DNA of 64,000 nt from Streptomyces sp. NBC_01216 (GTDB lineage: Bacteria > Actinomycetota > Actinomycetes > Streptomycetales > Streptomycetaceae): positions 1,116,001 to 1,180,000 of the forward strand of contig NZ_CP108677.1 in the NCBI RefSeq assembly GCF_035994945.1, in the 5' to 3' direction. Made by a program: the position numbers and the translations under genes. The notes beneath the pieces were generated by a model that had not been told where the DNA came from, did no database searches, and saw only the letters and a program-made list of their open reading frames with translations. Shown here one piece after another: positions 1-64,000 of this stretch. The first letter of the stretch is position 1. Every line of letters starts with the position of its first letter.

Positions 1-404
1 ATGGCCCGCCCCCGCCAGAGCCAGACCGAGAGCCGGACCGTGAGCGTCCCGTCCTCGGCGGCACGGCGCAGGGCCCCGTCCATCAGCGCCGCCGCCACGC
101 CCGTGCGACGGGCCGCCGTCTTAACCCAGAGCCGCTTGACCTCCCGGGCTCCGTCCGAGCCCGGCGCGGTCAGCACGACCATGCCGACGGCGCTGTCGGT
201 ACCGTCGACGGCCAGCAGCACGGTGGCGGAGGCGAAGGAGGCCGCCGGGTCGAGCACCTCGGCCCGGTAGGCCGCCGGCAGTGCGGCGGGGGAGCCGACG
301 GGGACCCCTTTCTCCGCTTCCGTGCGCAGGTGGTAGGCGGTGAGCAGGGCGGGAATCCTGGGATCGTCGAGCGGGACGGGCCGGACGGCGAAGAGCGCGT
401 TCAT
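1..404 (-). CDS. GNAT-family N-acetyltransferase, C-terminus off the left edge
   Basis: The reverse strand is open from an ATG at 404 to the window edge and gives 134 residues beginning MNALFAVRPVPLDDPRIPAL. Strand pattern beta (ATVLLAVDGTDSAVGMVVL), then VKRLWVKTAARRTGVAAALM, matches the acetyl-CoA-binding motif A of GNAT enzymes (R-x-x-G-x-A/G), which move an acetyl group from acetyl-CoA to an amine. The substrate cannot be told. The gene is convergent with nothing visible here and is separated from the liv operon by a strong hairpin. The family assignment is fairly secure; the missing C-terminal part would hold the last strands. Confidence 0.7.
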   Translation of the reverse strand, partial: MNALFAVRPVPLDDPRIPALLTAYHLRTEAEKGVPVGSPAALPAAYRAEVLDPAASFASATVLLAVDGTDSAVGMVVLTAPGSDGAREVKRLWVKTAARRTGVAAALMDGALRRAAEDGTLTVRLSVWLWRGRA

Positions 405-540
405 GCCCTGATCCTCACATCGGAGTGTTGCGTCCGGATGTCGCGGCGGTCCGCGACCAGGCCCCCACGCGTGTCCCGGCGGCCCCGCCGCTCCGGTCGG
501 CGGCCCCCTCCCCCCTCCCTCTCCCCCGGGCGCACGGCGG

Positions 541-599
541 GACCCCGGGCCCGCCTCCCGGCGCACGGGTCACGCGCACCGGGAGGCGGGCCCGGGGTC
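541..599 (-). terminator. Intrinsic terminator of the liv operon
   Basis: Perfect 21-bp inverted repeat (541-561 pairs with 579-599) around a 17-base loop, lying 17 bases past the livK stop. There is no long U-tract, as is usual for terminators in high-GC actinobacteria. It separates the liv operon from the GNAT gene downstream. Confidence 0.8.
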
Positions 600-616
600 C
601 ACCAGGACGGCGGCGG

Positions 617-1885
617 TCACCCCACCGGGTAGCTCCGCGCCGCGTCCGAGACGAAGGGCTCCCGGACCGTGCGCATGCCGCCGGGGAGGCTCTTGTCGGG
701 CTGGATGATCACGGACTCGCGGGAGGACGGCGCCTTGGGGTCACCGAAGTCGTGCGTCATGCCGAAGCCCGCGTCGTAGGCGTCCAGGGTGAGCAGGGCC
801 TTGTCGATTCCCGCGCGCGTGAGGTCCTTCGCGTCGCACGCCTTCCGCAGCGCTTCGCCGAACACACTCGCCGCGGTCCAGCCGGCGACGATGCCGTTGT
901 CGAGGCTGTCGCTCGGATAGGCGGCGCGGTAGTCGGTGACGAGCCGCTTCGCAACCGGTGTGTCCGCTCCGATCGGAAGGCTCGGGGAGGCGAACCAGTA
1001 CATCTGCTCCAGGGCCGGTCCGGCCTGGGTGCCGAGCAGCTGCGGGGCGAAGGCCGAGTTGTTCCCGATGACCGGCACCCGCAGGCCGGTCGCGGCGGCG
1101 ACACCGACGAGGGAGGCGGCCTGCCGCGGCCCCGCGCTGAGCACGATCCCCTTGACGCCCGCCTGCTTCAGCGCCGCGACCTGTGCGGACATGTCGTTGT
1201 CGGTCGGTTTGATCTTCTGCTCCACGACCGTGAGGCCCGCCTTCTCGGCGGCGTACCGGGAACCCTTGAGCGCGTTCTCGCCGTAGTCGCCCTCGAAGTA
1301 GACGTGGCCGAGCTTGTCGCCGGACGTGAGGCCCTTCTCCCCGACCAGGAAGTCGACGGCGTTGATCGTCTCCACGTCGTAGGTGGACCCCAGGACGCGG
1401 ATGTACGGCGAGCCGAGCAGCGAGGCCGACCACGCCTGCGGCAGGACGAGCCCCTGGTCCTGGCCGTCGACGCGCGGCTTGACGGCGGCGACGAACGGGG
1501 AGCCGATGAACTGGGGGTATCCGGCCACCTTCGGTTCGAGCTCGGTGTAGGCGGCCAGGGCCTTCTGCGGGTCGTAGCCGTGGTCCCGGACGGTCAGCTC
1601 CAGCTGCCGCCCGCAGATGCCGCCGGCCGCGTTGACCTGCTTCACGTAGAGCTGCTGCGCCTGGGTGACGCTCTTGCCGAGGGTGGCGTACACCCCGGTC
1701 ATGTCGGTCAGGGCGCCGAGCGTGATGGTGGTGTCGGTGACGCCCTTGCCGGCCTTCACCCCGCCCGCTCCGGGACCCGAGTCGTCGTTGTTCCCGGCCT
1801 TGGCGCTGCAGCCGGCGGCCGTCAGCGCGACCAGGGCGGCGAGTGCGGCGGCCAGGCCCCGCACGGCCGGTCGTCGTTGGTTCAT
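617..1885 (-). CDS. livK: Branched-chain amino acid/amide ABC transporter, substrate-binding lipoprotein
   Basis: A 422-residue protein with a lipoprotein signal: basic start, hydrophobic stretch and lipobox LTAAGC with the lipid-carrying Cys at residue 26. The mature part follows the type I periplasmic-binding fold of LivJ/LivK and AmiC-like receptors (TLGALTDMTGVYATLG near the N-terminus, later QKIKPTDNDMSAQVAALK). It should be tethered outside the membrane and deliver branched-chain amino acids, amides or urea to the LivHM channel. It is the last gene of the operon and overlaps livM by 4 bp (ATGA). The exact ligand cannot be read from sequence. Confidence 0.85.
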   Translation of the reverse strand: MNQRRPAVRGLAAALAALVALTAAGCSAKAGNNDDSGPGAGGVKAGKGVTDTTITLGALTDMTGVYATLGKSVTQAQQLYVKQVNAAGGICGRQLELTVRDHGYDPQKALAAYTELEPKVAGYPQFIGSPFVAAVKPRVDGQDQGLVLPQAWSASLLGSPYIRVLGSTYDVETINAVDFLVGEKGLTSGDKLGHVYFEGDYGENALKGSRYAAEKAGLTVVEQKIKPTDNDMSAQVAALKQAGVKGIVLSAGPRQAASLVGVAAATGLRVPVIGNNSAFAPQLLGTQAGPALEQMYWFASPSLPIGADTPVAKRLVTDYRAAYPSDSLDNGIVAGWTAASVFGEALRKACDAKDLTRAGIDKALLTLDAYDAGFGMTHDFGDPKAPSSRESVIIQPDKSLPGGMRTVREPFVSDAARSYPVG

Positions 1886-3021
1886 CTTTCCTCCGCTGAG
1901 GGTTCCTTGGGGTGGGTGGGCTGTCCGGGACGGGTGGGCGGCCCGGAACGGCCGGGGGGCGCGGGTCGTCGGAAGGCGAGCCGGGCCAGACCGCCGGGCA
2001 GGAAGAGCACCACCGCGACGACGGCGGCGCCGTAGAGATAGCGCGCGGCCTCCCCTGGGGCGATGCCGCCCGTTCCGGGGGCGGAGACCAGGGGAAGCGA
2101 CTCGCTGTACCGGTTGAGGAACTGCGGCAGCAGGGAGACGAAGACGCCGCCCGCCACCGCTCCGGCGACCGAGCCGAGACCGCCGATGACGATCATGGCC
2201 AGGTATTCGAGGGAGAGCATCATGCCGAAGTACTCCGGCACGGTGCGCTGGAAGACCAGCGCGAGGAGGACGCCGGCCAGCCCCGCGTACATGGACGACA
2301 GGACGAAGACGGCGGCGCGGTAGCGGGCCACGGGGATACCCATGACGCCCGCGGCGATCCGGTGGTCCCGGATGGCGTTCATGGCCCGGCCCGGACGGCC
2401 GCGCAGGACACCGCGGGCGAAGAGCGCGCCCGCGAGGAGGAGCAGCAGGCCGAGGTACCAGAGCTTCTCCGCGCTGCCGAACGGCACCTGGGCGAGGAGT
2501 AGTTCGCTGTCGTCGAAGGTGACCCCGAAGAGGGACAGAGGCGGCACGGCCCGGCCGTTGTAGCCGCCGGTGAGGTCGTGGGCGTTGAACAGCACGTGCT
2601 GGCCGATGAAGATCAGCGCGAGGGTGGCGATGCCCAGGTACGCGCCCTGCAGCCTGCCCGCGATGGGGCTGAAGACACCGCCCGCCAGACCCGCGAGCGC
2701 GACGGCCAGGAGGGCGGCGAGCCAGCCCGGCAGGCCGGACCCGGCGAGCCCGTCGGCGCCGTCGCCGGCGAACGCGCAGTAGCCGTAGGCGCCGACGGCG
2801 AGGAAGAAGGCATGGCCCATGGAGAGCTGGCCGGTGGCGCCCGTCAGCAGGTTGATTCCGAGGGCTCCGATGGCGGCGGCCATCGCGAAGAGCCCGGCCT
2901 GGAGCCAGAAGCGCTCCAGATAGAAGGGCAGGGCGGCGAGGACGAGCCCGGCGGCGGCCCAGGCGTACACCCGGGGCCGGGCCATGGCGGCGACCGTGCG
3001 GCGGGGCAGGGCGTCAGACAC
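1882..3021 (-). CDS. livM: Branched-chain amino acid ABC transporter permease, LivM type
   Basis: A 379-residue integral membrane protein with about ten hydrophobic segments. The family-typical blocks INLLTGATGQLSMGHAFF (near residue 55) and AIRDHRIAAGVMGIPV (cytoplasmic loop, near 235) are present. It pairs with LivH to form the channel of an HAAT-family importer. Its start overlaps the livH stop by 8 bp and its stop overlaps the livK start by 4 bp, so translation is coupled. The C-terminal 30 residues are Pro/Arg-rich and probably disordered. Confidence 0.87.
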   Translation of the reverse strand: MSDALPRRTVAAMARPRVYAWAAAGLVLAALPFYLERFWLQAGLFAMAAAIGALGINLLTGATGQLSMGHAFFLAVGAYGYCAFAGDGADGLAGSGLPGWLAALLAVALAGLAGGVFSPIAGRLQGAYLGIATLALIFIGQHVLFNAHDLTGGYNGRAVPPLSLFGVTFDDSELLLAQVPFGSAEKLWYLGLLLLLAGALFARGVLRGRPGRAMNAIRDHRIAAGVMGIPVARYRAAVFVLSSMYAGLAGVLLALVFQRTVPEYFGMMLSLEYLAMIVIGGLGSVAGAVAGGVFVSLLPQFLNRYSESLPLVSAPGTGGIAPGEAARYLYGAAVVAVVLFLPGGLARLAFRRPAPPGRSGPPTRPGQPTHPKEPSAEER

Positions 3022-3904
3022 GGGCCGGCTCCTTCGTGCCGAAGAGGCCGGCCGGGCGGATCAGCAGCACCGCGACCATCAGCAGGTAGGGTGCGACATC
3101 CCCGATACCGCGGCCGAGGAAGGTCAGGTCGCCCTGGTAGCCGGTGGCGAGGGATTCGGTGACGCCGACGAGGAGTCCACCGACGAGGGCGCCGGTGGTG
3201 GAGTCGAGACCGCCGAGGATCGCGGCGGGGAACGCCTTCAGCGCGGCGAGCGAGGTGGTGCGCTCCAGGCCGGGGGTCGGGAAGACGGTGAGGAAGAGAG
3301 CGGCGACGGCGGCGAGCCCGCCGGCGACCGCCCAGGCGCCGAGCGAGACGCGGCCCAGCCGGATGCCCATGAGGGCGGCGGTCTCCTGGTTCTCGGCGGC
3401 GGCGCGCATCGCGACGCCCCAGGAGGTGTGCCGGAAGGCCAGCAGGAAGGCGGTGATGAGCAGTCCCGCGGCGAGGAGGGCGGCGATCCGGGTCTGTGCG
3501 ACGGTGACCGGCCCGATGCGGACGACGGCGTCTCCCCAGGGGTCGCCGAGGGCGAGGATGTCCGTGCCGATGCGACGGGTCAGCTCCGTGGCGAGCAGGA
3601 TGTCGACGCCGATGGTGACGATGGCGAGCACACTGTGGTCCGAGCCCCGGTAGCGGCGCATGACGAGGAACTCGACGGCGGCACCGACCAGGGCGGCCCC
3701 GGCGATGCCGACGAGCAGCGCGGGCCAGAAGCCGATCGTGTCGTGGAGGACCGCGGTGAGGTAGCCGCCCGCGAGGAGCAGGGAGGCGTGGGCGAAGTTG
3801 ACGACCTCGGTGGCGCGGAAGATCACCACGAAGCCGAGGGCGATGAGGGCGTAGACGGATCCCAGCGAGACGCCGCCCAGGAGGAGTTCGGCAAAGGTGG
3901 TCAC
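3014..3904 (-). CDS. livH: Branched-chain amino acid ABC transporter permease, LivH type
   Basis: A 296-residue protein starting at the GTG at 3904, which overlaps the livG stop in a GTGA arrangement. The longer open frame to 4174 runs antiparallel inside livG in another frame and is Arg-rich, so it was rejected. LivH signatures include LGGVSLGSVYALIALGFVVI at the start, ATEVVNFAHASLLL and the loop FRHTSWGVAMRAAAENQETA. It forms the heterodimeric pore with LivM. Eight or so membrane segments are visible. Confidence 0.86.
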   Translation of the reverse strand: MTTFAELLLGGVSLGSVYALIALGFVVIFRATEVVNFAHASLLLAGGYLTAVLHDTIGFWPALLVGIAGAALVGAAVEFLVMRRYRGSDHSVLAIVTIGVDILLATELTRRIGTDILALGDPWGDAVVRIGPVTVAQTRIAALLAAGLLITAFLLAFRHTSWGVAMRAAAENQETAALMGIRLGRVSLGAWAVAGGLAAVAALFLTVFPTPGLERTTSLAALKAFPAAILGGLDSTTGALVGGLLVGVTESLATGYQGDLTFLGRGIGDVAPYLLMVAVLLIRPAGLFGTKEPARV

Positions 3905-4740
3905 TCGGCGTTCTCCTCTCCGAGGTAGGCGCGGACGACCGCCGGGTCGTTCTGGACGTCGGCGGGGGCGCCGTCGGCGATGCGACGGCCGAAGTCGAGG
4001 ACGGTGACGGTGTCGGCGAGGCGCATCACCATGCCCATGTCGTGCTCGACGAGGACGATGGAGATCCCGAGGCTGTCGCGGACCCCGGCGATCACGGCGG
4101 CGGTGCGGCGGCGCTCGTCGGCGGTCATGCCGGCGACGGGTTCGTCCAGGAGGAGCAGGCGGGGCTCCATACACAGGGCACGGGCGAGTTCGGCCAGCTT
4201 CCGCTGTCCGTACGGGAGGGAGCCGGCGGGGCGTCCGAGCTGCCCCTCCAGTCCGACGAACGCGGCGATCTCGCGGACCCGGGCGCGATGGCGGGCCTCC
4301 TCGCGGGCGGCGGAGGGCAGGCGGAGCCCGGCGGCGAGGAACCCGGTGCGGGTGAGCCGGTGCCGGCCGAGCATCAGGCTGTCCTCGACGGTGGCGCGGG
4401 GCGGCAGGGCGAGGTTCTGGAAGATCCGGGCCACGCCGAGCGAGGCGATCCGGTGCGGTGGCAGGGTGGTGAGTTCGTGCGTGCCGAAGCGGACGGAGCC
4501 GGAGGTGGCGCGGTAGACGCCGGACAGGACGTTGAAGCAGGTGGACTTGCCGGCGCCGTTGGGGCCGATGACGGCGTGGACGGTGCCCGGCCGGACGGTG
4601 AACCCTACGGTGTCCAGGGCGGTCAGTCCGGCGAAGCGCACGGTCAGGTCCTCCACGTGCAGGGCGGGCACGGAGCCGGGCGCGCCGGGATCCGGGGGCT
4701 CGGGCCGCGTCGCGCGCCGGGGGGTGGGGAGCGGGTTCAT
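3901..4740 (-). CDS. livG: Branched-chain amino acid ABC transporter ATPase, LivG type
   Basis: A 279-residue ABC ATPase with Walker A GPNGAGKST (about residue 60), signature region LPYGQRKLAELARAL, Walker B LLLLDEPVAGM and switch His in LVEHDMGMVM. The signature reads LPYGQ instead of LSGGQ, which is common in LivG. It powers the LivHM permease with LivF. Its first 25 residues are a Pro-rich extension. The start overlaps the livF stop by 4 bp. Confidence 0.87.
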   Translation of the reverse strand: MNPLPTPRRATRPEPPDPGAPGSVPALHVEDLTVRFAGLTALDTVGFTVRPGTVHAVIGPNGAGKSTCFNVLSGVYRATSGSVRFGTHELTTLPPHRIASLGVARIFQNLALPPRATVEDSLMLGRHRLTRTGFLAAGLRLPSAAREEARHRARVREIAAFVGLEGQLGRPAGSLPYGQRKLAELARALCMEPRLLLLDEPVAGMTADERRRTAAVIAGVRDSLGISIVLVEHDMGMVMRLADTVTVLDFGRRIADGAPADVQNDPAVVRAYLGEENAE

Positions 4741-5552
4741 CGGGCGTCCTCCCAGCGGGCGAGCACGGGGTGCGCCGTCGGCACGTCGGCCGCGTCGGCG
4801 GCGTCCTCGTCGACCACGCCGAGGTAGCGGCGGCGCACCTCGTCGGAGGCGGCGAGTTCCCTGGCCGGGCCCGACAGGGTGACCTCGCCGACCTCCAGGA
4901 CGTAGGCGCGGGAGGCGAGGCGCAGCGCGAGCGCCGCGTTCTGTTCGACCAACAGCACGGCGGTGCCCTGGGCGTTGATCTCGCGGATGGTGTCGGCGAT
5001 CCGGGCCGCCATGAGCGGCGCGAGGCCGAGCGACGGCTCGTCGAGGAGCAGCAGTCTCGGCGAGGCCATCAAGGCGCGGCCGACGGCGAGCATCTGCTGT
5101 TCGCCGCCGGAGAGCAGTCCGGCCTTCTGCCCGGCCCGGTCGGCGAGGACGGGGAAGAGTTCGTGGACCCGTCGCAGCGCGGACGCCTTGGCGGCGCGGT
5201 CGCCGCGCGCTCCGAAGGTTCCCGCGCGCAGGTTGTCCTCGACCGTCAGCCGGGAGAAGACCTGGCGGCCTTCGGGGACCTGGCAGACCCCGGCGGCGAC
5301 GACCCGGTCGGGGGCCAGTGTGCCGAGGGGCCGCCCGCCGAAGGTGACGGTGCCGGCGGTGACGGCGCCGCCGTGGAACGACAGTGTGCGCGAGATCGCC
5401 CGCAGCAGGGTCGACTTGCCGGCTCCGTTTCCGCCGAGGACGGTGACGACGCCGCCCTCCGGTACGTCGAGCGTCACCGCGCGCAGTGCGCGGACCGGTC
5501 CGTACCCCGCCGACAGGTCCGTCACCTCGAGTGCGCGTGCGGTACCTCCCAT
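4737..5552 (-). CDS. livF: Branched-chain amino acid ABC transporter ATPase, LivF type
   Basis: First gene of the five-gene operon and 271 residues long. Walker A GGNGAGKS lies at residues 40-47, the signature LLSGGEQQMLAVGRAL follows, and Walker B is LLLLDEPSLGLAP. The block PEGRQVFSRLTVEDNL is typical of LivF. It is the second ATPase of the HAAT importer. The operon order livF-G-H-M-K puts the binding protein last, the reverse of the enterobacterial order. The promoter should lie in the 242-bp gap shared with the divergent PucR-type gene. Confidence 0.87.
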   Translation of the reverse strand: MGGTARALEVTDLSAGYGPVRALRAVTLDVPEGGVVTVLGGNGAGKSTLLRAISRTLSFHGGAVTAGTVTFGGRPLGTLAPDRVVAAGVCQVPEGRQVFSRLTVEDNLRAGTFGARGDRAAKASALRRVHELFPVLADRAGQKAGLLSGGEQQMLAVGRALMASPRLLLLDEPSLGLAPLMAARIADTIREINAQGTAVLLVEQNAALALRLASRAYVLEVGEVTLSGPARELAASDEVRRRYLGVVDEDAADAADVPTAHPVLARWEDAR

Positions 5553-5724
5553 GGCTCCCCTTCCGTGGCCCGAGCGGAACGGGGCATGCCGGGTCCCCGG
5601 GCCTGCCCCGGGTCCGCTCCGGATTCCGTGACCTGTTCAGTGGCGCTCACCCCAGCACCGCCGCCGCTCCCCGTCCACGCCCGGCGTCCGACACGCTGCC
5701 GGTGACCAGCGGGCACGGCGGTGC

Positions 5725-5742
5725 GTTGTGCACGCGCACAAC
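5725..5742. promoter_or_regulatory. Candidate operator between livF and the PucR-type regulator
   Basis: Perfect 7-bp inverted repeat GTTGTGC-ACGC-GCACAAC in the 242-bp divergent gap, 53 bp upstream of the regulator start and 173 bp upstream of livF. It is the only obvious dyad in the gap. The position suits control of the regulator gene itself or of the liv promoter, but this is inference. Confidence 0.35.
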
Positions 5743-5794
5743 AGTGCGTGTCAGGGGCCTGCGGTGAGGGGCGCCGAGGTGGCATCCTCCGGGC

Positions 5795-6994
5795 ATGGGA
5801 CGGCGCAGACCACGGACCGGTGAGGACTGGGAGCTGCTCGCGCGGGCGTGCACGACGCTGCTGGAGCGACTGCCCGAGCTGGTGGACGAGCATCTGAGGG
5901 AACTGCACGAGTTCGAGCCCGCCTACGGCCGGATCGTGCCGTACGACCAGCACTGGCAGGAGGCGCACGCGGCGATGCGGATCGGGATCGAGATGATCTC
6001 GGCGCCCCGGAACTCGCCGCGCCGGGACCTGGAGCACGCGGAGGAGACGGGTAGGCGGCGGGCCGAGCAGGGTCTGCCGGTGGAGCTGATGGTGCACGCC
6101 TACCGGCATGCCGGGCATCTGGTGTGGGAGGCCCTGATCGAGGGTGCGACGGCGGCTCCGGCGCAGCTGGCGACGCTGATGCAGTCGGCGACGATCGTGT
6201 GGTCGGCGGTGGACGCGCAGGCGGACACGGCGTCGGAGGCGTACCGGGCGACGGAACGGGAGCTGCGACGGCGTACCGACGAGCAGCTCCAGGCGCTCCT
6301 CGACGCCCTGCTGCAGGGGCAGCGCTCGCCGGAGGTGGTCGCCCGTGCGTCGGCGGGTCTGGACCTGCCGGAACAGGGACGGTACGCGGTGGTGGTGCTC
6401 CGGTGCGACCGGCGGGAGGCGTCGGAGGCGTTCCACCGGCGGGTCCAGGGTTCGGGGGCCCGTTTCCTGTGGCGGATGGGGGCGGACTGCGAGGTCGGGG
6501 TGGTGTCGCTGGCGGAGGGCACGGGGCTGGACGCGCTGGCGGAGCTGCTGGAGGGCCGCTGCCCGGGGCCGGGCGGGATCAGTCCGGTGGTCGTCGGTCT
6601 GGCGGAGCTGGGGCGTGCGCGGCGGCTGGCCGAGCTGGCGCTGCGGACCTGCCCGCCGGATTCCCGGCAGATCGTCCGGCTGGACCGCAGGATGGCGGGC
6701 GCGCTGGTGGTCGGCCAGCCGGAGCTGGCGGGGCTGCTGGTCACGGACGTGCTCGGGGGTCTGCTGGAGCTTGATCCGCCGGACCGGGCGATCCTGCTGG
6801 AGACGCTGGACGTCTGGCTCGACTGTGAGGGTTCGGCGGGGCGGGCGGCGGGACGGCTGTACTGCCACCGCAACACGGTCTTCAACCGGCTGCGGCGGCT
6901 GGAGCAGTTGACCTCGCGCTCGCTGTCACGCCCGCGTGACCTGACGGAGATGACGCTGGCCCTGGACGCCTTCCGGCTGACGCTCGCGGGGTGA
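5795..6994 (+). CDS. PucR-family transcriptional regulator (CdaR/PucR C-terminal HTH)
   Basis: A 399-residue protein. The N-terminal half is helical (ARACTTLLERLPELVDEHL and later QGLPVELMVHAYRHAGHLVW), like the sensory domain of many actinobacterial PucR-like regulators. The C-terminus (about residues 325-395) is the PucR helix-turn-helix, with DRAILLETLDVWLDCEGSA, then AGRLYCHRNTVFNRLRRLEQ. Such proteins usually activate catabolic or transport genes for purines, amino acids or related compounds. Its divergence from livFGHMK makes that operon the first target to consider. The effector is unknown. Confidence 0.8.
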   Translation: MGRRRPRTGEDWELLARACTTLLERLPELVDEHLRELHEFEPAYGRIVPYDQHWQEAHAAMRIGIEMISAPRNSPRRDLEHAEETGRRRAEQGLPVELMVHAYRHAGHLVWEALIEGATAAPAQLATLMQSATIVWSAVDAQADTASEAYRATERELRRRTDEQLQALLDALLQGQRSPEVVARASAGLDLPEQGRYAVVVLRCDRREASEAFHRRVQGSGARFLWRMGADCEVGVVSLAEGTGLDALAELLEGRCPGPGGISPVVVGLAELGRARRLAELALRTCPPDSRQIVRLDRRMAGALVVGQPELAGLLVTDVLGGLLELDPPDRAILLETLDVWLDCEGSAGRAAGRLYCHRNTVFNRLRRLEQLTSRSLSRPRDLTEMTLALDAFRLTLAG

Positions 6995-7013
6995 GGGTGC
7001 CGGGCTCGCCCGG

Positions 7014-7057
7014 CGCTGTGTCGGGAGGCCGCGTCGACGCGGCCTCCCGACACAGCG
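7014..7057. terminator. Bidirectional terminator between the regulator and glycerate kinase
   Basis: A perfect 44-bp palindrome centred on GTCGAC, which can fold as a 20-bp stem with a tetraloop. It sits between two convergent genes, 20 bp after the regulator stop and 10 bp after the kinase stop, so it can end transcription from both sides. Confidence 0.8.
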
Positions 7058-7066
7058 GAACGGCCG

Positions 7067-8221
7067 TCAGACCAGGAAGTCCCGCGCGATGTTCTCCGCG
7101 ACCCGCTCCAGGAGTGGGCCGGCCTCGGCGATGCAGGTGGCGGTGTCCGGCTCCAGCTCGGTGAGCGGGTAGGCGCGGCGGATACCCGCCGCGCCGAGGG
7201 CCTGGGGGGCGAGTGCCAGCCGTCCGCAGACCGCGACGACCTCCTTGCCCGCCGCGCGGGCCGCCGCCGCGACGCCCGCCGGCGCCTTGCCGTGGAGGGT
7301 CTGCTCGTCGAGGGACCCCTCACCGGTGATGACCAGGGTGGCGCGGTCCAGTGCCGGGGCGAATCCGAGGACGTCGAGCATCAGCTCGATGCCGGGCCGG
7401 AAGCTCGCGTCGAGGCCGACGAGCGCGCCGTAGCCGATGCCGCCGGCGCCGCCCGCGCCGGGGGCGACCGCGCACGAGGCCGCCCTGGGCCCGATGGACT
7501 TCTCCAGGACCGTGACGAAGTGCGAGAGCGCCGCGTCCAGGGTCTCGACGTCCTGGGGGGACGCGCCCTTCTGCGGGCCGTAGACCGCCGGCGCGCCCTT
7601 GGGGCCGGTGAGCGGATTGTCGACGTCACTGGCCAGGACCAGGTCGACCGAGGCGAAGCGGGGGTCGAGCCCCGACAGGTCGGCCGTGGCCAGGTCCCTC
7701 AGCGGGCCGCCGCCGGGGGCGACCGGCACGCCGTCCGCGTCCAGGAACTCGGCGCCGAGTGCGGCCAGCATGCCGGCGCCGCCATCGGTGGTCGCGCTGC
7801 CGCCGACGCCGAAGACGAGGGTGGTGGCCCCGGCGTCCAGCGCGGCCCGCAGCAGTTCGCCGGAGCCGTAGGTGCTCGCCGTCAGCGGCGCGAAGACACC
7901 GGCGGGCAGCAGTTGGAGGCCGGACGCCTCAGCCATCTCCACGACGGCGGTCGTGCCGCGCAGCGCGTACGCCGCCGTCACCGGTTCGCCGAGCGGGCCG
8001 GTGACCCGTACCTCACGGCGTTCGAAACCGGCCGCGACCGCGGCGGCGACCGTACCGTCGCCGCCGTCCGCGACGGGCAGTGTCTCCACGTCGAGCTCCG
8101 GGAGGACCCGCCGCAGCCCCGCGGTGACCCGTTCCGCGACCTGTACGGCCGTGAGCGAGCCTTTGAACTTGTCAGCCGCGACGAGTACCCGTGCGACCTC
8201 GGTTACTGCTCCGTCCGTCAC
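7067..8221 (-). CDS. glxK: Glycerate kinase (GckA/GarK type I family)
   Basis: A 384-residue enzyme of the glycerate kinase I family, which phosphorylates glycerate with ATP to feed lower glycolysis. Signatures include VAADKFKGSLTAVQVAERV near the start, LPVADGGDGTVAA, VEMAEASGLQLL, and GVGGSATTDGGAGMLAALG in the middle. GEGSLDEQTLHGKAP lies near residue 300. Length is normal for the family. It is a single transcription unit, convergent with the PucR-type gene and divergent from the BCCT transporter. The symbol is by family resemblance only. Confidence 0.85.
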   Translation of the reverse strand: MTDGAVTEVARVLVAADKFKGSLTAVQVAERVTAGLRRVLPELDVETLPVADGGDGTVAAAVAAGFERREVRVTGPLGEPVTAAYALRGTTAVVEMAEASGLQLLPAGVFAPLTASTYGSGELLRAALDAGATTLVFGVGGSATTDGGAGMLAALGAEFLDADGVPVAPGGGPLRDLATADLSGLDPRFASVDLVLASDVDNPLTGPKGAPAVYGPQKGASPQDVETLDAALSHFVTVLEKSIGPRAASCAVAPGAGGAGGIGYGALVGLDASFRPGIELMLDVLGFAPALDRATLVITGEGSLDEQTLHGKAPAGVAAAARAAGKEVVAVCGRLALAPQALGAAGIRRAYPLTELEPDTATCIAEAGPLLERVAENIARDFLV

Positions 8222-8333
8222 CCTGCATCCCTTGCTTTCGAACAGGCAGTCGCGCCACGGCCGACCCTATCCGGACAGGAAGACGGCGTGCCACCCCCCG
8301 ATAAAGCCATATTCCGCAGCATAGTGGGGCCAC

Positions 8334-10034
8334 ATGAGCACGGAACCGATCGATCAAACCCCACGAGAGCAGCCTTCCCCCGATCTCCAGATCATCGGGA
8401 TCGGGGTGGCCGCCGTGGTCGCCGTCGTCGCCTGGGCGGCACTGGGCGAGGACTCCTTCGACCGAGCCTCGTCCACGGCACTGGACTGGGTCCTGAACAA
8501 CTTCGCCTGGCTGTTCGTGGTCGCGGCGGATCTCTTCCTGGTGCTGTGCCTGGTCATCGCGACCAGCCGCTTCGGGCGTGTCCGTCTCGGCCCCGACGAC
8601 TCGGAGCCCGAGTTCACCAACCTGGCGTGGATCGCGATGATGTTCAGCGGCGGCATGGGGATCGGCCTGATGTTCTACGGAGTGGGCGAGCCGCTCCAGC
8701 ACTACATCGACCCGCCCCCGGCGAGCGGTGCGCCGCCGCAGTCCGGCGCGGCGGCGCGGGCGGCCATGGAGTACTCCTTCTTCCACTGGACGCTGACACC
8801 CTGGGCCATCTACGGCGTCGCGGGCCTCGCGCTGGCGTACGCGGGCTTCCGCAAGGGGCGGGGCAACCGCCTCAGCTCCGCCTTCGTCCCTCTGATCGGT
8901 GAGCGCCGGGCCGCCTCCTGGCCGGGCCGGGTGATCGACCTGCTCGCCGTGTTCGCCACCGTCTTCGGCACGGCGACCAGCCTGGGCCTGGGGGCGCTCC
9001 AGGTCGCCGAGGGGCTCAGCCTGACGGCCGGAATCGAGGACTCGACCGGCACCGAGCTGGTCATCATCGCGTCGCTGTCGGCGGCCTTCGTGCTCTCGGC
9101 GTTCTCCGGGCTGCACAAGGGCGTGAAGTGGCTGTCCACGGTGAACATCCTGCTGGCGGCCTGTCTGATGGTCTTCGTGTTCCTGCTGGGCCCGACCGTG
9201 TACATCCTGGACACCATCCCCGCCTCGATCGGCGGGTACCTGCACCAGCTGCTGCCGATGGCGAGCCGGACCGGCGCGTTCACGGACCGGGAGTGGCTGG
9301 GCGCGTGGACGATCTTCTACTGGGCGTGGTGGCTGTCCTGGGCGCCCTTCGTCGGAACGTTCATCGCCCGGATCTCGCGCGGCCGCACGATCCGGGAGTT
9401 CCTGATCGGGGTGCTGCTGGTGCCGTCCGGCGCGACGGTCGTCTGGTTCTGTGTGATGGGCGGCACGGCGATCCGGCTGGACTCGACCGGCGAGGCCGAC
9501 CTGGCGACGGCCGTGCAGGACGGGCCGGAGGCGTCCCTGTTCGCCATGCTGGACGCGCTGCCGCTGGGCACCGTCACCTCGTACGTCGCGATGCTGCTGG
9601 TGATGACGTACTTCGTGACGAGCGCGGACTCGGCGTCGCTGGTGATGGGCTCGCTGACCAGCCGTGGGGCGCTGCATCCGCCGACCTGGCTGGTGGTGAC
9701 CTGGGGCGTGCTGATGGCGTCCGTCGCGGCCGTGCTGCTGGTGGTGGGCGGGCTGAGCTCGCTGCAGACGGCGACGATCCTGGTGGCGCTGCCGTTCGTG
9801 GTGGTGATGCTTCTGCTGTGCTGGGCGCTCCTCAAGGAGCTGCGCGAGGACCCGGGCGCGGGGCCGGCCCGTCACCACGCGCTGCACGGCCTGGGGGACG
9901 CGGTACGGGCCGCCGTCGGCGAGGCGGTGACCGACCAGGGCGCCACCCGTCATCACCGGCTGCACCGCGCGGCGAAGGCGCGGACGCTGCCGGACACGAC
10001 GGGCGGGAAGGACCGGCCGGAGGACGAGGAGTGA
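8334..10034 (+). CDS. BCCT-family transporter (betaine/carnitine/choline type)
   Basis: A 566-residue membrane protein with about twelve hydrophobic segments. It carries the BCCT glycine-rich stretch MMFSGGMGIGLMFYGVGEP (about residue 103) and the family signature WTIFYWAWWLSWAPFVGTF followed by ARISRGRTIREF (about 325-357). Sodium- or proton-coupled uptake of glycine betaine, choline or carnitine is the expected role. The C-terminal tail of about 70 residues is charged and cytoplasmic, as in osmosensing BetP/OpuD, where the tail takes part in regulation. The substrate cannot be fixed from sequence, but an osmolyte fits the ectoine locus farther along. Confidence 0.88.
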   Translation: MSTEPIDQTPREQPSPDLQIIGIGVAAVVAVVAWAALGEDSFDRASSTALDWVLNNFAWLFVVAADLFLVLCLVIATSRFGRVRLGPDDSEPEFTNLAWIAMMFSGGMGIGLMFYGVGEPLQHYIDPPPASGAPPQSGAAARAAMEYSFFHWTLTPWAIYGVAGLALAYAGFRKGRGNRLSSAFVPLIGERRAASWPGRVIDLLAVFATVFGTATSLGLGALQVAEGLSLTAGIEDSTGTELVIIASLSAAFVLSAFSGLHKGVKWLSTVNILLAACLMVFVFLLGPTVYILDTIPASIGGYLHQLLPMASRTGAFTDREWLGAWTIFYWAWWLSWAPFVGTFIARISRGRTIREFLIGVLLVPSGATVVWFCVMGGTAIRLDSTGEADLATAVQDGPEASLFAMLDALPLGTVTSYVAMLLVMTYFVTSADSASLVMGSLTSRGALHPPTWLVVTWGVLMASVAAVLLVVGGLSSLQTATILVALPFVVVMLLLCWALLKELREDPGAGPARHHALHGLGDAVRAAVGEAVTDQGATRHHRLHRAAKARTLPDTTGGKDRPEDEE

Positions 10035-10104
10035 GAACGCGCCGACCGGCTCCGGTGCCGCGGGCACGGCGCCAGGCCGGGGACCACCCGGCTACGCTGA
10101 CGCC

Positions 10105-10596
10105 ATGACGACGACCGACTACGCCACGTACATCGCGAGTCTGCCCCGTGTCCTGGCCGCGGCCGCCACGCTGTTCCGGGACACCTCGGGCCGGGTCCTC
10201 GTCGTCGAACCGAACTACCGGGAGGGCTGGACTCTGCCCGGCGGCACGATCGAGTCCGACACGGGCGAGACACCCCGGCAGGGAGCCCGCCGGGAGACCG
10301 TGGAGGAGATCGGACTTGACCTCGCGCCCGGCCGTCTCCTCGCGGTCGACTGGGTGGAGGGCACCTCCCGTCCTCCGATGGTGGCCTACGTCTACGACGG
10401 CGGGGTGCTGTCCGAGGAGCGGCTCGGCACGATCCGGCTCCAGGAGGAGGAGCTGCTGTCCTGGAAGCTGATCGGGCACGACGAGGTCACCGCCCACCTC
10501 CCGGGAAGCCTGGGCCTGCGGGTCCTCGCCGCCCTGGACGCCCTGGCCGACGGCGGGGGCCCGGTCGAGCTGGAGAACGGCCGGGCGGCACACTGA
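10105..10596 (+). CDS. NUDIX hydrolase
   Basis: A 163-residue protein. The Nudix box is recognisable (GGTIESDTGE, then ARRETVEEIGLDL) and supplies the Glu residues that bind the metal for cleavage of a nucleoside diphosphate linked to another moiety. The box has two extra residues between the Gly pair and the first conserved GE. The substrate is unknown. The stop codon coincides with the left end of an IS3-type element, so the last residues could have been changed by that insertion. Confidence 0.8.
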   Translation: MTTTDYATYIASLPRVLAAAATLFRDTSGRVLVVEPNYREGWTLPGGTIESDTGETPRQGARRETVEEIGLDLAPGRLLAVDWVEGTSRPPMVAYVYDGGVLSEERLGTIRLQEEELLSWKLIGHDEVTAHLPGSLGLRVLAALDALADGGGPVELENGRAAH

Positions 10597-11695
10597 GCCT
10601 TTTCCATCTTCAGTCTGAGTCGTTCCGGGTTCGGTAGGGACTCGATCATTTGAGAGGATCGAGTCATGGCACGTTCTTCCCAGTACCCGCTTGAGCTGCG
10701 CCGTCGTGCGGTGCGGAGGGTCGCCGAGGTGCGGCCGGATTACGACACCGAGTGGGCCGCGATGAAAGCGGTCGCCCAGAAGCTGGGCATCGGCACGACC
10801 GAGACGCTCCGCAAGTGGGTGAGGCAGGACCAGGTCGACTCCGGAGTGCGTCCTGGCGTGACCACCGAGGAATCGGCCGAGCTGAAGCGACTGAAAAAGG
10901 AGAACGCCGAGCTCAAGCGGGCGAACGAGATCCTGAAGGCGGCGGCGTCTTTCTTCGCGGCCGAGCTCGACCGGCCACACACACGCTCGTAGCGTTCATC
11001 GACGAGCACAAGGGCCGCTTCGGCGGCGTCGAGCCGATCTGCCGCGTGCTGACGATGCACGACTGCAAGATCGCCCCCTCCACCTACTACGCCCACCACC
11101 AACGCCAGGCCGCACAGTCCGCCAGGACCGTGCGGGACAGCGAGCTGAAAGAGCTGATCCAACACGTCTACGACACCAACTACCGCGTCTACGGGGCGAG
11201 GAAGATCTGGCGGGAGCTGAACCGTCAGGGCGTCACGGTGGCCCGCTGCACCGTCGAGCGCCTGATGCGGGCACTCGGCATCGCAGGAGCGGTCCGCGGC
11301 AGACGTGTGATCACCACGCTTCCCGGTGGCCAGGCCGACCGGGCCCCCGACCTTGCGGACCGGGACTTCGTCGCCGGCACCCCGAACCGCTGCTGGGTCG
11401 CGGACTTCACCCACGTGAAGACCTGGGCCGGCGTCGTCTACGTCGCCTTCGTCGTGGACACCTTCTCCCGCCGCATCGTCGGCTGGTCCGCAGCCACCGT
11501 GAAGGAGACGGTCTTCGTGCTGGACGCCCTGGAGATGGCGATCTGGCAGCGCGACCGCGACCAACACCCCGTTCAGCCCGGCGAGTTGATCCATCACTCG
11601 GACGCCGGGTCGCAGTACACGAGTTTCCGGCTCGCCGAGCACCTGGACGCGGCCGGCATCGCGGTCTCGATCGGCTCGGTCGGCGACGCGTATGA
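10597..11695 (+). mobile_element. IS3-family element, 3' end lost
   Basis: The element starts at or close to the NUDIX stop (the TGAGCC at 10594-10599 is a plausible left tip) and has orfA followed by orfB in the -1 frame. It breaks off inside orfB right after the codons for GDAYD, where a normal IS3 transposase goes on with its third catalytic residue. The bases that follow (11696-11762) match no part of an IS3 transposase and could not be assigned. No right inverted repeat or target duplication could be identified. Confidence 0.6.
10666..10992 (+). CDS. IS3-family transposase OrfA
   Basis: A 108-residue protein beginning MARSSQYPLELRRRAVRRV. It has a helix-turn-helix (KAVAQKLGIGTTETLRKWVR) and a leucine-zipper-like stretch (ELKRLKKENAELKRANEIL), the standard OrfA layout. 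OrfA and OrfB are normally joined by a -1 programmed frameshift. Here OrfB is indeed in the -1 frame, with an A-rich run at 10894-10899 and a CA repeat at 10975-10984 as possible slip sites. Because orfB is truncated, no active transposase can be made from this copy. Confidence 0.8.
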   Translation: MARSSQYPLELRRRAVRRVAEVRPDYDTEWAAMKAVAQKLGIGTTETLRKWVRQDQVDSGVRPGVTTEESAELKRLKKENAELKRANEILKAAASFFAAELDRPHTRS

Positions 11696-11756
11696 CTGTC
11701 AGTCTTTTCGCACCGGATCCCGCAAGGATCGGGTAGTCCCGGCTGAGGCGGTCTGA
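10977..11756 (+). pseudogene. IS3-family transposase OrfB, truncated before the last catalytic residue
   Basis: The frame reads HTLVAFIDEHKGRFGGVEPI and holds the N-terminal HTH_21-like region (YRVYGARKIWRELNRQG). The retroviral-integrase fold contributes WVADFTHVKTWAG (first Asp) and LIHHSDAGSQYTS (second Asp). After GDAYD (about 11695) the reading runs into unrelated sequence (CQSFRTGSRKD) and stops at 11756. The DDE glutamate and about 70-90 C-terminal residues are missing, so the protein should be inactive. Confidence 0.75.
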
Positions 11757-11829
11757 CTCTTGTGAAGCTTCCCCTTGATCGTGGACACCTGGAGACTGGG
11801 ACCCGAGGTTCCAGAGGAAGTAGCACCAG

Positions 11830-12050
11830 GTGGGAAGTAAGTCCACGAAGCGGTACTCGGAGGAGTTCAAGCGGGACGCGATCGCGCTCGTGCGGTCGTC
11901 GGGCCGGACGGTGACCGAGGTCGCCCGGGAGCTCGGGATCAGCTCGGAGTCCCTGCGGGGCTGAGCGAAGAAGGCCCGCGCCGCCCAGGAGGCCGGATCG
12001 GGGCCGGCCGGGCGGGCCGGGCAGAGTGCCGCCGACCGGGACGCCAGGGC
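11830..12050 (+). pseudogene. Second IS3-family OrfA, stopped by a Trp-to-UGA change and truncated
   Basis: From the GTG at 11830 the frame reads VGSKSTKRYSEEFKRDAIAL and a helix-turn-helix (TVTEVARELGISSESLRG), a typical IS3 OrfA start. The next codon is TGA (11962-11964) where relatives have Trp before AKKAR, and the frame then continues AKKARAAQEAGSGP. Homology fades near 12050 and the leucine zipper and orfB are absent. The left tip may lie near 11763 (TGAAGCTTCCCC). Confidence 0.6.
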
Positions 12051-12114
12051 GTGCGCAAGTTCCCGGAATCCCCCAACTGACGTGAGGCTGCTGCGGGTTG
12101 GGGTGGATGACAGA

Positions 12115-12180
12115 GCGGACACGGGATCCGTGATCATTCAGGTGTCTAAGCCAAGTGATCAAGAAGGTTCCCGTGTCCGC
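12115..12180 (+). promoter_or_regulatory. Inverted repeat around the ISAs1 transposase start
   Basis: A 12-bp arm GCGGACACGGGA at 12115-12126 is perfectly complementary to 12169-12180. The GTG start at 12155 lies in the loop and the first codons in the right arm. Transcripts coming in from outside the element would include both arms and could fold over the start region, as seen for the protective hairpins of IS10 and IS50. A promoter inside the loop would avoid the left arm. Confidence 0.4.
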
Positions 12181-13384
12181 TGTCTCATCTTCCCCGATCC
12201 CCTCCGTGTTGGCCAAGCTGGGTCCCCTCAACCCGGATGATGCAGCTGACCTGCGTGTCTTCCTGGAAACGGTGCCCGATCCGCGCTCGCGGCGGGGCCG
12301 CTGGTACTCGCTGACCTCGATCCTGCTGATCTGCGCGGCAGCCGCGCTCTCGGGAGCGAAGACCATCGACGAACTCGCCGAGTGGGGAGCCCGCGCCGAC
12401 GCCGGGCTGCTCACCGGACTCGGGGTGCGCCGTCATCTCCTGAACTGGCGGCACGCGCCGTCCCGCTCAGCGATCGGGAGGGTCCTCGATCGCCTCGACG
12501 CCGACGCGCTCGACGCGGCCGTCAGTGCCTGGCTCGCACGCCGCCACGCGGACACGGCGGCTCCGGCCGGGCGGCGGGTGATCGCTGTGGACGGCAAGGC
12601 ACTGCGCGGCTCCGCCCGCCTGGACCAGCCCCGCCGGCACCTGCTGTCCGCCGTCACCCACGGCCTCGCGGTCACCCTGGCCCAGGCCGAGGTCGGGTCC
12701 AAGACCAACGAGACCCGGCACTTCCAGTCCTTGCTCGCGCCCCTCGACCTGGACGGGGACGTGCTCACCTTCGACGCGCTGCACTCGGTGAAGGCCAACG
12801 TCACTTGGCTGGTGGAGACGAAGAACGCGCACTACGTTGCCGTGATCAAACCCAACCAGCCCACCGCCTGGACGCAGTTGGACGGCCTCGCCTGGAACGC
12901 CGTGAAGGTCCAGCACACCGCCTCGAACAAGGGGCACGGCCGCCGTGAGTCCCGCTCGATCAAGACCCTGGCCATCGCCGACAACCTCGGCGGAATCGCC
13001 TTCCCCTACGCGAAGCTCGCCATCCGCGTCCACCGCCGCCGCAAAGCCACCGGCATGAAGGAGACCCGCGAGACCGTCTACGCGGTCACCAGCCTCGACG
13101 CCCACGAGACGAAACCCGCAGACCTCTCCTCCCACCTGCGCGGACACTGGACCGTGGAGGCCCAGCACCACATCCGCGACCGAACCTTCGCCGAAGACGC
13201 CTCCACCGTCCACTCCGGCAACGCACCCCGCGCCATGGCCACCTTCCGCAACCTCGCTGTCGGCGCCCTCAAAACCCTCGGAGCGACCAATATCGCCAAG
13301 ACCACCCGCGCCATCCGCGACCAACCAGAACGAGCCCTCCTCATCCTGGGCATCACCCCCAAGCACGACCTCAACGGAACTTGA
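12155..13384 (+). CDS. ISAs1-family transposase
   Basis: A 409-residue transposase of the ISAs1 (H-repeat) group, apparently intact. The N-terminal region reads FLETVPDPRSRRGRWYSLTS and the catalytic core has VIAVDGKALRGS (first Asp, about residue 147), LTFDALHSVKAN (second Asp) and HWTVEAQHHIRD with FAEDAS (Glu). It starts at GTG within a potential hairpin. The integrase remnant resumes only 10 bases after its stop, so little space is left for a right inverted repeat; the element may be truncated there even though the gene is whole. Confidence 0.82.
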   Translation: MIKKVPVSAVSSSPIPSVLAKLGPLNPDDAADLRVFLETVPDPRSRRGRWYSLTSILLICAAAALSGAKTIDELAEWGARADAGLLTGLGVRRHLLNWRHAPSRSAIGRVLDRLDADALDAAVSAWLARRHADTAAPAGRRVIAVDGKALRGSARLDQPRRHLLSAVTHGLAVTLAQAEVGSKTNETRHFQSLLAPLDLDGDVLTFDALHSVKANVTWLVETKNAHYVAVIKPNQPTAWTQLDGLAWNAVKVQHTASNKGHGRRESRSIKTLAIADNLGGIAFPYAKLAIRVHRRRKATGMKETRETVYAVTSLDAHETKPADLSSHLRGHWTVEAQHHIRDRTFAEDASTVHSGNAPRAMATFRNLAVGALKTLGATNIAKTTRAIRDQPERALLILGITPKHDLNGT

Positions 13385-13394
13385 TCAAGCCCTG

Positions 13395-14273
13395 CTCCGC
13401 ACCACCTGCCAGTGCTGCACCCAAGGGCTGGACATCGAACGGAAGCAGTGCTGTGCGGTCGGCGAGTGCTGCCAGAAGCAGCTGTCCGCTTCGACCGTGG
13501 CCTACGTGCACTCGGTGCTCAAGTCGGCACTGGAACACGCCGTCCGCGAAGACGAGCTGCCGCGCAACGTCGCCCGCAACGTCAAGACCACCACGCACCA
13601 GCCCAGGCGCTTCCGTCCGCTCACAGCGGCAGAGGCCCGTCAGTTCCTCGACGCGGCCCGCGCCGATCGGCTCCACGCGCTGTACGAACTCGCCCTCCGC
13701 ACCGGACTCCGCAAAGGCGAACTCCTGGGCCTCCACTGGGACGACCTCGACCTCAGCACCGGAACGGCCAGCATCCGCCGCTCACTCCAGCGCACCCGCA
13801 CCGGCGGCATCACCCATCTCCCCACCAAGACCCGGGCGTCCGAACGCCGCATCGCACTCCCGACCGAATGCCTCCACTCCCTCAAGGAGCACAAACAGCA
13901 GCAGGACAAGGAGCGCGGGACAGCAGGGCCAGCCTGGCAGGACAGCGGCCTCGTCTTCACCACCCCTACCGGCCGGCCTCTCGACCCGGCCAACCTCACC
14001 CGCCACTTCCGCAGCTTCCTCAACCGAGCCGGACTCCGCCGCATCCGCTTCCACGACCTCCGCCACTCGACCGCCACCCTGCTCCTGGAACAAGGCGTCG
14101 ACCTCGCCGTCATCAAGGAACTCCTCGGCCACGCCCACATCGGCGTCACCGCCGGCGTCTACGCCCACGTCCGACTCCGCCTCCAACGCCAAGCCATCGA
14201 CACCCTCAGCAACGCGCTCAGCCCCGCCGGCAACGACCCCGACAACCCACCCGCCACAGCCGTCGTCCGCTGA
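13395..14273 (+). pseudogene. Tyrosine integrase remnant, N-terminal third missing but catalytic Tyr retained
   Basis: In-frame with a stop at 14271-14273, this 292-codon piece is nearly identical to the C-terminal three quarters of the AICE integrase at 21787-22974. It starts at LRTTCQCCTQGLD, equivalent to about residue 130 of that protein. It retains the catalytic RTGLRKGE, HDLRHSTATLLL and GVTAGVYAHV (Tyr codon 14160-14162). The N-terminal arm-binding and core-binding parts are gone, replaced by the IS pile. It is followed by a 22-bp repeat and a hairpin, exactly as the AICE integrase is. This is the end of an older sister element. Confidence 0.85.
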
Positions 14274-14274
14274 C

Positions 14275-14296
14275 GTTGCCGTCACCGTTGCCGTCA
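14275..14296. repeat. Att-like repeat A (diverged copy after the integrase remnant)
   Basis: Two GTTGCCGTC units three bases apart plus a final A, 2 bp after the remnant int stop. It matches repeats B (15424) and C (22976) at 20 of 22 positions; only the 3-base spacer differs (ACC here, GGC in B and C). All three copies are in the same orientation. Confidence 0.7.
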
Positions 14297-14303
14297 AACG
14301 ACC

Positions 14304-14343
14304 CGAGGGTCCCCTCCACGCAGAAGCGCGGAGGGGACCCTCG
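14304..14343 (+). terminator. Terminator after the integrase remnant
   Basis: A 14-bp perfect stem (14304-14317 with 14330-14343) and a 12-base loop, 30 bases beyond the int stop. The AICE integrase is followed by an equivalent but sequence-unrelated hairpin at the same distance. Confidence 0.7.
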
Positions 14344-14450
14344 CATTTGCCGGGCTATCGAATTCTCCATGATCAGATGACGTGAAGACGTCACGACTCA
14401 CGCCTTCATGACCCTTCATTCAGTCGATTCAGATAGCCACCTTGAAGGTA

Positions 14451-14972
14451 TCACCAAAGGCCTTCCTGGATGGATTCATCCTCATGCGCAGCTCGTCTAG
14501 CCCTCTGTGGCCCTTGCTTTTGACCTTCGGCGCCTGGAGCGGAGAGGGGAGCCTTTGCCGCACTTTCTCTGTCAAGCACTGCTTTCAGCCTTCGGAGCAT
14601 TGCAAGCCATTCAGTGCCTTCCTCCTCCACGCTCCAGTCGTCCCGCAAGTCATTGCTTGTGACGAGTAGGCGAGAAATCGCTTCGAGCGCCAGGGGTACC
14701 AGCTCTTTCGGAATCTGCGGAATCTCACCATTCGGCCCCCACGTCGCAGATTGAAATTCATCGCCACCCTCAACCCCTCGGACTGTCAACGCAGCGGCAG
14801 CGATTGCCAGCTCCGCTCTTCCGCCATCGATATGCGGGCTGCCGTCGCCCGCCACCGAGGCAAGGGCAGCTCGGATCGCCTGAATCCGCCTAGACAGCGG
14901 AGTGGCATCCAAATCGCCAGCAAAGTCCGCGGCGCCATCGTTATCGAATGGCCCGTATCCCCATTTCCCCAT
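14451..14972 (-). CDS. DUF4259-type protein, probable immunity protein for the orphan toxin tip
   Basis: A 173-residue acidic, soluble protein. The first residues MGKWGYGPFDNDGAADFAGD match the signature of DUF4259, a family often found beside polymorphic toxins. It begins 6 bases after the orphan tip stop codon, the usual toxin-immunity spacing, so it probably neutralises that nuclease. The C-terminal 35 residues are low-complexity and charged. Base composition is visibly lower in GC than the flanking integrase remnant. The immunity role is inferred from position. Confidence 0.6.
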   Translation of the reverse strand: MGKWGYGPFDNDGAADFAGDLDATPLSRRIQAIRAALASVAGDGSPHIDGGRAELAIAAAALTVRGVEGGDEFQSATWGPNGEIPQIPKELVPLALEAISRLLVTSNDLRDDWSVEEEGTEWLAMLRRLKAVLDRESAAKAPLSAPGAEGQKQGPQRARRAAHEDESIQEGLW

Positions 14973-14978
14973 ATCGCC

Positions 14979-15320
14979 CTACTCGAACGGGAGCTCAGGC
15001 TGAGTCGCCTGGCGCTTGTTGTAGAGGTTTCGACCAAACCCCTCAATGCCACTACTGAGCTTAAAGCCCATTTTTTCGAACTGAACCTTCATGATGTGCT
15101 CTCGGATTCTGAGAGCGTTGTCATCTCCGCACACATGGATGCAAATGACAGGCCCATCCTTGTCTCGCCTGCCCAAGTCTGCGTGCCTGTTCAGTCGAAC
15201 GTTAAAGTTGTTGGTCTTGCCGATATAAACGTGACCAGGCTTCGACTTGTCGTCGAATATGTAGACGCCTTGATTCTTGTTGCAATTGTGGACCAGGACC
15301 GGCGTGGCCCCCGCCAGCAC
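14979..15320 (-). CDS. Orphan Rhs toxin tip: end of HINT domain plus GIY-YIG-type nuclease
   Basis: A 113-residue reading frame from the GTG at 15320. It opens with LAGATPVLVHNCN, the end of the HINT domain of the Rhs gene at 23755-30669. The remainder looks like a GIY-YIG (URI-type) nuclease: GVYIFDDKSKPGHVYIGKT carries the GIY and YIG halves, NVRLNRHADL the Arg and His, and ALRIREHIMK the Glu. In the frame upstream, HTYYV is preceded within nine codons by a stop (TGA), so there is no signal, no Rhs barrel and probably no translation start of its own. It is best read as a silent spare tip awaiting recombination into the live rhs gene. Confidence 0.72.
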   Translation of the reverse strand: MLAGATPVLVHNCNKNQGVYIFDDKSKPGHVYIGKTNNFNVRLNRHADLGRRDKDGPVICIHVCGDDNALRIREHIMKVQFEKMGFKLSSGIEGFGRNLYNKRQATQPELPFE

Positions 15321-15332
15321 ATAGTACGTGTG
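15277..15332 (-). repeat. HINT-tail homology box of the spare toxin tip
   Basis: 56 bases that match 24125-24180 of the rhs gene at 53 positions, encoding the last residues of the HINT domain (HTYYVLAGATPVLVHNCN) on the minus strand. Homology stops abruptly on both sides. This is the length of shared sequence expected for toxin-tip exchange by homologous recombination. Confidence 0.75.
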
Positions 15333-15423
15333 CTCGCCGGGCGGGCGTCACCTGCATTTTCGCTGGTCAGCGAATTCCGGCCTGTCCGTGGGTATGCATG
15401 GAAGTGCCGTGCTGTGCGCCTCT

Positions 15424-15445
15424 GTTGCCGTCGGCGTTGCCGTCA
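15424..15445. repeat. Candidate attL (repeat B) of the AICE
   Basis: Two GTTGCCGTC units separated by GGC and followed by A; identical over 22 bp to the copy just after int (22976-22997). Homology does not extend left (the flank here is GCGCCTCT, while the right copy follows the int stop), as expected for a recombination core. It could alternatively be an integrase arm-binding site. Confidence 0.55.
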
Positions 15446-16000
15446 GACGGCTACGCACATGAGGGCGGTGGAGTGGGCTTTGGCCGGTGTCCTGCCCGGG
15501 TTGGGGTCGGGCATGGTCAGGGGGCCGTACGCTGGCCCGGCAACTCGGGCAGGCTTTGGACCTGCCCGGAATTTGAACGAGTGGCCCCCTGGCCATGCCC
15601 GACGCGGGCCCCGGCCCGGGGAGGTGGGTAAAGCCCACGGAGCCGACCGGCCCCACCCCCGGGCCTACGCCCCGGCCAACCCCCCGCCGTCGCTTCACCG
15701 TCGGCCTGGCGCTCGCCGTGCTGGCGCGTCCGGCTTTCTCCGCGCTTCCGTTCGTCCGCTGTGCTGTCTTTGCGCGGCCTGGTCGCTGGCCGGCCCGCGG
15801 TGGCGGAGCCGAGAGCGGGCCGGGTGGGCGGCCGTGCCGCGCGCGACCCGCGTCAGCGGGTCGCCTTGAAGACGTAGAGAAAGTTTGGACGCATCCCGCT
15901 TCGGGGTACGCCGTGGTCGGTTGCCGAGCGTCCGGCTGGCTGCTGACCTGGGGCGATGGTCTGCGGGTTGTGGGTCCTGTTCAGGCTGGCGGTGGTGGTT
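15446..16000. other. Non-coding left end of the AICE
   Basis: No reading frame here has a recognisable protein signature; the short open frames are Pro/Arg/Gly-rich shadows. The segment is marked by the large nested palindrome at 15506-15603 and by several GC-rich dyads around 15606-15650. Such a gene-free end next to att is a plausible place for a replication or transfer site. Confidence 0.5.
15506..15603. repeat. Nested palindrome, candidate origin or transfer site
   Basis: Outer arms 15506-15526 and 15583-15603 match as inverted repeats at 20 of 21 positions. Inside them, CGGGCAGG at 15546-15553 pairs with CCTGCCCG at 15561-15568 around a 7-base loop. The whole would fold into a long stem with an internal stem-loop. 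It has no flanking gene end that a terminator would serve. Confidence 0.5.
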
Positions 16001-16231
16001 CTACTCGGCTCGGGTGACCTTGGCGTGGTCGGTGAAGACGCGTCTGAAGAGGTCGTGGCCGGTGCGTCCGGTGTGGCGGAGTGCCCAGTCCTGTGCGGCT
16101 TCTTGCCCGTCGTGGGGGCCGGATTCGGCTCCGCATCCAGCGGTGACGCAGAACGCCTCGTAGGTGATGCCGCCTTCGGGTGCGTGACGAATGGTGTGGG
16201 GGATGTGCCGGTAGACGGTGCGGGGGCTCAC
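16001..16231 (-). CDS. DUF7848-type small protein
   Basis: A 76-residue protein from the GTG at 16231, reading VSPRTVYRHIPHTIRHAPEG and later AFCVTAGCGAESGPHDGQEA, AQDWALRHTGRTGHDLFRRV. This pattern, with a Cys pair and the WALRHTG block, is the small Streptomyces family found beside mobile-element regulators. Function is unknown; the Cys/His spacing could bind zinc. The start overlaps the stop of the upstream small gene by 4 bp (GTGA), so the two are translationally coupled. The longer frame to 16438 was rejected because its N-terminal part is the other gene read out of frame. Confidence 0.6.
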   Translation of the reverse strand: MSPRTVYRHIPHTIRHAPEGGITYEAFCVTAGCGAESGPHDGQEAAQDWALRHTGRTGHDLFRRVFTDHAKVTRAE

Positions 16232-16425
16232 TGGTGGCCCTCCGGGTGGCGTCGCATGTGGACGTTGCAGTCGCTGACGGTGGTCATGTCTCCGACCACG
16301 CGGGCCCGGTCGCGTACGTTGGCCAGCTCCGCGCACCCCGCACAGCCCTCGACGGGTACCGGCTCCAGCTTTAGGCGCAAGGGGAGTTCGACCGGCTGGG
16401 TGGAGTACCTGGTCGGCTCCGTCAC
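16228..16425 (-). CDS. Small cysteine-containing protein of unknown function
   Basis: A 65-residue protein if started at the GTG at 16425 (TEPTRYSTQPVELPL); an ATG at 16452 would add nine residues. It has the spaced cysteines GCAGCAELANVRDRA and SDCNVHMRRHPEGH with several His, suggestive of a small metal-binding protein. It is paired with the DUF7848-type gene through a 4-bp overlap and is divergent from the GntR gene at 16582. I do not recognise a function. Confidence 0.5.
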   Translation of the reverse strand: MTEPTRYSTQPVELPLRLKLEPVPVEGCAGCAELANVRDRARVVGDMTTVSDCNVHMRRHPEGHQ

Positions 16426-16464
16426 TGCACATCGCCACCTCTCGAACGTCACATGGCCGACCTC

Positions 16465-16540
16465 TTGACAGGTCGGTGCTCTAGTTCAGTATTCGAGTGG
16501 CCGAAGCACTCCCGCTACGGTTCGCAGTGCACTAGTGTGC
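16465..16540 (+). promoter_or_regulatory. Divergent promoter/operator region of the AICE regulator
   Basis: A consensus -35 TTGACA sits at 16465-16470 with AGTATT at 16488-16493, 17 bases later, as a weak -10. A palindromic core CACTAGTG (16530-16537) within GTGCACTAGTGTGC lies 42 bp before the GntR start, where a self-regulating repressor would bind. The site could serve both this gene and the divergent small-gene pair. Confidence 0.4.
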
Positions 16541-16581
16541 CCTCACTGACATCACGTCAACTCAACGGAGGGGCACGCCTT

Positions 16582-17304
16582 ATGCCCAGTCCCAAGACGT
16601 TCACGAAGATCGCGGATCACTTCCGGGAGCGAATCCTGTCGGGAGAGCTTGAGCCGGGCGCCAAGCTGCCGACGAACCGGGAGATCGCCGGCCAGTGGCA
16701 GGCTGCGGCCGCCACGGTCTCCCGCGCCTTGCAGGCTCTCCAGGTGGAGAACTTCATCCGCACCACCCCCAGGGGTACCTACGTCGCCGATGACCCGCGT
16801 TGGACGCTGTCGGCGCGGGACCGGCTGGCCCGGGTCCAGCGGGTGAAGTCGTTCCTGGCCGAGGGCGAGACGAGCCGGGTGACGGCCGCCGAGCTGATCA
16901 TCCCACCGCTGTACGTGGCGGAGATCTTCGACCTGGAGGCCGGGGACCAAGTGGTGCGGCGCGAGTGGCTGGCCGGGCGGGGCAAGACCCGGACCGTGTT
17001 CGCCGTGACCTGGTACCCGGCCCCGTTCGCCGCCCTCGTGCCGGACCTGCTGAACACCGCCCCGGGCCGCAATCACGGACTGTCCGCCCGAGTACTGGAA
17101 GCCACCGGGCGCACGATCACCCACGCCCGCGACGACATGCACGCCCGCTCCGCCGACGCCCGCGAGGCGAGCGCCTTGGGCCTGCCGGTCGGCTCCCCGA
17201 TCCTGGCCGGTGCCCACCGCTGGTCGGACGCGGAAGGGATCATCGAGTACGGGGAGTGGTGTCTGCCGCCCCGGTTCACCATCGGCTACGAGTACCAGCC
17301 CTGA
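16582..17304 (+). CDS. GntR-family regulator with UTRA domain
   Basis: A 240-residue protein from the ATG at 16582 (MPSPKTFTKIADHFRERILS), preceded by GGAGGGG. Residues 5-70 form the winged HTH (LEPGAKLPTNREIAGQWQ, then AATVSRALQALQVENFI). Residues about 90-235 match the UTRA ligand-binding fold of HutC-like regulators (VVRREWLAGRGKTRTVFAVT, then GEWCLPPRFTIGYEY). In pSAM2 the GntR-family KorSA represses the genes that trigger excision and transfer; a comparable silencing role is likely here. The longer frame from 16453 starts inside the promoter region. Confidence 0.8.
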   Translation: MPSPKTFTKIADHFRERILSGELEPGAKLPTNREIAGQWQAAAATVSRALQALQVENFIRTTPRGTYVADDPRWTLSARDRLARVQRVKSFLAEGETSRVTAAELIIPPLYVAEIFDLEAGDQVVRREWLAGRGKTRTVFAVTWYPAPFAALVPDLLNTAPGRNHGLSARVLEATGRTITHARDDMHARSADAREASALGLPVGSPILAGAHRWSDAEGIIEYGEWCLPPRFTIGYEYQP

Positions 17305-17318
17305 CCGATCCACGCGAA

Positions 17319-17355
17319 GCGTCCCCGAATGCCAGCCTGCGGCCTTCGGGGACGC
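17319..17355. terminator. Terminator between convergent GntR genes
   Basis: An 11-bp stem, GCGTCCCCGAA at 17319-17329 pairing with 17345-17355, around a 15-base loop. It lies 14 bp after one stop and 19 bp before the other, so it can serve both convergent genes. Confidence 0.7.
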
Positions 17356-17374
17356 CGTCGTTCACGTATCTGCC

Positions 17375-18250
17375 TCAGTTAGCGCCGCGGCCTTCGAGGC
17401 GTTCGACACGCTCCTCAAGCTCCTCGATCCGCTCCAGGGCTCGTTCCAGCTTGTAGGCCAGATCAGCCACTCCGGCCACCGCCGGGAACTCCTTCTGCTG
17501 GGCAGTCGGCCCTTCGTCCGGCTCGTCCACCGGCTGCACCGCTACCGGTACCTCCGTACCGAACTCGCCTCCCACGACGACATACGCCATCGACCCGTTG
17601 CGCTGGTGGGCCTTCTTCATCCTGCCCTCCAGGGTGAGGAAGGTGAGGGCCTGGTCGGCGGATTCCGGGTCGCCGCCGATCGTGTCGACCACGTCGTCCA
17701 CGGTGACCGTGGCGCCCCTGGCGAGTGAGCCATCTCTGATCTTGTGGACCAGGCGGCCATGAGTGAGCTGGGTGGCGAAGCCGTGGTCGTCCCAGTCGCG
17801 TACGTAGACCTCGTCGCCGGGCAGTTCGCCGGGGTAGCGCAGGAGGAAATTGCCGGCCAGCAGGGCGATGGCGTTGGTGACCACGTTGAGCGGCACCGCG
17901 TAGTGCTCCGCCAGGACCTCGCGCGCGGGCAGCCTGGCCCCGGGTGCCAGGCCGCCGGAGTAGATCTGCTGGGTGAGATCGCCTGCGACCTTCTCGAAGG
18001 CGTCCTCGAAGTCGGCCGAGCGCGTGACGAATGTGCCGCGCCCCTGGCGGGCGATGACCCAGCCCTCGTTCCTGAGCAGCCGGATCGCCTTCTGCACGGT
18101 CAGGCTCGATGCCTTGTAGGTCTGCATGAGCTGGCTCTGGGTCGGCAGGAGCTGGCCGGGCCGTAGTTCGCCGTCCCGGATCTGCTGCCGCAGGTCGTCC
18201 GCGATGCGTTCGAACGTCAAGCGCGCTTCGTCAGCAGCAGCCATGCCCAT
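17375..18250 (-). CDS. GntR-type regulator with three winged-helix-like repeats and a coiled coil
   Basis: A 291-residue protein. Residues about 10-76 are a standard GntR winged HTH (IADDLRQQIRDGELRPGQLL). A second, similar unit follows at about 86-150 (VAGDLTQQIYSGGLAPGARL), and a third degenerate one at about 160-212 (HGRLVHKIRDGSLARGATVT). The C-terminal 30 residues (LERALERIEELEERVERLEG) are a clear coiled coil, probably for oligomerisation. No small-molecule domain is seen, so DNA itself or a partner protein may be the input. It is divergent from the SCO3933-type/Tra genes across a gap with GGATGGA repeats. Confidence 0.72.
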   Translation of the reverse strand: MGMAAADEARLTFERIADDLRQQIRDGELRPGQLLPTQSQLMQTYKASSLTVQKAIRLLRNEGWVIARQGRGTFVTRSADFEDAFEKVAGDLTQQIYSGGLAPGARLPAREVLAEHYAVPLNVVTNAIALLAGNFLLRYPGELPGDEVYVRDWDDHGFATQLTHGRLVHKIRDGSLARGATVTVDDVVDTIGGDPESADQALTFLTLEGRMKKAHQRNGSMAYVVVGGEFGTEVPVAVQPVDEPDEGPTAQQKEFPAVAGVADLAYKLERALERIEELEERVERLEGRGAN

Positions 18251-18348
18251 CCCCGGTCCGAGTCCGATTCCATCCGCCGCGGGCCGCCCCGCTGCCTGTC
18301 GTGTTTCACCAGCTCAGCGGCCTCACGGGGTCAGCGTAGCCGCCGTAT

Positions 18349-18402
18349 GGATGGACCACCGCACGAACGGATGGAACTCAATGGGAATGGACTTTGGATG
18401 GA
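18349..18402. repeat. GGATGGA direct repeats upstream of the transfer genes
   Basis: Exact GGATGGA at 18349-18355, 18369-18375 and 18396-18402, with a near copy GGAATGGA at 18384-18391. All lie between the divergent multi-domain regulator and the SCO3933-type gene, 70-120 bp before the latter. Candidate operators for the GntR-type protein. Confidence 0.4.
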
Positions 18403-18471
18403 ATGAAGATAGGGTTGCGGCACGCGATCACCCACACGGGTGACTCGCACCCCTCTACCTGGAGGTTTGCC

Positions 18472-18807
18472 GTGAAGACCATGCCCATCGACCAGACCCC
18501 GGCCCTGGTGATCCTGGCCTCCGAGTCCCGCCAGCGGTTCAAGGACCGCGACGGCCAGCAGCCCGCGATCGACCGGGCCACCGGCGCCCACCTGCACCTG
18601 GTGGACGTGATGTTCGCCTTCAACGGCCGCGCCGAAGTGATCACCGTGAACGTCCCCGAGCCGGGTCTCGGCAAGGGCCTGAAGGTCGGCATGCCCGTCG
18701 TCTTCACCGGCCTGGTCGCCACGGCCTGGGAGAACGAGATCAACGGCAAGGACCGGCACGGCATCTCCCTGCGCGCCGACGCCGTCACCGCCAAGGCAGG
18801 CGCCTGA
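18472..18807 (+). CDS. SCO3933-family regulatory protein
   Basis: A 111-residue protein starting at the GTG at 18472, which has GGAGG six bases upstream. It reads VKTMPIDQTPALVILASESR and later ENEINGKDRHGISLRADAVT. This fits the SCO3933 family, small proteins found immediately before the FtsK-like gene in many actinobacterial integrative elements. It looks like a small beta-rich fold with no obvious HTH. The stop overlaps the next start by one base (TGATG). Its exact role is not known; position suggests control or assistance of transfer. Confidence 0.65.
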   Translation: MKTMPIDQTPALVILASESRQRFKDRDGQQPAIDRATGAHLHLVDVMFAFNGRAEVITVNVPEPGLGKGLKVGMPVVFTGLVATAWENEINGKDRHGISLRADAVTAKAGA

Positions 18808-20129
18808 TGATCGGCAACCCCCTCGGGCTCGCGTTCCTCGCCGTGGTCGGCCTCGGCCTGCTCGGACTGCTGGGCTGGGCCTCGTTCTGCTTCGCCCGCT
18901 GGTACCGGGCCGACGCCGAGACCCGGATCAGCCTGCGGCAGGCGCGGCGGCTGCGGTGGGGCTGGAAGCGGCTCGCCCCGATGCTCGGCCTGGCAGTCAA
19001 GGACGCCACTCCCACCGTGCTCCAGCAGTTCGGGCCGCAGGAGCAACAGCCGCAGGTGCTGGTGCCGCGTTTGCGCACCCGTGCCGACGCCTTCGGCGTC
19101 ACCGTCACCGCCGATGCCCTGCCGCAGGTCGGGCTGAGCGCCTGGCAGGACGCCAGCGAGGGCCTGTGCGACGCCTGGGGAATGCGCCGCATCCGGATCA
19201 GCCAGCCCAAGCCCGGAGTGATCGTCGCGCGTGGGTTCCGGCGTGAGCCGCTGGAGGCGGTGATCCGCTCACCGCTGCTCGGTCCTGATGGCTCCCCGGT
19301 GTGCCGACCGGGTCAGTTCGTCTCCACCGATGACGTGCTGCTCGGCTGGGACGAGGACGGCACCCCTATCGTGCTCAACCTCGCATACTCCGCGCACGCC
19401 CTGGTCGCCGGCCTCACCCGCTCCGGCAAGTCGATCACCGTCAACACCCTGCTCGCCTACGCCTCGCTCATGCGGGATGTGCGTCTGATCGTGATCGACC
19501 CCAACCTCGGAGCTGTCGCGCCCTGGTGGCGTACCGCCTACAAGGTCTCCGACGCCATCCACCCCGAGGAGCCGACCGAGATCCTGCGCTGGGTACGCGA
19601 GGAGATGCAGCGCCGTGAGCGGCTGTTCTGGTCCGGTCGCACTGACCGCATCACCGACTTCAGCCCCGAGCTGCCGCTGCTGCTCGTGGTGATCGACGAG
19701 GTCGCGAACTACACCCGGCACCCGGACCGCAAGGCCCGCGAACGCTTCGAGGCCGAGCTGCTCGCCATCGCCAGCCAGGGCGCCAAGTTCGGCATCCGGC
19801 TGTGGCTGCTCACCCAGAAACCCTCCGCCGACGTGCTCACCACCGCCGTGCGCACCAACCTGTCCGCCCGGATCTGCCACCGCGTCGACACCGTCGAGGA
19901 CTTCCTGCACCTCTTCCCCGACGGCCGGGAACTGGACATCACCGCCGCCGACCGCACCATGCCCCAGGGCGTGTCCATCGCCTCCGTCGGCGACATGCGC
20001 ACCCCCGTCCGGCTGCGCTCGGTCTACCTGCCCACCGAAGCCTGCTGGCAGATCAACGACCTCATGTGCGCCGAAGGGTTCAAGGTCCGCGACCTGCCCG
20101 ACCACATCGACCTGGACAAGGCCGCGTGA
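18807..20129 (+). CDS. FtsK/SpoIIIE-like DNA translocase (TraB/TraSA type)
   Basis: A 440-residue ATPase. One or two membrane segments lie at the N-terminus (NPLGLAFLAVVGLGLLGLLG). Walker A is AGLTRSGKSITV (about residues 199-210) and Walker B LLLVVIDEVANY (about residue 294), followed by the FtsK-type sensor region WLLTQKPSADVLTTAVRTN. A single protein of this kind moves double-stranded AICE DNA from donor to recipient mycelium and is the only transfer protein such elements need. Length and layout fit the family. It is translationally coupled to the SCO3933-type gene. Confidence 0.85.
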   Translation: MIGNPLGLAFLAVVGLGLLGLLGWASFCFARWYRADAETRISLRQARRLRWGWKRLAPMLGLAVKDATPTVLQQFGPQEQQPQVLVPRLRTRADAFGVTVTADALPQVGLSAWQDASEGLCDAWGMRRIRISQPKPGVIVARGFRREPLEAVIRSPLLGPDGSPVCRPGQFVSTDDVLLGWDEDGTPIVLNLAYSAHALVAGLTRSGKSITVNTLLAYASLMRDVRLIVIDPNLGAVAPWWRTAYKVSDAIHPEEPTEILRWVREEMQRRERLFWSGRTDRITDFSPELPLLLVVIDEVANYTRHPDRKARERFEAELLAIASQGAKFGIRLWLLTQKPSADVLTTAVRTNLSARICHRVDTVEDFLHLFPDGRELDITAADRTMPQGVSIASVGDMRTPVRLRSVYLPTEACWQINDLMCAEGFKVRDLPDHIDLDKAA

Positions 20130-20224
20130 CCGCCGCCTCCTGGTCCTGCTTCGCAGTGATCCCCGGCAAGGGCGTGTAGTCGCCAAACCCTCGCCCCTGC
20201 CGGGGCCTCCCTCCCATCCCTCCA

Positions 20225-20242
20225 CGGCACACGCGTGTGCCG
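20225..20242. promoter_or_regulatory. 18-bp palindrome before the replication gene
   Basis: Perfect palindrome CGGCACACGCGTGTGCCG ending 23 bp before the rep start. It is too symmetrical and loop-less for a typical terminator and lacks a gene stop just before it. A repressor site or part of a leader hairpin is possible. Confidence 0.35.
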
Positions 20243-20265
20243 CAGCGCAGAGAGGTCCCGCCAGC

Positions 20266-21612
20266 ATGCCACCGCACGACCCCACCACCACAATCCCCCG
20301 CCCCGAACCCGCCACGGCCGCGCTGCCCACATTCACCGGGTACCGGAACCTGCTCGGCCTGGTACGGCAACTGTCCTCCCTTGGTGGCTGCGCCCAGCCG
20401 ATCCGGCTCGAAGGCCACCGCACCGAGATCGACGCCCTCACCGGCGAGATCCTGCGCGAAGTGAAGTCCGAGGAACTGCCCGCCGGGCATCTCCTGGTCC
20501 GCTGCGGCAACCGCCGCACCACCCGCTGCCCCTCCTGCGCAGAGCTCTACCGCCAGGACACGTACCACCTCATCGCCGCCGGCCTGCGCGGCGGCAAGAA
20601 CATCCCCGAACAGGTCGCCACCCATCCCCGTGTCTTCGCCACCCTCACCGCACCGTCATACGGACCCGTGCACGGGCGACGCGTGGGCGGCTCCGCCCGC
20701 TGCCGTTGCGGACGCACCCACACCAAGGGCGACCCGCTCCTCGGCACCGCGCTCGACCCCGAACGCTACGACTACACCGGCGCCGTGCTGTGGAACGCCC
20801 ATGCCCCGTCCCTGTGGGCCCGCTTCATGCTCCACCTGCGTCGCACCATCGCCGCCGCAGCTGGTGTCCCTCAGCGGCTGCTCTCCAAGGTCGTCCGGGT
20901 CTCGTACGCCAAGGTCGCCGAGTACCAGCAGCGCGGACTGATTCACTTCCACGCCGTGATCCGCCTCGACGGCCCCGCAGGCCCGTACACCCCGCCGCCC
21001 GCCTGGGCCACACCCGACCTGCTGGCCGATGCCATTCGGATCTCGGCCACCCGCGCCCACATCGACGGGCCGAAGATCAACGGCCGCTCCCGCGCCTTCG
21101 TCTTCGGCGAGCAGATCGACACCAGGATCATCCGGTCCACCGCCTTCCAGGGCGGGACCACGATCACCGAGGGCAAGGTCGCCGGATACGTCGCCAAGTA
21201 CGCCACCAAGGGCACCGAAGCCGCGACCGGCACCCTCGACCACCGGCTGAAGAGGATCACCGACCTCTGGTTCGAGTCCGTGCCCGAGCACGCCGCCCGC
21301 ATGATCCGCACCGCCTGGACCCTCGGCGCCCGCGACGACCTCAAGCACCTGAACCTGCGCAAGTGGGCCCACATGCTCGGCTTCCGCGGCCACTTCTCCA
21401 CCAAGACCCGCGCCTACTCCACCACCCTCGGCACCCTCCGCGACGCCCGAGCCGCCTGGCACCGCCGCCACACCCCTCCGCCCTCCCCGACCACCCTCGT
21501 CCTCGCCCACTGGGCCTACGACGGCACCGGCCTCACCCCCGACCTCGAACGCCTCGCCACCCTCATCAACGGCGGCCCGACACGAGCAGAGGCGGTGACA
21601 GCCGATGCGTGA
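20266..21612 (+). CDS. repSA: RepSA-type replication initiator (rolling-circle)
   Basis: A 448-residue protein. Near residues 85-100 is a zinc-ribbon-like Cys cluster (RCGNRRTTRCPSCAELY), with more Cys around 145 (ARCRCGRTH). The HUH metal-binding motif is LIHFHAVIRLD (His 227 and His 229) and the candidate nicking tyrosines are in AGYVAKYATKG (Tyr 308 and Tyr 312). These are hallmarks of the pSAM2 RepSA initiators that nick the origin and start rolling-circle replication after excision. An RBS (AGAGAGG) precedes the ATG. The next gene (xis) starts inside its last codons. Confidence 0.82.
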   Translation: MPPHDPTTTIPRPEPATAALPTFTGYRNLLGLVRQLSSLGGCAQPIRLEGHRTEIDALTGEILREVKSEELPAGHLLVRCGNRRTTRCPSCAELYRQDTYHLIAAGLRGGKNIPEQVATHPRVFATLTAPSYGPVHGRRVGGSARCRCGRTHTKGDPLLGTALDPERYDYTGAVLWNAHAPSLWARFMLHLRRTIAAAAGVPQRLLSKVVRVSYAKVAEYQQRGLIHFHAVIRLDGPAGPYTPPPAWATPDLLADAIRISATRAHIDGPKINGRSRAFVFGEQIDTRIIRSTAFQGGTTITEGKVAGYVAKYATKGTEAATGTLDHRLKRITDLWFESVPEHAARMIRTAWTLGARDDLKHLNLRKWAHMLGFRGHFSTKTRAYSTTLGTLRDARAAWHRRHTPPPSPTTLVLAHWAYDGTGLTPDLERLATLINGGPTRAEAVTADA

Positions 21613-21790
21613 CGACGAACTCCTCACCGTCCCCGAGGCCATGGCCCGCCTCAAGATCGGCCGCTCCGCCCTCTACGACCTCCTGCGCACCCGCCGCCTG
21701 GCCTCGCTGACCATCGGCCGTGCCCGCCGCATCCCCGCCCACGCCCTCGCTGACTACGTCCAGCGCCACCTGGAAGAGGCCGCCCGATGA
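21605..21790 (+). CDS. xis: Excisionase (Xis), HTH_17 type
   Basis: A 61-residue protein that overlaps rep by 8 bp and int by 4 bp. It is a single MerR-like winged helix: LLTVPEAMARLKIGRSALYD, then RRLASLTIGRARRIPAHALA. Xis proteins of this class bind att DNA and steer the integrase to excision. The three overlapping genes rep-xis-int form the replication/integration module of AICEs. The sequence shows no defect. Confidence 0.8.
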   Translation: MRDDELLTVPEAMARLKIGRSALYDLLRTRRLASLTIGRARRIPAHALADYVQRHLEEAAR

Positions 21791-22974
21791 CCGCCCCCAA
21801 GCGCAAGAAGGCCCGCGCCAATGGCGAAGGCACGATCTACCAGCGCCAGGACGGCCGCTGGGAAGCCGCCGGCTACGTCCTCGCCGCCGACGGCACCCGC
21901 AAACGCGTCCGCGTCTACGGCACCACCCGCAAGCACGCGGCCGACAAGCTCGCCGAGAAGATCGCCGACAGCAACCGCGGGCTGCCGGTCGCCACTGCCG
22001 ACAGCACGCTCGGCGACTACCTGACGTACTGGCTCAGCAGTGTCGCCGTTCACCGGCTCCGCGAGAACACTCACACCCGCTATGCCGCCTGCGTCCGCCT
22101 CCACCTCATCCCCGGCCTTGGCACCAAGAAAGTCGCGCGGCTCACCGCCAAGGACGTCCGCACCTTCCTCGACCGGCTCCGCACCACCTGCCAGTGCTGC
22201 ACCCAGGGGCTGGACACCGAACGGCAGAAGTGCTGTGCGGTCGGCGAGTGCTGCCAGAAACGGCTGTCCACTCTGACCGTGACCTACGTGCACTCGGTGC
22301 TCAAGTCGGCACTGGAACACGCCGTTCGCGAGGACGAGCTGCCCCGCAACATCGCCCGCAACGTCAAGACCACCACGCACCAGCCCAGGCGCTTCCGGCC
22401 CCTCACAGCGGTCGAGGCCCGCCAGTTCCTCGACGCGGCCCGCGCCGACCGGCTCCACGCGCTGTACGAACTCGCCCTCCGCACCGGCCTCCGCAAAGGC
22501 GAACTCCTCGGCCTCCACTGGGAAGACCTCGACCTCACCACCGGAACGGCCAGCATCCGGCGCTCACTACAGCGCACCCGCACCGGCGGCCTCACCCACC
22601 TGCCCACCAAGACCCGGGCGTCCGAGCGCCGCATCGCCCTCCCCACGGAATGCCTCCACTCCCTCAAGGAGCACCAGGAACGACAGGACGAGGAACACGA
22701 AGCGGCAGGACCAGCCTGGCAAGACAGCGGCCTCGTCTTCACTACGCCCACCGGACGGCCTCTCGACCCGGCCAACCTCACCCGCCGCTTCCGCAGCTTC
22801 CTCGACCGGGCCGGACTCCGCCGCATCCGCTTCCACGACCTCCGCCACTCGACCGCCACCCTGCTCCTGGAGCAGGGAGTCGACCTCGTCGTGATCAAGG
22901 AACTCCTCGGCCACGCCCTCGGCCCCACCGACGACGACCCCGACGATCCGCCCGCCGCAGCCGTCGTCCGCTGA
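21787..22974 (+). CDS. int: Tyrosine integrase lacking the catalytic-Tyr segment
   Basis: A 395-residue phage-type integrase. It has an N-terminal arm-binding domain (GEGTIYQRQDGRWEAAGYV), a SAM-like core-binding domain with a Cys-rich insertion (TCQCCTQGLD, KCCAVGECCQ) and the catalytic domain with RTGLRKGELLG (Arg about 236) and HDLRH (350-354). After KELLGHA (about 377) it jumps straight to LGPTDDDPDD. The sister copy has 27 more residues there, including GVYAHV with the nucleophilic Tyr. The missing DNA corresponds to 81 bases (14136-14216 of the remnant), so the frame is kept but strand cleavage should be impossible. Confidence 0.85.
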   Translation: MTAPKRKKARANGEGTIYQRQDGRWEAAGYVLAADGTRKRVRVYGTTRKHAADKLAEKIADSNRGLPVATADSTLGDYLTYWLSSVAVHRLRENTHTRYAACVRLHLIPGLGTKKVARLTAKDVRTFLDRLRTTCQCCTQGLDTERQKCCAVGECCQKRLSTLTVTYVHSVLKSALEHAVREDELPRNIARNVKTTTHQPRRFRPLTAVEARQFLDAARADRLHALYELALRTGLRKGELLGLHWEDLDLTTGTASIRRSLQRTRTGGLTHLPTKTRASERRIALPTECLHSLKEHQERQDEEHEAAGPAWQDSGLVFTTPTGRPLDPANLTRRFRSFLDRAGLRRIRFHDLRHSTATLLLEQGVDLVVIKELLGHALGPTDDDPDDPPAAAVVR

Positions 22975-22975
22975 C

Positions 22976-22997
22976 GTTGCCGTCGGCGTTGCCGTCA
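22976..22997. repeat. Candidate attR (repeat C) of the AICE
   Basis: Identical over 22 bp to repeat B and placed one base after the int stop, the usual attP side in AICEs. To the right, the flank continues into a terminator and the Rhs immunity gene. Confidence 0.55.
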
Positions 22998-23001
22998 AGA
23001 C

Positions 23002-23045
23002 GCCAAGAGGCCGCCATCGGGATTAGCCAATGGCGGCCTCTTGGC
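23002..23045. terminator. Terminator between int and the Rhs immunity gene
   Basis: A 16-bp perfect stem (23002-23017 with 23030-23045) and a 12-base loop. It lies between two convergent genes, 28 bases past the int stop and 68 bases past the immunity-gene stop, and can act in both directions. Confidence 0.75.
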
Positions 23046-23112
23046 TTGCCGCATGCTTCCTACCCAAGGAATCTCTATTAATCCAGATCCAAGGGCCGTC
23101 ACCCGGAGAGGG

Positions 23113-23754
23113 CTAGCGCATCAGGAACGAAATTCGCGAGACCACGAATTCTCCGTAGGAAAATTCGTGACCCAGCTCTACGAATCTCGCATACAAATCA
23201 TGGTCGATCTCACAAGAATACTCCATGAGGAATCTCAGGAGGACTCTAAAGGCGAGTTCTGGGCAGATATCCGAGGTGCACACCCTCAGCGCCGATACGG
23301 CGCCCGGGATACTCACCATTGGATTGTTTGCGATCGCCTCATCCAGAGCAGGCTCAAGCTCGTCGATTTCCGCGACAACCCTGCCCGCGAAGGCGCCGTA
23401 CGCACTTTCACTGACTTCGAGGTTTGCGTGTACGCCGGCTTGAGTGAGGCCCCTTTCGCAGATATCTGCAACTTCCCGGAACCAACCCAATCCACTGACC
23501 GAATCGCCGTTGAGGCGATGATAGGAGCCAGTTGCACATTCCCAGAGGGTGGCAACAGTGTCAGCGTCACCGCTGGCTGCCAGCCTGAGTGCATCCTCGG
23601 CGAGCGCTAGCACGAACGGATCTGACGTTTGGGCGACGTAGCTCATGACCACATCGCGCGCGCTCCCCGATAGCCTCCAGTCTTGATGGAACATAGAGGC
23701 TAGATGCGTGATACCGAAGTCATCCTCGGTAAATCTGATCCCCACAGAGAACAC
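23113..23754 (-). CDS. Probable immunity protein for the Rhs RNase tip
   Basis: A 213-residue acidic, helix-rich protein starting at the GTG at 23754, with no spacer after the rhs stop (TAG then GTG). It reads VFSVGIRFTEDDFGITHLAS and later DAGVAEIDELEP-like helical segments such as AGRVVAEIDELEPALDEA. I do not recognise the family, but an acidic small protein directly after an Rhs toxin is the expected cognate inhibitor. GC content is visibly lower than in the AICE, typical of exchanged tip/immunity cassettes. The immunity function rests on position. Confidence 0.6.
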   Translation of the reverse strand: MFSVGIRFTEDDFGITHLASMFHQDWRLSGSARDVVMSYVAQTSDPFVLALAEDALRLAASGDADTVATLWECATGSYHRLNGDSVSGLGWFREVADICERGLTQAGVHANLEVSESAYGAFAGRVVAEIDELEPALDEAIANNPMVSIPGAVSALRVCTSDICPELAFRVLLRFLMEYSCEIDHDLYARFVELGHEFSYGEFVVSRISFLMR

Positions 23755-26700
23755 CTATCTCGGGTATGCGGTCGACACGTAATATCCCCCCGGGTGCCCA
23801 GCCGCACGCTGAAGGATTATCGTGTACGCGTTACTTGTGGGGGTAATACTTCCGCTCGCGTCAGCCCTCACCCCAATTGGGTTATTGGCGCCGAATCTCC
23901 CCTTGATTTCAAGCGGCCCTACGCCACCACCTCGAAGCCAGTTACCGATGCGCTTCTGATTTGACGCGATACCGTAGTCGACGACTTGCTGGGCAGTCTG
24001 GAGATCAGTAAAGCGAGACTTCACTCCCGAGGTTTGCGCCATCTGAATGAGTCGCTGATCACTTACATTCACATGCTCGTCGAGAACGTGCGCAGCAGGG
24101 AATCGAGCGTCATCAGCAGTCAGATTGTTGCAGTTGTGCACCAGGACCGGAGTGGCCCCCGCCAGCACATAGTACGTGTGGATGTTGTTGATCGTGAGGT
24201 CGTGGGTGCGTTGACGTTTGTTGTAGTGGTTGACCTGCTCGATGGTGGCGGTGTCGCCGGTCGGGGTGTGCAGGGTCATGCCGGGTTTGAGGTTGCCGGC
24301 GTCGGTCCATGTGTGTGTCGACGGCACCCAGAAGGGGTGGGTTGTCGTGGAGTTGAGTGTGGAGGTATTGCCAGTGTTGTTCTCGATGGTGAGGTTGACG
24401 AAGTGTTTGTCGCCTTCGGTGACGATGGTGCCGACGACTTCACGCGTCGTGGTCTGACCGGTTTCTGGGTCGGTGACCGCTACCTTGTCGCCGAGTTCGA
24501 CTTCCTCGATGTTTTTTGTGGTTCCGTCGTCCAGGAGGACTTTGGTTCCTGGCAGGAAGCTGTGCGGGGTCGGGCAGGTCCCCTTACCTGCTAGGGATTT
24601 TACCTTCGCTCGGGCGGCGGCAAGTGCATCCTTGGCCTTGCCCAGCTTTTCTGAGTATTTGAAGAAGTCCTTGATTCCGTCGATCAGTTTTTCGACATGA
24701 CCGGCGACTGTTTTGATGAGGTTGGCAGCTTTGGCCCATCTCAGGCCGTATTTGGCGAGGAGTTTTCCTGCCAGGCCGCCTGCGAAGCTTCCTGCAACGT
24801 TGAGTGCGGTTTCGCCGCATGCGCCGATGTCGCCACTGGAGAAGCAGTCCAGGGCCGCGTCGATCCCCAGTTCCTGCTTGATGATGTTGACGAGGGCCTG
24901 GACGGCCTTCTTGATCTTTTTCTTCGAGTTATTGAGGTTGGTGGTCGCTTTCTTTTCGTCGTCTTTGGCCTTGTCGACCGCGACTGATTCTACGGGGGCA
25001 CAGAACATGCCACAGGAGGGGGAGCCGCAGTAGCTTCCGCCGTCCGCGACTCCGAGTGCGCAGGGTGCCAGGCCAGTGGGGTCTGACAGTGTGACGGGGC
25101 TGTTGTTGGCGTACGCGTAGCCGTTGATCTGCTGGGGTTGGGTGTAGTCGATCAGCGAGTCGACGGATATGAATTTTCCGAGCCCGGGGTCGTATTCGCG
25201 TGCCCCGATGTGGGTGAGTCCGGTCTGCAGGTCGAGTGCGCCTCCGACGAAGCCCTTCTCGCCCGGGAACGTGCCCGTGGTCTGGCCGCGGGAGACGCCG
25301 TAGGGGTCGAAGCGGCGCTGGGAGACCGCGCCCGTTGCCGGGTTGATCGCAAGGCTGCTGGTGCCTTGGTGGTCGGACCCGAGGAAGGAGAGGGTGCTGT
25401 TGTTTTCGCGGACCGCGATCGTCTGTCCGGCGAAGGTGTAATAACGGGTCGCCTCGACCGTGGCGCCCTGAGCCTTGGGGAGCTTCAGCTCCATGCCGGG
25501 CAGGTAGATGGTGGTGGCGGTGGCGTCACGGCGTACGACGCGTTCGCCGGAGGCGTCGTACAGGTACGTCGTCTCCTTGCCGTCGGATTCTGTGGTCTTC
25601 GCCAGATGGCCTTCGGCGTTCCAGTCGAGTGTCTGGGTGCTACCGCTGATGGTGCGGGTGCGGGTGTTTCCGTTGTTGTCGTAGGTGTAAAGGGACTGGC
25701 GATCGCCGGTGGGGGTGTTCTCGACCAGCTTGGTGACGGCGTGCGGGCCGGCGTTCTGGCCGTAGGTGTACGTCCGCGTGGTGTTCTTGGCCACGTCGAG
25801 ACCGGTGTCGTGGACGATGTCCTGGGTGCGGTTGCCGATCGCGTCTGTGGTGTAGGACTTCCAGTACGCGGCGGGGCCACCCAGGGGGCCGGTGCCTGGG
25901 GCCGGGCCGCAGGCTGCGGGAGAGGTGCCGTTCTCGACGCCACCGACTGTTCCGAAGCCGGTGGCATCGGCCGGTGTGGCCGCGGGAGTCCATGCCTCGG
26001 ACAGTCGCTGCATGGAGTTGTAGGCGAAGCACTGGACGTCTGGTGAGGATCCCGCGAGGTCGGAGATCGACAGGACGTTGCCGGCCTGGTCGTAGGAGTA
26101 CTGAGCCTCCTTTGCCGGGGCGTTCACCCCTTCGATGTCGATCCGCGAGCTCGTCAGCCGATCGGTCCCCTTCTCGTACTGGAAAGCCTGCTGGACCTTC
26201 TGTCCGCCACCGGCGGACAACTTGAGCCCCTTGAGCAAGCTCGTCTCGGTGTAGAGCGTTTCTGTGACGTTGATGGATGAGGTGCCCGTCATGGCAACGG
26301 GGCGTTGCAGTTCGTCGTAGGTGTAGGCGAACGTCTCGGTGGGGAGACCGCCTGCTGCCGGCATGCCGCTGCTGGCGACGGTTCCGTCCGAGCTGTAGCC
26401 GGTCGTGAAGGAGTAGGTGCCCTTCAGCAGTCCTTCGGACGCCGGCACGATGTAGTCGACCCGCATCGGCCGGTACAGAGCGTCACGTGACTGGACGACG
26501 CTGCCGAAGTACGAGGTGGGGCCGGTCCAGCGGATCGAGGCGTATGCCTCGCCCAGGGCGCCCGCGCGGTCGTATCGCGTCTCGGTCAGCTTCGTACCGG
26601 TGCCTGCGTCGCCGGCCCAGGTGATGGTGGGGCGACCCAGTGCGTCATAGCTGGTGGAGGTCTTTTCCTCGCTGGCGTTCAGACTCCAGGTGGGACGGTC

Positions 26701-29700
26701 CATGCCGTCGTAGTGGGATTCCGTCACACCCGCGTCAGGGTCGTTGCTCTTGGTCTTGCGACCGAGTTGGTCGTACTCGTAGCTCCAGACGTTGTCCTTG
26801 GCGTCGGTGACCGTCTTGAGCTGGCCGCGGGGCGTGTAGGTGTACTTCGTGGAGTCGTACTGAACGCCCGGACCCTCCGGGGCGGACGTGGCGGTGCGGT
26901 GGTGCCGAATCTCACTCACGCGCCCTTGGGCGTCGGTGATCGTCGTAGTCGGGACACCACCGACCGGTGGGTCGACCCTCTTGCGCTCGCCCTCGTAGGT
27001 GATGGCGGTGCGCCACTGCTCCCTGCCGCCGGTGAGGGCGATCTCGGCGGTGGTGCGGCCCAGGCCGTCGTACTCGAATCTGGTCTGGGCGCCGACCTGA
27101 CCGCCGGCCACGATCAGCAGCTCATCCGAAGCGACGCCCGCTGCGTTGTAAGTGGCGTTGGTCCTTCTCGGCTTGCCCGTGCCGTCGTAGAAGACGTCAC
27201 CGACCATCCGGGTGCCTGCTGGGCCTTGCGTCTGGAGCTGCCGCGGGCGCAGGAGGCTGTCGTAGTGCTGATACTCCGCGCCGTAGGCGCCGTCCTTTTG
27301 AATCTTCTCGGTCTTGACGACGGTGGTCTTGTCGCGACGGACGTTGTACGAGTATTTGATACTCGGCGTCATCGTCTTCGTCCGGTCCGCCAGCCACACT
27401 GAGGTGAGCCTGCCGAGGCCGTCGTAGGCGAGGTCGGTGCGCTTGCCGTTCGGGTCGGTCTGCCCCGAAGAGACTCCCCAGGCCGGCGCGTAGTCGGTCG
27501 TCGTAATGTGGCCCAGAAGGTTGGTGTGCTTGGTCTGGGAGATCAGGCCGTTGACATCCGTGTAGGCGATGATCGTGGCGACCTGTTCGGCCAACGGCTT
27601 CTGCAGCTGTTCTGCGTTCTTCTGCAGGGTGGGACGACCGTAGGCGTCGTACTCGGTGGTGCCGGTCACCTGGTAAGTGGCCGTCGTCCCGTCATGGCCC
27701 GCCAGCCGCTCGGTCTTGACTGCGTTGCCATACCCGTCATAGGTGGTGCGCTCGTCCGCGAGAACCTGGGTCTTGCGATCGGGGGACGCGGCACACCTCA
27801 CCGTCACGGCCTCGCTGCGCGCGGGCAGTTCGTAGAGGTTCTTCGCGGGAGTGTCCGCGTACCACAGTTGAGTGCAGGTGTCGTCGTCAGCCCGCGACAC
27901 GTCACCCTGATCGTCGGTCTTGACCAGTCGGCCGCCCGGCACGGTGGTGTCGTATGTCGAGGTCGACTTGGTCTCCTGCCATGTGCCGTCATGCAGAAGG
28001 CTATAGCCCCGTGAGGCACCGGGCTTGACCAGGGTGGCGTGCGAGGTACCCCAGGTCCTGGTCTGCGTGGCCGTTTCATGCTTCCACGGCTCACTGATCG
28101 ACTTGGAGACTACCTTCCCGCTCGTGGCGTGGTCGTAGGTCTTCGACTCGATCTGGAAGCCGGTGAACTCCTTGGACCCGGTGTACTCGACGCCAGTGGA
28201 GTCCTTGACCTTCTCACTACGCGTGCCGCCGCCCGGAACCGTGTCACCGTCCAGGCCCTGCAGGTACGTGTACTCGATGCGTGTGGCAGTCGTCTGGCCG
28301 CTTCCGCCGGTTACGACGACCTTGCCGTAACCCTGCCACTGGCCCCAGGTCAGATACTTCGGGTCGGTGATGCCGTCGGGCTCGGCATGCCGCCAGCCGG
28401 CAGCACCCTGGTAGTCGTAGTGCGTGACCAGATCCTCGCCGCCACCGGTGCGGTCAGTCTCGACGATGTCCTGGACGACATACTTGTGGAACCAGTCCGT
28501 CTTCGGGGTGATGCTGCCCGGAGGAGACCAGACGACGGGGAAGCAGCGCTTCGTGGAGGTGCCCGGTGCCGGCAGGACCGTGGCCGTGCATTCCTGCGGA
28601 GCATAGGTGATGTTGAGTTGCGCCCCGGTCTCGCTGACCACGGTGTCCAGACGCAGCCGCTTGAACGGGTCGGTGTTGTCGACATCGCTGTCGACGCGGT
28701 TCATCAGGTGGCTGCCGGCCAGCTCGAGCGAGGGCATCTTGTCGCTGCCGCCGGCCTTGCCCTCGTGATCGATCTTTGCCAGCCAGAGGGTCTTCGTGTC
28801 GTCGCCGTTGTCGGTGAACAGGTGGGTGAACGTCCAGGCGTCGACGTCGGCGTATTCTCCCGCGACAGAGCTCTTGCTCATCTGGGTCGTGATGCCGACC
28901 AGTCTCTTGGTCGTCCAGAACGTCTGCGTGCTCTGGCTTGCCGTGCACTTGGTGTTCGCCGCGCAGTTGCGGTCGACCGGAGTGTCGGGCCAGTACGCGG
29001 CATTGCCCGTCGTGAACTTCGACGCAGCGCAGTCGAAGGCAGTCACCGGCAGGCAACGCTCAGCAGTGGTGAAGGTGACGCGCGCCGGAGCCTTGGTGCT
29101 GTAGACGGTGTTGTCGCGCTGACCGTAGTCGATTCGCTTGAGGTAGCCGCCGCGGTGGTACGCCGTGCCGTTGACGTCCGTCTTGCCGTTGAGCGCGTAG
29201 TAGTTGGTTTCCGCGCCGTAGAAGTACGACATGGCGTTGCCGCGGATGTCCTTGACATAGTCAAGATTCCACCGCCATGCCTGCTTGCAGTGTGCGCTGG
29301 CGAAGGTGGCGTTGTAGCAAGGCTCGCCGGAGTCGTCGCCGAAGACCGGCGCCGTCCACGCCGAGGACGTCTCTTCCTTGCCCGTGGTCCATCCGGGAAG
29401 ACGGTTCAGGCCGAAGTAGTACTCGGTACCGTCGGTCGTCGTGATCTTCCAATGCTCACCGTCGTTGTCACCGTTTCCGGTCACGTAGTTGGCGTTGGTG
29501 AGCTGCTCGATCTTCGCCCCGGACTCCGACTCGAAGTGCCACTTCCCACTCGTGTCGTCCTTGATGAGCGAGCTGGCTGCGCCATTGAGCATCACTGTCG
29601 CGTTGTCGAACGCCCAGCACTGCTCACCGGAGCTGCTGTGCCCGTCCTCAGAGCACGGCTTGTACGAGCGTTCGACATAGCCGGGCTCGTAACTGAAGCC

Positions 29701-30669
29701 CTCACCGACCCAGGATCCCTGGTTGTTGGTCGCTGAGGTGCGGCCATCGGCGGACTGTGCCGAGTAGCCGAGACCGACCGTCGGGGTGAGTCCGCCAGGG
29801 GTGGGCACGGTGCGCATCGGATAGTTCCACGAGAACGCACCCGAGGAGTTCGACACCGACCAGTTCGCCGAAGGTGACAGCGAGGTCGCCTTGTAGTCGC
29901 CCTTCGATGACGAGTCACCGGCGGCCAATGCGTACACCATGGCACCACTGCTCATGGGCGCCGCAGCCACCTCCGCAGTGACTGTACGCGTGACAGGATC
30001 GTTCGTGGACTCGACGGGCTTGCCCACAGCCTTGCAGCCGGGGGCGGGCGACTCAGTCGCTGCACACGCGGGGAGTTCGATCACGCGCAAGCGGGAGCCG
30101 TAGGCCCCACCGGCGCCTTCGGCGAACTTGGAGTAGTCCAACGAGAGCCGCACGGGTGCTGCCGTGACGGAGGCATCATCACGCACCACGGTGAGCAGAG
30201 CCGCACCACCCCAGCGGGCGGCCTTCTTCTCGCCCAGTGAAGTGACCTTCACCTTCGAGGGCGAGGACGATCCCGTACGCCCCTTCCCGATGACGGGTGA
30301 TACGGCGATCGGAAGTCCCCCGACGTCCGCCTTCTCAGGAGGACCCGGGACGCCGGCCGACCTTGCGCGCATCGGAGGGCTCGTTGGGATCGCGAGCTCG
30401 GCACTGCCGACCTTGGGCCACGTTGCACGGCTAAGAGTGGGGGCGGCGAACTTGCGCGCGTCGTCGACGCGGCGAGGCTTGGCCTTGGCCGCGTCTTTCC
30501 CCTTGATGGGATCGGGATTGTCAGAAAAACCCGGAAGCCCGGCTGCTTCAGGCTGGACGGGCACCGCTTGCGCGACGCTGGCCGAGAGGGCCAGCGACAG
30601 CGCGAGAAGGGTGCCTGTGACCACTCGCCTGGGCATACGGGCGGCCAGGAGACGGCCGCGAATGGGCAT
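23755..30669 (-). CDS. Rhs/YD-repeat polymorphic toxin with HINT domain and RNase A-like tip
   Basis: A 2304-residue secreted protein. The ATG at 30669 has GGAG seven bases upstream and begins a signal peptide (RRVVTGTLLALSLALSASVA); an in-frame start at 30723 lacks this support. Residues about 300-900 are the actinobacterial Rhs N-terminal region. YD repeats (YDALGRPT, YDQLGRKT) fill roughly 900-1750 and should form the Rhs barrel. The core motif GYAYANNSPVTLSDPTGL is near residue 1850. A HINT self-cleaving domain spans about 2030-2183 (CPTPHSFLPGTKVLL to YYVLAGATPVLVHNC). The last 120 residues (HVLDEHVNVSDQRLIQMAQT, AQQVVDYGIASNQKRI, GGYYVSTAYPR) fit the bacterial CdiA-CT RNase A-like fold. 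The toxin would be released by the HINT domain and act on RNA in neighbouring cells. Confidence 0.83.
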   Translation of the reverse strand: MPIRGRLLAARMPRRVVTGTLLALSLALSASVAQAVPVQPEAAGLPGFSDNPDPIKGKDAAKAKPRRVDDARKFAAPTLSRATWPKVGSAELAIPTSPPMRARSAGVPGPPEKADVGGLPIAVSPVIGKGRTGSSSPSKVKVTSLGEKKAARWGGAALLTVVRDDASVTAAPVRLSLDYSKFAEGAGGAYGSRLRVIELPACAATESPAPGCKAVGKPVESTNDPVTRTVTAEVAAAPMSSGAMVYALAAGDSSSKGDYKATSLSPSANWSVSNSSGAFSWNYPMRTVPTPGGLTPTVGLGYSAQSADGRTSATNNQGSWVGEGFSYEPGYVERSYKPCSEDGHSSSGEQCWAFDNATVMLNGAASSLIKDDTSGKWHFESESGAKIEQLTNANYVTGNGDNDGEHWKITTTDGTEYYFGLNRLPGWTTGKEETSSAWTAPVFGDDSGEPCYNATFASAHCKQAWRWNLDYVKDIRGNAMSYFYGAETNYYALNGKTDVNGTAYHRGGYLKRIDYGQRDNTVYSTKAPARVTFTTAERCLPVTAFDCAASKFTTGNAAYWPDTPVDRNCAANTKCTASQSTQTFWTTKRLVGITTQMSKSSVAGEYADVDAWTFTHLFTDNGDDTKTLWLAKIDHEGKAGGSDKMPSLELAGSHLMNRVDSDVDNTDPFKRLRLDTVVSETGAQLNITYAPQECTATVLPAPGTSTKRCFPVVWSPPGSITPKTDWFHKYVVQDIVETDRTGGGEDLVTHYDYQGAAGWRHAEPDGITDPKYLTWGQWQGYGKVVVTGGSGQTTATRIEYTYLQGLDGDTVPGGGTRSEKVKDSTGVEYTGSKEFTGFQIESKTYDHATSGKVVSKSISEPWKHETATQTRTWGTSHATLVKPGASRGYSLLHDGTWQETKSTSTYDTTVPGGRLVKTDDQGDVSRADDDTCTQLWYADTPAKNLYELPARSEAVTVRCAASPDRKTQVLADERTTYDGYGNAVKTERLAGHDGTTATYQVTGTTEYDAYGRPTLQKNAEQLQKPLAEQVATIIAYTDVNGLISQTKHTNLLGHITTTDYAPAWGVSSGQTDPNGKRTDLAYDGLGRLTSVWLADRTKTMTPSIKYSYNVRRDKTTVVKTEKIQKDGAYGAEYQHYDSLLRPRQLQTQGPAGTRMVGDVFYDGTGKPRRTNATYNAAGVASDELLIVAGGQVGAQTRFEYDGLGRTTAEIALTGGREQWRTAITYEGERKRVDPPVGGVPTTTITDAQGRVSEIRHHRTATSAPEGPGVQYDSTKYTYTPRGQLKTVTDAKDNVWSYEYDQLGRKTKSNDPDAGVTESHYDGMDRPTWSLNASEEKTSTSYDALGRPTITWAGDAGTGTKLTETRYDRAGALGEAYASIRWTGPTSYFGSVVQSRDALYRPMRVDYIVPASEGLLKGTYSFTTGYSSDGTVASSGMPAAGGLPTETFAYTYDELQRPVAMTGTSSINVTETLYTETSLLKGLKLSAGGGQKVQQAFQYEKGTDRLTSSRIDIEGVNAPAKEAQYSYDQAGNVLSISDLAGSSPDVQCFAYNSMQRLSEAWTPAATPADATGFGTVGGVENGTSPAACGPAPGTGPLGGPAAYWKSYTTDAIGNRTQDIVHDTGLDVAKNTTRTYTYGQNAGPHAVTKLVENTPTGDRQSLYTYDNNGNTRTRTISGSTQTLDWNAEGHLAKTTESDGKETTYLYDASGERVVRRDATATTIYLPGMELKLPKAQGATVEATRYYTFAGQTIAVRENNSTLSFLGSDHQGTSSLAINPATGAVSQRRFDPYGVSRGQTTGTFPGEKGFVGGALDLQTGLTHIGAREYDPGLGKFISVDSLIDYTQPQQINGYAYANNSPVTLSDPTGLAPCALGVADGGSYCGSPSCGMFCAPVESVAVDKAKDDEKKATTNLNNSKKKIKKAVQALVNIIKQELGIDAALDCFSSGDIGACGETALNVAGSFAGGLAGKLLAKYGLRWAKAANLIKTVAGHVEKLIDGIKDFFKYSEKLGKAKDALAAARAKVKSLAGKGTCPTPHSFLPGTKVLLDDGTTKNIEEVELGDKVAVTDPETGQTTTREVVGTIVTEGDKHFVNLTIENNTGNTSTLNSTTTHPFWVPSTHTWTDAGNLKPGMTLHTPTGDTATIEQVNHYNKRQRTHDLTINNIHTYYVLAGATPVLVHNCNNLTADDARFPAAHVLDEHVNVSDQRLIQMAQTSGVKSRFTDLQTAQQVVDYGIASNQKRIGNWLRGGGVGPLEIKGRFGANNPIGVRADASGSITPTSNAYTIILQRAAGHPGGYYVSTAYPR
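24125..24180 (-). repeat. HINT-tail homology box in the live rhs gene
   Basis: Encodes the HINT end (HTYYVLAGATPVLVHNCN). 53 of 56 bases are shared with 15277-15332, the start of the spare toxin tip. It marks the boundary between the conserved body of the gene and its replaceable 3' end. Confidence 0.75.
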
Positions 30670-30727
30670 GAAGAAACTCCACGGAGTCGGTGGATCTGGG
30701 AAATCTCGTGACAAGCTCAACAAGGGA

Positions 30728-30765
30728 CGTTCGGGGAGCCGGCGAGAGCGACGGCTCCCCGAACG
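30728..30765 (-). terminator. Hairpin between the LamG-type gene and rhs
   Basis: 14-bp perfect stem (30728-30741 with 30752-30765) and a 10-base loop, starting 11 bases past the LamG-type gene stop. The rhs start is 58 bases farther on in the same direction with little room for its own promoter. The hairpin could therefore be a leaky terminator or processing site that sets the ratio of the two proteins. Confidence 0.55.
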
Positions 30766-30776
30766 CAGGTGCCCTG

Positions 30777-33700
30777 CTAGATAGTGGTGTTGGGGTTCAG
30801 ACTGGCAATCAGATTGATCCCGACCTGGTCAAGCGCACCCGCATAGACACGGACCTCGTCGACGGCTCCCGCGAGATACTCGGCTTCAGCGCCCTTCACG
30901 GTGCGGCCGACCTGCAGGCCACCGGTCGAGGGCCAGGGCGACTTGTCGAGGCGAACGTCATCGCGCGAGCTTTCACCGTCGATGTACAGGCTCACTCGTC
31001 GCGTCACGGCGTCGTATACCACTGCGATGTGATTGCCCGAATTGTCGACAGTCGGTGGGGGACCGGAGTAGTTGACAACGGTCTGCTGCGCCCCCAAGGT
31101 GTCGGAGGCCCGCAGAACCAGCTGCCAGCGCTGGGTGCCGGCGTCGTACCGGACGACCAGGCGGTCGGTGTTCTGCCCCGGGAGGGACAGGACTGCCTGA
31201 GACTTTTGGGCATCGAGGGTGCTGAGCCTGACCCGCGCGCTGACCGTGTAACTGACGTCCCCGGCTACGACTGGCTGAGCTGTACCGGCCCAGTCATCCA
31301 CGCCGTCGAACAGCATGTAGCTCTGGCCGGACATGGCCGGAAGACTAGGTTCGGGATCGAGGATGGGATCGGGCAGAGTATACGGAGTCGGACCGTCCAG
31401 GTGTAGGGCTTCGCCACCACTGTGCTGGTTGGGTACGCCGTCGCCCTCCACAGTCTCAAAGTCCCAGTACGCCTTACGCGCAGGCATGTAGTCCTGAAAA
31501 CGCTTGATCTCATCTGTGGTGACGACGCGCGTGTAGGCGCGGACGTCGGCGATGGCCCCTTGGAAGTTTGCACCATAGACGCCGTCGGTTTTCGACCGGC
31601 CAATCTGGAAGTCTCCACCCTGCTGATTACTGGTGGGCCGTGCAGCGGTGACGGCTGGCTGCTCGTCGACCAAGATCGAGATCTTTGGTCCACCGCTTGC
31701 GTTCGCGTCGTAGATGCCGGTCAGGTGCACCCAGTTGCCCGGGACGGGGGTCCCGACGGCCTGGACGCGCCAAGACGTCGTCGTCGCGCCGCCGGTGCCC
31801 GGAGCCTCGAAGACCCACTTGTTGTCGGAGGCGTCGTATCCGAGGACGAAGTTGGCGTTGTCCGGGCCATCCTGACTGATCACAGCACGGTCCCTGTCGA
31901 GTGCCTCAGGCTTGACCCAGGCGCTGACGGAGAAGCTCTGCGTGCTGTCGACGACCGCGGAGTTCTTAAGCGGGTCGTCCTCCCGCACGGTGAGGTAGGC
32001 ATCGCTGGTGCCGTTCAGCTTCGCAGCGGAGTCAGGGCTTGTGACGCCCGGCTTGACACCTGGCCCTTCGGCACCGAAGAGCACTCCTGGGCCGACGGCG
32101 GCGGCATGCCGGCCCATCTCCTCGGCAGCCTTCTGGGAAGCGAGCGGATCTCCGAGGTTCCACTGGCCGACGGGACCGTCGTCGACGACCTTGAACTGAT
32201 AGTTCGTCTCAGCACTAGTCCGGCTTGCGGCGTTGACACTGGTAACAGTCAGCGTGTGAAGCCCCCACGTCGGCGGAGTCCACGTAACGCTACGCGCTTG
32301 TCCATCCGACGTTGCTATCGACTTCTCTTGCTCGTCGTCAAACCGATACTTGTAGCCGACGACTTCCGTTTCGATGGTCTCGTCGATCGACTCGAACGTG
32401 AACGTTCCGGGCCTGCCCACACCACTGCGCCAGACCTCATCGTCCTTGTACGGCGCGCCCAGGACGTCAGGGGCTTGCGGGGTTCCCGTGTCGAGCTCGA
32501 CGACGCAACGCCCAGCGTTGGCTGAGCTCCAAGGCCCCCATGCCTCGCCATCGAACGCACGGGCCTGCCAGGAGATCCTGGTCCGCGAGGGAATACCGGA
32601 GTTGTCAATCCAATTGCCACTCAAAGGCATCATGGAGTCGGCGCCGTACACAAACGAAAGGTCGGTGATATTGTCGGTGTTCTGATTGTTGAGATAGAAG
32701 TAGTGCGTACTGGGACGCCACACTCCTACCGTATCGACGTTGTCCTTGTTCCAGTCGCCAACTACAGGCTTGTCACCGGAGCTTCCGTACCGGATCTCAT
32801 GATGGTTACCGCCGCCCGTATTGGAGTTGCGCAGGTAGATCATGATGTGTGCGGGGTCATGCATACCGATGGTGTCGATGCCGTCGCCGTTCCAGTCACC
32901 CGCGATGGGCGTCATTCCCGTGGCACCGTAGACGAAGGGCGGCACGTCGGCCGCTGAACTGCCCAAACGGTTGGCCAGGTAGAAAGAGTGGTTGCTCGGC
33001 CGCCACACGCCGACCGTGTCCTTGCCGTCCCCGTCCCAGTCTCCGACCACAGGGATGTCACCCACGTTGCCGTAGCGGAACGGGGGTAGGTCGGGGCCCG
33101 TGTTCTGATTGCGCAGACGGAACGTGCTGGTCGCCGGGTCGTACATACCGATGGTGTCGATACCACCGCCGTCCCAGTCTCCCGCGAGAGGTACGGTCCC
33201 GCCCGACGTGAACGTCGGCTTGGTGTCAGGGAAGCCTGCGGTCGCCGTGTTGCGGAGGTGGAAGGTCTTCGCTGCCGGCTCCCACATGCCCACACCGGAG
33301 CCCAGCGGCGGCTGGAGCACAGTGTGCGAGAACAGAGTGCCCGGGCTCGGAGCTTTGTAGACCGAGTCCGCGTAGTAGCTCTTCTCGACGCCGTCCTTGT
33401 CGTTGTAGAAGACCTGGAACTGCACCTTGACCTGGTCGGAGTACGAGGCGCTGTTGTCCGAATCCCTGGCCTCGGTCTTCAATTGCGGCAGCTCATCGAC
33501 GTACGGGGCCTTCGCCGCGTCCACCACGCACTTGCCGCCAGGATTCGTCGACATCAGCGAGGTCGAGATCTGTGCGGGAGGCGTGTTGTAGTTAACCGAC
33601 AGATAGCTATTGCCGCAGATGCGCTTCCACCCGTAGTACGTCGACTCGTCCTTGGCCTTCAACCCCAGCGAAAGGGTCGACAATCCGCCGTTGGCAGCGG

Positions 33701-35105
33701 CCTGCGTCTCTGTGAGAAGCGCACCGTTACTGAAGTGCAAGTTCGCCGCGCTACTGCAGGTCGTCGGTGAGATCTTCTGGTCCACCGTCATGAGCTTCTT
33801 GGACCACGACCCCGAGGTGTTCGACCAGTTACTCGAGGAACTGATGGCGTAGTTCCCGGAACCGATCCGGTAGAGGTCAACCGGCTCGGCCTTCGCCTCG
33901 GCCCAGTACACGGCGCCGACACGTGCTGAGAACGACGTACTGATGATCTGCTTGCCGTTGTAGAAGGACATCGGGAAGCTGAACAGCAGACGCCGCACGC
34001 CGATGCCCGAGCACTCAGGGGCGTTGTAGTTGGACGGACACTTGCCCATGCCCGCGTGCCCCGAGTACTTCCAGTCCTGCTCCGACGGCATCCCGGACAT
34101 GACAGAAGTCCAGGCTGTCGTACCCGTGGTCCGTGGAACGGGGTCGATCACCACCGGGTAGCTGGTGTTCTCCCCTCGCAGGAGCTCAACATCCGGCGAG
34201 AGGCTGATCCTGCCCTTGGCCACTTCGATGCCGACGGAAGCCTTACGGCCTCCGTCGGCCGGGTCCAGAACCGGGTCCGCGCTCGCAGATTCATCCGCCG
34301 AACCCATGGCCCTCATCGCCGCAGCCGTCGCGGTGGAAGCAGGGTCGGCCGAGTCCCACATCACGGCCCTACCCGATTCGAAAACGCTGCCGCCCACCGC
34401 AGAGTCGACTGCCCTCAGTGCGCCGCTCGCCGTCTTCGTGACCGTCAGCCCCTTCGTGGAAAGCCCAAGTTCCAGCCTATCCAGCTCGGGATTGGCGGCC
34501 GCCTCGGCCGTCTTCACGACGAAGTAGTGCGAGAAGCCCTCTACGTCAGCGCGGACCACCAGGTCAACGCCGGGAAGAACTTCCGCATAGTTCGCCGTGC
34601 TCCCCTCGACCTTCGGCTTCGGGAGTATTCCTTCCGGCCAGGTCAGCGCGTACTCGCGACCGACCCGCCGCATGCGGACGAACGGCCCCAGACCACCGTC
34701 GGAAAACTGCAGATCGACCGTGGCTGCCTTCGGCGACCAACTGCCATCGCTCTTCTTGACGAGCGTGCCATCGACCGGTATCCAGGCACTGCCCCGCCTT
34801 GTCCGCACGGGCTGCGCATACTCGTGAGCCGTGAATGACCCGTCCGCGTTCGCGAACACCTCCCGGCGCTCACGCCGCAGGTTGGCGATCTCCACCGGGT
34901 GACCGCTCGCTTCGGCAGCAGCCCTGGCCAGTTCCTCGCTGAGCGCCTCACCCGATTCCGCGGCAGCGCTCACAGCGCTGCCAAGAGGTGCAGCACTCGA
35001 ATCTTGGGCAGAGGCTGGCATCACTGCCGCACCGCCTGCTGTCAAGGACGCCGCTGTGACGACGACCCCATACGCCGCCCAACGGCGACGTCTTAACCAC
35101 CCCAT
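30777..35105 (-). CDS. Large secreted LamG/VCBS-repeat protein, partner of Rhs
   Basis: A 1442-residue protein from the ATG at 35105. The signal peptide (MGWLRRRRWAAYGVVVTAAS, then AVMPASAQ) chooses this start over one 14 codons upstream. Residues about 630-830 carry four to five FG-GAP/VCBS-like repeats (PLAGDWDGGGIDTIGMYD, VVGDWDGDGKDTVGVW, IAGDWNGDGIDTIGMH), a Ca-binding propeller-type pattern. Two LamG (concanavalin-like) domains follow at about 1040-1200 (SFSVSAWVKPEALDRD) and 1270-1430 (VSYTVSARVRLSTLDAQ). It is an exported adhesive protein. Being 108 bp upstream of rhs in the same direction, it may help display or deliver the toxin. Confidence 0.78.
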   Translation of the reverse strand: MGWLRRRRWAAYGVVVTAASLTAGGAAVMPASAQDSSAAPLGSAVSAAAESGEALSEELARAAAEASGHPVEIANLRRERREVFANADGSFTAHEYAQPVRTRRGSAWIPVDGTLVKKSDGSWSPKAATVDLQFSDGGLGPFVRMRRVGREYALTWPEGILPKPKVEGSTANYAEVLPGVDLVVRADVEGFSHYFVVKTAEAAANPELDRLELGLSTKGLTVTKTASGALRAVDSAVGGSVFESGRAVMWDSADPASTATAAAMRAMGSADESASADPVLDPADGGRKASVGIEVAKGRISLSPDVELLRGENTSYPVVIDPVPRTTGTTAWTSVMSGMPSEQDWKYSGHAGMGKCPSNYNAPECSGIGVRRLLFSFPMSFYNGKQIISTSFSARVGAVYWAEAKAEPVDLYRIGSGNYAISSSSNWSNTSGSWSKKLMTVDQKISPTTCSSAANLHFSNGALLTETQAAANGGLSTLSLGLKAKDESTYYGWKRICGNSYLSVNYNTPPAQISTSLMSTNPGGKCVVDAAKAPYVDELPQLKTEARDSDNSASYSDQVKVQFQVFYNDKDGVEKSYYADSVYKAPSPGTLFSHTVLQPPLGSGVGMWEPAAKTFHLRNTATAGFPDTKPTFTSGGTVPLAGDWDGGGIDTIGMYDPATSTFRLRNQNTGPDLPPFRYGNVGDIPVVGDWDGDGKDTVGVWRPSNHSFYLANRLGSSAADVPPFVYGATGMTPIAGDWNGDGIDTIGMHDPAHIMIYLRNSNTGGGNHHEIRYGSSGDKPVVGDWNKDNVDTVGVWRPSTHYFYLNNQNTDNITDLSFVYGADSMMPLSGNWIDNSGIPSRTRISWQARAFDGEAWGPWSSANAGRCVVELDTGTPQAPDVLGAPYKDDEVWRSGVGRPGTFTFESIDETIETEVVGYKYRFDDEQEKSIATSDGQARSVTWTPPTWGLHTLTVTSVNAASRTSAETNYQFKVVDDGPVGQWNLGDPLASQKAAEEMGRHAAAVGPGVLFGAEGPGVKPGVTSPDSAAKLNGTSDAYLTVREDDPLKNSAVVDSTQSFSVSAWVKPEALDRDRAVISQDGPDNANFVLGYDASDNKWVFEAPGTGGATTTSWRVQAVGTPVPGNWVHLTGIYDANASGGPKISILVDEQPAVTAARPTSNQQGGDFQIGRSKTDGVYGANFQGAIADVRAYTRVVTTDEIKRFQDYMPARKAYWDFETVEGDGVPNQHSGGEALHLDGPTPYTLPDPILDPEPSLPAMSGQSYMLFDGVDDWAGTAQPVVAGDVSYTVSARVRLSTLDAQKSQAVLSLPGQNTDRLVVRYDAGTQRWQLVLRASDTLGAQQTVVNYSGPPPTVDNSGNHIAVVYDAVTRRVSLYIDGESSRDDVRLDKSPWPSTGGLQVGRTVKGAEAEYLAGAVDEVRVYAGALDQVGINLIASLNPNTTI

Positions 35106-35308
35106 GGCCCCCACAGCCCCTTCATAGAGAACGCAAAGTCTGCACAATCAGCCGGGACGCTACCTAGGGAATGACCGTTGAACACTGCGAATTCAGTTGC
35201 CACTTACACCGGAACCGCCCTTCCGGGACATAATGACCACGTGATCAATCTCACGCCCTCAGCCCTCGGCGCTTCGGATGCCTGATCGCACGGCAATCTG
35301 ACCGGTGG

Positions 35309-35433
35309 TGAGCGACAGAGGGCCCTGGGACCAAGTTGGTCGGTGACATCACCCACCTGCCCACCGCCGAGGGCTGGCTCTACCTCGCCTGCCAGCTGAA
35401 CCTGGCCACCCGCGAGATCGTCGGCTATGCCTT
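35309..35433 (+). pseudogene. IS3-type transposase fragment (catalytic core piece)
   Basis: The frame reads KLVGDITHLPTAEGWLYLAC, then QLNLATREIVGYAL. It is the segment around the first catalytic Asp of an IS3 OrfB. It has no start, a stop (TGA) immediately upstream, and ends abruptly at about 35433 where a different transposase tail begins. Confidence 0.7.
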
Positions 35434-35539
35434 GGCGATCAACAACCGGCCCCGCAAGGTCGGTTGGCGGAGGCCAGCCGAGGACTTCGAAGAGCAACTA
35501 CGCGCGCTGCAACAGCCCGGTGTTGCAACGACTGGTTGA
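35434..35539 (+). pseudogene. IS30-type transposase C-terminal fragment
   Basis: In the same frame the reading changes to INNRPRKVGWRRPAEDFEEQ and ends GVATTG followed by TGA. This is the typical tail of IS30-family transposases, in which the Leu expected after RPRK is missing here. The join to the IS3 fragment gives a chimeric 67-codon frame that is not a real gene. Confidence 0.65.
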
Positions 35540-35621
35540 ACTCGCCGAATGCACGTCGACCCGGTTTCGCCAATGAATAGGGAACGCGCTGCGGCAGAGC
35601 TGCGGACGCACTGGATCATGC

Positions 35622-35831
35622 TTCGACAACGCCGCCGCGGAGGGTTCCTGGACCCTGCTCAAAGAAGAGATCGGCACCCGCACCTGGCCCGACCGGGCCA
35701 CCGCCCGCGCCGAGGTCTTCAACTTCATCGGGGCCTTCTACAACCGCCGCCGCCTGCGCAAGCAGAAGCTCTTCGGTTTCCTCACCCCGGCCAAGACCAG
35801 GCAGCGACATCAGCACGCCCTCGCGGCATAA
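35622..35831 (+). pseudogene. IS3-type OrfB C-terminal fragment
   Basis: The frame begins FDNAAAEGSWTLLKEEIGTR and runs through NFIGAFYNRRRLRKQKLFGF to a TAA at 35829-35831. It is the C-terminal quarter of an IS3 OrfB and includes the catalytic Glu (in AAAEG) and the YNRRR block. With 35309-35433 it may once have formed one gene from which the middle was deleted. Confidence 0.7.
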
Positions 35832-35849
35832 CGAACGAGTGTCCGAGAT

Positions 35850-36510
35850 CACGGGAGACTTCGGTAGGCATCATCGCCCGCCACCCAGGATGCGGCAACG
35901 CCGGCGTCCAGGGCGCGGCCGATCATGCGGGTGGCGAGTGCGGGTTCGTGGCGAAGGCAACGCTGCCGGGTATGCCTGCGGCCCGGCAGCGGGCCGGGTC
36001 CTCGGCCCAGGAGCACGGAACCTACAGCTTCCGGTCGATGGCCGCGTGTCCGAGCGGATGGAGTAGGCGAGGTAGACGGCGACCTGGCTGTTCTCGATCC
36101 GTCCGGCGGTACCGGTGTACGGGCGCTGCACACCCGCTGTGTGCGTGCCCTTCTTCAGGTCGCCGGTCTCGCCCACGAGCAGGAACGCGTCCTCGTGACG
36201 CAGGTGCTCGGCAACGAAACCTCGGATGTCATCACGTACCGCGTCGGCGTCTCACATGGCCCTCGACAGCAGGTGCCGCAGACCATGGGGGCCGCGTCCC
36301 CGGCATGCTCGGCGAGCGTCCAGCAGTCCTTGCGCGGTAGACCCGACAGCAACCCGAGCACAAACGCCCGTGCCCGGCGGCGGGGTTCCACCCGGACAAA
36401 CTGTCCCGCGATACGGCCCATCAGAGCCTCGTACGCTTCCTGCCACCAGGCAGGATCTACGCTGTGGCCCGCGGCCACCGTCTGACACTCTGTCTTCACA
36501 CACCGATGAT
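35850..36510 (-). pseudogene. IS701-family transposase remnant, frameshifted and truncated
   Basis: Read on the minus strand, one frame gives WWQEAYEALMGRIAGQFVRV and LGLLSGLPRKDCWTLAEHAG. Another gives VGETGDLKKGTHTAGVQRPY, then TGTAGRIENSQVAVYLAYSI, and a third reads HEPALATRMIGRALDAGVAA. Together they follow the IS701 transposase N-terminal half in order but in at least three frames, so several indels have occurred. The C-terminal half is absent. Confidence 0.7.
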
Positions 36511-36518
36511 CACCGGAG

Positions 36519-37694
36519 GCCGCACCCGTTCCCGGGACCAGCCCCGACCAGCAAGATCGCAATCTACTGCTGACGGACCGGCGGCTGCTGGCCGCCATCG
36601 ACGGACGGGTACTGGACCGGCTGCGATCACCTCGCGCCCAAGCGCGGGAGGTGGCCTGGCTGCAGGCCGCCGAGCGGGGCGAGGGCATTCCCGCGGCCCG
36701 GGCCGGGGGACGTGCACTGCCCGGTCTGGTCCTGGATCTCGACGCCACGCTGATCACCTGCCACTCGCAGAAAGATCAAGCTGCCCCGACCTACAAGGGT
36801 GGCTTCGGCTTCCACCCGCTGATGTGCTTCCTGGCCAATACCGGCGAGGGGTTGTCCGGGCGCCTGCGACCCGGCAACGCCGGAGCCAACACGACCGCCG
36901 ATCACAACGCGGTGCTGGACGACGCTCTCGCACAGATCCCCGTCGCCCACCGGCACGGCACCGACATCCTCGTCCGCACCGACAGTGCGGGATCCGCGAA
37001 AGCCTTCCTCGCCTACGTCCGAGACGTGCGGAAACGAGGAATCCGTACCTTCTTCTCCGTCGGATACGCCATCACCGAGCCCCTCCGCCGCGCTGTCCGG
37101 GCCATGCCCGACCGCCTCTGGCATCCCGCCCTGGACCAGAACGGGACCCTGCGTGATGGCGCCGAGGTCGCCGAGCTGACCGACCTGGTCGACCTGACCG
37201 GCTACCCGGACGGCACCCGCGTCATCGTCCTCCGCGAGCGACCGCACCCCGGAGCACAGCTGTCCCTGTCCGACCAGGACGAGGGCTTGCGGCACCAGGT
37301 GTTCCTCACCGACACCCCGTACTCCGGAGGCGGTTCCGCCCAGTTCCTGGAGGTCCGTCACCGCGGACATGCCACCGTCGAGGACCACATCCGGTGCGGC
37401 AAGACCACCGGCTTCGGCCGCTTCCCCTCCCGCCACTTCGCCATCAACGCCGTCTGGCTCGAACTCAGCCTCACGGCGATCGACCTCCTCGCCTGGACCC
37501 GCGTCCTGCTGCTGGGCGGCGAACTGGCAACCGCCGAGCCGAAGAAGCTCCGCTACCGGCTCCTGCACCCCGCCGCCCACCTCACCCGTGGCGGCCGACG
37601 CCTCCACCTGCGGATCTCCGCCACCTGGCCATGGCGACACGAACTCGCCGCCGCCTTCCACCGACTCGCGGCCCTGCCCCGCCCAGCCGGCTGA
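36519..37694 (+). pseudogene. IS1380-family transposase, N-terminus missing
   Basis: The open frame reads DRRLLAAIDGRVLDRLRSPR, then LVLDLDATLITCHSQKDQAA, YKGGFGFHPLMCFLANTGEG and RLRPGNAGANTTADHN, the hallmark of IS1380. The C-terminal half (AVWLELSLTAIDLLAWTRVL) is intact to the stop at 37692-37694. Compared with the family's usual length of about 450 residues, roughly 70-100 N-terminal residues are missing at the junction with the IS701 remnant. A GTG at 36651 could give a 347-residue truncated product. Confidence 0.75.
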
Positions 37695-37848
37695 TCGGCA
37701 TGCCCCCGACCGCCCACGACCCGAGGAACCCCGGAGAACCCGACCACCGCGCCGGGATCCCACCATGCCCACCGACCAGCACCGCACCCAACGACTCTGC
37801 CCGGCTACCCAGCAGCCGCAACTGAAACGGCGAGGCTAGGCTCGCGGT

Positions 37849-38565
37849 ATGACCATGGTCGCGATTCTCAGCGGAGCGGGTATCTCCACGGACTCCGGCA
37901 TCCCGGACTACCGTGGGCCCGACGGGGTGTGGACGCGGGATCCCGAGGCCGAGAAGCTCGCCACGTACGCGCACTACATGGCGGATCCGGAGATCCGGCG
38001 GCGCGCGTGGCGGGTCCGCCTCGACGGGCCGGTGCTGCGTGCCGAGCCGAACGCCGCGCACCGGGCGATCGCCTCCTTCGAGCGGAGCGGGAACCCGGTC
38101 CGTGTGATCACGCAGAACGTCGACGGGCTGCACCAGCTCGCCGGGGTGTCAGAGCGCAAGGTCCTGGAACTCCACGGCTCGGCCCGCTCGGTGGTGTGCA
38201 CCGGCTGCCGGGTCCGCTCCTCGATGAGCGCGGCCCTGGACCGCGTGCGGGCCGGCGAGGACGATCCGAGGTGCCTGTCCTGCGGCGGCGTCCTCAAGTC
38301 GGCCACCGTGATGTTCGGCCAACGGCTCGACCCGGTGGTGCTGGGCCAGGCGCTGTCGATCGCCAAGTCCACCGAGGTCTTCCTCGCCGTCGGCACGAGC
38401 CTCCAGGTCCAGCCGGCGGCGTCGCTGGCGGGCGTCGCCGCCGAGCACGGGGCCCGGCTGATCATCATCAACGCCGAGCCGACCCCGTACGACGCGCTCG
38501 CCGAGGAGATCGTCCGTGAGCCTATCGGTACCTCGCTGCCGGAGGTCCTCGCCCGGTACGGCTGA
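37849..38565 (+). CDS. cobB: SIR2-family NAD-dependent protein deacylase
   Basis: A 238-residue sirtuin. The NAD-binding motif GAGISTDSGIPDYRG lies at residues 8-22, the catalytic QNVDGLHQLAG near 86-96 (His in LHGSA), and a Zn-binding pair of Cys pairs follows (CTGCRVR and CLSCGG). It removes acyl groups from lysines using NAD and produces nicotinamide and O-acyl-ADP-ribose. A second in-frame ATG two codons later is an alternative start. The end of an IS1380-type element lies within about 20-150 bp upstream, so its promoter may be disturbed or supplied by the IS. Confidence 0.87.
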   Translation: MTMVAILSGAGISTDSGIPDYRGPDGVWTRDPEAEKLATYAHYMADPEIRRRAWRVRLDGPVLRAEPNAAHRAIASFERSGNPVRVITQNVDGLHQLAGVSERKVLELHGSARSVVCTGCRVRSSMSAALDRVRAGEDDPRCLSCGGVLKSATVMFGQRLDPVVLGQALSIAKSTEVFLAVGTSLQVQPAASLAGVAAEHGARLIIINAEPTPYDALAEEIVREPIGTSLPEVLARYG

Positions 38566-38591
38566 CACCGGCCGGGCGGGGCGCACCGCGC

Positions 38592-39092
38592 TCAGAACAG
38601 CGCGGCCGGGTCGTCGGCCCCCGCCTCGAAGGCGAGCAGGCGCCGTTTGCGGTCCAGTCCGCCGCCGTAGCCGGTGAGTCCGCCACCCGCGCCGACGACA
38701 CGGTGACAGGGGACGATGATGCCGACCGGGTTCCGGCCGTTGGCCAGGCCGACCGCGCGTGCGGCGCCGGGGTTGCCGAGCTCCTCGGCCAGCTCTCCGT
38801 AGGTACGGGTCTCGCCGTACGGGATACACCGCAGCAGCTCCCACACGCGCAGCTGGAAGTCGGTGCCGACGAGACGCAGGGGGAGGTCGAACTCCTTCCG
38901 CTCTCCGGCGAAGTACCCGTCGAGCTGGCGGATCACCTCGTCGAACGGGCGGGAGTCGGGCACGCCGAAGGTGTCCTCGGGCGGGCGGTGACGCTGACCC
39001 GTCATGTGGACGCGGCTGAGGACGCCGTCGACGGCGACCAGGGTGAGCGGGTCGTAGGGGCTGTCCACGACGGTGTGCTGGACGACAGGCAT
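38592..39092 (-). CDS. ogt: Methylated-DNA-protein-cysteine methyltransferase
   Basis: A 166-residue protein starting MPVVQHTVVDSPYDPLTLVA. The active-site motif is VPCHRVVG with the alkyl-accepting Cys at residue 129, and YGETRTYGELAEELGNPGAA forms the DNA-binding helix-turn-helix before it. It repairs O6-alkylguanine by suicidal alkyl transfer. It begins 14 bp after the Ada-AlkA stop, so the two repair genes form one operon. The much longer upstream frame is an antisense-free shadow of the alkA gene and was rejected. Confidence 0.88.
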   Translation of the reverse strand: MPVVQHTVVDSPYDPLTLVAVDGVLSRVHMTGQRHRPPEDTFGVPDSRPFDEVIRQLDGYFAGERKEFDLPLRLVGTDFQLRVWELLRCIPYGETRTYGELAEELGNPGAARAVGLANGRNPVGIIVPCHRVVGAGGGLTGYGGGLDRKRRLLAFEAGADDPAALF

Positions 39093-39106
39093 GGCGGGGC
39101 GCTTCC

Positions 39107-40576
39107 TCAGTCGGGGAGGTGGTTGACCGGGTGGGGTTCGGTGGCCCAGAGGTACTGGACGGCGTAGGCGCGCCAGGGCCGCCAGAGTGCGGCGCGGGAG
39201 GTGAGGGCGGCCGGAGTGGACGGGAGGCCGAGACCCTGTGCGGCGCGGCGGATGCCGAGGTCGCCGGGGAGGAAGGCGTCCGGGTCGCCGAGCGCCCGCA
39301 TCGCGATGACCTCGGTGGTCCAGGGACCGAATCCGGGCAGGGCGAGGAGCCGTGCGCGGGCTTCGTCCCGGTCGCTGTCGAAGCCGAGGCGCAGCGAACC
39401 GTCGGCGAGTGCCCCGAGCAGCGTGAGCAGGGTGGTCCGTCGGCTGCGGGGCAGGGCGAGCGACTCCGGGTCGAGTTCCGCGAGTGCCTCGGGAGCGGGG
39501 AAGAGGTGGGTGAGTCCTCCCTCGGGGTCCCTGACCGGGTCTCCGTGTGCGGTGACCAGCCGGGCCGCGTGGGTCCGGGCGGCGGCGGTGGAGACCTGCT
39601 GGCCGAGTACGGCGCGCACGGCGAATTCGGCGGCGTCGACGGTGCGCGGCACCCGGCGCCCGGGAGAGGCGTCGACCAGCGGGGCGAGCAGCGGGTCCGT
39701 ACGCAGGTGGCCGTCGACGGCCACCGGGTCGGCGTCGAGGTCGAGCAGCCAGCGGCAGCGGCTGATGGCGATGGTCAGGTCGCGCGAGTCGGTGAGGAAC
39801 AGTCGGCAGGCGATGTGGTCGGGGCGCGGGCTGAGGGCCACGATGCCGTGGCCGTGCGGGAGGCGGAGCGTCCTGCGGTAGGCGCCGTCCCGCCACTCCT
39901 CCACACCGGGTACGGCGGTCGCGGCGAGGTGGCCGAAGAGGTTGGACGGGGCGAGGGGCGCCCGGAACGGCAGCCCCAGCACGATCACGCCTGGCGGGTT
40001 CGGGTCCCGGGACGGGGTGGCGCGGGCGCGCAGTTCGCCGGGGGGCAGGGCGAAGACCTGGCGGACGGTGTCGTTGAAGCTGCGGATCGAGGAGAAGCCG
40101 GCGGCGAAGGCGATCTCGGCCATGGGCAGCGGGGTGGTCTCGATGAGCACCCGTGCGGCCTGGGCGCGCTGGGCACGGGCCAGGGCGAGCGGACCGGCGC
40201 CGAGCTCGGCCAGGAGCTGGCGCTCGATCTGGCGGGTGGAGTAGCCGAGCCGGGTCGCGAGCCCGGGGATGCCCTCGCGGTCGACGACGCCGTCCCGGAT
40301 GAGACGCATGGCGCGGGCCACGAGGTCGGCGCGGACATTCCATGCGGGCGAGCCGGGGCTGGTGTCGGGACGGCACCGTTTGCAGGCCCGGAATCCCGCC
40401 CGCTGACAGGACGCGGCACTGGGGTGGAACACCATGTTCTCGGTCTTGGGCGGAACCACGGGGCAGCTGGGCCGGCAGTAGATCCGGGTGGTCCGGACGG
40501 CCGTGAAGAAGACGCCGTCGAAGCGGGCGTCCCTCGACTTCACGGCCCGGACGCATGCCTCGGTGTCGGTGTGCAT
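39107..40576 (-). CDS. alkA: Ada-type regulator fused to AlkA DNA-3-methyladenine glycosylase
   Basis: A 489-residue fusion beginning MHTDTEACVRAVKSRDARFD; a start four codons upstream (40588) is equally possible. Residues 1-75 are the Ada zinc domain (RIYCRPSCPVVPPKTENMVF, CQRAGFRACKRC), which takes a methyl group from phosphotriesters. About 85-185 is an AraC-type HTH (IPGLATRLGYSTRQIERQLL, IAFAAGFSSIRSFNDTVRQV). The rest is AlkA_N plus the HhH-GPD glycosylase (LPGFGPWTTEVIAMRALGD, catalytic Asp in PGDLGIRRA). The protein can thus sense alkylation, activate transcription and excise alkylated bases. It is followed by ogt in the same operon. Confidence 0.87.
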   Translation of the reverse strand: MHTDTEACVRAVKSRDARFDGVFFTAVRTTRIYCRPSCPVVPPKTENMVFHPSAASCQRAGFRACKRCRPDTSPGSPAWNVRADLVARAMRLIRDGVVDREGIPGLATRLGYSTRQIERQLLAELGAGPLALARAQRAQAARVLIETTPLPMAEIAFAAGFSSIRSFNDTVRQVFALPPGELRARATPSRDPNPPGVIVLGLPFRAPLAPSNLFGHLAATAVPGVEEWRDGAYRRTLRLPHGHGIVALSPRPDHIACRLFLTDSRDLTIAISRCRWLLDLDADPVAVDGHLRTDPLLAPLVDASPGRRVPRTVDAAEFAVRAVLGQQVSTAAARTHAARLVTAHGDPVRDPEGGLTHLFPAPEALAELDPESLALPRSRRTTLLTLLGALADGSLRLGFDSDRDEARARLLALPGFGPWTTEVIAMRALGDPDAFLPGDLGIRRAAQGLGLPSTPAALTSRAALWRPWRAYAVQYLWATEPHPVNHLPD

Positions 40577-40849
40577 GGGTACCAGCATCGGGGACGCGGC
40601 GGCCGTCGGGCTGGCGAGAAAACGACATCGACGTCGATCGGGCCGGGGGACCCGGGCCGCCCGTGCTCCTTCTCCTCGCCGGACCGGTGCCCGCCCCACG
40701 TCGCCGGGCCCCGTGCACTCCCGTCTCGATTTCCTGCCCTGGCAGGCGCAGCATGGAAGGACGGGTTCCGAGACGCATACGGAATTCCGGGGAAGGGGAC
40801 GGGTGAGAGCAGCGTCCGTGATCACTGCCCCAGCGACGAGAAGAGCCCC

Positions 40850-43603
40850 ATGACCGGAAGGCTTGGCCGCACCAGGGGGATGGGGTTGCGCAGTGTCGCC
40901 GGTCAGGTGTTCGCCCTCCAGGCGGTCATCGTGTGCCTGCTCGTCGCCGTGGGGACGATCGCGCTGATCCTGCAGGCCCGGTCCGACACCGAGGTGGACG
41001 CGCGGAACCGGTCCCTCGCGGCGGCCGAGGCGTTCGCGCACGCCCCGGGGCTGCTGGACGCCCTGCGGGCGCCCGACCCCTCCGCCCTGCTCCAGCCGCG
41101 CACCGAGGCGGCTCGCAAGGCGGCCGGCCTCGACTTCATCGCGGTGATGACCCCCGACGGCATCCGCTACACCGACTCCCGGCCGGATCTCATCGGGCAG
41201 CGCGCCACCGGTGACATCGCCCGCGCGCGGGGCGGCGAGTCCTTCACCGAGGTCTTCACCGGCGAGCCGACCAGCGCGGTCCGGGCCATCGTCCCCATCC
41301 GGACCGACGACGGCGACATCGTCGGGCTGGTCGGCACCGGGATCGAGGTGGCGAACGTCTCCAACGCCGTCGAGGGACAGTTGCCGCTGCTCATCGGTAC
41401 CGCGGCGGGCGCCCTGGTCCTGGCCATGGGCGGCGCCGCGCTGGTGACCCGGCGGCTGCGCCGCCAGACCAACGGACTGGGACCGCTGGAGATGACCCGG
41501 ATCAACGAGCACCACGAGGCGGTCCTGCACGCCGTCCGCGAGGGCGTGCTGATCATCGACGCCGACCGCAGACTGCTGCTCGCCAACGACGAGGCCCGGC
41601 GGCTGCTCGACCTGGCACCCGAAGCGGAGCAGCGGCACGTCACCGAGCTGGGCCTGGACCCCCGCACCGCCTCGCTCCTCGCCTCGGGCCGCAGCGTGAC
41701 GGACGAGGTGCACCTCGCGGGCGAGCGCCTCCTCGCCGTCAACGTACGCCCCACCGCCCCCTACAAGGGGCGGCCGACCGGGACCGTGATGACGCTGCGG
41801 GACTCCACCGAGCTCGCCTCGCTCTCCGGCCGGGCCGAGGTGGCGCGGGGCAGGCTCCAGCTCCTCTACGACGCGAGCGGGCGGATCGGCACCACGCTGG
41901 ACGTGGCACGCACCGCCGAGGAGCTGTCGGAGGTCGCGGTGCCGCGGTTCGCCGACTACGTCACCGTGGAACTCCTGGAACCGGTCCTTCGGGGTGAGGA
42001 GCCGACGGGCGCCTCCACCGAGATGCGGCGCGCGGCGCTGTACGGCATCGGTGAGCGGCCGCCGCTCCAGCCGGTGGGTGACCTGATCCGGTGTGTCGTG
42101 CCGACCACGCCGATGGCCGTGGCGCTGGACTCCGCGCACGCGGTGCTGGTGGAGGATCTCCAGTCCGCGGAGGGCTGGCGGGCCCAGGACCCGGAGGGCG
42201 CCGCGGTGGCCCTCGCCTACGGTCTGCACTCGCTCGTGGCGGCTCCCCTGATGGCCCGGGGTGTCGTGCTCGGGCTGGCCAACTTCTGGCGCGCGGAGAC
42301 ACCGGAGCCCTATGGCGAGGAGGACCTGTCCTTCGCGGAGGAACTGACCACGCGGGCGGCGGTCTCCATCGACAACGCCCGCCGGTTCACCCGCGAACAC
42401 GCGATGGCGGTGACGCTCCAGCGCAGCCTGCTGCCCCGGGTGCTGCCCGAACTGTCCGCCGTCGAGACGGCCTACCGCTACCTCCCCGCCAAGGCCGGGG
42501 TAGGCGGGGACTGGTTCGACGTCATCCCGCTGCCGGGCGCGCGGGTGGCCCTGGTGGTGGGTGATGTCGTGGGGCACGGGCTGCACGCGGCGGCGACCAT
42601 GGGCCGGCTGCGGACGGCGGTGCTCAACTTCTCCACGCTGGACCTGCCGCCTGACGAGCTCCTCGGGCATCTCGACGAGCTGATCGACCGGATCGACCGA
42701 CCCGACACCGGCGACGGTGAGGGTGAGGAGGAGAGCGGGGACGTCGGCGAAGGGAACGACCGCCGTGAGCGGATCACCGGCGCCACCTGCCTGTACGTGG
42801 TGTACGACCCGGTGAGCGGGCACTGCACGATGGCGGGCGCGGGTCACCCGGGGCCTGCCCTGGTGCATCCGGACGGCCGGGTGGAGTTCCCCGAGCTGCC
42901 GGTGGGCCTGCCGCTGGGGGTGGGCGGAATGCCCTTCGAGTCCACCTCGCTGCGGCTGCCGGAGGGCAGCCGGCTGGTCCTGTTCACCGACGGGCTCCTG
43001 GAGGGGCGGGACCGGGACTTCGACACCGGGCTCGATCTGCTGCGCGCGGCGCTGGCCCGCAGCGGCCGGAGCGCCGACGACGCCTGCGCGGACATCCTGA
43101 CCGCCCTGCTCGCCCCGGCACCGGACGACGACATCGCCCTGCTCGTGGCCGACACCCGCCGGCTGCCTCCCGAGCGGATCGCGGAGTGGGAGGTGCCCTC
43201 CGATCCGGCGGCCGTCTCCCGGGTGCGCAACGAGGGCGCCGCCCAGCTCGCCGCCTGGGGTCTGGGCGAGAGCGCGTTCACCGCCGAGCTCATCCTCAGC
43301 GAGCTGATCACCAACGCCATCCGGTACGGAGCCGAGCCGATCAAGGTCCGGCTGCTCCGCGACCGGAGCCTCATCTGCGAGATCTCCGACGGCAGCAGCA
43401 CCTCGCCGCACCTTCGCTACGCCGCCACCACCGACGAGGGCGGACGCGGTCTCTTCCTGGTCGCCCAGTTCGCCAAGCGCTGGGGCACCCGGTACACCGA
43501 CCGGGGCAAGGTCATCTGGGCCGAGCTTCCGCTGGTCGGCGGAGGCGCGCCGGCGGTCGCACCGGTGCCCGACCTGGACGCGCTGGAGGACCTGGCCTGG
43601 TGA
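40850..43603 (+). CDS. Membrane sensor with PAS, GAF, SpoIIE phosphatase and HATPase domains
   Basis: A 917-residue protein from the ATG at 40850; the open frame before it is antisense to alkA and was rejected. A membrane helix (GQVFALQAVIVCLLVAVGTI) precedes an extracellular single-Cache-type sensor (about 40-170). A second helix (LPLLIGTAAGALVLAMGGAA) leads to PAS (about 210-320) and GAF (about 335-515) domains. The PP2C-like SpoIIE phosphatase follows (GVGGDWFDVIPLPGARVALV, FTDGLLEGRD). The last 140 residues are an RsbW-like HATPase (LILSELITNAIRYGAEPIKV, EGGRGLFLVAQ). It likely links an external signal to anti-sigma/anti-anti-sigma partner switching. It converges on a second SpoIIE gene. 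Confidence 0.85.
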   Translation: MTGRLGRTRGMGLRSVAGQVFALQAVIVCLLVAVGTIALILQARSDTEVDARNRSLAAAEAFAHAPGLLDALRAPDPSALLQPRTEAARKAAGLDFIAVMTPDGIRYTDSRPDLIGQRATGDIARARGGESFTEVFTGEPTSAVRAIVPIRTDDGDIVGLVGTGIEVANVSNAVEGQLPLLIGTAAGALVLAMGGAALVTRRLRRQTNGLGPLEMTRINEHHEAVLHAVREGVLIIDADRRLLLANDEARRLLDLAPEAEQRHVTELGLDPRTASLLASGRSVTDEVHLAGERLLAVNVRPTAPYKGRPTGTVMTLRDSTELASLSGRAEVARGRLQLLYDASGRIGTTLDVARTAEELSEVAVPRFADYVTVELLEPVLRGEEPTGASTEMRRAALYGIGERPPLQPVGDLIRCVVPTTPMAVALDSAHAVLVEDLQSAEGWRAQDPEGAAVALAYGLHSLVAAPLMARGVVLGLANFWRAETPEPYGEEDLSFAEELTTRAAVSIDNARRFTREHAMAVTLQRSLLPRVLPELSAVETAYRYLPAKAGVGGDWFDVIPLPGARVALVVGDVVGHGLHAAATMGRLRTAVLNFSTLDLPPDELLGHLDELIDRIDRPDTGDGEGEEESGDVGEGNDRRERITGATCLYVVYDPVSGHCTMAGAGHPGPALVHPDGRVEFPELPVGLPLGVGGMPFESTSLRLPEGSRLVLFTDGLLEGRDRDFDTGLDLLRAALARSGRSADDACADILTALLAPAPDDDIALLVADTRRLPPERIAEWEVPSDPAAVSRVRNEGAAQLAAWGLGESAFTAELILSELITNAIRYGAEPIKVRLLRDRSLICEISDGSSTSPHLRYAATTDEGGRGLFLVAQFAKRWGTRYTDRGKVIWAELPLVGGGAPAVAPVPDLDALEDLAW

Positions 43604-43672
43604 GGGACGGCGGACCGGAAGCGGCGGTCGGGCAGGCGGAGCCGGCGGGACGTCGGTGCCGCCGCGCCGCCG

Positions 43673-45733
43673 TCAGCCGGGCGAGGTCCGGGCGAGCAGG
43701 ACCGCCACGTCGTCCTGCGGCTCGCCGGGCAGCAGCGCGTCGAGGATGCCTTCGCAGAGCAGGGTGAGGGGCCGGTCGAGGTCGGACAACGCCCGGGCCA
43801 GCTGGTACATGCCCTGGTCGAGGTCCCGGTCCCGGGCCTCGATCAGGCCGTCGGTGTACAGCACCAGCAGTGAGCCGGGCGGCAGCAGGACCTCCTGCGT
43901 GCGGAACTCGCGGCCGCCGGTCCCGAGCGGCGTACCGAGCGAGCCCTCCAGGAAGCTGATCGCGCCGTCGGCCGTGGCGACAGCGGGCGGCGGGTGGCCG
44001 GCGCGGGCTATCACGACACCGCCTGAGTCCGGGTCGTGGACGGCGTACACGCAGGTCGCCATCTCGTCCTCGCCCAGCTCGCAGACGACGGCGTCCAGCG
44101 AGCGGAGGAGCTGGGCGGGTGGCACGCCCTCACGGGCGAGGGTGCGGACCGCGGTGCGGAGCTGGCCCATGACGGCCGCGGCGTGGATGCCGTGGCCCAT
44201 GACGTCGCCGATGACGAGCCCTGTCCGGCCTTCGGGCAGGGCGATGACGTCGAACCAGTCGCCGCCGACGTCGTGATGGCTGGCGGGGAGGTAGCGGCCG
44301 GTGAGCTCCAGGCCCCCGACGCGGGGCAGGTCGCTGTTGGTCAGACTGCGCTGGAGGGTCAGGGCGGCTTCGCGCTGACCGGTGTACATCCGGGCGTTGT
44401 CCATGCTGAGCGCCGCGCGGGCCACGAGGTCGTCGATGAGGACATGGTCCTGCTCGTCGAAGGGCTCACGCTCCTTGACGCGGGTCACCGTGACGGTGCC
44501 GAGCACCTTGCCGCGCGCGACCATCGGGACCAGACGGGTCGAGCCGATGCGCTCGGCCAGGTAGTCCCGCAGGTCCGCGGTGCGCGGGTCGGGAAACAGC
44601 GTGTCCAGGTCGGAATGGTAGAGGTTCATGGGCCGGCCGTCGGCGACGACGCGTTCGTACACGGTCCCGAGCGGGATCTGGAACGTCTGCCCGGCCACGA
44701 GGTGCGCCGTGGGGGCCGTCGGGTCGGGGAACGCGGCGGCGAGCCGACGCAGTACGCCGCGGGTGGAGGCGGCGGCCTCGTCGGGCTCCAGGACCGCTTC
44801 CAGCATCTGCACGTCCGCGGAGTCGGCGAGCCGGGGCACCAGCACCTGGACCACCTCCTCGGCGGTCTGCCGGAGGTCCAGGGTGGTTCCGATGCGGGTG
44901 CCGGCCTCTGCGAGCAGGGCGAAGCGGTGGCGGGCGCGTTCGACCTCGGTCTGTGCCCGCTGCCCCTCGGTGATGTCGATGAGGGAGGCGATCAGGCCCA
45001 GCCGACGGCCGGAACCGTCGAGCAGCGGGGCGTACGAACAGGACCAGGTCCGGTCGTGTGCGGGATCGGCCGGGGTCCGGCCGGTGCGGCGTACGTCGAC
45101 GACGGCCTCGCCGCGGACCAGGACCTGCCGCATCGTGGCCTCCAGGGCGGCGGCGTTGACACCGGGCACGACCTCGGTGAGTCGCTTGCCCAGGTGCTCG
45201 ACGGCGGAGACGCCGTTCATCCGGGCGAGGGCGTCGTTGACCCGCAGGAAGCGGAGGTCGGGGCCGAGGGTGGCCAGACCTATCGGGGACTGGGTGAACA
45301 GGCTCTGGAGTGCCGCGAGCGAGTCGCGCATGCGCAGGACCGCGGAGGTCTCCACGGCGATGAGCATGGCGCCCGGCCGCCCCTGCGGGTCGGTCTCGGG
45401 GACGATCCACATCTCCATCGTCACCTGGTGGCCGTCCCGGTGCCGCACGGGCAGGGTGCCGACGACCGATTCACCGGAGTGCACACGGCGGGTCAGCTGA
45501 TCGGCGAGCCCCTGGTTGGCGTCGGGGACGAGGGCGGGTGCGGCGGGGCGGCCGATGAGGTCCTCGGGCCGGTGGCCGAGGAGGTCCTGCGCGGCGAGCG
45601 ACCATTCGACGACGCGACCGTCGGCGTCCTCCCGCCACAGGGCGATCGGCAGCAGTTCGCGCAGCACACCCGCGTACCCGACGGCGGTCTCCCGACGCGC
45701 CGGCGTCTCGCTCGTCGACTGATCACTGTCCAC
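43673..45733 (-). CDS. PAS-PAS-GAF-SpoIIE serine phosphatase
   Basis: A 686-residue soluble protein. Two PAS domains lie at about 20-125 (LLPIALWREDADGRVVEWSL) and 135-265 (QSPIGLATLGPDLRFLRVND). A GAF domain is at about 280-455 and a SpoIIE PP2C domain (VGGDWFDVIALPEGRTGLVI, LVLYTDGLIEARD) ends the protein. There is no HATPase domain and no membrane segment, unlike its convergent neighbour. Such phosphatases dephosphorylate anti-anti-sigma factors in stress or development pathways; the PAS/GAF part suggests cytoplasmic redox or small-molecule sensing. No terminator of note is seen in the 69 bp between the two genes. Confidence 0.85.
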   Translation of the reverse strand: MDSDQSTSETPARRETAVGYAGVLRELLPIALWREDADGRVVEWSLAAQDLLGHRPEDLIGRPAAPALVPDANQGLADQLTRRVHSGESVVGTLPVRHRDGHQVTMEMWIVPETDPQGRPGAMLIAVETSAVLRMRDSLAALQSLFTQSPIGLATLGPDLRFLRVNDALARMNGVSAVEHLGKRLTEVVPGVNAAALEATMRQVLVRGEAVVDVRRTGRTPADPAHDRTWSCSYAPLLDGSGRRLGLIASLIDITEGQRAQTEVERARHRFALLAEAGTRIGTTLDLRQTAEEVVQVLVPRLADSADVQMLEAVLEPDEAAASTRGVLRRLAAAFPDPTAPTAHLVAGQTFQIPLGTVYERVVADGRPMNLYHSDLDTLFPDPRTADLRDYLAERIGSTRLVPMVARGKVLGTVTVTRVKEREPFDEQDHVLIDDLVARAALSMDNARMYTGQREAALTLQRSLTNSDLPRVGGLELTGRYLPASHHDVGGDWFDVIALPEGRTGLVIGDVMGHGIHAAAVMGQLRTAVRTLAREGVPPAQLLRSLDAVVCELGEDEMATCVYAVHDPDSGGVVIARAGHPPPAVATADGAISFLEGSLGTPLGTGGREFRTQEVLLPPGSLLVLYTDGLIEARDRDLDQGMYQLARALSDLDRPLTLLCEGILDALLPGEPQDDVAVLLARTSPG

Positions 45734-45951
45734 GCATCGACCTAACCCCGGGGGGTGCCTTTCCTACGCAATCACCCTATCCGAGGCATTTCGACGGGGC
45801 GCTGTGTGCGGGGCCGTTCGGCTGGCCGGACGGGCTCCGCCGCGGGGCCCGCCGCCGGGCCGTCCTCTCCCGCCCTGTCATGTTCTTCGCGGTCCTGTGA
45901 GAGGGCCGCCGGCCTGCGCGCGACGGGGGCGGTCCGGCCCGCGCTTCCAGG

Positions 45952-46470
45952 TCAGTCCAGCCGCCTGGCGAACGCCGTGTAGGCGCTCTCGTCGAAGAGC
46001 ACGAAGCGGATCTCCTCGACCGCGGTCTCCGTCGCCCGCGCGGTCTCCACGGCGATCCGGGCGCCGTCGTCCATCGGCCAGCCGTAGACACCGGTCGAGA
46101 TCGCCGGGAACGCCACCGTCCGTGCCCCGAGCCCGTCGGCGACACCCAGCGACTCGCGGTAGCAGGAGGCGAGCAGGGCGGAGCGGTCCTCGTCGCGGGA
46201 CCAGACCGGACCGACGGTGTGGATGACCCAGCGGGCGTCCAGCCGCCCCGCCGTGGTGGCGACCGCCCGGCCGGCCGGCAGACCGCCTCCGTAGTGTCCG
46301 GCGCGCAGGCGGCGGCAGTCCTCGAGCACGGCGGGGCCGCCCTTGCGGTGGATGGCTCCGTCGACCCCGCCGCCGCCGAGCAGCGAGGAGTTCGCCGCGT
46401 TGACGAGCGCGTCGACCCGCTGGTCGGTGATGTCCCCCTGGACGAGCGTGATGCTCACCGCGTGCTTCAT
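45952..46470 (-). CDS. Macro-domain protein (O-acetyl-ADP-ribose deacetylase type)
   Basis: A 172-residue single macro domain. The ATG at 46470 opens MKHAVSITLVQGDITDQRVD, followed by the ADP-ribose-binding NAANSSLLGGGGVDGAIHRK, PAGRAVATTAGRLDARWVIH and AFPAISTGVYGWP. This is the YmdB/MacroD class, which hydrolyses O-acetyl-ADP-ribose, the by-product of sirtuins, and may remove ADP-ribose from proteins. The longer frame to 47091 belongs to the antisense-like shadow of the oxidoreductase gene. Confidence 0.85.
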   Translation of the reverse strand: MKHAVSITLVQGDITDQRVDALVNAANSSLLGGGGVDGAIHRKGGPAVLEDCRRLRAGHYGGGLPAGRAVATTAGRLDARWVIHTVGPVWSRDEDRSALLASCYRESLGVADGLGARTVAFPAISTGVYGWPMDDGARIAVETARATETAVEEIRFVLFDESAYTAFARRLD

Positions 46471-46612
46471 GGGCCCATCATCGCGCACCCGGCCCGCGGC
46501 CCGCGTCCGGGTTTCGGCGCGCCTCCGCGACCGGTCCCCGCGCCGGGGGTGCGGGCCACCGGATCGCGGCGACGGCGCAGCGCCTGTCGGGTGGCCTTCG
46601 ACCGACAGTCGC

Positions 46613-48034
46613 TCAGGGACGGCTCGCGCGCAGTCGGCGCCAGACCTCCTTGGCCGCGTTGTGGCCGCACATGCCGTGCACACCGGGTCCAGGCGGGGTC
46701 GCCGAGGAGCAGAGGAAGACCGCGGGGTGCGGCGTGCGGTACGGGGAGAGGGACAGCCTGGGCCGCAGCAGCAACTGGAGTCCGCCGGCCGCGCCGCAGG
46801 CGATGTCGCCACCCACGTAGTTGGCGTTGCGGGCGGCGAGCTGCGGCGGTCCGGCGGTGGCGCGGGCGAGGACCCGGTCACGGAAGCCGGGGGCGAAGCG
46901 TTCGAGCTGGCGCTCCACCGCGTCGGTGAGATCGCCCTCCCAGCCGTGGGGGACGTGGCCGTACGCCCAGAAGACGTGCTTGCCCTCGGGCGCACGGGAG
47001 TCGTCGACGAGACTGGGCTGGGCGGTGATGAGGAAGGGGGTGTCCGGTGCGGTGCCGGAGGACGCCTGGCGCAGCGCGGTGGCGATCTCACCGGCGGAGG
47101 GGCCGATCTGGACGGTACCCGCCCGGCGCGGCTCCTCCGCCGTCCACGGGACCGGGCCGTCGAGGGCGTAGTCGATCTTGAAGACGCTCGCTCCGTAGCG
47201 GTAGGCGTCGTAGTGGCCGCCGAAGCCGGCGATCCGGGCGAGGGCGGTGGGCGAGGTGTCGAACACGTAGGCGCGCGCGGGCGGCAGGTCGTCGAGCCGC
47301 TTGACCTCGTAGTCGGTGTGCACCGCGCCGCCCAGGTCCCGCAGGTACGCGGTCAGGGCGTCCGCGATGGACTGGGAGCCCCCGCGCGGCAGCGGCCAGC
47401 CGCCCCCGTGCGCGGCGAGCGCGAACACCAGGCCGACCGCGGAGGTGGCGAGGCTGCCGAGCGGGGCGATGACATGACCGACCAGACCGGCGAACAGGGC
47501 GCGCGCCCGGTCGTCCTCGAACCGCCGCAGCAGCCAGGTCGAGGGCGGCAGGCCGACCGCGCCGAATCGGGCGAGCGTGACGGGGTCACGGGGCAGCGCG
47601 GTGCGCGGCAGCGACATGAAATCCCGGACGAGGGTGTCCCACTTGCCGAGGTACGGGGCGACCAGCCGGCGGTACGTGCCGGCGTCGCGCGGTCCGAGGG
47701 AGGCGGCGGTCTCGGCGACGGAGCGGGCGAGCACGGCGGCCGTTCCGTCGTCCCGGGGGTGGGCCATGGGCAGATCGGGGTGCAGCCACTCGAGTCCGTA
47801 GCGTGCCAGTGGCATGGTCCTGAAGACCGGTGATCCGACGCCCAGAGGGTGCACGGCGGAACAGGGGTCGTGCCGGAAACCGGGGAGGGTCAGCTCCTCG
47901 GTCCTGGCACCGCCGCCGACCGTGCCCTTCGCCTCGAACACGGCTACGGAGAAGCCTCGGCGGGCCAACTCCACGGCGGCGGTGAGCCCGTTGGGTCCCG
48001 CCCCCACGACGACGGCATCGAGCATCGACGTCAC
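46613..48034 (-). CDS. FAD-dependent oxidoreductase, phytoene desaturase/CrtI-like fold
   Basis: A 473-residue protein. The Rossmann dinucleotide motif [20 protein letters not shown] is at the very N-terminus and a second FAD contact [16 protein letters not shown] follows. The C-terminal [20 protein letters not shown] and [20 protein letters not shown] complete an FAD-binding amine-oxidase/CrtI-like fold. The substrate is unknown; actinobacterial members with this pattern are usually annotated only as NAD(P)/FAD-dependent oxidoreductases. A start three codons in (48025) is possible. It is the last of a same-strand set but spacing of 63 bp from the phosphatase gene leaves cotranscription open. 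Confidence 0.78.
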
Positions 48035-48097
48035 CTCAGGACTCCTTCGTCTGCCGGTGGCCAGGGCTCCCAGGATATTCCCGCCGCCCGCGGGCCC

Positions 48098-48934
48098 TCA
48101 CCGGCCCCGCAGGAGTGTCCGGATCCGGGTGGCGGTGGCCGTGTCCCGGGCGGCGGTGAACGGTAGCGCGTTGCCGCCGGTGACGCGGAACGGTTCGCCC
48201 GCGACCGTGCTGTGCGCCCCGCCGGCCTCCGTCACCAGGAGCAGCCCGGCCGCGTGGTCCCAGGCGTACTCCCAGCTGAACGCGGTGGCGTCGAGTGCCC
48301 CGCGCGCCACGTCGAGGTACTCGAGGCCGGCCGAGCCGCAGGGCCGCGGGCGGACGCCCGGCACGCGCAGCCCGAGCAGCGCCGCCTTCTGGTCGGCATC
48401 GGTGTAGTCGGGGTGCGAGGTGGCGACCCGCAAGGCCGCGCCGGGCTCCGGCGATCCCGCCCGTATGGGGCGGCCGTCGAGCGTGGCGCCACGTCCGCGG
48501 ACGGCGACCGCCATCTCGCCCCTGACGGGTGCGAACGTCCAGGAGGCGAGGACCTCGCCGCGGAGCGCGAGGGCGACCAGGGTGCAGAATCCGTCCTCGC
48601 CGCGCACGAACTGCCGCGTGCCGTCCACCGGATCGACGATCCAGACCGGGGCCTCGCCCTTGAGTGCGGCGTACACGCCGGCGTCGGCGTGCACGGCTTC
48701 CTCGCCGACCACCACGGAGCCCGGGAGCAGCGCGGTGAGGGACGCGGTCAGGTGCGCCTCGGCGGCCCGGTCGGCGACCGTCACCAGGTCGTGCGGCCCG
48801 TTCTTCTCGACGATCTCGTGCGCGGCGAGCTGCCGGAAGCGCGGCGTGATCTCGGCGGCGGCGGCCTCGCGGACCGCTCCCTCCACCTCGGTGGTGCCGC
48901 CGGCCAGAACGTGGTCAAGGAAGTCTTCGATCAT
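48098..48934 (-). CDS. Inositol monophosphatase-family protein
   Basis: A 278-residue protein from the ATG at 48934. It has the metal-binding motifs of the family: GEEAVHADAGVY (Glu), WIVDPVDGTRQFVRGEDGFC (Asp-x-x-Asp-Gly) and the C-terminal YAWDHAAGLLLVTEAGG (Trp-Asp). Lithium-sensitive Mg-dependent phosphomonoesterases of this fold act on inositol phosphate, histidinol phosphate, fructose bisphosphate or PAP; the sequence alone does not decide. The open frame beyond 48934 overlaps the amidase gene out of frame. Confidence 0.82.
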   Translation of the reverse strand: MIEDFLDHVLAGGTTEVEGAVREAAAAEITPRFRQLAAHEIVEKNGPHDLVTVADRAAEAHLTASLTALLPGSVVVGEEAVHADAGVYAALKGEAPVWIVDPVDGTRQFVRGEDGFCTLVALALRGEVLASWTFAPVRGEMAVAVRGRGATLDGRPIRAGSPEPGAALRVATSHPDYTDADQKAALLGLRVPGVRPRPCGSAGLEYLDVARGALDATAFSWEYAWDHAAGLLLVTEAGGAHSTVAGEPFRVTGGNALPFTAARDTATATRIRTLLRGR

Positions 48935-48996
48935 GTGTCCAGCTAAGCACGCCCGACTGACGTTCCGGTGGTGCGTCCGTGACGGACGGGGAAGCA

Positions 48997-50400
48997 TCAG
49001 GCGGGTCGCGGGGGACGGTGCTCGAACCAGCGGCGGTCGTCCTCCAGTTGGGCCGCCAGCGAGATCAGCAGGGGCTCGCTGCCCGCGGGCCCGAGCAGTT
49101 GGGCTCCGGCCGGGAGCCCGTCGGGCAGGAATCCGGCGGGCACGTTCACCCCGGGCCAGCCGAGCACGTTCCACGGCCAGGCGTAGGGGCAGGCCGCCGC
49201 CATCGTCAGGTCGGTGCGCCAGGCGGGCATCCCGTCGAAGGTGCCGATCCGGGGCGGTGGCGTGGCCGTCGTCGGTGCCAGCAGGACGTCGTACGTGTCG
49301 AAGAACGCGCCGATCCTGCGGTGCTGGCGGGCTTCCCGGGCCCGGGCCGCGCGCAGGATCCGGCCGCCGAGCCGGTGCCCCGTGCGGGTGGCGCCGCGGG
49401 TGCGGGGATCGAGCAGGGCGGGTTCGGGGTGGCGGTCGGCGTACTCGGCGATCCCGGCGGTGGCGCGCGGCAGGAAACTGAGCCCGATGAGTCCGTAGCG
49501 GGGCCGCGCTTCCTCCACCGTGTGGCCGAGCCGTGCCAGGGCCTCGGCCAGCTCGGTGACGGCCCGTCTGACCCCCGGGTCGAGCGGGTTGTACGTGGCG
49601 GTGAAGGGGGAACGCCAGGCGAGCGCGATCCGCAGCCGTCCGGGGTCCCGGCGGGCGGCGGCCGAGGCGTCGACGGCGGAGGGCTGGAAGCGGTCGCCGG
49701 GGTGGGGCCCGGCGACGGCGTCGAGGAGCAGCGCCGCGTCTTCGACCGTGCGGGCGAGGGGCCCGTTGACGGTCAGGCCCTGGAAGCAGTCGTCGTAGGG
49801 GTGGACGGAGACCCGGCCGCGCTGTGGCTTGATGCCGACGAGGTGGGTCCAGGCGGCCGGGATGCGGATGGACCCGGCGCCGTCGGAGCCGAGGGCGGCG
49901 GGCACGAGTCCGGCGGCGACGGCCGCGGCGGAGCCACCGGAGGAGCCGCCGGGGGTGTGCCCGGTGTTCCACGGGTTGCGGGTGGCTCCGAAGGCGGGGC
50001 CCTCGGTGAAGGGCCACTGACCCAGTTCACAGGAGTTCGTCTTGCCGACGATCACGGCACCGGCGGCCCGCAGTCTGCGCACCGCCTCACCGTCCCGCTC
50101 GGCGTCGGGGTGGTCCCCGGCGCAGCCGAAGCGGGTCGGCAGGCCGGCGACGTCGGTGTCGTCCTTGACGGCGAGCGGCACCCCGAGCAGGGGCAGCCGT
50201 TCTCCCGCCGCGAGCCGTCGGTCCGCATCGGCGGCCTCGGCCAGCGCCGCCTCGGGGCGGGTGCAGCGAAAGGCGTTGAGGGTGGTCCCGGTGGCCTCGA
50301 TCCGGTCGAGTGCGGCCCGGACGAGCGTGACGGAGTCGGCGCTCCCCTCGGCCAGATGCCGTACGTGTCCGGCCAGTCCGGTGTCCGCGACTGCGGTCAC
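48997..50400 (-). CDS. Amidase-signature family hydrolase
   Basis: A 467-residue enzyme starting at a GTG. The Ser-cisSer-Lys triad is visible: Lys 79 in LLGVPLAVKDDTDV, cis-Ser in HTPGGSSGGSAAA (153 or 154) and nucleophile Ser 177 in SDGAGSIRIPA. It hydrolyses a carboxylic amide, possibly nitrile-derived or an aryl acylamide; the substrate is not predictable. C-terminal WPWNVLGWPGVNVPAGFLPD is typical of the family. It lies 62 bp upstream of the phosphatase gene in the same direction. Confidence 0.83.
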   Translation of the reverse strand: MTAVADTGLAGHVRHLAEGSADSVTLVRAALDRIEATGTTLNAFRCTRPEAALAEAADADRRLAAGERLPLLGVPLAVKDDTDVAGLPTRFGCAGDHPDAERDGEAVRRLRAAGAVIVGKTNSCELGQWPFTEGPAFGATRNPWNTGHTPGGSSGGSAAAVAAGLVPAALGSDGAGSIRIPAAWTHLVGIKPQRGRVSVHPYDDCFQGLTVNGPLARTVEDAALLLDAVAGPHPGDRFQPSAVDASAAARRDPGRLRIALAWRSPFTATYNPLDPGVRRAVTELAEALARLGHTVEEARPRYGLIGLSFLPRATAGIAEYADRHPEPALLDPRTRGATRTGHRLGGRILRAARAREARQHRRIGAFFDTYDVLLAPTTATPPPRIGTFDGMPAWRTDLTMAAACPYAWPWNVLGWPGVNVPAGFLPDGLPAGAQLLGPAGSEPLLISLAAQLEDDRRWFEHRPPRPA

Positions 50401-50654
50401 GGCAGCCCCCTCCCCTGAGTGTGCCGCGAACCCTACTGGAGCGTAACCTCGCTGTCAGCGCGAGCGGGGAAGGGTGTGCGGGCGTGGGAGGGGCGGCGTC
50501 TTCCGGCGGGGCGCGGCGGCATGGCGCGCGGAAGACCGAAGCGTCGGCGGGCGGGCGGCGCCCCGCACCGGGGAACGGCGCGGGCGCCCGGCCCCGGCGC
50601 TCACCCCGGCCGCGCGGGGGTGGCGTCCGGCGCGGGCGCCCGGTGCGGGAGGCT

Positions 50655-51287
50655 TCAGCGCCGGGCGGCCGGTACCTTGCCGACGAGGATGAACTCGTTG
50701 TAGGGGAAGACCTTGCCGACGTTGCGCGGGAAGGGGAAGGAGTAGGTGCGGTCGACGGCCAGTCCGGCCTTCTCCGCGTGGACGCGCAGCCCGTCGAAGT
50801 CGACGAAGCGGACGTGTGTGGCGTCGGTCTTGTAGCCGGCCTCCTGCGGGCAGATCAGGACCACGGAGCCGCCCGGCTTCACCAGCGGAAGGTACTGTTC
50901 CAGGACCGAATCGCCGAGCTCCTCGTCCATGTGCTCCAGGACGTGCGCGCACAGCAGGCTGTCGAAGGAGCCGGGGCCGCAGTCCGGCGCCTCGAAGAGC
51001 TCCTCGGAGGTGTAGGCGGTCAGACCACGCTCCCGGCAGGTCCGCACGGAGGTCGCGTTGTGGTCGACCCCCACACTGTCGGGGCCGCAGTTCAGCAGGT
51101 TGCGGCCGATGCCGCAGCCCACGTCCAGCACTCGGCCGAGTCCCAGTCGCTTGAGGTTCCACCGGTACGGCGCCTGGGTCGGCAGCAGTCGCTTGATGCC
51201 GGAGCTCTCCAGGCGGGCGAGGCGCTTGGTGTAGTCGGAGGACTCGGTCCCCCGCGGGGTGAGAGCCTCGTCCTGGGTGCCGGACAT
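50655..51287 (-). CDS. Class I SAM-dependent methyltransferase
   Basis: A 210-residue protein. The SAM-binding motif I is VLDVGCGIGRNLLN (about 53-66), an acidic residue ends strand 2 (VGVDHNATS), and post-motif LCAHVLEHMDEELGD and LPLVKPGGSVVLICPQEAGY complete the Rossmann-like fold. The substrate is unknown. The last 50 residues (FPFPRNVGKVFPYNEFILVG) probably cover the active site. It is divergent from ectA across a 523-bp gap, with no sign that it belongs to ectoine metabolism. Confidence 0.82.
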   Translation of the reverse strand: MSGTQDEALTPRGTESSDYTKRLARLESSGIKRLLPTQAPYRWNLKRLGLGRVLDVGCGIGRNLLNCGPDSVGVDHNATSVRTCRERGLTAYTSEELFEAPDCGPGSFDSLLCAHVLEHMDEELGDSVLEQYLPLVKPGGSVVLICPQEAGYKTDATHVRFVDFDGLRVHAEKAGLAVDRTYSFPFPRNVGKVFPYNEFILVGKVPAARR

Positions 51288-51810
51288 CGACGACCGCCTT
51301 CTTCATACGGTGAGCTAACGGATAGCGACCGCTCGGAAGCGGAGGGGTACGGAAGCACACGCGTCGCCACCCGGGCGATGGTCCCCTTCACCGCGATGAT
51401 CGGTCACGCGAGGCTATGCCATCGAGAAGGGAAGAGGCAAAGGCGGGCACGGGGCGGTGACAGCCGACGGGGCCCGGCGGGCACCCTCCTCGGGTGGGAC
51501 CCGCGCGGCGACCGCGCGCCTCCCCCGAGTCGAGGCTCCCCCTATATTTCCGCACAGCCTCTCCTCAAACCTGACAAGGGTCGACAATGCAATAACATTC
51601 ACGTGTCAAATATGACTCACTGCAAAGGCGTTACAGCGTCGTTACAAGCAGAGGTTTTGTCCGGTTATAGGCGCCTTCGCCGCCCGGACCGGAGTCCACT
51701 TGCGCTCCACCGTCGCCGCGGAGCGCGATCTGCACCTATCACATGGACCCCCCTCTCGTCACCCCTCGGCGCAAGGTAGTTCTTCGCATCGGTGGGTAGC
51801 TTCGGCGCCC
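51288..51810. other. 523-bp gap upstream of the ectoine operon
   Basis: No credible gene is seen; open frames here are continuations of shadows. The segment 51540-51680 is markedly richer in A/T than the rest and is the likely control region of ectA. No long dyad was found beyond short GC-rich runs. Confidence 0.5.
51641..51669 (+). promoter_or_regulatory. ectA: Candidate ect promoter
   Basis: GTTACA (51641-51646) and GTTATA (51664-51669) are separated by 17 bases in the A/T-rich part of the gap, about 140 bp before ectA. Both are only partial matches to the -35 and -10 consensus, and ect promoters can use alternative sigma factors, so this is tentative. Confidence 0.3.
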
Positions 51811-52368
51811 ATGAGCACTGTTCACGCGGAACGGGAAAACCTTCGGGGGCACGCCCCCCGCCTGCCGAGAGGAATGAGCGTCGACCGGCCCACGGTGGAG
51901 GACGGCAGCGAGCTGTGGAGACTCGCGCGGGACTCCGAGGTCCTGGACGTCAACTCGCCCTACAGCTATCTGCTGTGGTGCCGCGACTTCAACGACACCT
52001 CCGTCGTCGCCAGGGACGATTCCGGGCGGCCGGTGGGCTTCGTGACCGGATACCTGCGTCCCGAGGAGCCCGGCACGCTGTTCGTCTGGCAGGTCGCCGT
52101 CGACGGATCGCTGCGGGGGCAGGGCATCGCCGGGGAGCTCCTCGACGCCCTTTCGGCCCAGGTCGCGAACACGTACGGGCTGAGCCGGATCGAGACCACC
52201 GTGACCCCGGACAACGTGCCCTCGGAACGCCTCTTCCGCTCCTACGCGGCCCGGCACGGCGCCGAGCTCACCCGAAAGGTCCTCTTCCCGGCCGCGGCCT
52301 TCCCCGACGTGCCCGGCGACGGACACGAGCCCGAGGTGCTCTACCGCATCGGCCCTCTGTCGATCTGA
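51811..52368 (+). CDS. ectA: L-2,4-diaminobutyrate N-acetyltransferase
   Basis: A 185-residue GNAT enzyme that acetylates diaminobutyrate, the second step of ectoine synthesis. DRPTVEDGSELWRLARDSEV and LDVNSPYSYLLWCRDFNDTS are EctA hallmarks, and motif A reads QVAVDGSLRGQGIAGELLDA. The ATG at 51811 fits the usual EctA length; the frame open before it is noncoding. It is the first gene of ectABCD-ehuBCDA. Confidence 0.93.
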   Translation: MSTVHAERENLRGHAPRLPRGMSVDRPTVEDGSELWRLARDSEVLDVNSPYSYLLWCRDFNDTSVVARDDSGRPVGFVTGYLRPEEPGTLFVWQVAVDGSLRGQGIAGELLDALSAQVANTYGLSRIETTVTPDNVPSERLFRSYAARHGAELTRKVLFPAAAFPDVPGDGHEPEVLYRIGPLSI

Positions 52369-52425
52369 CCGTGCGCCCAACGAAGCGCCCCCGGCTCCCC
52401 CGGACGGGCCCTCGACACCCGCACG

Positions 52426-52461
52426 CCCGCACCCGCACCCGCACCCGCACCCGCACCCGCA
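52426..52461 (+). repeat. CCCGCA hexamer array between ectA and ectB
   Basis: Six perfect tandem copies of CCCGCA, with a further copy at 52418-52423, in the 122-bp ectA-ectB spacer and ending 29 bases before the ectB start. It is a simple repeat liable to copy-number change; it spares the ectB RBS. Confidence 0.75.
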
Positions 52462-52490
52462 CCAGCGAAAACCCCCAGGAGAAGAACACC

Positions 52491-53759
52491 GTGACCCTCA
52501 CCGAGACTGTCCCGACCGTCTTCGAGACCGTCGAATCGGAGGTCCGCAGCTACTGCCGTGCCTGGCCCGTCGTGTTCGAGCGCGCCAGCGGCAGCCGGCT
52601 GTACGACGAGCACGGGCGGCCCTTCCTCGACTTCTTCGCCGGAGCGGGCTCCCTGAACTACGGACACAACAACCCGGTCCTCAAGCGGGCACTCCTCGAC
52701 TACCTGGCCAACGACGGCATCACCCACGGCCTCGACATGTCGACGGCCGCCAAGCGCGACTTCCTCGAGACGTTCCGCTCGACGATCCTCGAGCCCCGCG
52801 CCCTGCCCTACAAGGTGATGTTCCCGGGCCCGACGGGCACCAACGCGGTCGAGGCGGCCCTGAAACTCGCCCGCAAGGTCACCGGGCGCCAGCAGATCGT
52901 CTCCTTCACCAACGCCTTCCACGGCATGTCGCTCGGCTCACTCGCCGTGACCGGCAACGCCGCCAAGCGCGGTGGTGCGGGCGTGCCGCTGTCCCACGCC
53001 ACCCAGATGCCCTTCGACCAGTACCTCGGCGGCCAGACCCCTGACTTCCTCTGGTTCGAGCGGCTTCTGGAGGACCCCAGCTCCGGTCTCGACCACCCGG
53101 CGGCCGTGATCGTCGAGACGGTCCAGGGCGAAGGCGGCATCAACGTCGCGCGCGCCGAGTGGCTGCGCAAGCTCGCGGACCTCTGCCGCCGTCACGACAT
53201 GCTCCTGATCGTGGACGACGTCCAGATGGGCTGCGGACGCACCGGCGACTTCTTCTCCTTCGAGGAAGCGGGCATCACGCCCGACATCGTCACCCTGTCG
53301 AAGTCCATCAGCGGCTACGGCCTGCCGATGGCCCTCTGCCTGTTCCGCGCCGAGCTGGACCAGTGGCAGCCCGGCGAGCACAACGGGACCTTCCGCGGCA
53401 ACAACCCCGCCTTCGTCACCGCCACCGCCGCCCTCGACGCCTACTGGCGCGACGGCGCCCTGCGCGACCGCACCCTCGCCCGGGCCGACCGCCTGGAGCA
53501 CGCCCTGCTCGACCTGTGCACCGGGGACGGCTCGACCGGTCTGGCCGTCCGCGGACGCGGCCTCGTGTGGGGTCTGGAGTTCGCCGACGGCGACCGCGCC
53601 GACGCCGTGTGCCGTCGCGCGTTCGAACTCGGCCTGCTGCTGGAGACGTCGGGCGCGCACGGCGAGGTCGTCAAGCTCCTCCCGCCGCTCACCGCGACGG
53701 ACGACGAGCTCGACGAGGGCCTCGGCATCCTGGCCCGTTCCGTCCGCCACACCGCCTGA
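52491..53759 (+). CDS. ectB: Diaminobutyrate-2-oxoglutarate aminotransferase
   Basis: A 422-residue class III PLP aminotransferase, starting at a GTG with CAGGAGAAG nine bases upstream. The PLP lysine is Lys 271 in [12 protein letters not shown], and [19 protein letters not shown] precedes it with the conserved Asp. [12 protein letters not shown] and the C-terminal block are as in EctB. It makes diaminobutyrate from aspartate semialdehyde and glutamate, the first committed step of ectoine synthesis. Confidence 0.94.
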
Positions 53760-53790
53760 CCACCGTCGACGTACCCGAAAGGCACCACCC

Positions 53791-54195
53791 ATGATCGTCC
53801 GTTCCTTCGACGAGCTGGAGAACACCGAGCGGCATGTGAAGGCCGGCTCGGGCACCTGGGAGAGCAAGCGCATCATCCTGGCCCGCGAGCGGGTCGGGTT
53901 CTCCCTCCACGAGACGGTGCTCTACGCGGGCACCGAGACCTCCATGTGGTACGCGAACCACGTCGAGGCCGTCGTCTGCACCGCCGGTGAGGCCGAGCTC
54001 ACCGACCACGAGACCGGCAGCACCTACACGATCACGCCGGGAACGATGTACCTGCTCGACGGGCACGAGCGCCACACCCTCAGGGTCAAGCAGGACTTCC
54101 GCTGTCTGTGCGTCTTCAACCCACCCGTCACGGGCCGCGAGGACCACGACGAGAACGGCGTCTACCCGCTCCTCACCGAGCCCGGCGACGCCTGA
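53791..54195 (+). CDS. ectC: L-ectoine synthase
   Basis: A 134-residue cupin that closes N-acetyl-diaminobutyrate to ectoine with loss of water. [20 protein letters not shown] and [20 protein letters not shown] are characteristic, as is [20 protein letters not shown] with metal-binding residues. Length is typical. It follows ectB by 31 bp with the RBS GAAAGG. Confidence 0.95.
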
Positions 54196-54269
54196 CACGA
54201 GGGCCCCGGCCCACGGCACGCCGCCACCGAGCACGACGCAAGCACGCAACACGAGAGGCAGACACCACC

Positions 54270-55166
54270 ATGACCGCCCCTACCCGCCCCGTCGACCTGT
54301 ACCCCACGCGCGGCCCCGAGGAGGTGCTGGTCGGCCGCAAGGACCCCGTGGTGTGGTCGGAGCCCGGCACTCCCGGCCCGTTCTGGGCCCGTGAGCTCGA
54401 GGAGTACGAGCGCGACGGCTTCGTGACCGTCGACGAACTCGTCACCGCGGACGAGGTCGTGGAGCTGCGGACGGAGCTGGACCGGCTCGTCACCGACCCG
54501 GCCATGCGCGAGGACGAACGGTCCATCGTCGAGCCGCGTTCCCAGGAGATCCGTTCGGTCTTCGAGATCCACCGCATCAGCGAGGTCTTCGCCCGGCTCG
54601 CGGCCGACCCCCGCGTCGTCGGCCGCGCCCGCCAGATCCTCGGTTCCGACGTGTACATCCACCAGTCGCGGATCAACGTGAAGCCCGGCTTCGGCGCCAG
54701 CGGCTTCTACTGGCACTCCGACTTCGAGACCTGGCACGCCGAGGACGGCCTGCCGCAGATGCGCACGGTCTCGGTGTCGATCGCGCTCACGCCGAACTAC
54801 ACCACCAACGGCAGCCTCATGATCATGCCGGGTTCGCACCGGACGTTCCTGGGCTGCGCCGGCGCCACTCCGGAGGACAACTACAAGAAGTCCCTGCAGA
54901 TGCAGGACGCCGGGACGCCCTCGAAGGAGGCCCTGACGACCTTCGCCGACGCCTGCGGAATCCGGCACTTCACCGGCGCGGCCGGCTCGGCGACCTGGTT
55001 CGACTGCAACGCGCTGCACGGCTCGGGCGACAACATCACCCCGTATCCCCGCAGCAACGTCTTCCTCGTCTTCAACAGCGTGGAGAACGAGCCCGAACTC
55101 CCCTTCGCGGCCCCCGTCCGGCGTCCTCCCTTCATCGCCTCGCGGGACTTCACGCCCCTCGGATGA
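54270..55166 (+). CDS. ectD: Ectoine hydroxylase
   Basis: A 298-residue PhyH-type Fe(II)/2-oxoglutarate dioxygenase converting ectoine to 5-hydroxyectoine. The Fe ligands are His 149 and Asp 151 in FYWHSDFETWHAEDG and His 250 in CNALHGSGDNI; the 2-oxoglutarate Arg follows in TPYPRSNVFLVFN. The EctD signature SRINVKPGFGASGFYWHSD is present. Its stop overlaps an alternative in-frame ehuB start (ATGA), and the RBS (GAGAGGCAG) lies before its ATG. Confidence 0.94.
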   Translation: MTAPTRPVDLYPTRGPEEVLVGRKDPVVWSEPGTPGPFWARELEEYERDGFVTVDELVTADEVVELRTELDRLVTDPAMREDERSIVEPRSQEIRSVFEIHRISEVFARLAADPRVVGRARQILGSDVYIHQSRINVKPGFGASGFYWHSDFETWHAEDGLPQMRTVSVSIALTPNYTTNGSLMIMPGSHRTFLGCAGATPEDNYKKSLQMQDAGTPSKEALTTFADACGIRHFTGAAGSATWFDCNALHGSGDNITPYPRSNVFLVFNSVENEPELPFAAPVRRPPFIASRDFTPLG

Positions 55167-55210
55167 GCTCTCGCCCCGCGCAGCCCGCAGCACCAGCAGA
55201 AAGGCAGGAC

Positions 55211-56128
55211 ATGACTCCGCCCGAGCACTTCTCCCGCCGGGGATTCCTCACCGGTACGGCGGCCCTCGGCACACTGGCGCTCGCCACTCCCCTGCTCGCC
55301 GCCTGTTCCCGGACCGACGTGGGTTCCGGGGCGTCGGCCGACGGCGACACCCTGGAGAAGCTCCGTGAACAGGGCTTCGTCCGGGTCGGGTTCGCCGGCG
55401 AGGCTCCGTACGGCTTCCGGGACGGCGACGCGCTCGCCGGCGAGGCCCCGACGCTCCACCGCGAGATCTTCAAGGCGCTCGGGGTCCCCGAACTCCGGCC
55501 GACCCTCACCGAGTTCGGCGCCCTGATCCCTGGTCTCCTGGCCGGGCGCTTCGACGTCGTGAGCGCGGGCATGGCGATCACCCCCGAGCGCTGCGCGAAG
55601 GTGATCTTCTCCGAGCCCGAGTTCGTCTCCCCGACTGCGCTGATGGTCCGCCAGGGAAACCCCAAGGGCCTCAGCGACCTGAAGTCCGTCGCGTCCGCGG
55701 GAGCCTCCGTCGGGGTGCTGACCGCCGCGGTCGAGACCTCGTACGCGAAGGCGGCCGGCGTCCCCGAAGGGGCCGTGAAGACCCTGGCCAAGCAGCAGGA
55801 CGGGCTCGACGCCCTGCTGGCCGGCCGGATCGACTGCTTCGCGCTGACCGGCATCTCCCTGAGGTGGCTCGCCCGGACCAACAAGGGCGCCGCGGTCGAG
55901 GTCCTCGACCCCTTCGTCCCGGAGATCGACGGCGTGCAGCAGTTCAGCCCCGGTGGAGCCGTGTTCAGACCCGGGGCGACGGCCCTGCGCGACGCCTTCA
56001 ACGGCGAACTCGCGAAGATCACCGGCAAGCCCGAGCACTACGTCGAGCTGATCGGACGCTACGGCTTCACCGAACGCGAGGTCCCGCCGAAGACCCTGCG
56101 GACGGCGGATCTGTGCGGCACGGCGTGA
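55211..56128 (+). CDS. ehuB: Ectoine/hydroxyectoine ABC transporter, substrate-binding lipoprotein
   Basis: A 305-residue extracellular solute-binding protein family 3 member. From the ATG at 55211 (AAGGCAGGA just upstream) it has a Tat-type signal (SRRGFLTGTAALGTLALATP) ending in the lipobox LLAAC. The ATG at 55163 overlaps the ectD stop and would add 16 residues before the signal, so the later start is preferred. VRVGFAGEAPYGFRDGDALA and AGRFDVVSAGMAITPERC place it with EhuB-type receptors. It should recapture leaked ectoines. Confidence 0.87.
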   Translation: MTPPEHFSRRGFLTGTAALGTLALATPLLAACSRTDVGSGASADGDTLEKLREQGFVRVGFAGEAPYGFRDGDALAGEAPTLHREIFKALGVPELRPTLTEFGALIPGLLAGRFDVVSAGMAITPERCAKVIFSEPEFVSPTALMVRQGNPKGLSDLKSVASAGASVGVLTAAVETSYAKAAGVPEGAVKTLAKQQDGLDALLAGRIDCFALTGISLRWLARTNKGAAVEVLDPFVPEIDGVQQFSPGGAVFRPGATALRDAFNGELAKITGKPEHYVELIGRYGFTEREVPPKTLRTADLCGTA

Positions 56129-56140
56129 GGGACGTCCGTC

Positions 56141-56815
56141 ATGGCTGACTTCCTCCCCGAACTCGTGGGAGCCACGCCACGCCTGGGCGAGGGCCTGCTG
56201 GTGACCCTTGAGGCCACCGTGCTGGGAGCCGCCCTGGCACTGGCCCTCGCCTATGCGCTCGGCCTGGCGTCTCGGTCCTCGCGGTGGGCCGTTCGGGGCG
56301 GGGTTCGCGTCGTCGTGGAGTTCTTCCGCGGAACGTCGTTGTACGTGCAGTTGTTCTGGCTGTTCTTCGCGCTGCCGATGCTCGGATTCCGGCTGGAGCC
56401 GCTGGCCTGCGCCGTACTCGCGCTCGGGCTCAACTACGGCGCCTACGGTGCCGAGGTGGTCCGCGGCGCGGTCAACGCGGTGCCCCGTGCCCAGAGCGAG
56501 GCGGCGGTCGCTCTGGGCATGAGCCCGGGTCTGCGCCTGCGGCGGATCATCCTGCCTCAGGCGAACGTCCTGATGATCCCCCCGTTCAAGAACCTGCTCA
56601 TCCAGCTCCTCAAGGCGACACCACTGCTGTCACTGATCACCGTCGCCGACCTCACCTTCGAGATCGACCAGCTGCGGTCGGCGACCGGCAACACGGCCGC
56701 CGCCTATCTGCTGCTCCTGCTGCTCTACTTCGGGCTGGCCGCCGCCCTGAGCGCCGTGATGAACAGCGCTGAGAGGGCGGCCAAGAAGCGACTCGGACAG
56801 GCAGGTGACGCGTGA
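56141..56815 (+). CDS. ehuC: Ectoine/hydroxyectoine ABC transporter permease
   Basis: A 224-residue polar amino-acid type permease with five membrane segments. The EAA loop (AVNAVPRAQSEAAVALGMSP, LRRIILPQAN) is the site that contacts the ATPase. It starts 12 bp after ehuB and overlaps the ehuD start by 4 bp. Confidence 0.86.
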   Translation: MADFLPELVGATPRLGEGLLVTLEATVLGAALALALAYALGLASRSSRWAVRGGVRVVVEFFRGTSLYVQLFWLFFALPMLGFRLEPLACAVLALGLNYGAYGAEVVRGAVNAVPRAQSEAAVALGMSPGLRLRRIILPQANVLMIPPFKNLLIQLLKATPLLSLITVADLTFEIDQLRSATGNTAAAYLLLLLLYFGLAAALSAVMNSAERAAKKRLGQAGDA

Positions 56816-57450
56816 TGTGGGACAGCGAAGCGGCTTGGGCCGCGCTGCCCGTCGTACTCGACGGCTTCCGGATCACCCTGCTCGCCACCGTCCTCGGCTT
56901 CGTCGTCGCCGCCGTCCTGGGGCTGGTGATCGCGCTGGTGCTGCGCGCGGACACCCGCTGGTTGACCCTGCCGGTCCGGGCGGCGGCCGGATTCATCCGC
57001 TCGACCCCGCTCCTGGTGCAGCTGTTCGCGGCGTGGGTGCTCCTCCCCGGCCTGAACGCGTTGACGCTCGGTGTCCTGGTGCTGGGCGTCCACTACGCCA
57101 CCTACCTCTGCGAGGTGTACCGGGCGGGCATCGACGCCGTGCCGAAGGGGCAGTGGGAGGCGTGCACGGCACTCTCCCTGCCGCGTCGGCGGGTGTGGCG
57201 CGCGGTCGTCCTGCCGCAGGCGGTGCGCAACGTCCTCCCGCCGCTCGGCAACTACGCCGTCTCCATGTTCAAGGAGACCCCCCTGCTCTCGGTGATCACG
57301 GTGCACGAGATGGTCCACGAGGCGAACACCTACGGCAGCACCCACTTCGCCTACCTGGAGAGCTTCACCCTGGCCGCCGCCGTCTTCCTGCTCGCGAGCT
57401 GGCCGACATCCCTGCTCGTACGACGCCTGGAGGCACGCCTTGCCCACTGA
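56812..57450 (+). CDS. ehuD: Ectoine/hydroxyectoine ABC transporter permease
   Basis: A 212-residue second permease (GTG at 56812, or ATG at 56815). The EAA loop is GIDAVPKGQWEACTALSLPR, then AVVLPQAVRN. Membrane segments such as ITLLATVLGFVVAAVLGLVI and SIRSTPLLVQLFAAWVL-like regions place it with HisMQ-type subunits. It partners EhuC to form the channel. Confidence 0.86.
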   Translation: MMWDSEAAWAALPVVLDGFRITLLATVLGFVVAAVLGLVIALVLRADTRWLTLPVRAAAGFIRSTPLLVQLFAAWVLLPGLNALTLGVLVLGVHYATYLCEVYRAGIDAVPKGQWEACTALSLPRRRVWRAVVLPQAVRNVLPPLGNYAVSMFKETPLLSVITVHEMVHEANTYGSTHFAYLESFTLAAAVFLLASWPTSLLVRRLEARLAH

Positions 57451-58249
57451 CGCCCCGCTCGACAGCGAGCCGCCCACGGCACCCGGCATGATCCATTTCG
57501 ACAGGGTCACCAAGCGCTTCGGCGACACGACGGTGCTCGACGGCCTCGACCTGACGGTCGAGCGGGGCGAGCACGTGACGCTGATCGGCCCGAGCGGCTC
57601 GGGAAAGACCACCATCCTGCGGCTCCTGATGACGCTGGAGAAGGTCACCGACGGCGTGATCCACGTGGACGGCCGGCCCTTCTCGCACATGCCGACCGGA
57701 CCGAAGGGGGCGCTCGCCCCCGCGAACGAACGCCACCTCGCTCCGCGGCGGCGCCGGATCGGCATGGTCTTCCAGCAGTTCAACCTGTTCCCGCACATGA
57801 GCGTCCTGGAGAACATCGTCGAGGCGCCCGTGCACGTCCTCGGGCTGTCCCGGGACGAGGCGGCGGAGCGGGGGCGGGAACTGCTGGGCATGGTCGGCCT
57901 CGGCGACAAGCACGACGCCCACCCGACCCGCCTCTCCGGCGGACAGCAGCAGCGGGTGGCGATCGCCCGCGCGCTCGCCATGCGGCCCGAGATCCTCCTC
58001 CTCGACGAGGTCACCTCCGCACTCGACCCCGAGCTGGTCGCGGAGGTGCTCGACGTCCTCAGGGACGTGGCCCGGAGCACCGACATCACCATGCTCTGCG
58101 TGACGCACGAGATGGGCTTCGCCCGGGACGTCTCGGACCGGATCCTGATGTTCGACCAGGGCCGGATCCTGGAATCGGCTCCGCCGGACCAGCTGTTGGA
58201 CAACCCGGGTCACGAGCGGACCCGCGGCTTCCTCCGCTCGGTCCGCTGA
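57440..58249 (+). CDS. ehuA: Ectoine/hydroxyectoine ABC transporter ATPase
   Basis: A 269-residue ABC ATPase starting at a TTG that overlaps the ehuD end by 11 bp. Walker A is GPSGSGKTT (about residues 54-62), signature LSGGQQQRVAIARAL, Walker B ILLLDEVTSALDPE (Val for the usual Pro after DE, common in polar amino-acid ATPases), and H-loop VTHEMGFARDVSD. It energises EhuCD and closes the ectABCD-ehuBCDA operon. Confidence 0.88.
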   Translation: MPTDAPLDSEPPTAPGMIHFDRVTKRFGDTTVLDGLDLTVERGEHVTLIGPSGSGKTTILRLLMTLEKVTDGVIHVDGRPFSHMPTGPKGALAPANERHLAPRRRRIGMVFQQFNLFPHMSVLENIVEAPVHVLGLSRDEAAERGRELLGMVGLGDKHDAHPTRLSGGQQQRVAIARALAMRPEILLLDEVTSALDPELVAEVLDVLRDVARSTDITMLCVTHEMGFARDVSDRILMFDQGRILESAPPDQLLDNPGHERTRGFLRSVR

Positions 58250-58369
58250 CGGCGCGCGGGCGAACGGCCGGGCCGTCCTCCTCGGGGGGGCCCGGCCTGT
58301 TTCGCCCGGACCGGCAACGCCGGCAGCGCGCGTGCCAGGGCGTGACCGCCCCGCCGGAGGCCACCCGAC

Positions 58370-58384
58370 AGGCTCTGAGAGCCT
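58370..58384. terminator. Short hairpin before the molybdopterin oxidoreductase stop
   Basis: A 6-bp stem AGGCTC/GAGCCT (58370-58375 with 58379-58384) with a 3-base loop next to the stop of a convergent gene. It is weak by length; GC-rich dyads around 58260-58300 may do more. Confidence 0.3.
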
Positions 58385-59962
58385 CTAGGTGACGGTGACG
58401 AACACGCTGTGCCACCCGTCGGCCCCGTCGGGGATGGTGCGGGCGCGCTGCTCGGTCTGGACCGCGCCGCTGCCGTCGGTGGCACGGACGGTGAGGGTGT
58501 GCCCGCCGGGGGTCGCCTGCCACCGGTAGGACCACTGTCGCCAGGTGTCGACACCGTCCTGGGCCGCGAGGTCGGCGTCCTGCCAGGGACCGTCGTCGAC
58601 ACGGACCTGCACGCGGGTGATGCCCCGGCGCTGAGCCCAGGCGACTCCGGCCACGGTGACCGGGCCGGCCGCGGGGCGGGCGAAGGGTTTCGGCGTGTCG
58701 ACGCGGGACTGGGTCTTGATCGGGGCCCGGCGTGCCCACCCCCGCTTGACCCAGTAGGGGTCGTAGGCGTCGAACGTGGTGAGTTCGATGTCCTCGATCC
58801 ACTTGCACGCCGACACGTAGCCGAAGAGACCGGGGACGAGCATGCGGACCGGGAAGCCGTGGTCGAAGGGCAGGGGTTCGCCGTTCATGCCGACGGCGAG
58901 CATCGCGTCCCGACCGTCCATGACGTCGGCGACCGGGGAACCGAGCGTCATGCCGTCGACGGAGCGTGCCACCAGCTGGTCGGCCTTGCCGCCCTCGGCC
59001 GGGGGTCTCACACCGCACTCGGCGAGCAGTCCGGCCAGGGACACGCCGAGCCATCGCGCGTTGCCGACGTACGGCCCGCCCACCTCGTTCGACACGCACG
59101 TCAGTGTGATGTCGCGCTCGATGAGCGGTCGGGCCAGCAACTCGTCCAGGGTGAAGGTACGGGCGCGGGTCACGCCCTTTCCGTGGATGCGCAGCCGCCA
59201 GGTCCCGGCGTCGACCTTGGGCACGACCAGTGCGGTGTCGACGCGGTAGAAGTCCCGGTTGGGCGTGGTGAACGCGCTGATCGCCGGGACCTTGAGCCGT
59301 GCTCCGGCGGGCACCGCGGGAGCGGGCGAGGCCGGAGCGGGGAGTACCAGATCGTCCCGGGAGGCGATCGCGCCCCGGCCCCGCCGCGCCGACAGCGTGC
59401 GGCCCAGTGCCCCGGCACCGGTGGCGGCCGCGGCGGTGACGGCTGCCGCGGCGAGGAAACCCCTTCGGCTCCAGGCGGAGCCCGTGCCCTCGGGACCGGC
59501 GGCCGTCCCGGCGGATGGCGCCCTGCCCGCCAGCACGTACAGCACCGCCGCGCCCGCCAACGCGCCCACGAGGGACGGCAGGACGTCTCCGACTCCCGCC
59601 GAGTCGGGCCTGCTCAGGGCGGCGGACGCACCGACGGCCCCGAAGAGCAGGACCCCCGCCGCGCCCAGCCGCCGGTGACGGAGCGCCAGGACACCCAGGC
59701 CGATCGCGAACAGCGCGAGGAGGGCGATGATGCCGAGGCGCAGGACGGTCTTGTCGTCCTCGCCGAAGGTACGGATCGCGAAGTCCTTCACGGCCGCCGG
59801 GGTGCGGTCGATGACGGCACCGCCGACCACGGTGACCGGACCGGTCGCGGGCCGTACCAGGGCGGCGGCCAGCTCGGCCACCGCCAGCGCGGTGAGGCCG
59901 GCCGGCAGGCCGGCCGACGCGCCGAGGGACGCTCGGCGGAGGGTGGTGCGGAAGCTGGTCAC
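58385..59962 (-). CDS. Sulfite oxidase-like molybdopterin-dependent oxidoreductase, membrane-anchored
   Basis: A 525-residue protein starting at a GTG. Four membrane segments precede residue 165 (LTALAVAELAAALV, LGIIALLALFAIGLGVLAL, and two more). A Tat-like internal motif SRRGFLAAAAVTAAAA leads to the catalytic part. The Mo ligand Cys is in RDITLTCVSNEVGGPYVGNA; CKWIEDIELTTFDAYDPYWV and the C-terminal Mo-co dimerisation domain (VTVAGVAWAQRRGITRVQVR) complete the sulfite-oxidase fold. It likely sits on the outer membrane face. The electron acceptor and substrate are unknown. Confidence 0.84.
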   Translation of the reverse strand: MTSFRTTLRRASLGASAGLPAGLTALAVAELAAALVRPATGPVTVVGGAVIDRTPAAVKDFAIRTFGEDDKTVLRLGIIALLALFAIGLGVLALRHRRLGAAGVLLFGAVGASAALSRPDSAGVGDVLPSLVGALAGAAVLYVLAGRAPSAGTAAGPEGTGSAWSRRGFLAAAAVTAAAATGAGALGRTLSARRGRGAIASRDDLVLPAPASPAPAVPAGARLKVPAISAFTTPNRDFYRVDTALVVPKVDAGTWRLRIHGKGVTRARTFTLDELLARPLIERDITLTCVSNEVGGPYVGNARWLGVSLAGLLAECGVRPPAEGGKADQLVARSVDGMTLGSPVADVMDGRDAMLAVGMNGEPLPFDHGFPVRMLVPGLFGYVSACKWIEDIELTTFDAYDPYWVKRGWARRAPIKTQSRVDTPKPFARPAAGPVTVAGVAWAQRRGITRVQVRVDDGPWQDADLAAQDGVDTWRQWSYRWQATPGGHTLTVRATDGSGAVQTEQRARTIPDGADGWHSVFVTVT

Positions 59963-60159
59963 ATGGCGTCATTCGGTGGCACCCGCACGGCGGATTGGTC
60001 CGTCATCCGCACGAGTCGGATCGGCGTGTTTCCCGGCGTCCCGGGGCCGGCCGCCGGGCGGCCGGTGCGGCGAGCTCCTCGGGAACGCCGTTGCCGGGCT
60101 CGCGAGGACGGGCGGGGCTCCTCCCCCGCCGGGAGCGGTCCGGCCACCGGACGCGCTCC

Positions 60160-61689
<1,530 letters not shown>

Positions 61690-61766
61690 GGCGGCGGAAC
61701 CCTTCGTTCGTTCGGCTGGGGACGGAACGAGGCCGTGCGGGGCGAGCGGGGTTCGGCGGCCCGGTC

Positions 61767-62783
61767 TCAGGAACCGACGGCGGGGATGATGTCGGTGCCG
61801 TAGGCGTCGATCGTGCCCTCGCGGTCGTCGTGCATGTCGTAGACGGCGAACTGGTCGACGCCCAGGTCCTCGAGGTGGCGCAGCTTGTCGATGTGGGCCT
61901 GGGCGGGTCCGAGGAGGCAGAAGCGGTCGACGATCTCGTCGGGGACGAACGCGGTGTCGGGGTTTCCGGCGCGGCCGTGGTGGCTGTAGTCGTAGCCGTG
62001 CCGGTCCTTGATGTACGCGGTCAGGGCGTCGGGCACCATGCCGGAGTGCTCGCCGTAGCGGGCGACCAGGTCGGCGACGTGGTTGCCGACCATGCCGCCG
62101 AACCACCGGCACTGGTCGCGGGCGTGGGCGAGGGCCTCCGGCGAGTCGTCGACGGTGACATAGGCGGGGGCGGCGACGCAGATGGTGAGCGCGTCGGGGT
62201 CGCGGCCGGCGTCGGTGGCGGCCTGGCGGACGGCCTTGACCATCCATTCGGTGAGGAAGGGGTCGGCGAGCTGGAGGATGAAGCCGTCGGCCTTCTGTCC
62301 GGCGAGGGCGAGGGCCTTCGGCCCGTAGGCGGCCATCCAGACGGGGAGTCTCCCGTCGCGGACCCATGGCAGACGGATCGGGTTGCCGTCCACGACGGCT
62401 TCCCGTCCTTCCGCGAGGTCGCGGATGACCTCGATGGCCTCCCCCAGCCGGGCCAGGGTGTTCGGTTTGCGGCCGGCGACCCGCATGGCGGAGTCGCCGC
62501 GGCCGATGCCGCACACGGTCCGGTTGCCGTACATCTCGTTGAGGGTGGCGAAGGTGGAGGCCGTCACCTCCCAGGTGCGGGTTCCCGGGTTGGTGACCAT
62601 CGGGCCCACGTGCAGCCTGGTGGTGTGTTCCAGGATCCTGCTGTAGATGACGAAGGGCTCCTGCCACAGCACGGCGGAGTCGAAGGTCCAGCCGTAGCGG
62701 AAGCCGTTGCGCTCCGCCCGGCGCATCAGGCCGACGACCTGCGAGGCGGGCGGGTCGGTCTGCAGGACGAGTCCGAAGTCCAC
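61767..62783 (-). CDS. TIGR03842-type LLM-class F420-dependent oxidoreductase
   Basis: A 338-residue (alpha/beta)8 enzyme of the luciferase-like monooxygenase class. MDFGLVLQTDPPASQVVGLM and GYGWTFDSAV-like TFDSAVLWQEPFVIY begin it; GIGRGDSAMRVAGRKPNTLA and PVWMAAYGPKALALAGQKAD are typical F420-binding family blocks. This subfamily is found beside hydantoin/pyrimidine catabolic genes. The reaction is not established; reduction or oxidation of the ring is likely. It lies 45 bp after the hydantoinase. Confidence 0.82.
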   Translation of the reverse strand: MDFGLVLQTDPPASQVVGLMRRAERNGFRYGWTFDSAVLWQEPFVIYSRILEHTTRLHVGPMVTNPGTRTWEVTASTFATLNEMYGNRTVCGIGRGDSAMRVAGRKPNTLARLGEAIEVIRDLAEGREAVVDGNPIRLPWVRDGRLPVWMAAYGPKALALAGQKADGFILQLADPFLTEWMVKAVRQAATDAGRDPDALTICVAAPAYVTVDDSPEALAHARDQCRWFGGMVGNHVADLVARYGEHSGMVPDALTAYIKDRHGYDYSHHGRAGNPDTAFVPDEIVDRFCLLGPAQAHIDKLRHLEDLGVDQFAVYDMHDDREGTIDAYGTDIIPAVGS

Positions 62784-62828
62784 GCGGGACCTCCAAGTTC
62801 GAGTCGGTGCGATGAGGCCCTGGGTGCT

Positions 62829-64000
62829 TCAGCCCAGGTACTGGCAGGTGGAACGCGGTACGAACGTGCCGTGGCCGGCGTGGCCGGCGTACGTGCGCCG
62901 GTCGATGACGACCTCGCCGCGGGAGAGGACGGTCTCGACCTGCCCGGTGACCGTCTTTCCCTCGTACGCCGAGTAGTCGACGTTCATGTGGTGGGTGGTG
63001 GCCGAGAGGGTCTGGGTGGCGTGCGGGTCGTAGATCACGACGTCGGCGTCGGCACCGGGGACGATGGTGCCCTTCTGCGGATACAGGCCGAACATCCGTG
63101 CCGGGGAGGCGCAGGCGATCTCGATCCAGCGGCGCCGGGAGATGTGACCGTCCACGACCGCCTGGTGGAGCAGGTCCATGCGGTTCTCGACGCCGGGCAG
63201 CCCGTTCGGGATCTTGGAGAAGTCGCCGCGGCCCAGTTCCTTCTGCCCCTTGAAGCAGAAGGGGCAGTGGTCGGTGGAGACGACCTGGAGGTCGTTCGTG
63301 CGCAGCCCGCGCCAGAGGGCGGCCTGGTGCTCCTCGGGGCGCAGTGGTGTGGAGCAGACGTACTTGGCGCCCTCGAAGTCCGGCTCGGCCAGGTTGTCGG
63401 TGGAGAGGAAGAGGTACTGGGGGCAGGTCTCCCCGAACACGGGAAGCCCCTTGTCCCGGGCCGCCGCCAGCTCCGCGACGGCCTCCTCGGCCGACACGTG
63501 GACGACGTAGAGCGGCGCTCCGGCTACCCGTGAGAGCTGGATCGCGCGGTGGGTGGCCTCGGCTTCCAGGACGGCCTTGCGGACCTCCCCGTGGTAGCGG
63601 GGGTCGGTCTCTCCCCGGGCCAGAGCCTGCTCCACCAGGACGTCGATCGCGATGCCGTTCTCCGCGTGCATCATGATCAGACCGCCGGTGTCGCCGGCCT
63701 TCTGCATCGCCCGCAGGATCTGGCCGTCGTCCGAGTAGAAGACCCCCGGATACGCCATGAACAGTTTGAAGGAGGTCACGCCGTGCTCGATGAGCTTCGG
63801 CATCTCCTTGAGCGTCGACTCGTTCACGTCCGACATGATCATGTGGAACGCGTAGTCGATCGCGCATTTCCCGTCGGCCTTCTGGTGCCAGGCGTCAAGG
63901 CCGGCCTGGAGCGCCTGGCCTTTCGACTGCACCGCGAAGTCGACGATCGTGGTCGTCCCGCCCCATGCCGCCGCCCGTGTGCCCGTCTCGAAGGTGTCCG
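62829..64000 (-). CDS. hydA: Dihydropyrimidinase / D-hydantoinase, N-terminus off the right edge
   Basis: 390 residues of a cyclic amidohydrolase, open to the window edge (the frame continues beyond the ATG-like codon at 63932 as TFETGTRAAAWGGTTTIVDF). The carbamylated metal-bridging Lys is in GVTSFKLFMAYPG, His ligands in MMHAENG and LYVVHVSAEEA, and the Asp in VVSTDHCPFCFKGQKE. It opens six-membered dihydropyrimidines or five-membered hydantoins to N-carbamoyl amino acids. It is the first visible gene of an operon with the LLM oxidoreductase and NCS1 permease. Confidence 0.88.
   Translation of the reverse strand, partial: DTFETGTRAAAWGGTTTIVDFAVQSKGQALQAGLDAWHQKADGKCAIDYAFHMIMSDVNESTLKEMPKLIEHGVTSFKLFMAYPGVFYSDDGQILRAMQKAGDTGGLIMMHAENGIAIDVLVEQALARGETDPRYHGEVRKAVLEAEATHRAIQLSRVAGAPLYVVHVSAEEAVAELAAARDKGLPVFGETCPQYLFLSTDNLAEPDFEGAKYVCSTPLRPEEHQAALWRGLRTNDLQVVSTDHCPFCFKGQKELGRGDFSKIPNGLPGVENRMDLLHQAVVDGHISRRRWIEIACASPARMFGLYPQKGTIVPGADADVVIYDPHATQTLSATTHHMNVDYSAYEGKTVTGQVETVLSRGEVVIDRRTYAGHAGHGTFVPRSTCQYLG

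What the first reader, a model, noticed from the sequence alone, without database searches (positions are those of the whole stretch)
21787..22974. AICE integrase has lost exactly the 27-residue segment with the catalytic tyrosine
The AICE integrase and the integrase remnant at 13395-14273 are nearly identical to their ends. The remnant carries 81 bases (14136-14216) encoding HIGVTAGVYAHVRL and on to LSNA that are precisely absent from the AICE copy at about 22917/22918. The frame is kept and both end in the same PPA-AVVR tail. The lost segment includes the Tyr that forms the covalent DNA link in all tyrosine recombinases. The full-length copy therefore should be dead, while the copy with the Tyr lacks its DNA-binding N-terminus. 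The pair could only work by trans supply or by recombination between the copies, which are in direct orientation.
Basis: partly seen in the sequence, partly recalled or inferred. Interest (0 to 1): 0.75.

Follow-up and report, generated by a model that had tools for sequence, protein, structure and literature searches.

The report
Toxin-swapping mobile element with dead integrase
A small conjugative element of the Streptomyces kind inserts itself into a bacterial toxin gene and swaps the toxin's killing tip for one it carries, and this copy looks stuck because its integrase has lost the amino acid that cuts DNA.

Summary
In detail: the integrase at 21787-22974 lacks exactly 27 residues, including the catalytic Tyr, which all 120 listed homologues (of 2,229 matched) keep. 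The loss is ordinary decay: the missing 81 bp lie where relatives have two near-identical 12-bp stretches 81 bp apart, so slippage would remove them in frame. Broken integrases of this family are common (8 of 13 sampled sites).

The surprise is the element. It is an AICE (RepSA, FtsK, Xis, Int), but its attachment core, CACACGTACTATGTG, lies in the codons HTYYV of the HINT domain of Rhs polymorphic-toxin genes. It runs core to core (15333-24180) and carries a HINT end, an RNase-A-type toxin tip and a putative immunity gene. Insertion gives Rhs the new tip and strands the old GIY-YIG tip at the far end. Two plasmids show the same locus empty and occupied (L184, L180). Distant relatives mostly sit beside tRNA genes (12 of 14), so the target switched.

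No close intact integrase was found in this genome, so Rhs is probably locked on its present tip. Mechanism inferred from sequence; excision not observed.

The parts
21787..22974 (+). AICE integrase, 395 aa, without the 27-residue segment that holds the catalytic Tyr
22917..22918 (+). junction where the 81 bp are absent
   Evidence: L013 aligns in two blocks that overlap at 22905-22918
24166..24180 (-). attachment core CACACGTACTATGTG (Rhs side, attR), codons HTYYV of HINT
15318..15332 (-). attachment core CACACGTACTATGTG (far side, attL), start of the orphan tip
15333..24180 (+). the whole element, core to core (8,848 bp), toxin tip and putative immunity gene included
   Evidence: edges; by analogy with the natural pair L180/L184
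15424..15445 (+). 22-nt repeat with two GTTGCCGTC units, 92 bp inside the left core; perhaps an integrase arm site
22976..22997 (+). the same 22-nt repeat right after int
23755..30723 (-). Rhs polymorphic toxin gene (HINT domain, RNase-A-type tip); start codon taken mechanically
   Evidence: PT-HINT, RNAse_A_bac and RHS_repeat above cut-off
23113..23754 (-). putative immunity gene of the RNase-A tip
   Evidence: CdiI_2 24.9 bits, below the cut-off of 26.7; function not tested
21605..21790 (+). xis, excisionase-like
   Evidence: HTH_17 and TIGR01764 above cut-off
20266..21612 (+). repSA, replication initiator
   Evidence: PF20199 494.9 bits; NCBIfam RepSA 486, below its equivalog cut-off of 700
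18807..20129 (+). FtsK/SpoIIIE-like translocase
   Evidence: PF01580
17375..18250 (-). GntR-type regulator with two matched stretches
16453..17304 (+). GntR/UTRA regulator
14979..15320 (-). orphan GIY-YIG toxin tip with a HINT end, the displaced former tip
   Evidence: PF01541 28 bits, cut-off 22.6
14451..14972 (-). putative immunity gene of the orphan tip
   Evidence: DUF4259; function not tested
14275..14296 (+). 22-nt repeat after the integrase remnant
13395..14273 (+). integrase remnant of an older element, with the Tyr, without the N-terminal part
12155..13384 (+). ISAs1-family transposase gene at the cut edge of the remnant
   Evidence: NF033564

Best explanation
The integrase belongs to a clade of AICEs whose attachment site lies inside the HINT codons of Rhs polymorphic-toxin genes. 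The integrase recombines the core CACACGTACTATGTG on the element with the same core in Rhs. Behind its core the element carries, in frame, the last part of HINT, a new toxin tip and a putative immunity gene. After insertion Rhs carries the new tip and the old tip becomes an orphan at the far end; excision should restore the old tip. In this window it happened at least twice: an older element brought the GIY-YIG tip and survives as an integrase remnant plus that cassette, and a younger one brought the RNase-A tip. The younger integrase then lost 81 bp with the catalytic Tyr, so by itself it should neither excise nor integrate, and Rhs is locked on its present tip. Shown by sequence: element edges, a natural empty/occupied pair, exchange of the tip, conservation of the core as DNA, loss of the Tyr, no close intact integrase found in the genome. 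Inferred: catalysis at the core, excision, toxin and immunity function, slippage as cause of the loss, immobility.
For: Natural pair: L184 (no integrase of this family in the 32-kb stretch) has Rhs fused to tip X and immunity protein WP_331720563.1; L180 has Rhs with tip A, element, then tip X with the same protein. The orphan flank is 99.8% identical over 3,855 bp and ends with the core; the Rhs flank is 98-99% identical for 500 bp past the core; the insert between is unrelated to L184. Left ends: 17 loci stay alike from the interior through the 22-nt repeat to the core and fall to chance about 50 bp beyond. Right end: window and L013 share the tip (92-100%), not the Rhs side (50-70%, then chance). 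Core as DNA: in 46 Rhs-fused sites ACG 43, TAT 34, GTG 37 against 25%, 5.5%, 24% in the same frames. Same tip on different Rhs: 14 pairs listed; leaving out L180/L181 and one Rhs-orphan row, the HINT side is 35-79% alike in 12. Clade: 46 of 55 integrases at 60% identity or more have the site 746-1319 bp beyond, 2 of 17 below; 12 of 14 distant ones lie beside a tRNA. Dead integrase. Genome.
Against: No excision or circle was seen. 9 of the 55 closer integrases lack the site as I searched it, and 12 of 46 Rhs-fused sites have TAC, not TAT. 27 of 38 Rhs-fused sites in the sample have no integrase within 3 kb; they may be empty sites or have lost it. The core on the tip side is 0.7-1.3 kb from int, unusual for attP (recalled). 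Only one clear empty/occupied pair was found. Putative immunity genes are weak or unnamed matches. A published AICE with a truncated integrase did excise (PMC3218068, passages), so immobility is not certain.
Confidence: 0.87

Rival explanations
1. The attachment sites are the 22-nt repeats (15424-15445, 22976-22997), as attP right after int would suggest. The element ends there and the toxin cassettes are only neighbours.
For: An exact 22-nt direct repeat flanks the AICE genes and one copy follows int at once; relatives have the same repeat after int.
Against: Left ends show no break at the repeat but one near the core (those 17 were chosen by the repeat-to-core spacing). In the natural pair the insert is core to core and includes the tip. 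Left and right repeats differ in their middle bases in most loci that show both.
Confidence: 0.05
2. Tips are exchanged by homologous recombination in the conserved HINT end, and the integrase genes ride along by chance.
For: Cassette exchange by recombination is the usual account (PMC3482391, passages). The HINT end is conserved, and 27 of 38 sampled Rhs-fused sites have no integrase near.
Against: An 8.7-kb insertion with a 15-bp core at both ends and nothing lost; a rare TAT codon kept in 34 of 46; the site follows the integrase clade (46 of 55 against 2 of 17).
Confidence: 0.06
3. The element still moves: by integrase from a sibling element, or after recombination between the two integrase copies, which would release a circle with a complete integrase and the older GIY-YIG tip.
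For: Both cores are intact; the copies are direct repeats, 93% alike over the first 300 nt; a published AICE excised despite a truncated integrase.
Against: No close intact integrase was found in this genome; the other two Rhs core loci hold only fragments. No sign of movement was seen or could be.
Confidence: 0.12
4. The 81-bp loss is a sequencing or assembly error.
For: One assembly only, and a near-identical copy 8.8 kb away.
Against: The tail after the junction is this copy's own, not the remnant's. The loss lies where relatives have near-repeats. The genome is 99.97% complete in 4 contigs.
Confidence: 0.04

Closest known systems
AICEs of the pSAM2 kind (Ghinet et al. 2011, PMC3218068; passages read)
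   Same: FtsK-like translocase, RepSA, Xis, tyrosine integrase, att repeats at both ends, tandem insertion known
   Different: Most of those with a tyrosine integrase sit in tRNA 3' ends, the pSLS subfamily excepted; here the site is in toxin codons and the cargo is a toxin tip. Whether this clade belongs to the pSLS subfamily was not tested
Polymorphic toxins with orphan tips (Zhang et al. 2012, PMC3482391; passages)
   Same: Rhs/HINT protein, C-terminal tip, standalone cassettes; XerC/D-like recombinases noted next to some polyimmunity loci
   Different: There the exchange is recombination of unstated mechanism; here a site-specific conjugative element carries the tip
Displaced effector-immunity arrays of T6SS in Vibrio cholerae (PMC5361080; seen in a listing with abstract only)
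   Same: Old cassettes pile up behind the active one
   Different: No integrase-borne element in what I saw
Prophages in the icd gene of E. coli (e14, phage 21; recalled, papers seen only in a listing)
   Same: Insertion in codons with an in-frame replacement end
   Different: There the supplied end keeps the enzyme the same; here it changes what the protein does
Polymorphic toxins carried by Mycobacterium prophages (PMC8092301 and others; listing with abstracts)
   Same: Mobile elements as carriers of polymorphic toxins
   Different: From the abstracts, no insertion into the toxin gene itself; full texts not read

Membership tests
AICE (actinomycete integrative and conjugative element) | single FtsK/SpoIIIE-like translocase | tested here: met
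   PF01580, 58.4 bits, cut-off 24
AICE (actinomycete integrative and conjugative element) | RepSA-type replication initiator | tested here: met
   PF20199, 494.9 bits; below NCBIfam's equivalog cut-off
AICE (actinomycete integrative and conjugative element) | excisionase and tyrosine integrase genes | tested here: met
   the integrase is present but lacks its Tyr
AICE (actinomycete integrative and conjugative element) | att direct repeats at both ends | tested here: met
   15-bp core at both ends; natural pair
AICE (actinomycete integrative and conjugative element) | insertion in a tRNA 3' end (usual, not obligatory) | tested here: not met
   no tRNA in the window; none just beyond int in 11 sibling loci
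AICE (actinomycete integrative and conjugative element) | excises as a circle and transfers | not testable with these tools
   needs PCR and mating
Active tyrosine recombinase | catalytic Tyr | tested here: not met
Active tyrosine recombinase | catalytic domain with the Arg, HxxR and further His motifs | tested here: met
   PF00589 residues 206-377; motifs TGLRKGE, HDLRH and LGHA read by eye, their roles recalled
Rhs polymorphic toxin with HINT | RHS repeats, HINT and a C-terminal toxin domain in one frame | tested here: met
Rhs polymorphic toxin with HINT | immunity gene directly downstream | tested here: inconclusive
   CdiI_2 just below cut-off

The most novel reading that the evidence does not exclude
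A clade of conjugative elements has moved its attachment site from tRNA genes to the HINT codons of Rhs weapons and works as a dedicated, reversible warhead exchanger. Each arrival re-arms the host protein with a new toxin and brings the immunity gene, each departure restores the previous tip, and stacked arrivals keep a last-in, first-out record of old tips. Loss of the integrase Tyr fixes the last choice. Recombination between stacked integrase copies could let an element leave with the older tip.
Probability: 0.6. Interest if true: 0.92.

Novelty: new variant of a known kind. Interest (0 to 1): 0.8.

Why it matters
How polymorphic toxins change their tips is usually put down to recombination with standalone cassettes. 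Here a vehicle, an exact DNA site and a natural before/after pair are visible, so the process can be tested directly. It would give AICEs a cargo with immediate use, weapon plus immunity, and would explain why orphan tips and integrase ends pile up behind Rhs genes in these genomes. The dead integrase is one way in which such a switch becomes permanent.

Tried and rejected
Considered and dropped: (1) attachment at the 22-nt repeats. (2) A tRNA attachment site. (3) The two integrases as a working pair in their present form: one lacks the Tyr, the other the N-terminal part, and cleavage by most integrases is in cis (recalled). (4) An orthologous empty site in chromosomes of relatives: the long Rhs matches were only 64-73% identical, so the pair was sought on plasmids. 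(5) The exactness of the loss as a sign of selection, since near-repeats explain it. (6) Plasmid pSLS as a free form: a second, longer listing of the same plasmid search (50 of 692 records) did not show it by name; the pSLS subfamily was not tested further. No structure was predicted.

Counts to read with care. One search scored only 7,996 candidates and listed 120 of 2,229. One search is biased to loci with the integrase; its 78 loci are not all independent (L018 and L019 overlap). L182 and L190 carry the same element, and so do L180 and L181. In one search, 4 of 79 loci were not scored and 3 had too little flank; 9 of 55 closer integrases showed no site (some have variants such as CACGCG in L027 and L030). 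In one search left ends were chosen by the spacing core to 22-nt repeat; that spacing was first seen, where 13 of 13 stubs with a repeat within 400 bp had it, two of them the same place. One search sampled 121 genomes of the window's own genus (unnamed; Streptomyces by inference) and its list of matches was cut; searches took one stretch from each of 40 of them in listed order, some skipped. One search pools loci from that list. In 'near full length' means one tblastn piece over at least 400 of 422 residues. One search lists 14 pairs, of which one compares Rhs with an orphan and one is L180/L181. In one search 14 distant loci were scanned; L079, L053 and L084 were not. L184 has an annotated integrase 7 kb from its core, but it does not match this family. 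Claims that nothing is in print rest in the held open-access library only.

Full report
Observation. The integrase at 21787-22974 lacks 27 residues that the remnant at 13395-14273 keeps; bases 14136-14216 have no counterpart at 22917/22918 and the frame is kept. The 120 listed relatives are 411-423 aa, 87 of them 422, and all 120 keep the Tyr. Solved recombinases align with a Tyr at that place. Pfam's Phage_integrase model ends at position 157 of 172 in the AICE copy and at 169 in the remnant. The AICE copy should therefore be inactive.

Cause. In relatives the 12 bases coding LGHA recur 81 bp later as LGNA, LGHA or similar; one search lists loci with 9 to 11 of 12 bases the same (it printed only those with at least 9). 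Sister element L013, with the same RNase-A tip, has CTCGGCCACGCC and CTCGGCAACGCC at this spacing, and its alignment to the window breaks into two blocks that overlap by 14 bases at this point. Slippage between them would give exactly this in-frame loss (inference). It is a rare form of a common fate: in 40 sampled stretches 13 core sites have integrase matches within 3 kb, 5 near full length in one piece and 8 fragments or split. Among 63 near-full-length ORFs only this one reaches the normal tail without the Tyr.

The element. Genes at 16.4-23.0 kb are those of a small AICE: two GntR-type regulators, FtsK-like translocase, RepSA, Xis, integrase. No tRNA lies in the window. A 56-nt repeat pairs 15277-15332 with 24125-24180. 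It codes HTYYVLAGATPVLVHN, the end of a HINT domain. At 24180 it is part of an open Rhs frame with an RNase-A tip; at 15332 it begins an orphan GIY-YIG tip.

Where the edges are. Seventeen left ends of relatives, picked by their repeat spacing, are alike from inside the element through the 22-nt repeat to the core and fall to chance about 50 bp further on, a stretch that codes the conserved HINT end. On the right, window and L013 are 92-100% alike on the tip side and 50-70%, then at chance, on the Rhs side. So the element runs core to core, tip included: 15333-24180.

A natural before and after. Plasmids of two Streptomyces strains carry orthologous Rhs genes (94% identical). In L184 Rhs is fused to tip X with immunity protein WP_331720563.1, and no integrase of this family lies in the stretch. 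In L180 Rhs has tip A, then integrase and AICE genes, then tip X with the same WP_331720563.1 as an orphan. The orphan flank is 99.8% identical over 3,855 bp and ends with the core; the Rhs flank is 98-99% identical for 500 bp past the core; the insert is unrelated. L181 has the same element and tip A with another orphan behind it. In S. goshikiensis, L183 with an element and L186, L188 and L189 without one are 99.2-99.7% identical over 12 kb of Rhs and beyond, up to the core region, and then differ in tip, L188 and L189 being alike.

The core is kept as DNA. In 46 distinct Rhs-fused sites from sampled genomes the codons for T-Y-Y-V are ACG in 43, TAC in 45, TAT in 34 and GTG in 37, against 25%, 94.5%, 5.5% and 24% in the same frames. 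CACA and TGTG flank a 7-bp centre, as recombinase cores often do (recalled). The HINT-end pattern occurs in 79 of 121 genomes of the window's own genus; the reversed control pattern gave none.

Target switch. Of 55 integrases at 60% identity or more to relative P0004 with enough flank, 46 have the site 746-1319 bp beyond their end; below 60% only 2 of 17, both 54%. Of 14 distant relatives scanned, 12 have a tRNA gene within about 155 bp of the match, on the other strand. A tRNA-targeting ancestor that moved to a toxin gene is the simplest reading; no tree was built.

This genome. Four cores occur: two in the window and one at each of two other Rhs genes. Beside those two lie only fragments of the integrase. 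The one long distant relative, about 50% identical with its Tyr, lies beside a tRNA-Arg. I infer that tip exchange by this family is frozen here unless a sibling element arrives or the two copies recombine.

How it works, in steps. Shown: insertion core to core, exchange of tip, displacement of the old one. Inferred: the integrase cuts within the core; Xis drives excision; the new HINT end lets HINT release the new toxin; the immunity gene protects the recipient. The order in the window (Rhs, RNase-A tip, element, GIY-YIG tip, integrase remnant) reads as two arrivals, the older one cut by an ISAs1-family insertion sequence.

Prior knowledge. Polymorphic-toxin work speaks of recombination with standalone cassettes and notes XerC/D-like recombinases by some polyimmunity loci (PMC3482391, passages). 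The AICE survey places the vast majority of tyrosine-integrase elements in tRNA ends, except the pSLS subfamily, and its main text has no match for 'rhs' or 'toxin' (PMC3218068, passages). Eight topic searches showed no title or abstract start joining the two. The same survey reports an AICE that excised despite a truncated integrase, so immobility here should be tested, not assumed.

Noticed in passing
many related loci, e.g. L028 1734, L033 1695, L035 1647, L038 1695, L048 1666: A second kind of left end puts an in-frame stop codon (TAG or TAA) right before the core, so the orphan tip cannot be read from upstream; the window's kind has no stop there.
   Followed up: partly
L019 (Streptomyces sp. 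WAC06614): Five HINT-end cores and several integrase pieces in 21 kb: a stack of successive insertions.
   Followed up: no
L180 2693-6495, L184 8771-12573, L181 6495: The tip-X segment lies core to core (3,802 bp) without an integrase in L180 and L184; in L181 the tip that lies behind it in L180 directly follows the element (94% alike): an older, shrunken insertion.
   Followed up: partly
G000:C1:1027658-1029418 (L191): Two C-terminal integrase pieces 1.6 kb apart behind one Rhs gene, each only about the last 60 residues: the end nearest the tip is what survives.
   Followed up: partly
L183: The Rhs-side core is CATACGTACTATGTG and the left core CACACGTACTATGTG; element-free L186 also begins CAT, which would put the crossover past the third base.
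   Followed up: no
window 10105-10596 and 10666-11756: By eye a NUDIX-like protein and an IS3-type transposase pair left of the older remnant; the AICE survey says AICEs often carry NUDIX genes. Not tested with profiles.
   Followed up: no
PMC3218068, Faln1739: A published Frankia AICE was found to excise although its integrase is truncated and no close copy was found: a caution for calling such elements dead.
   Followed up: no
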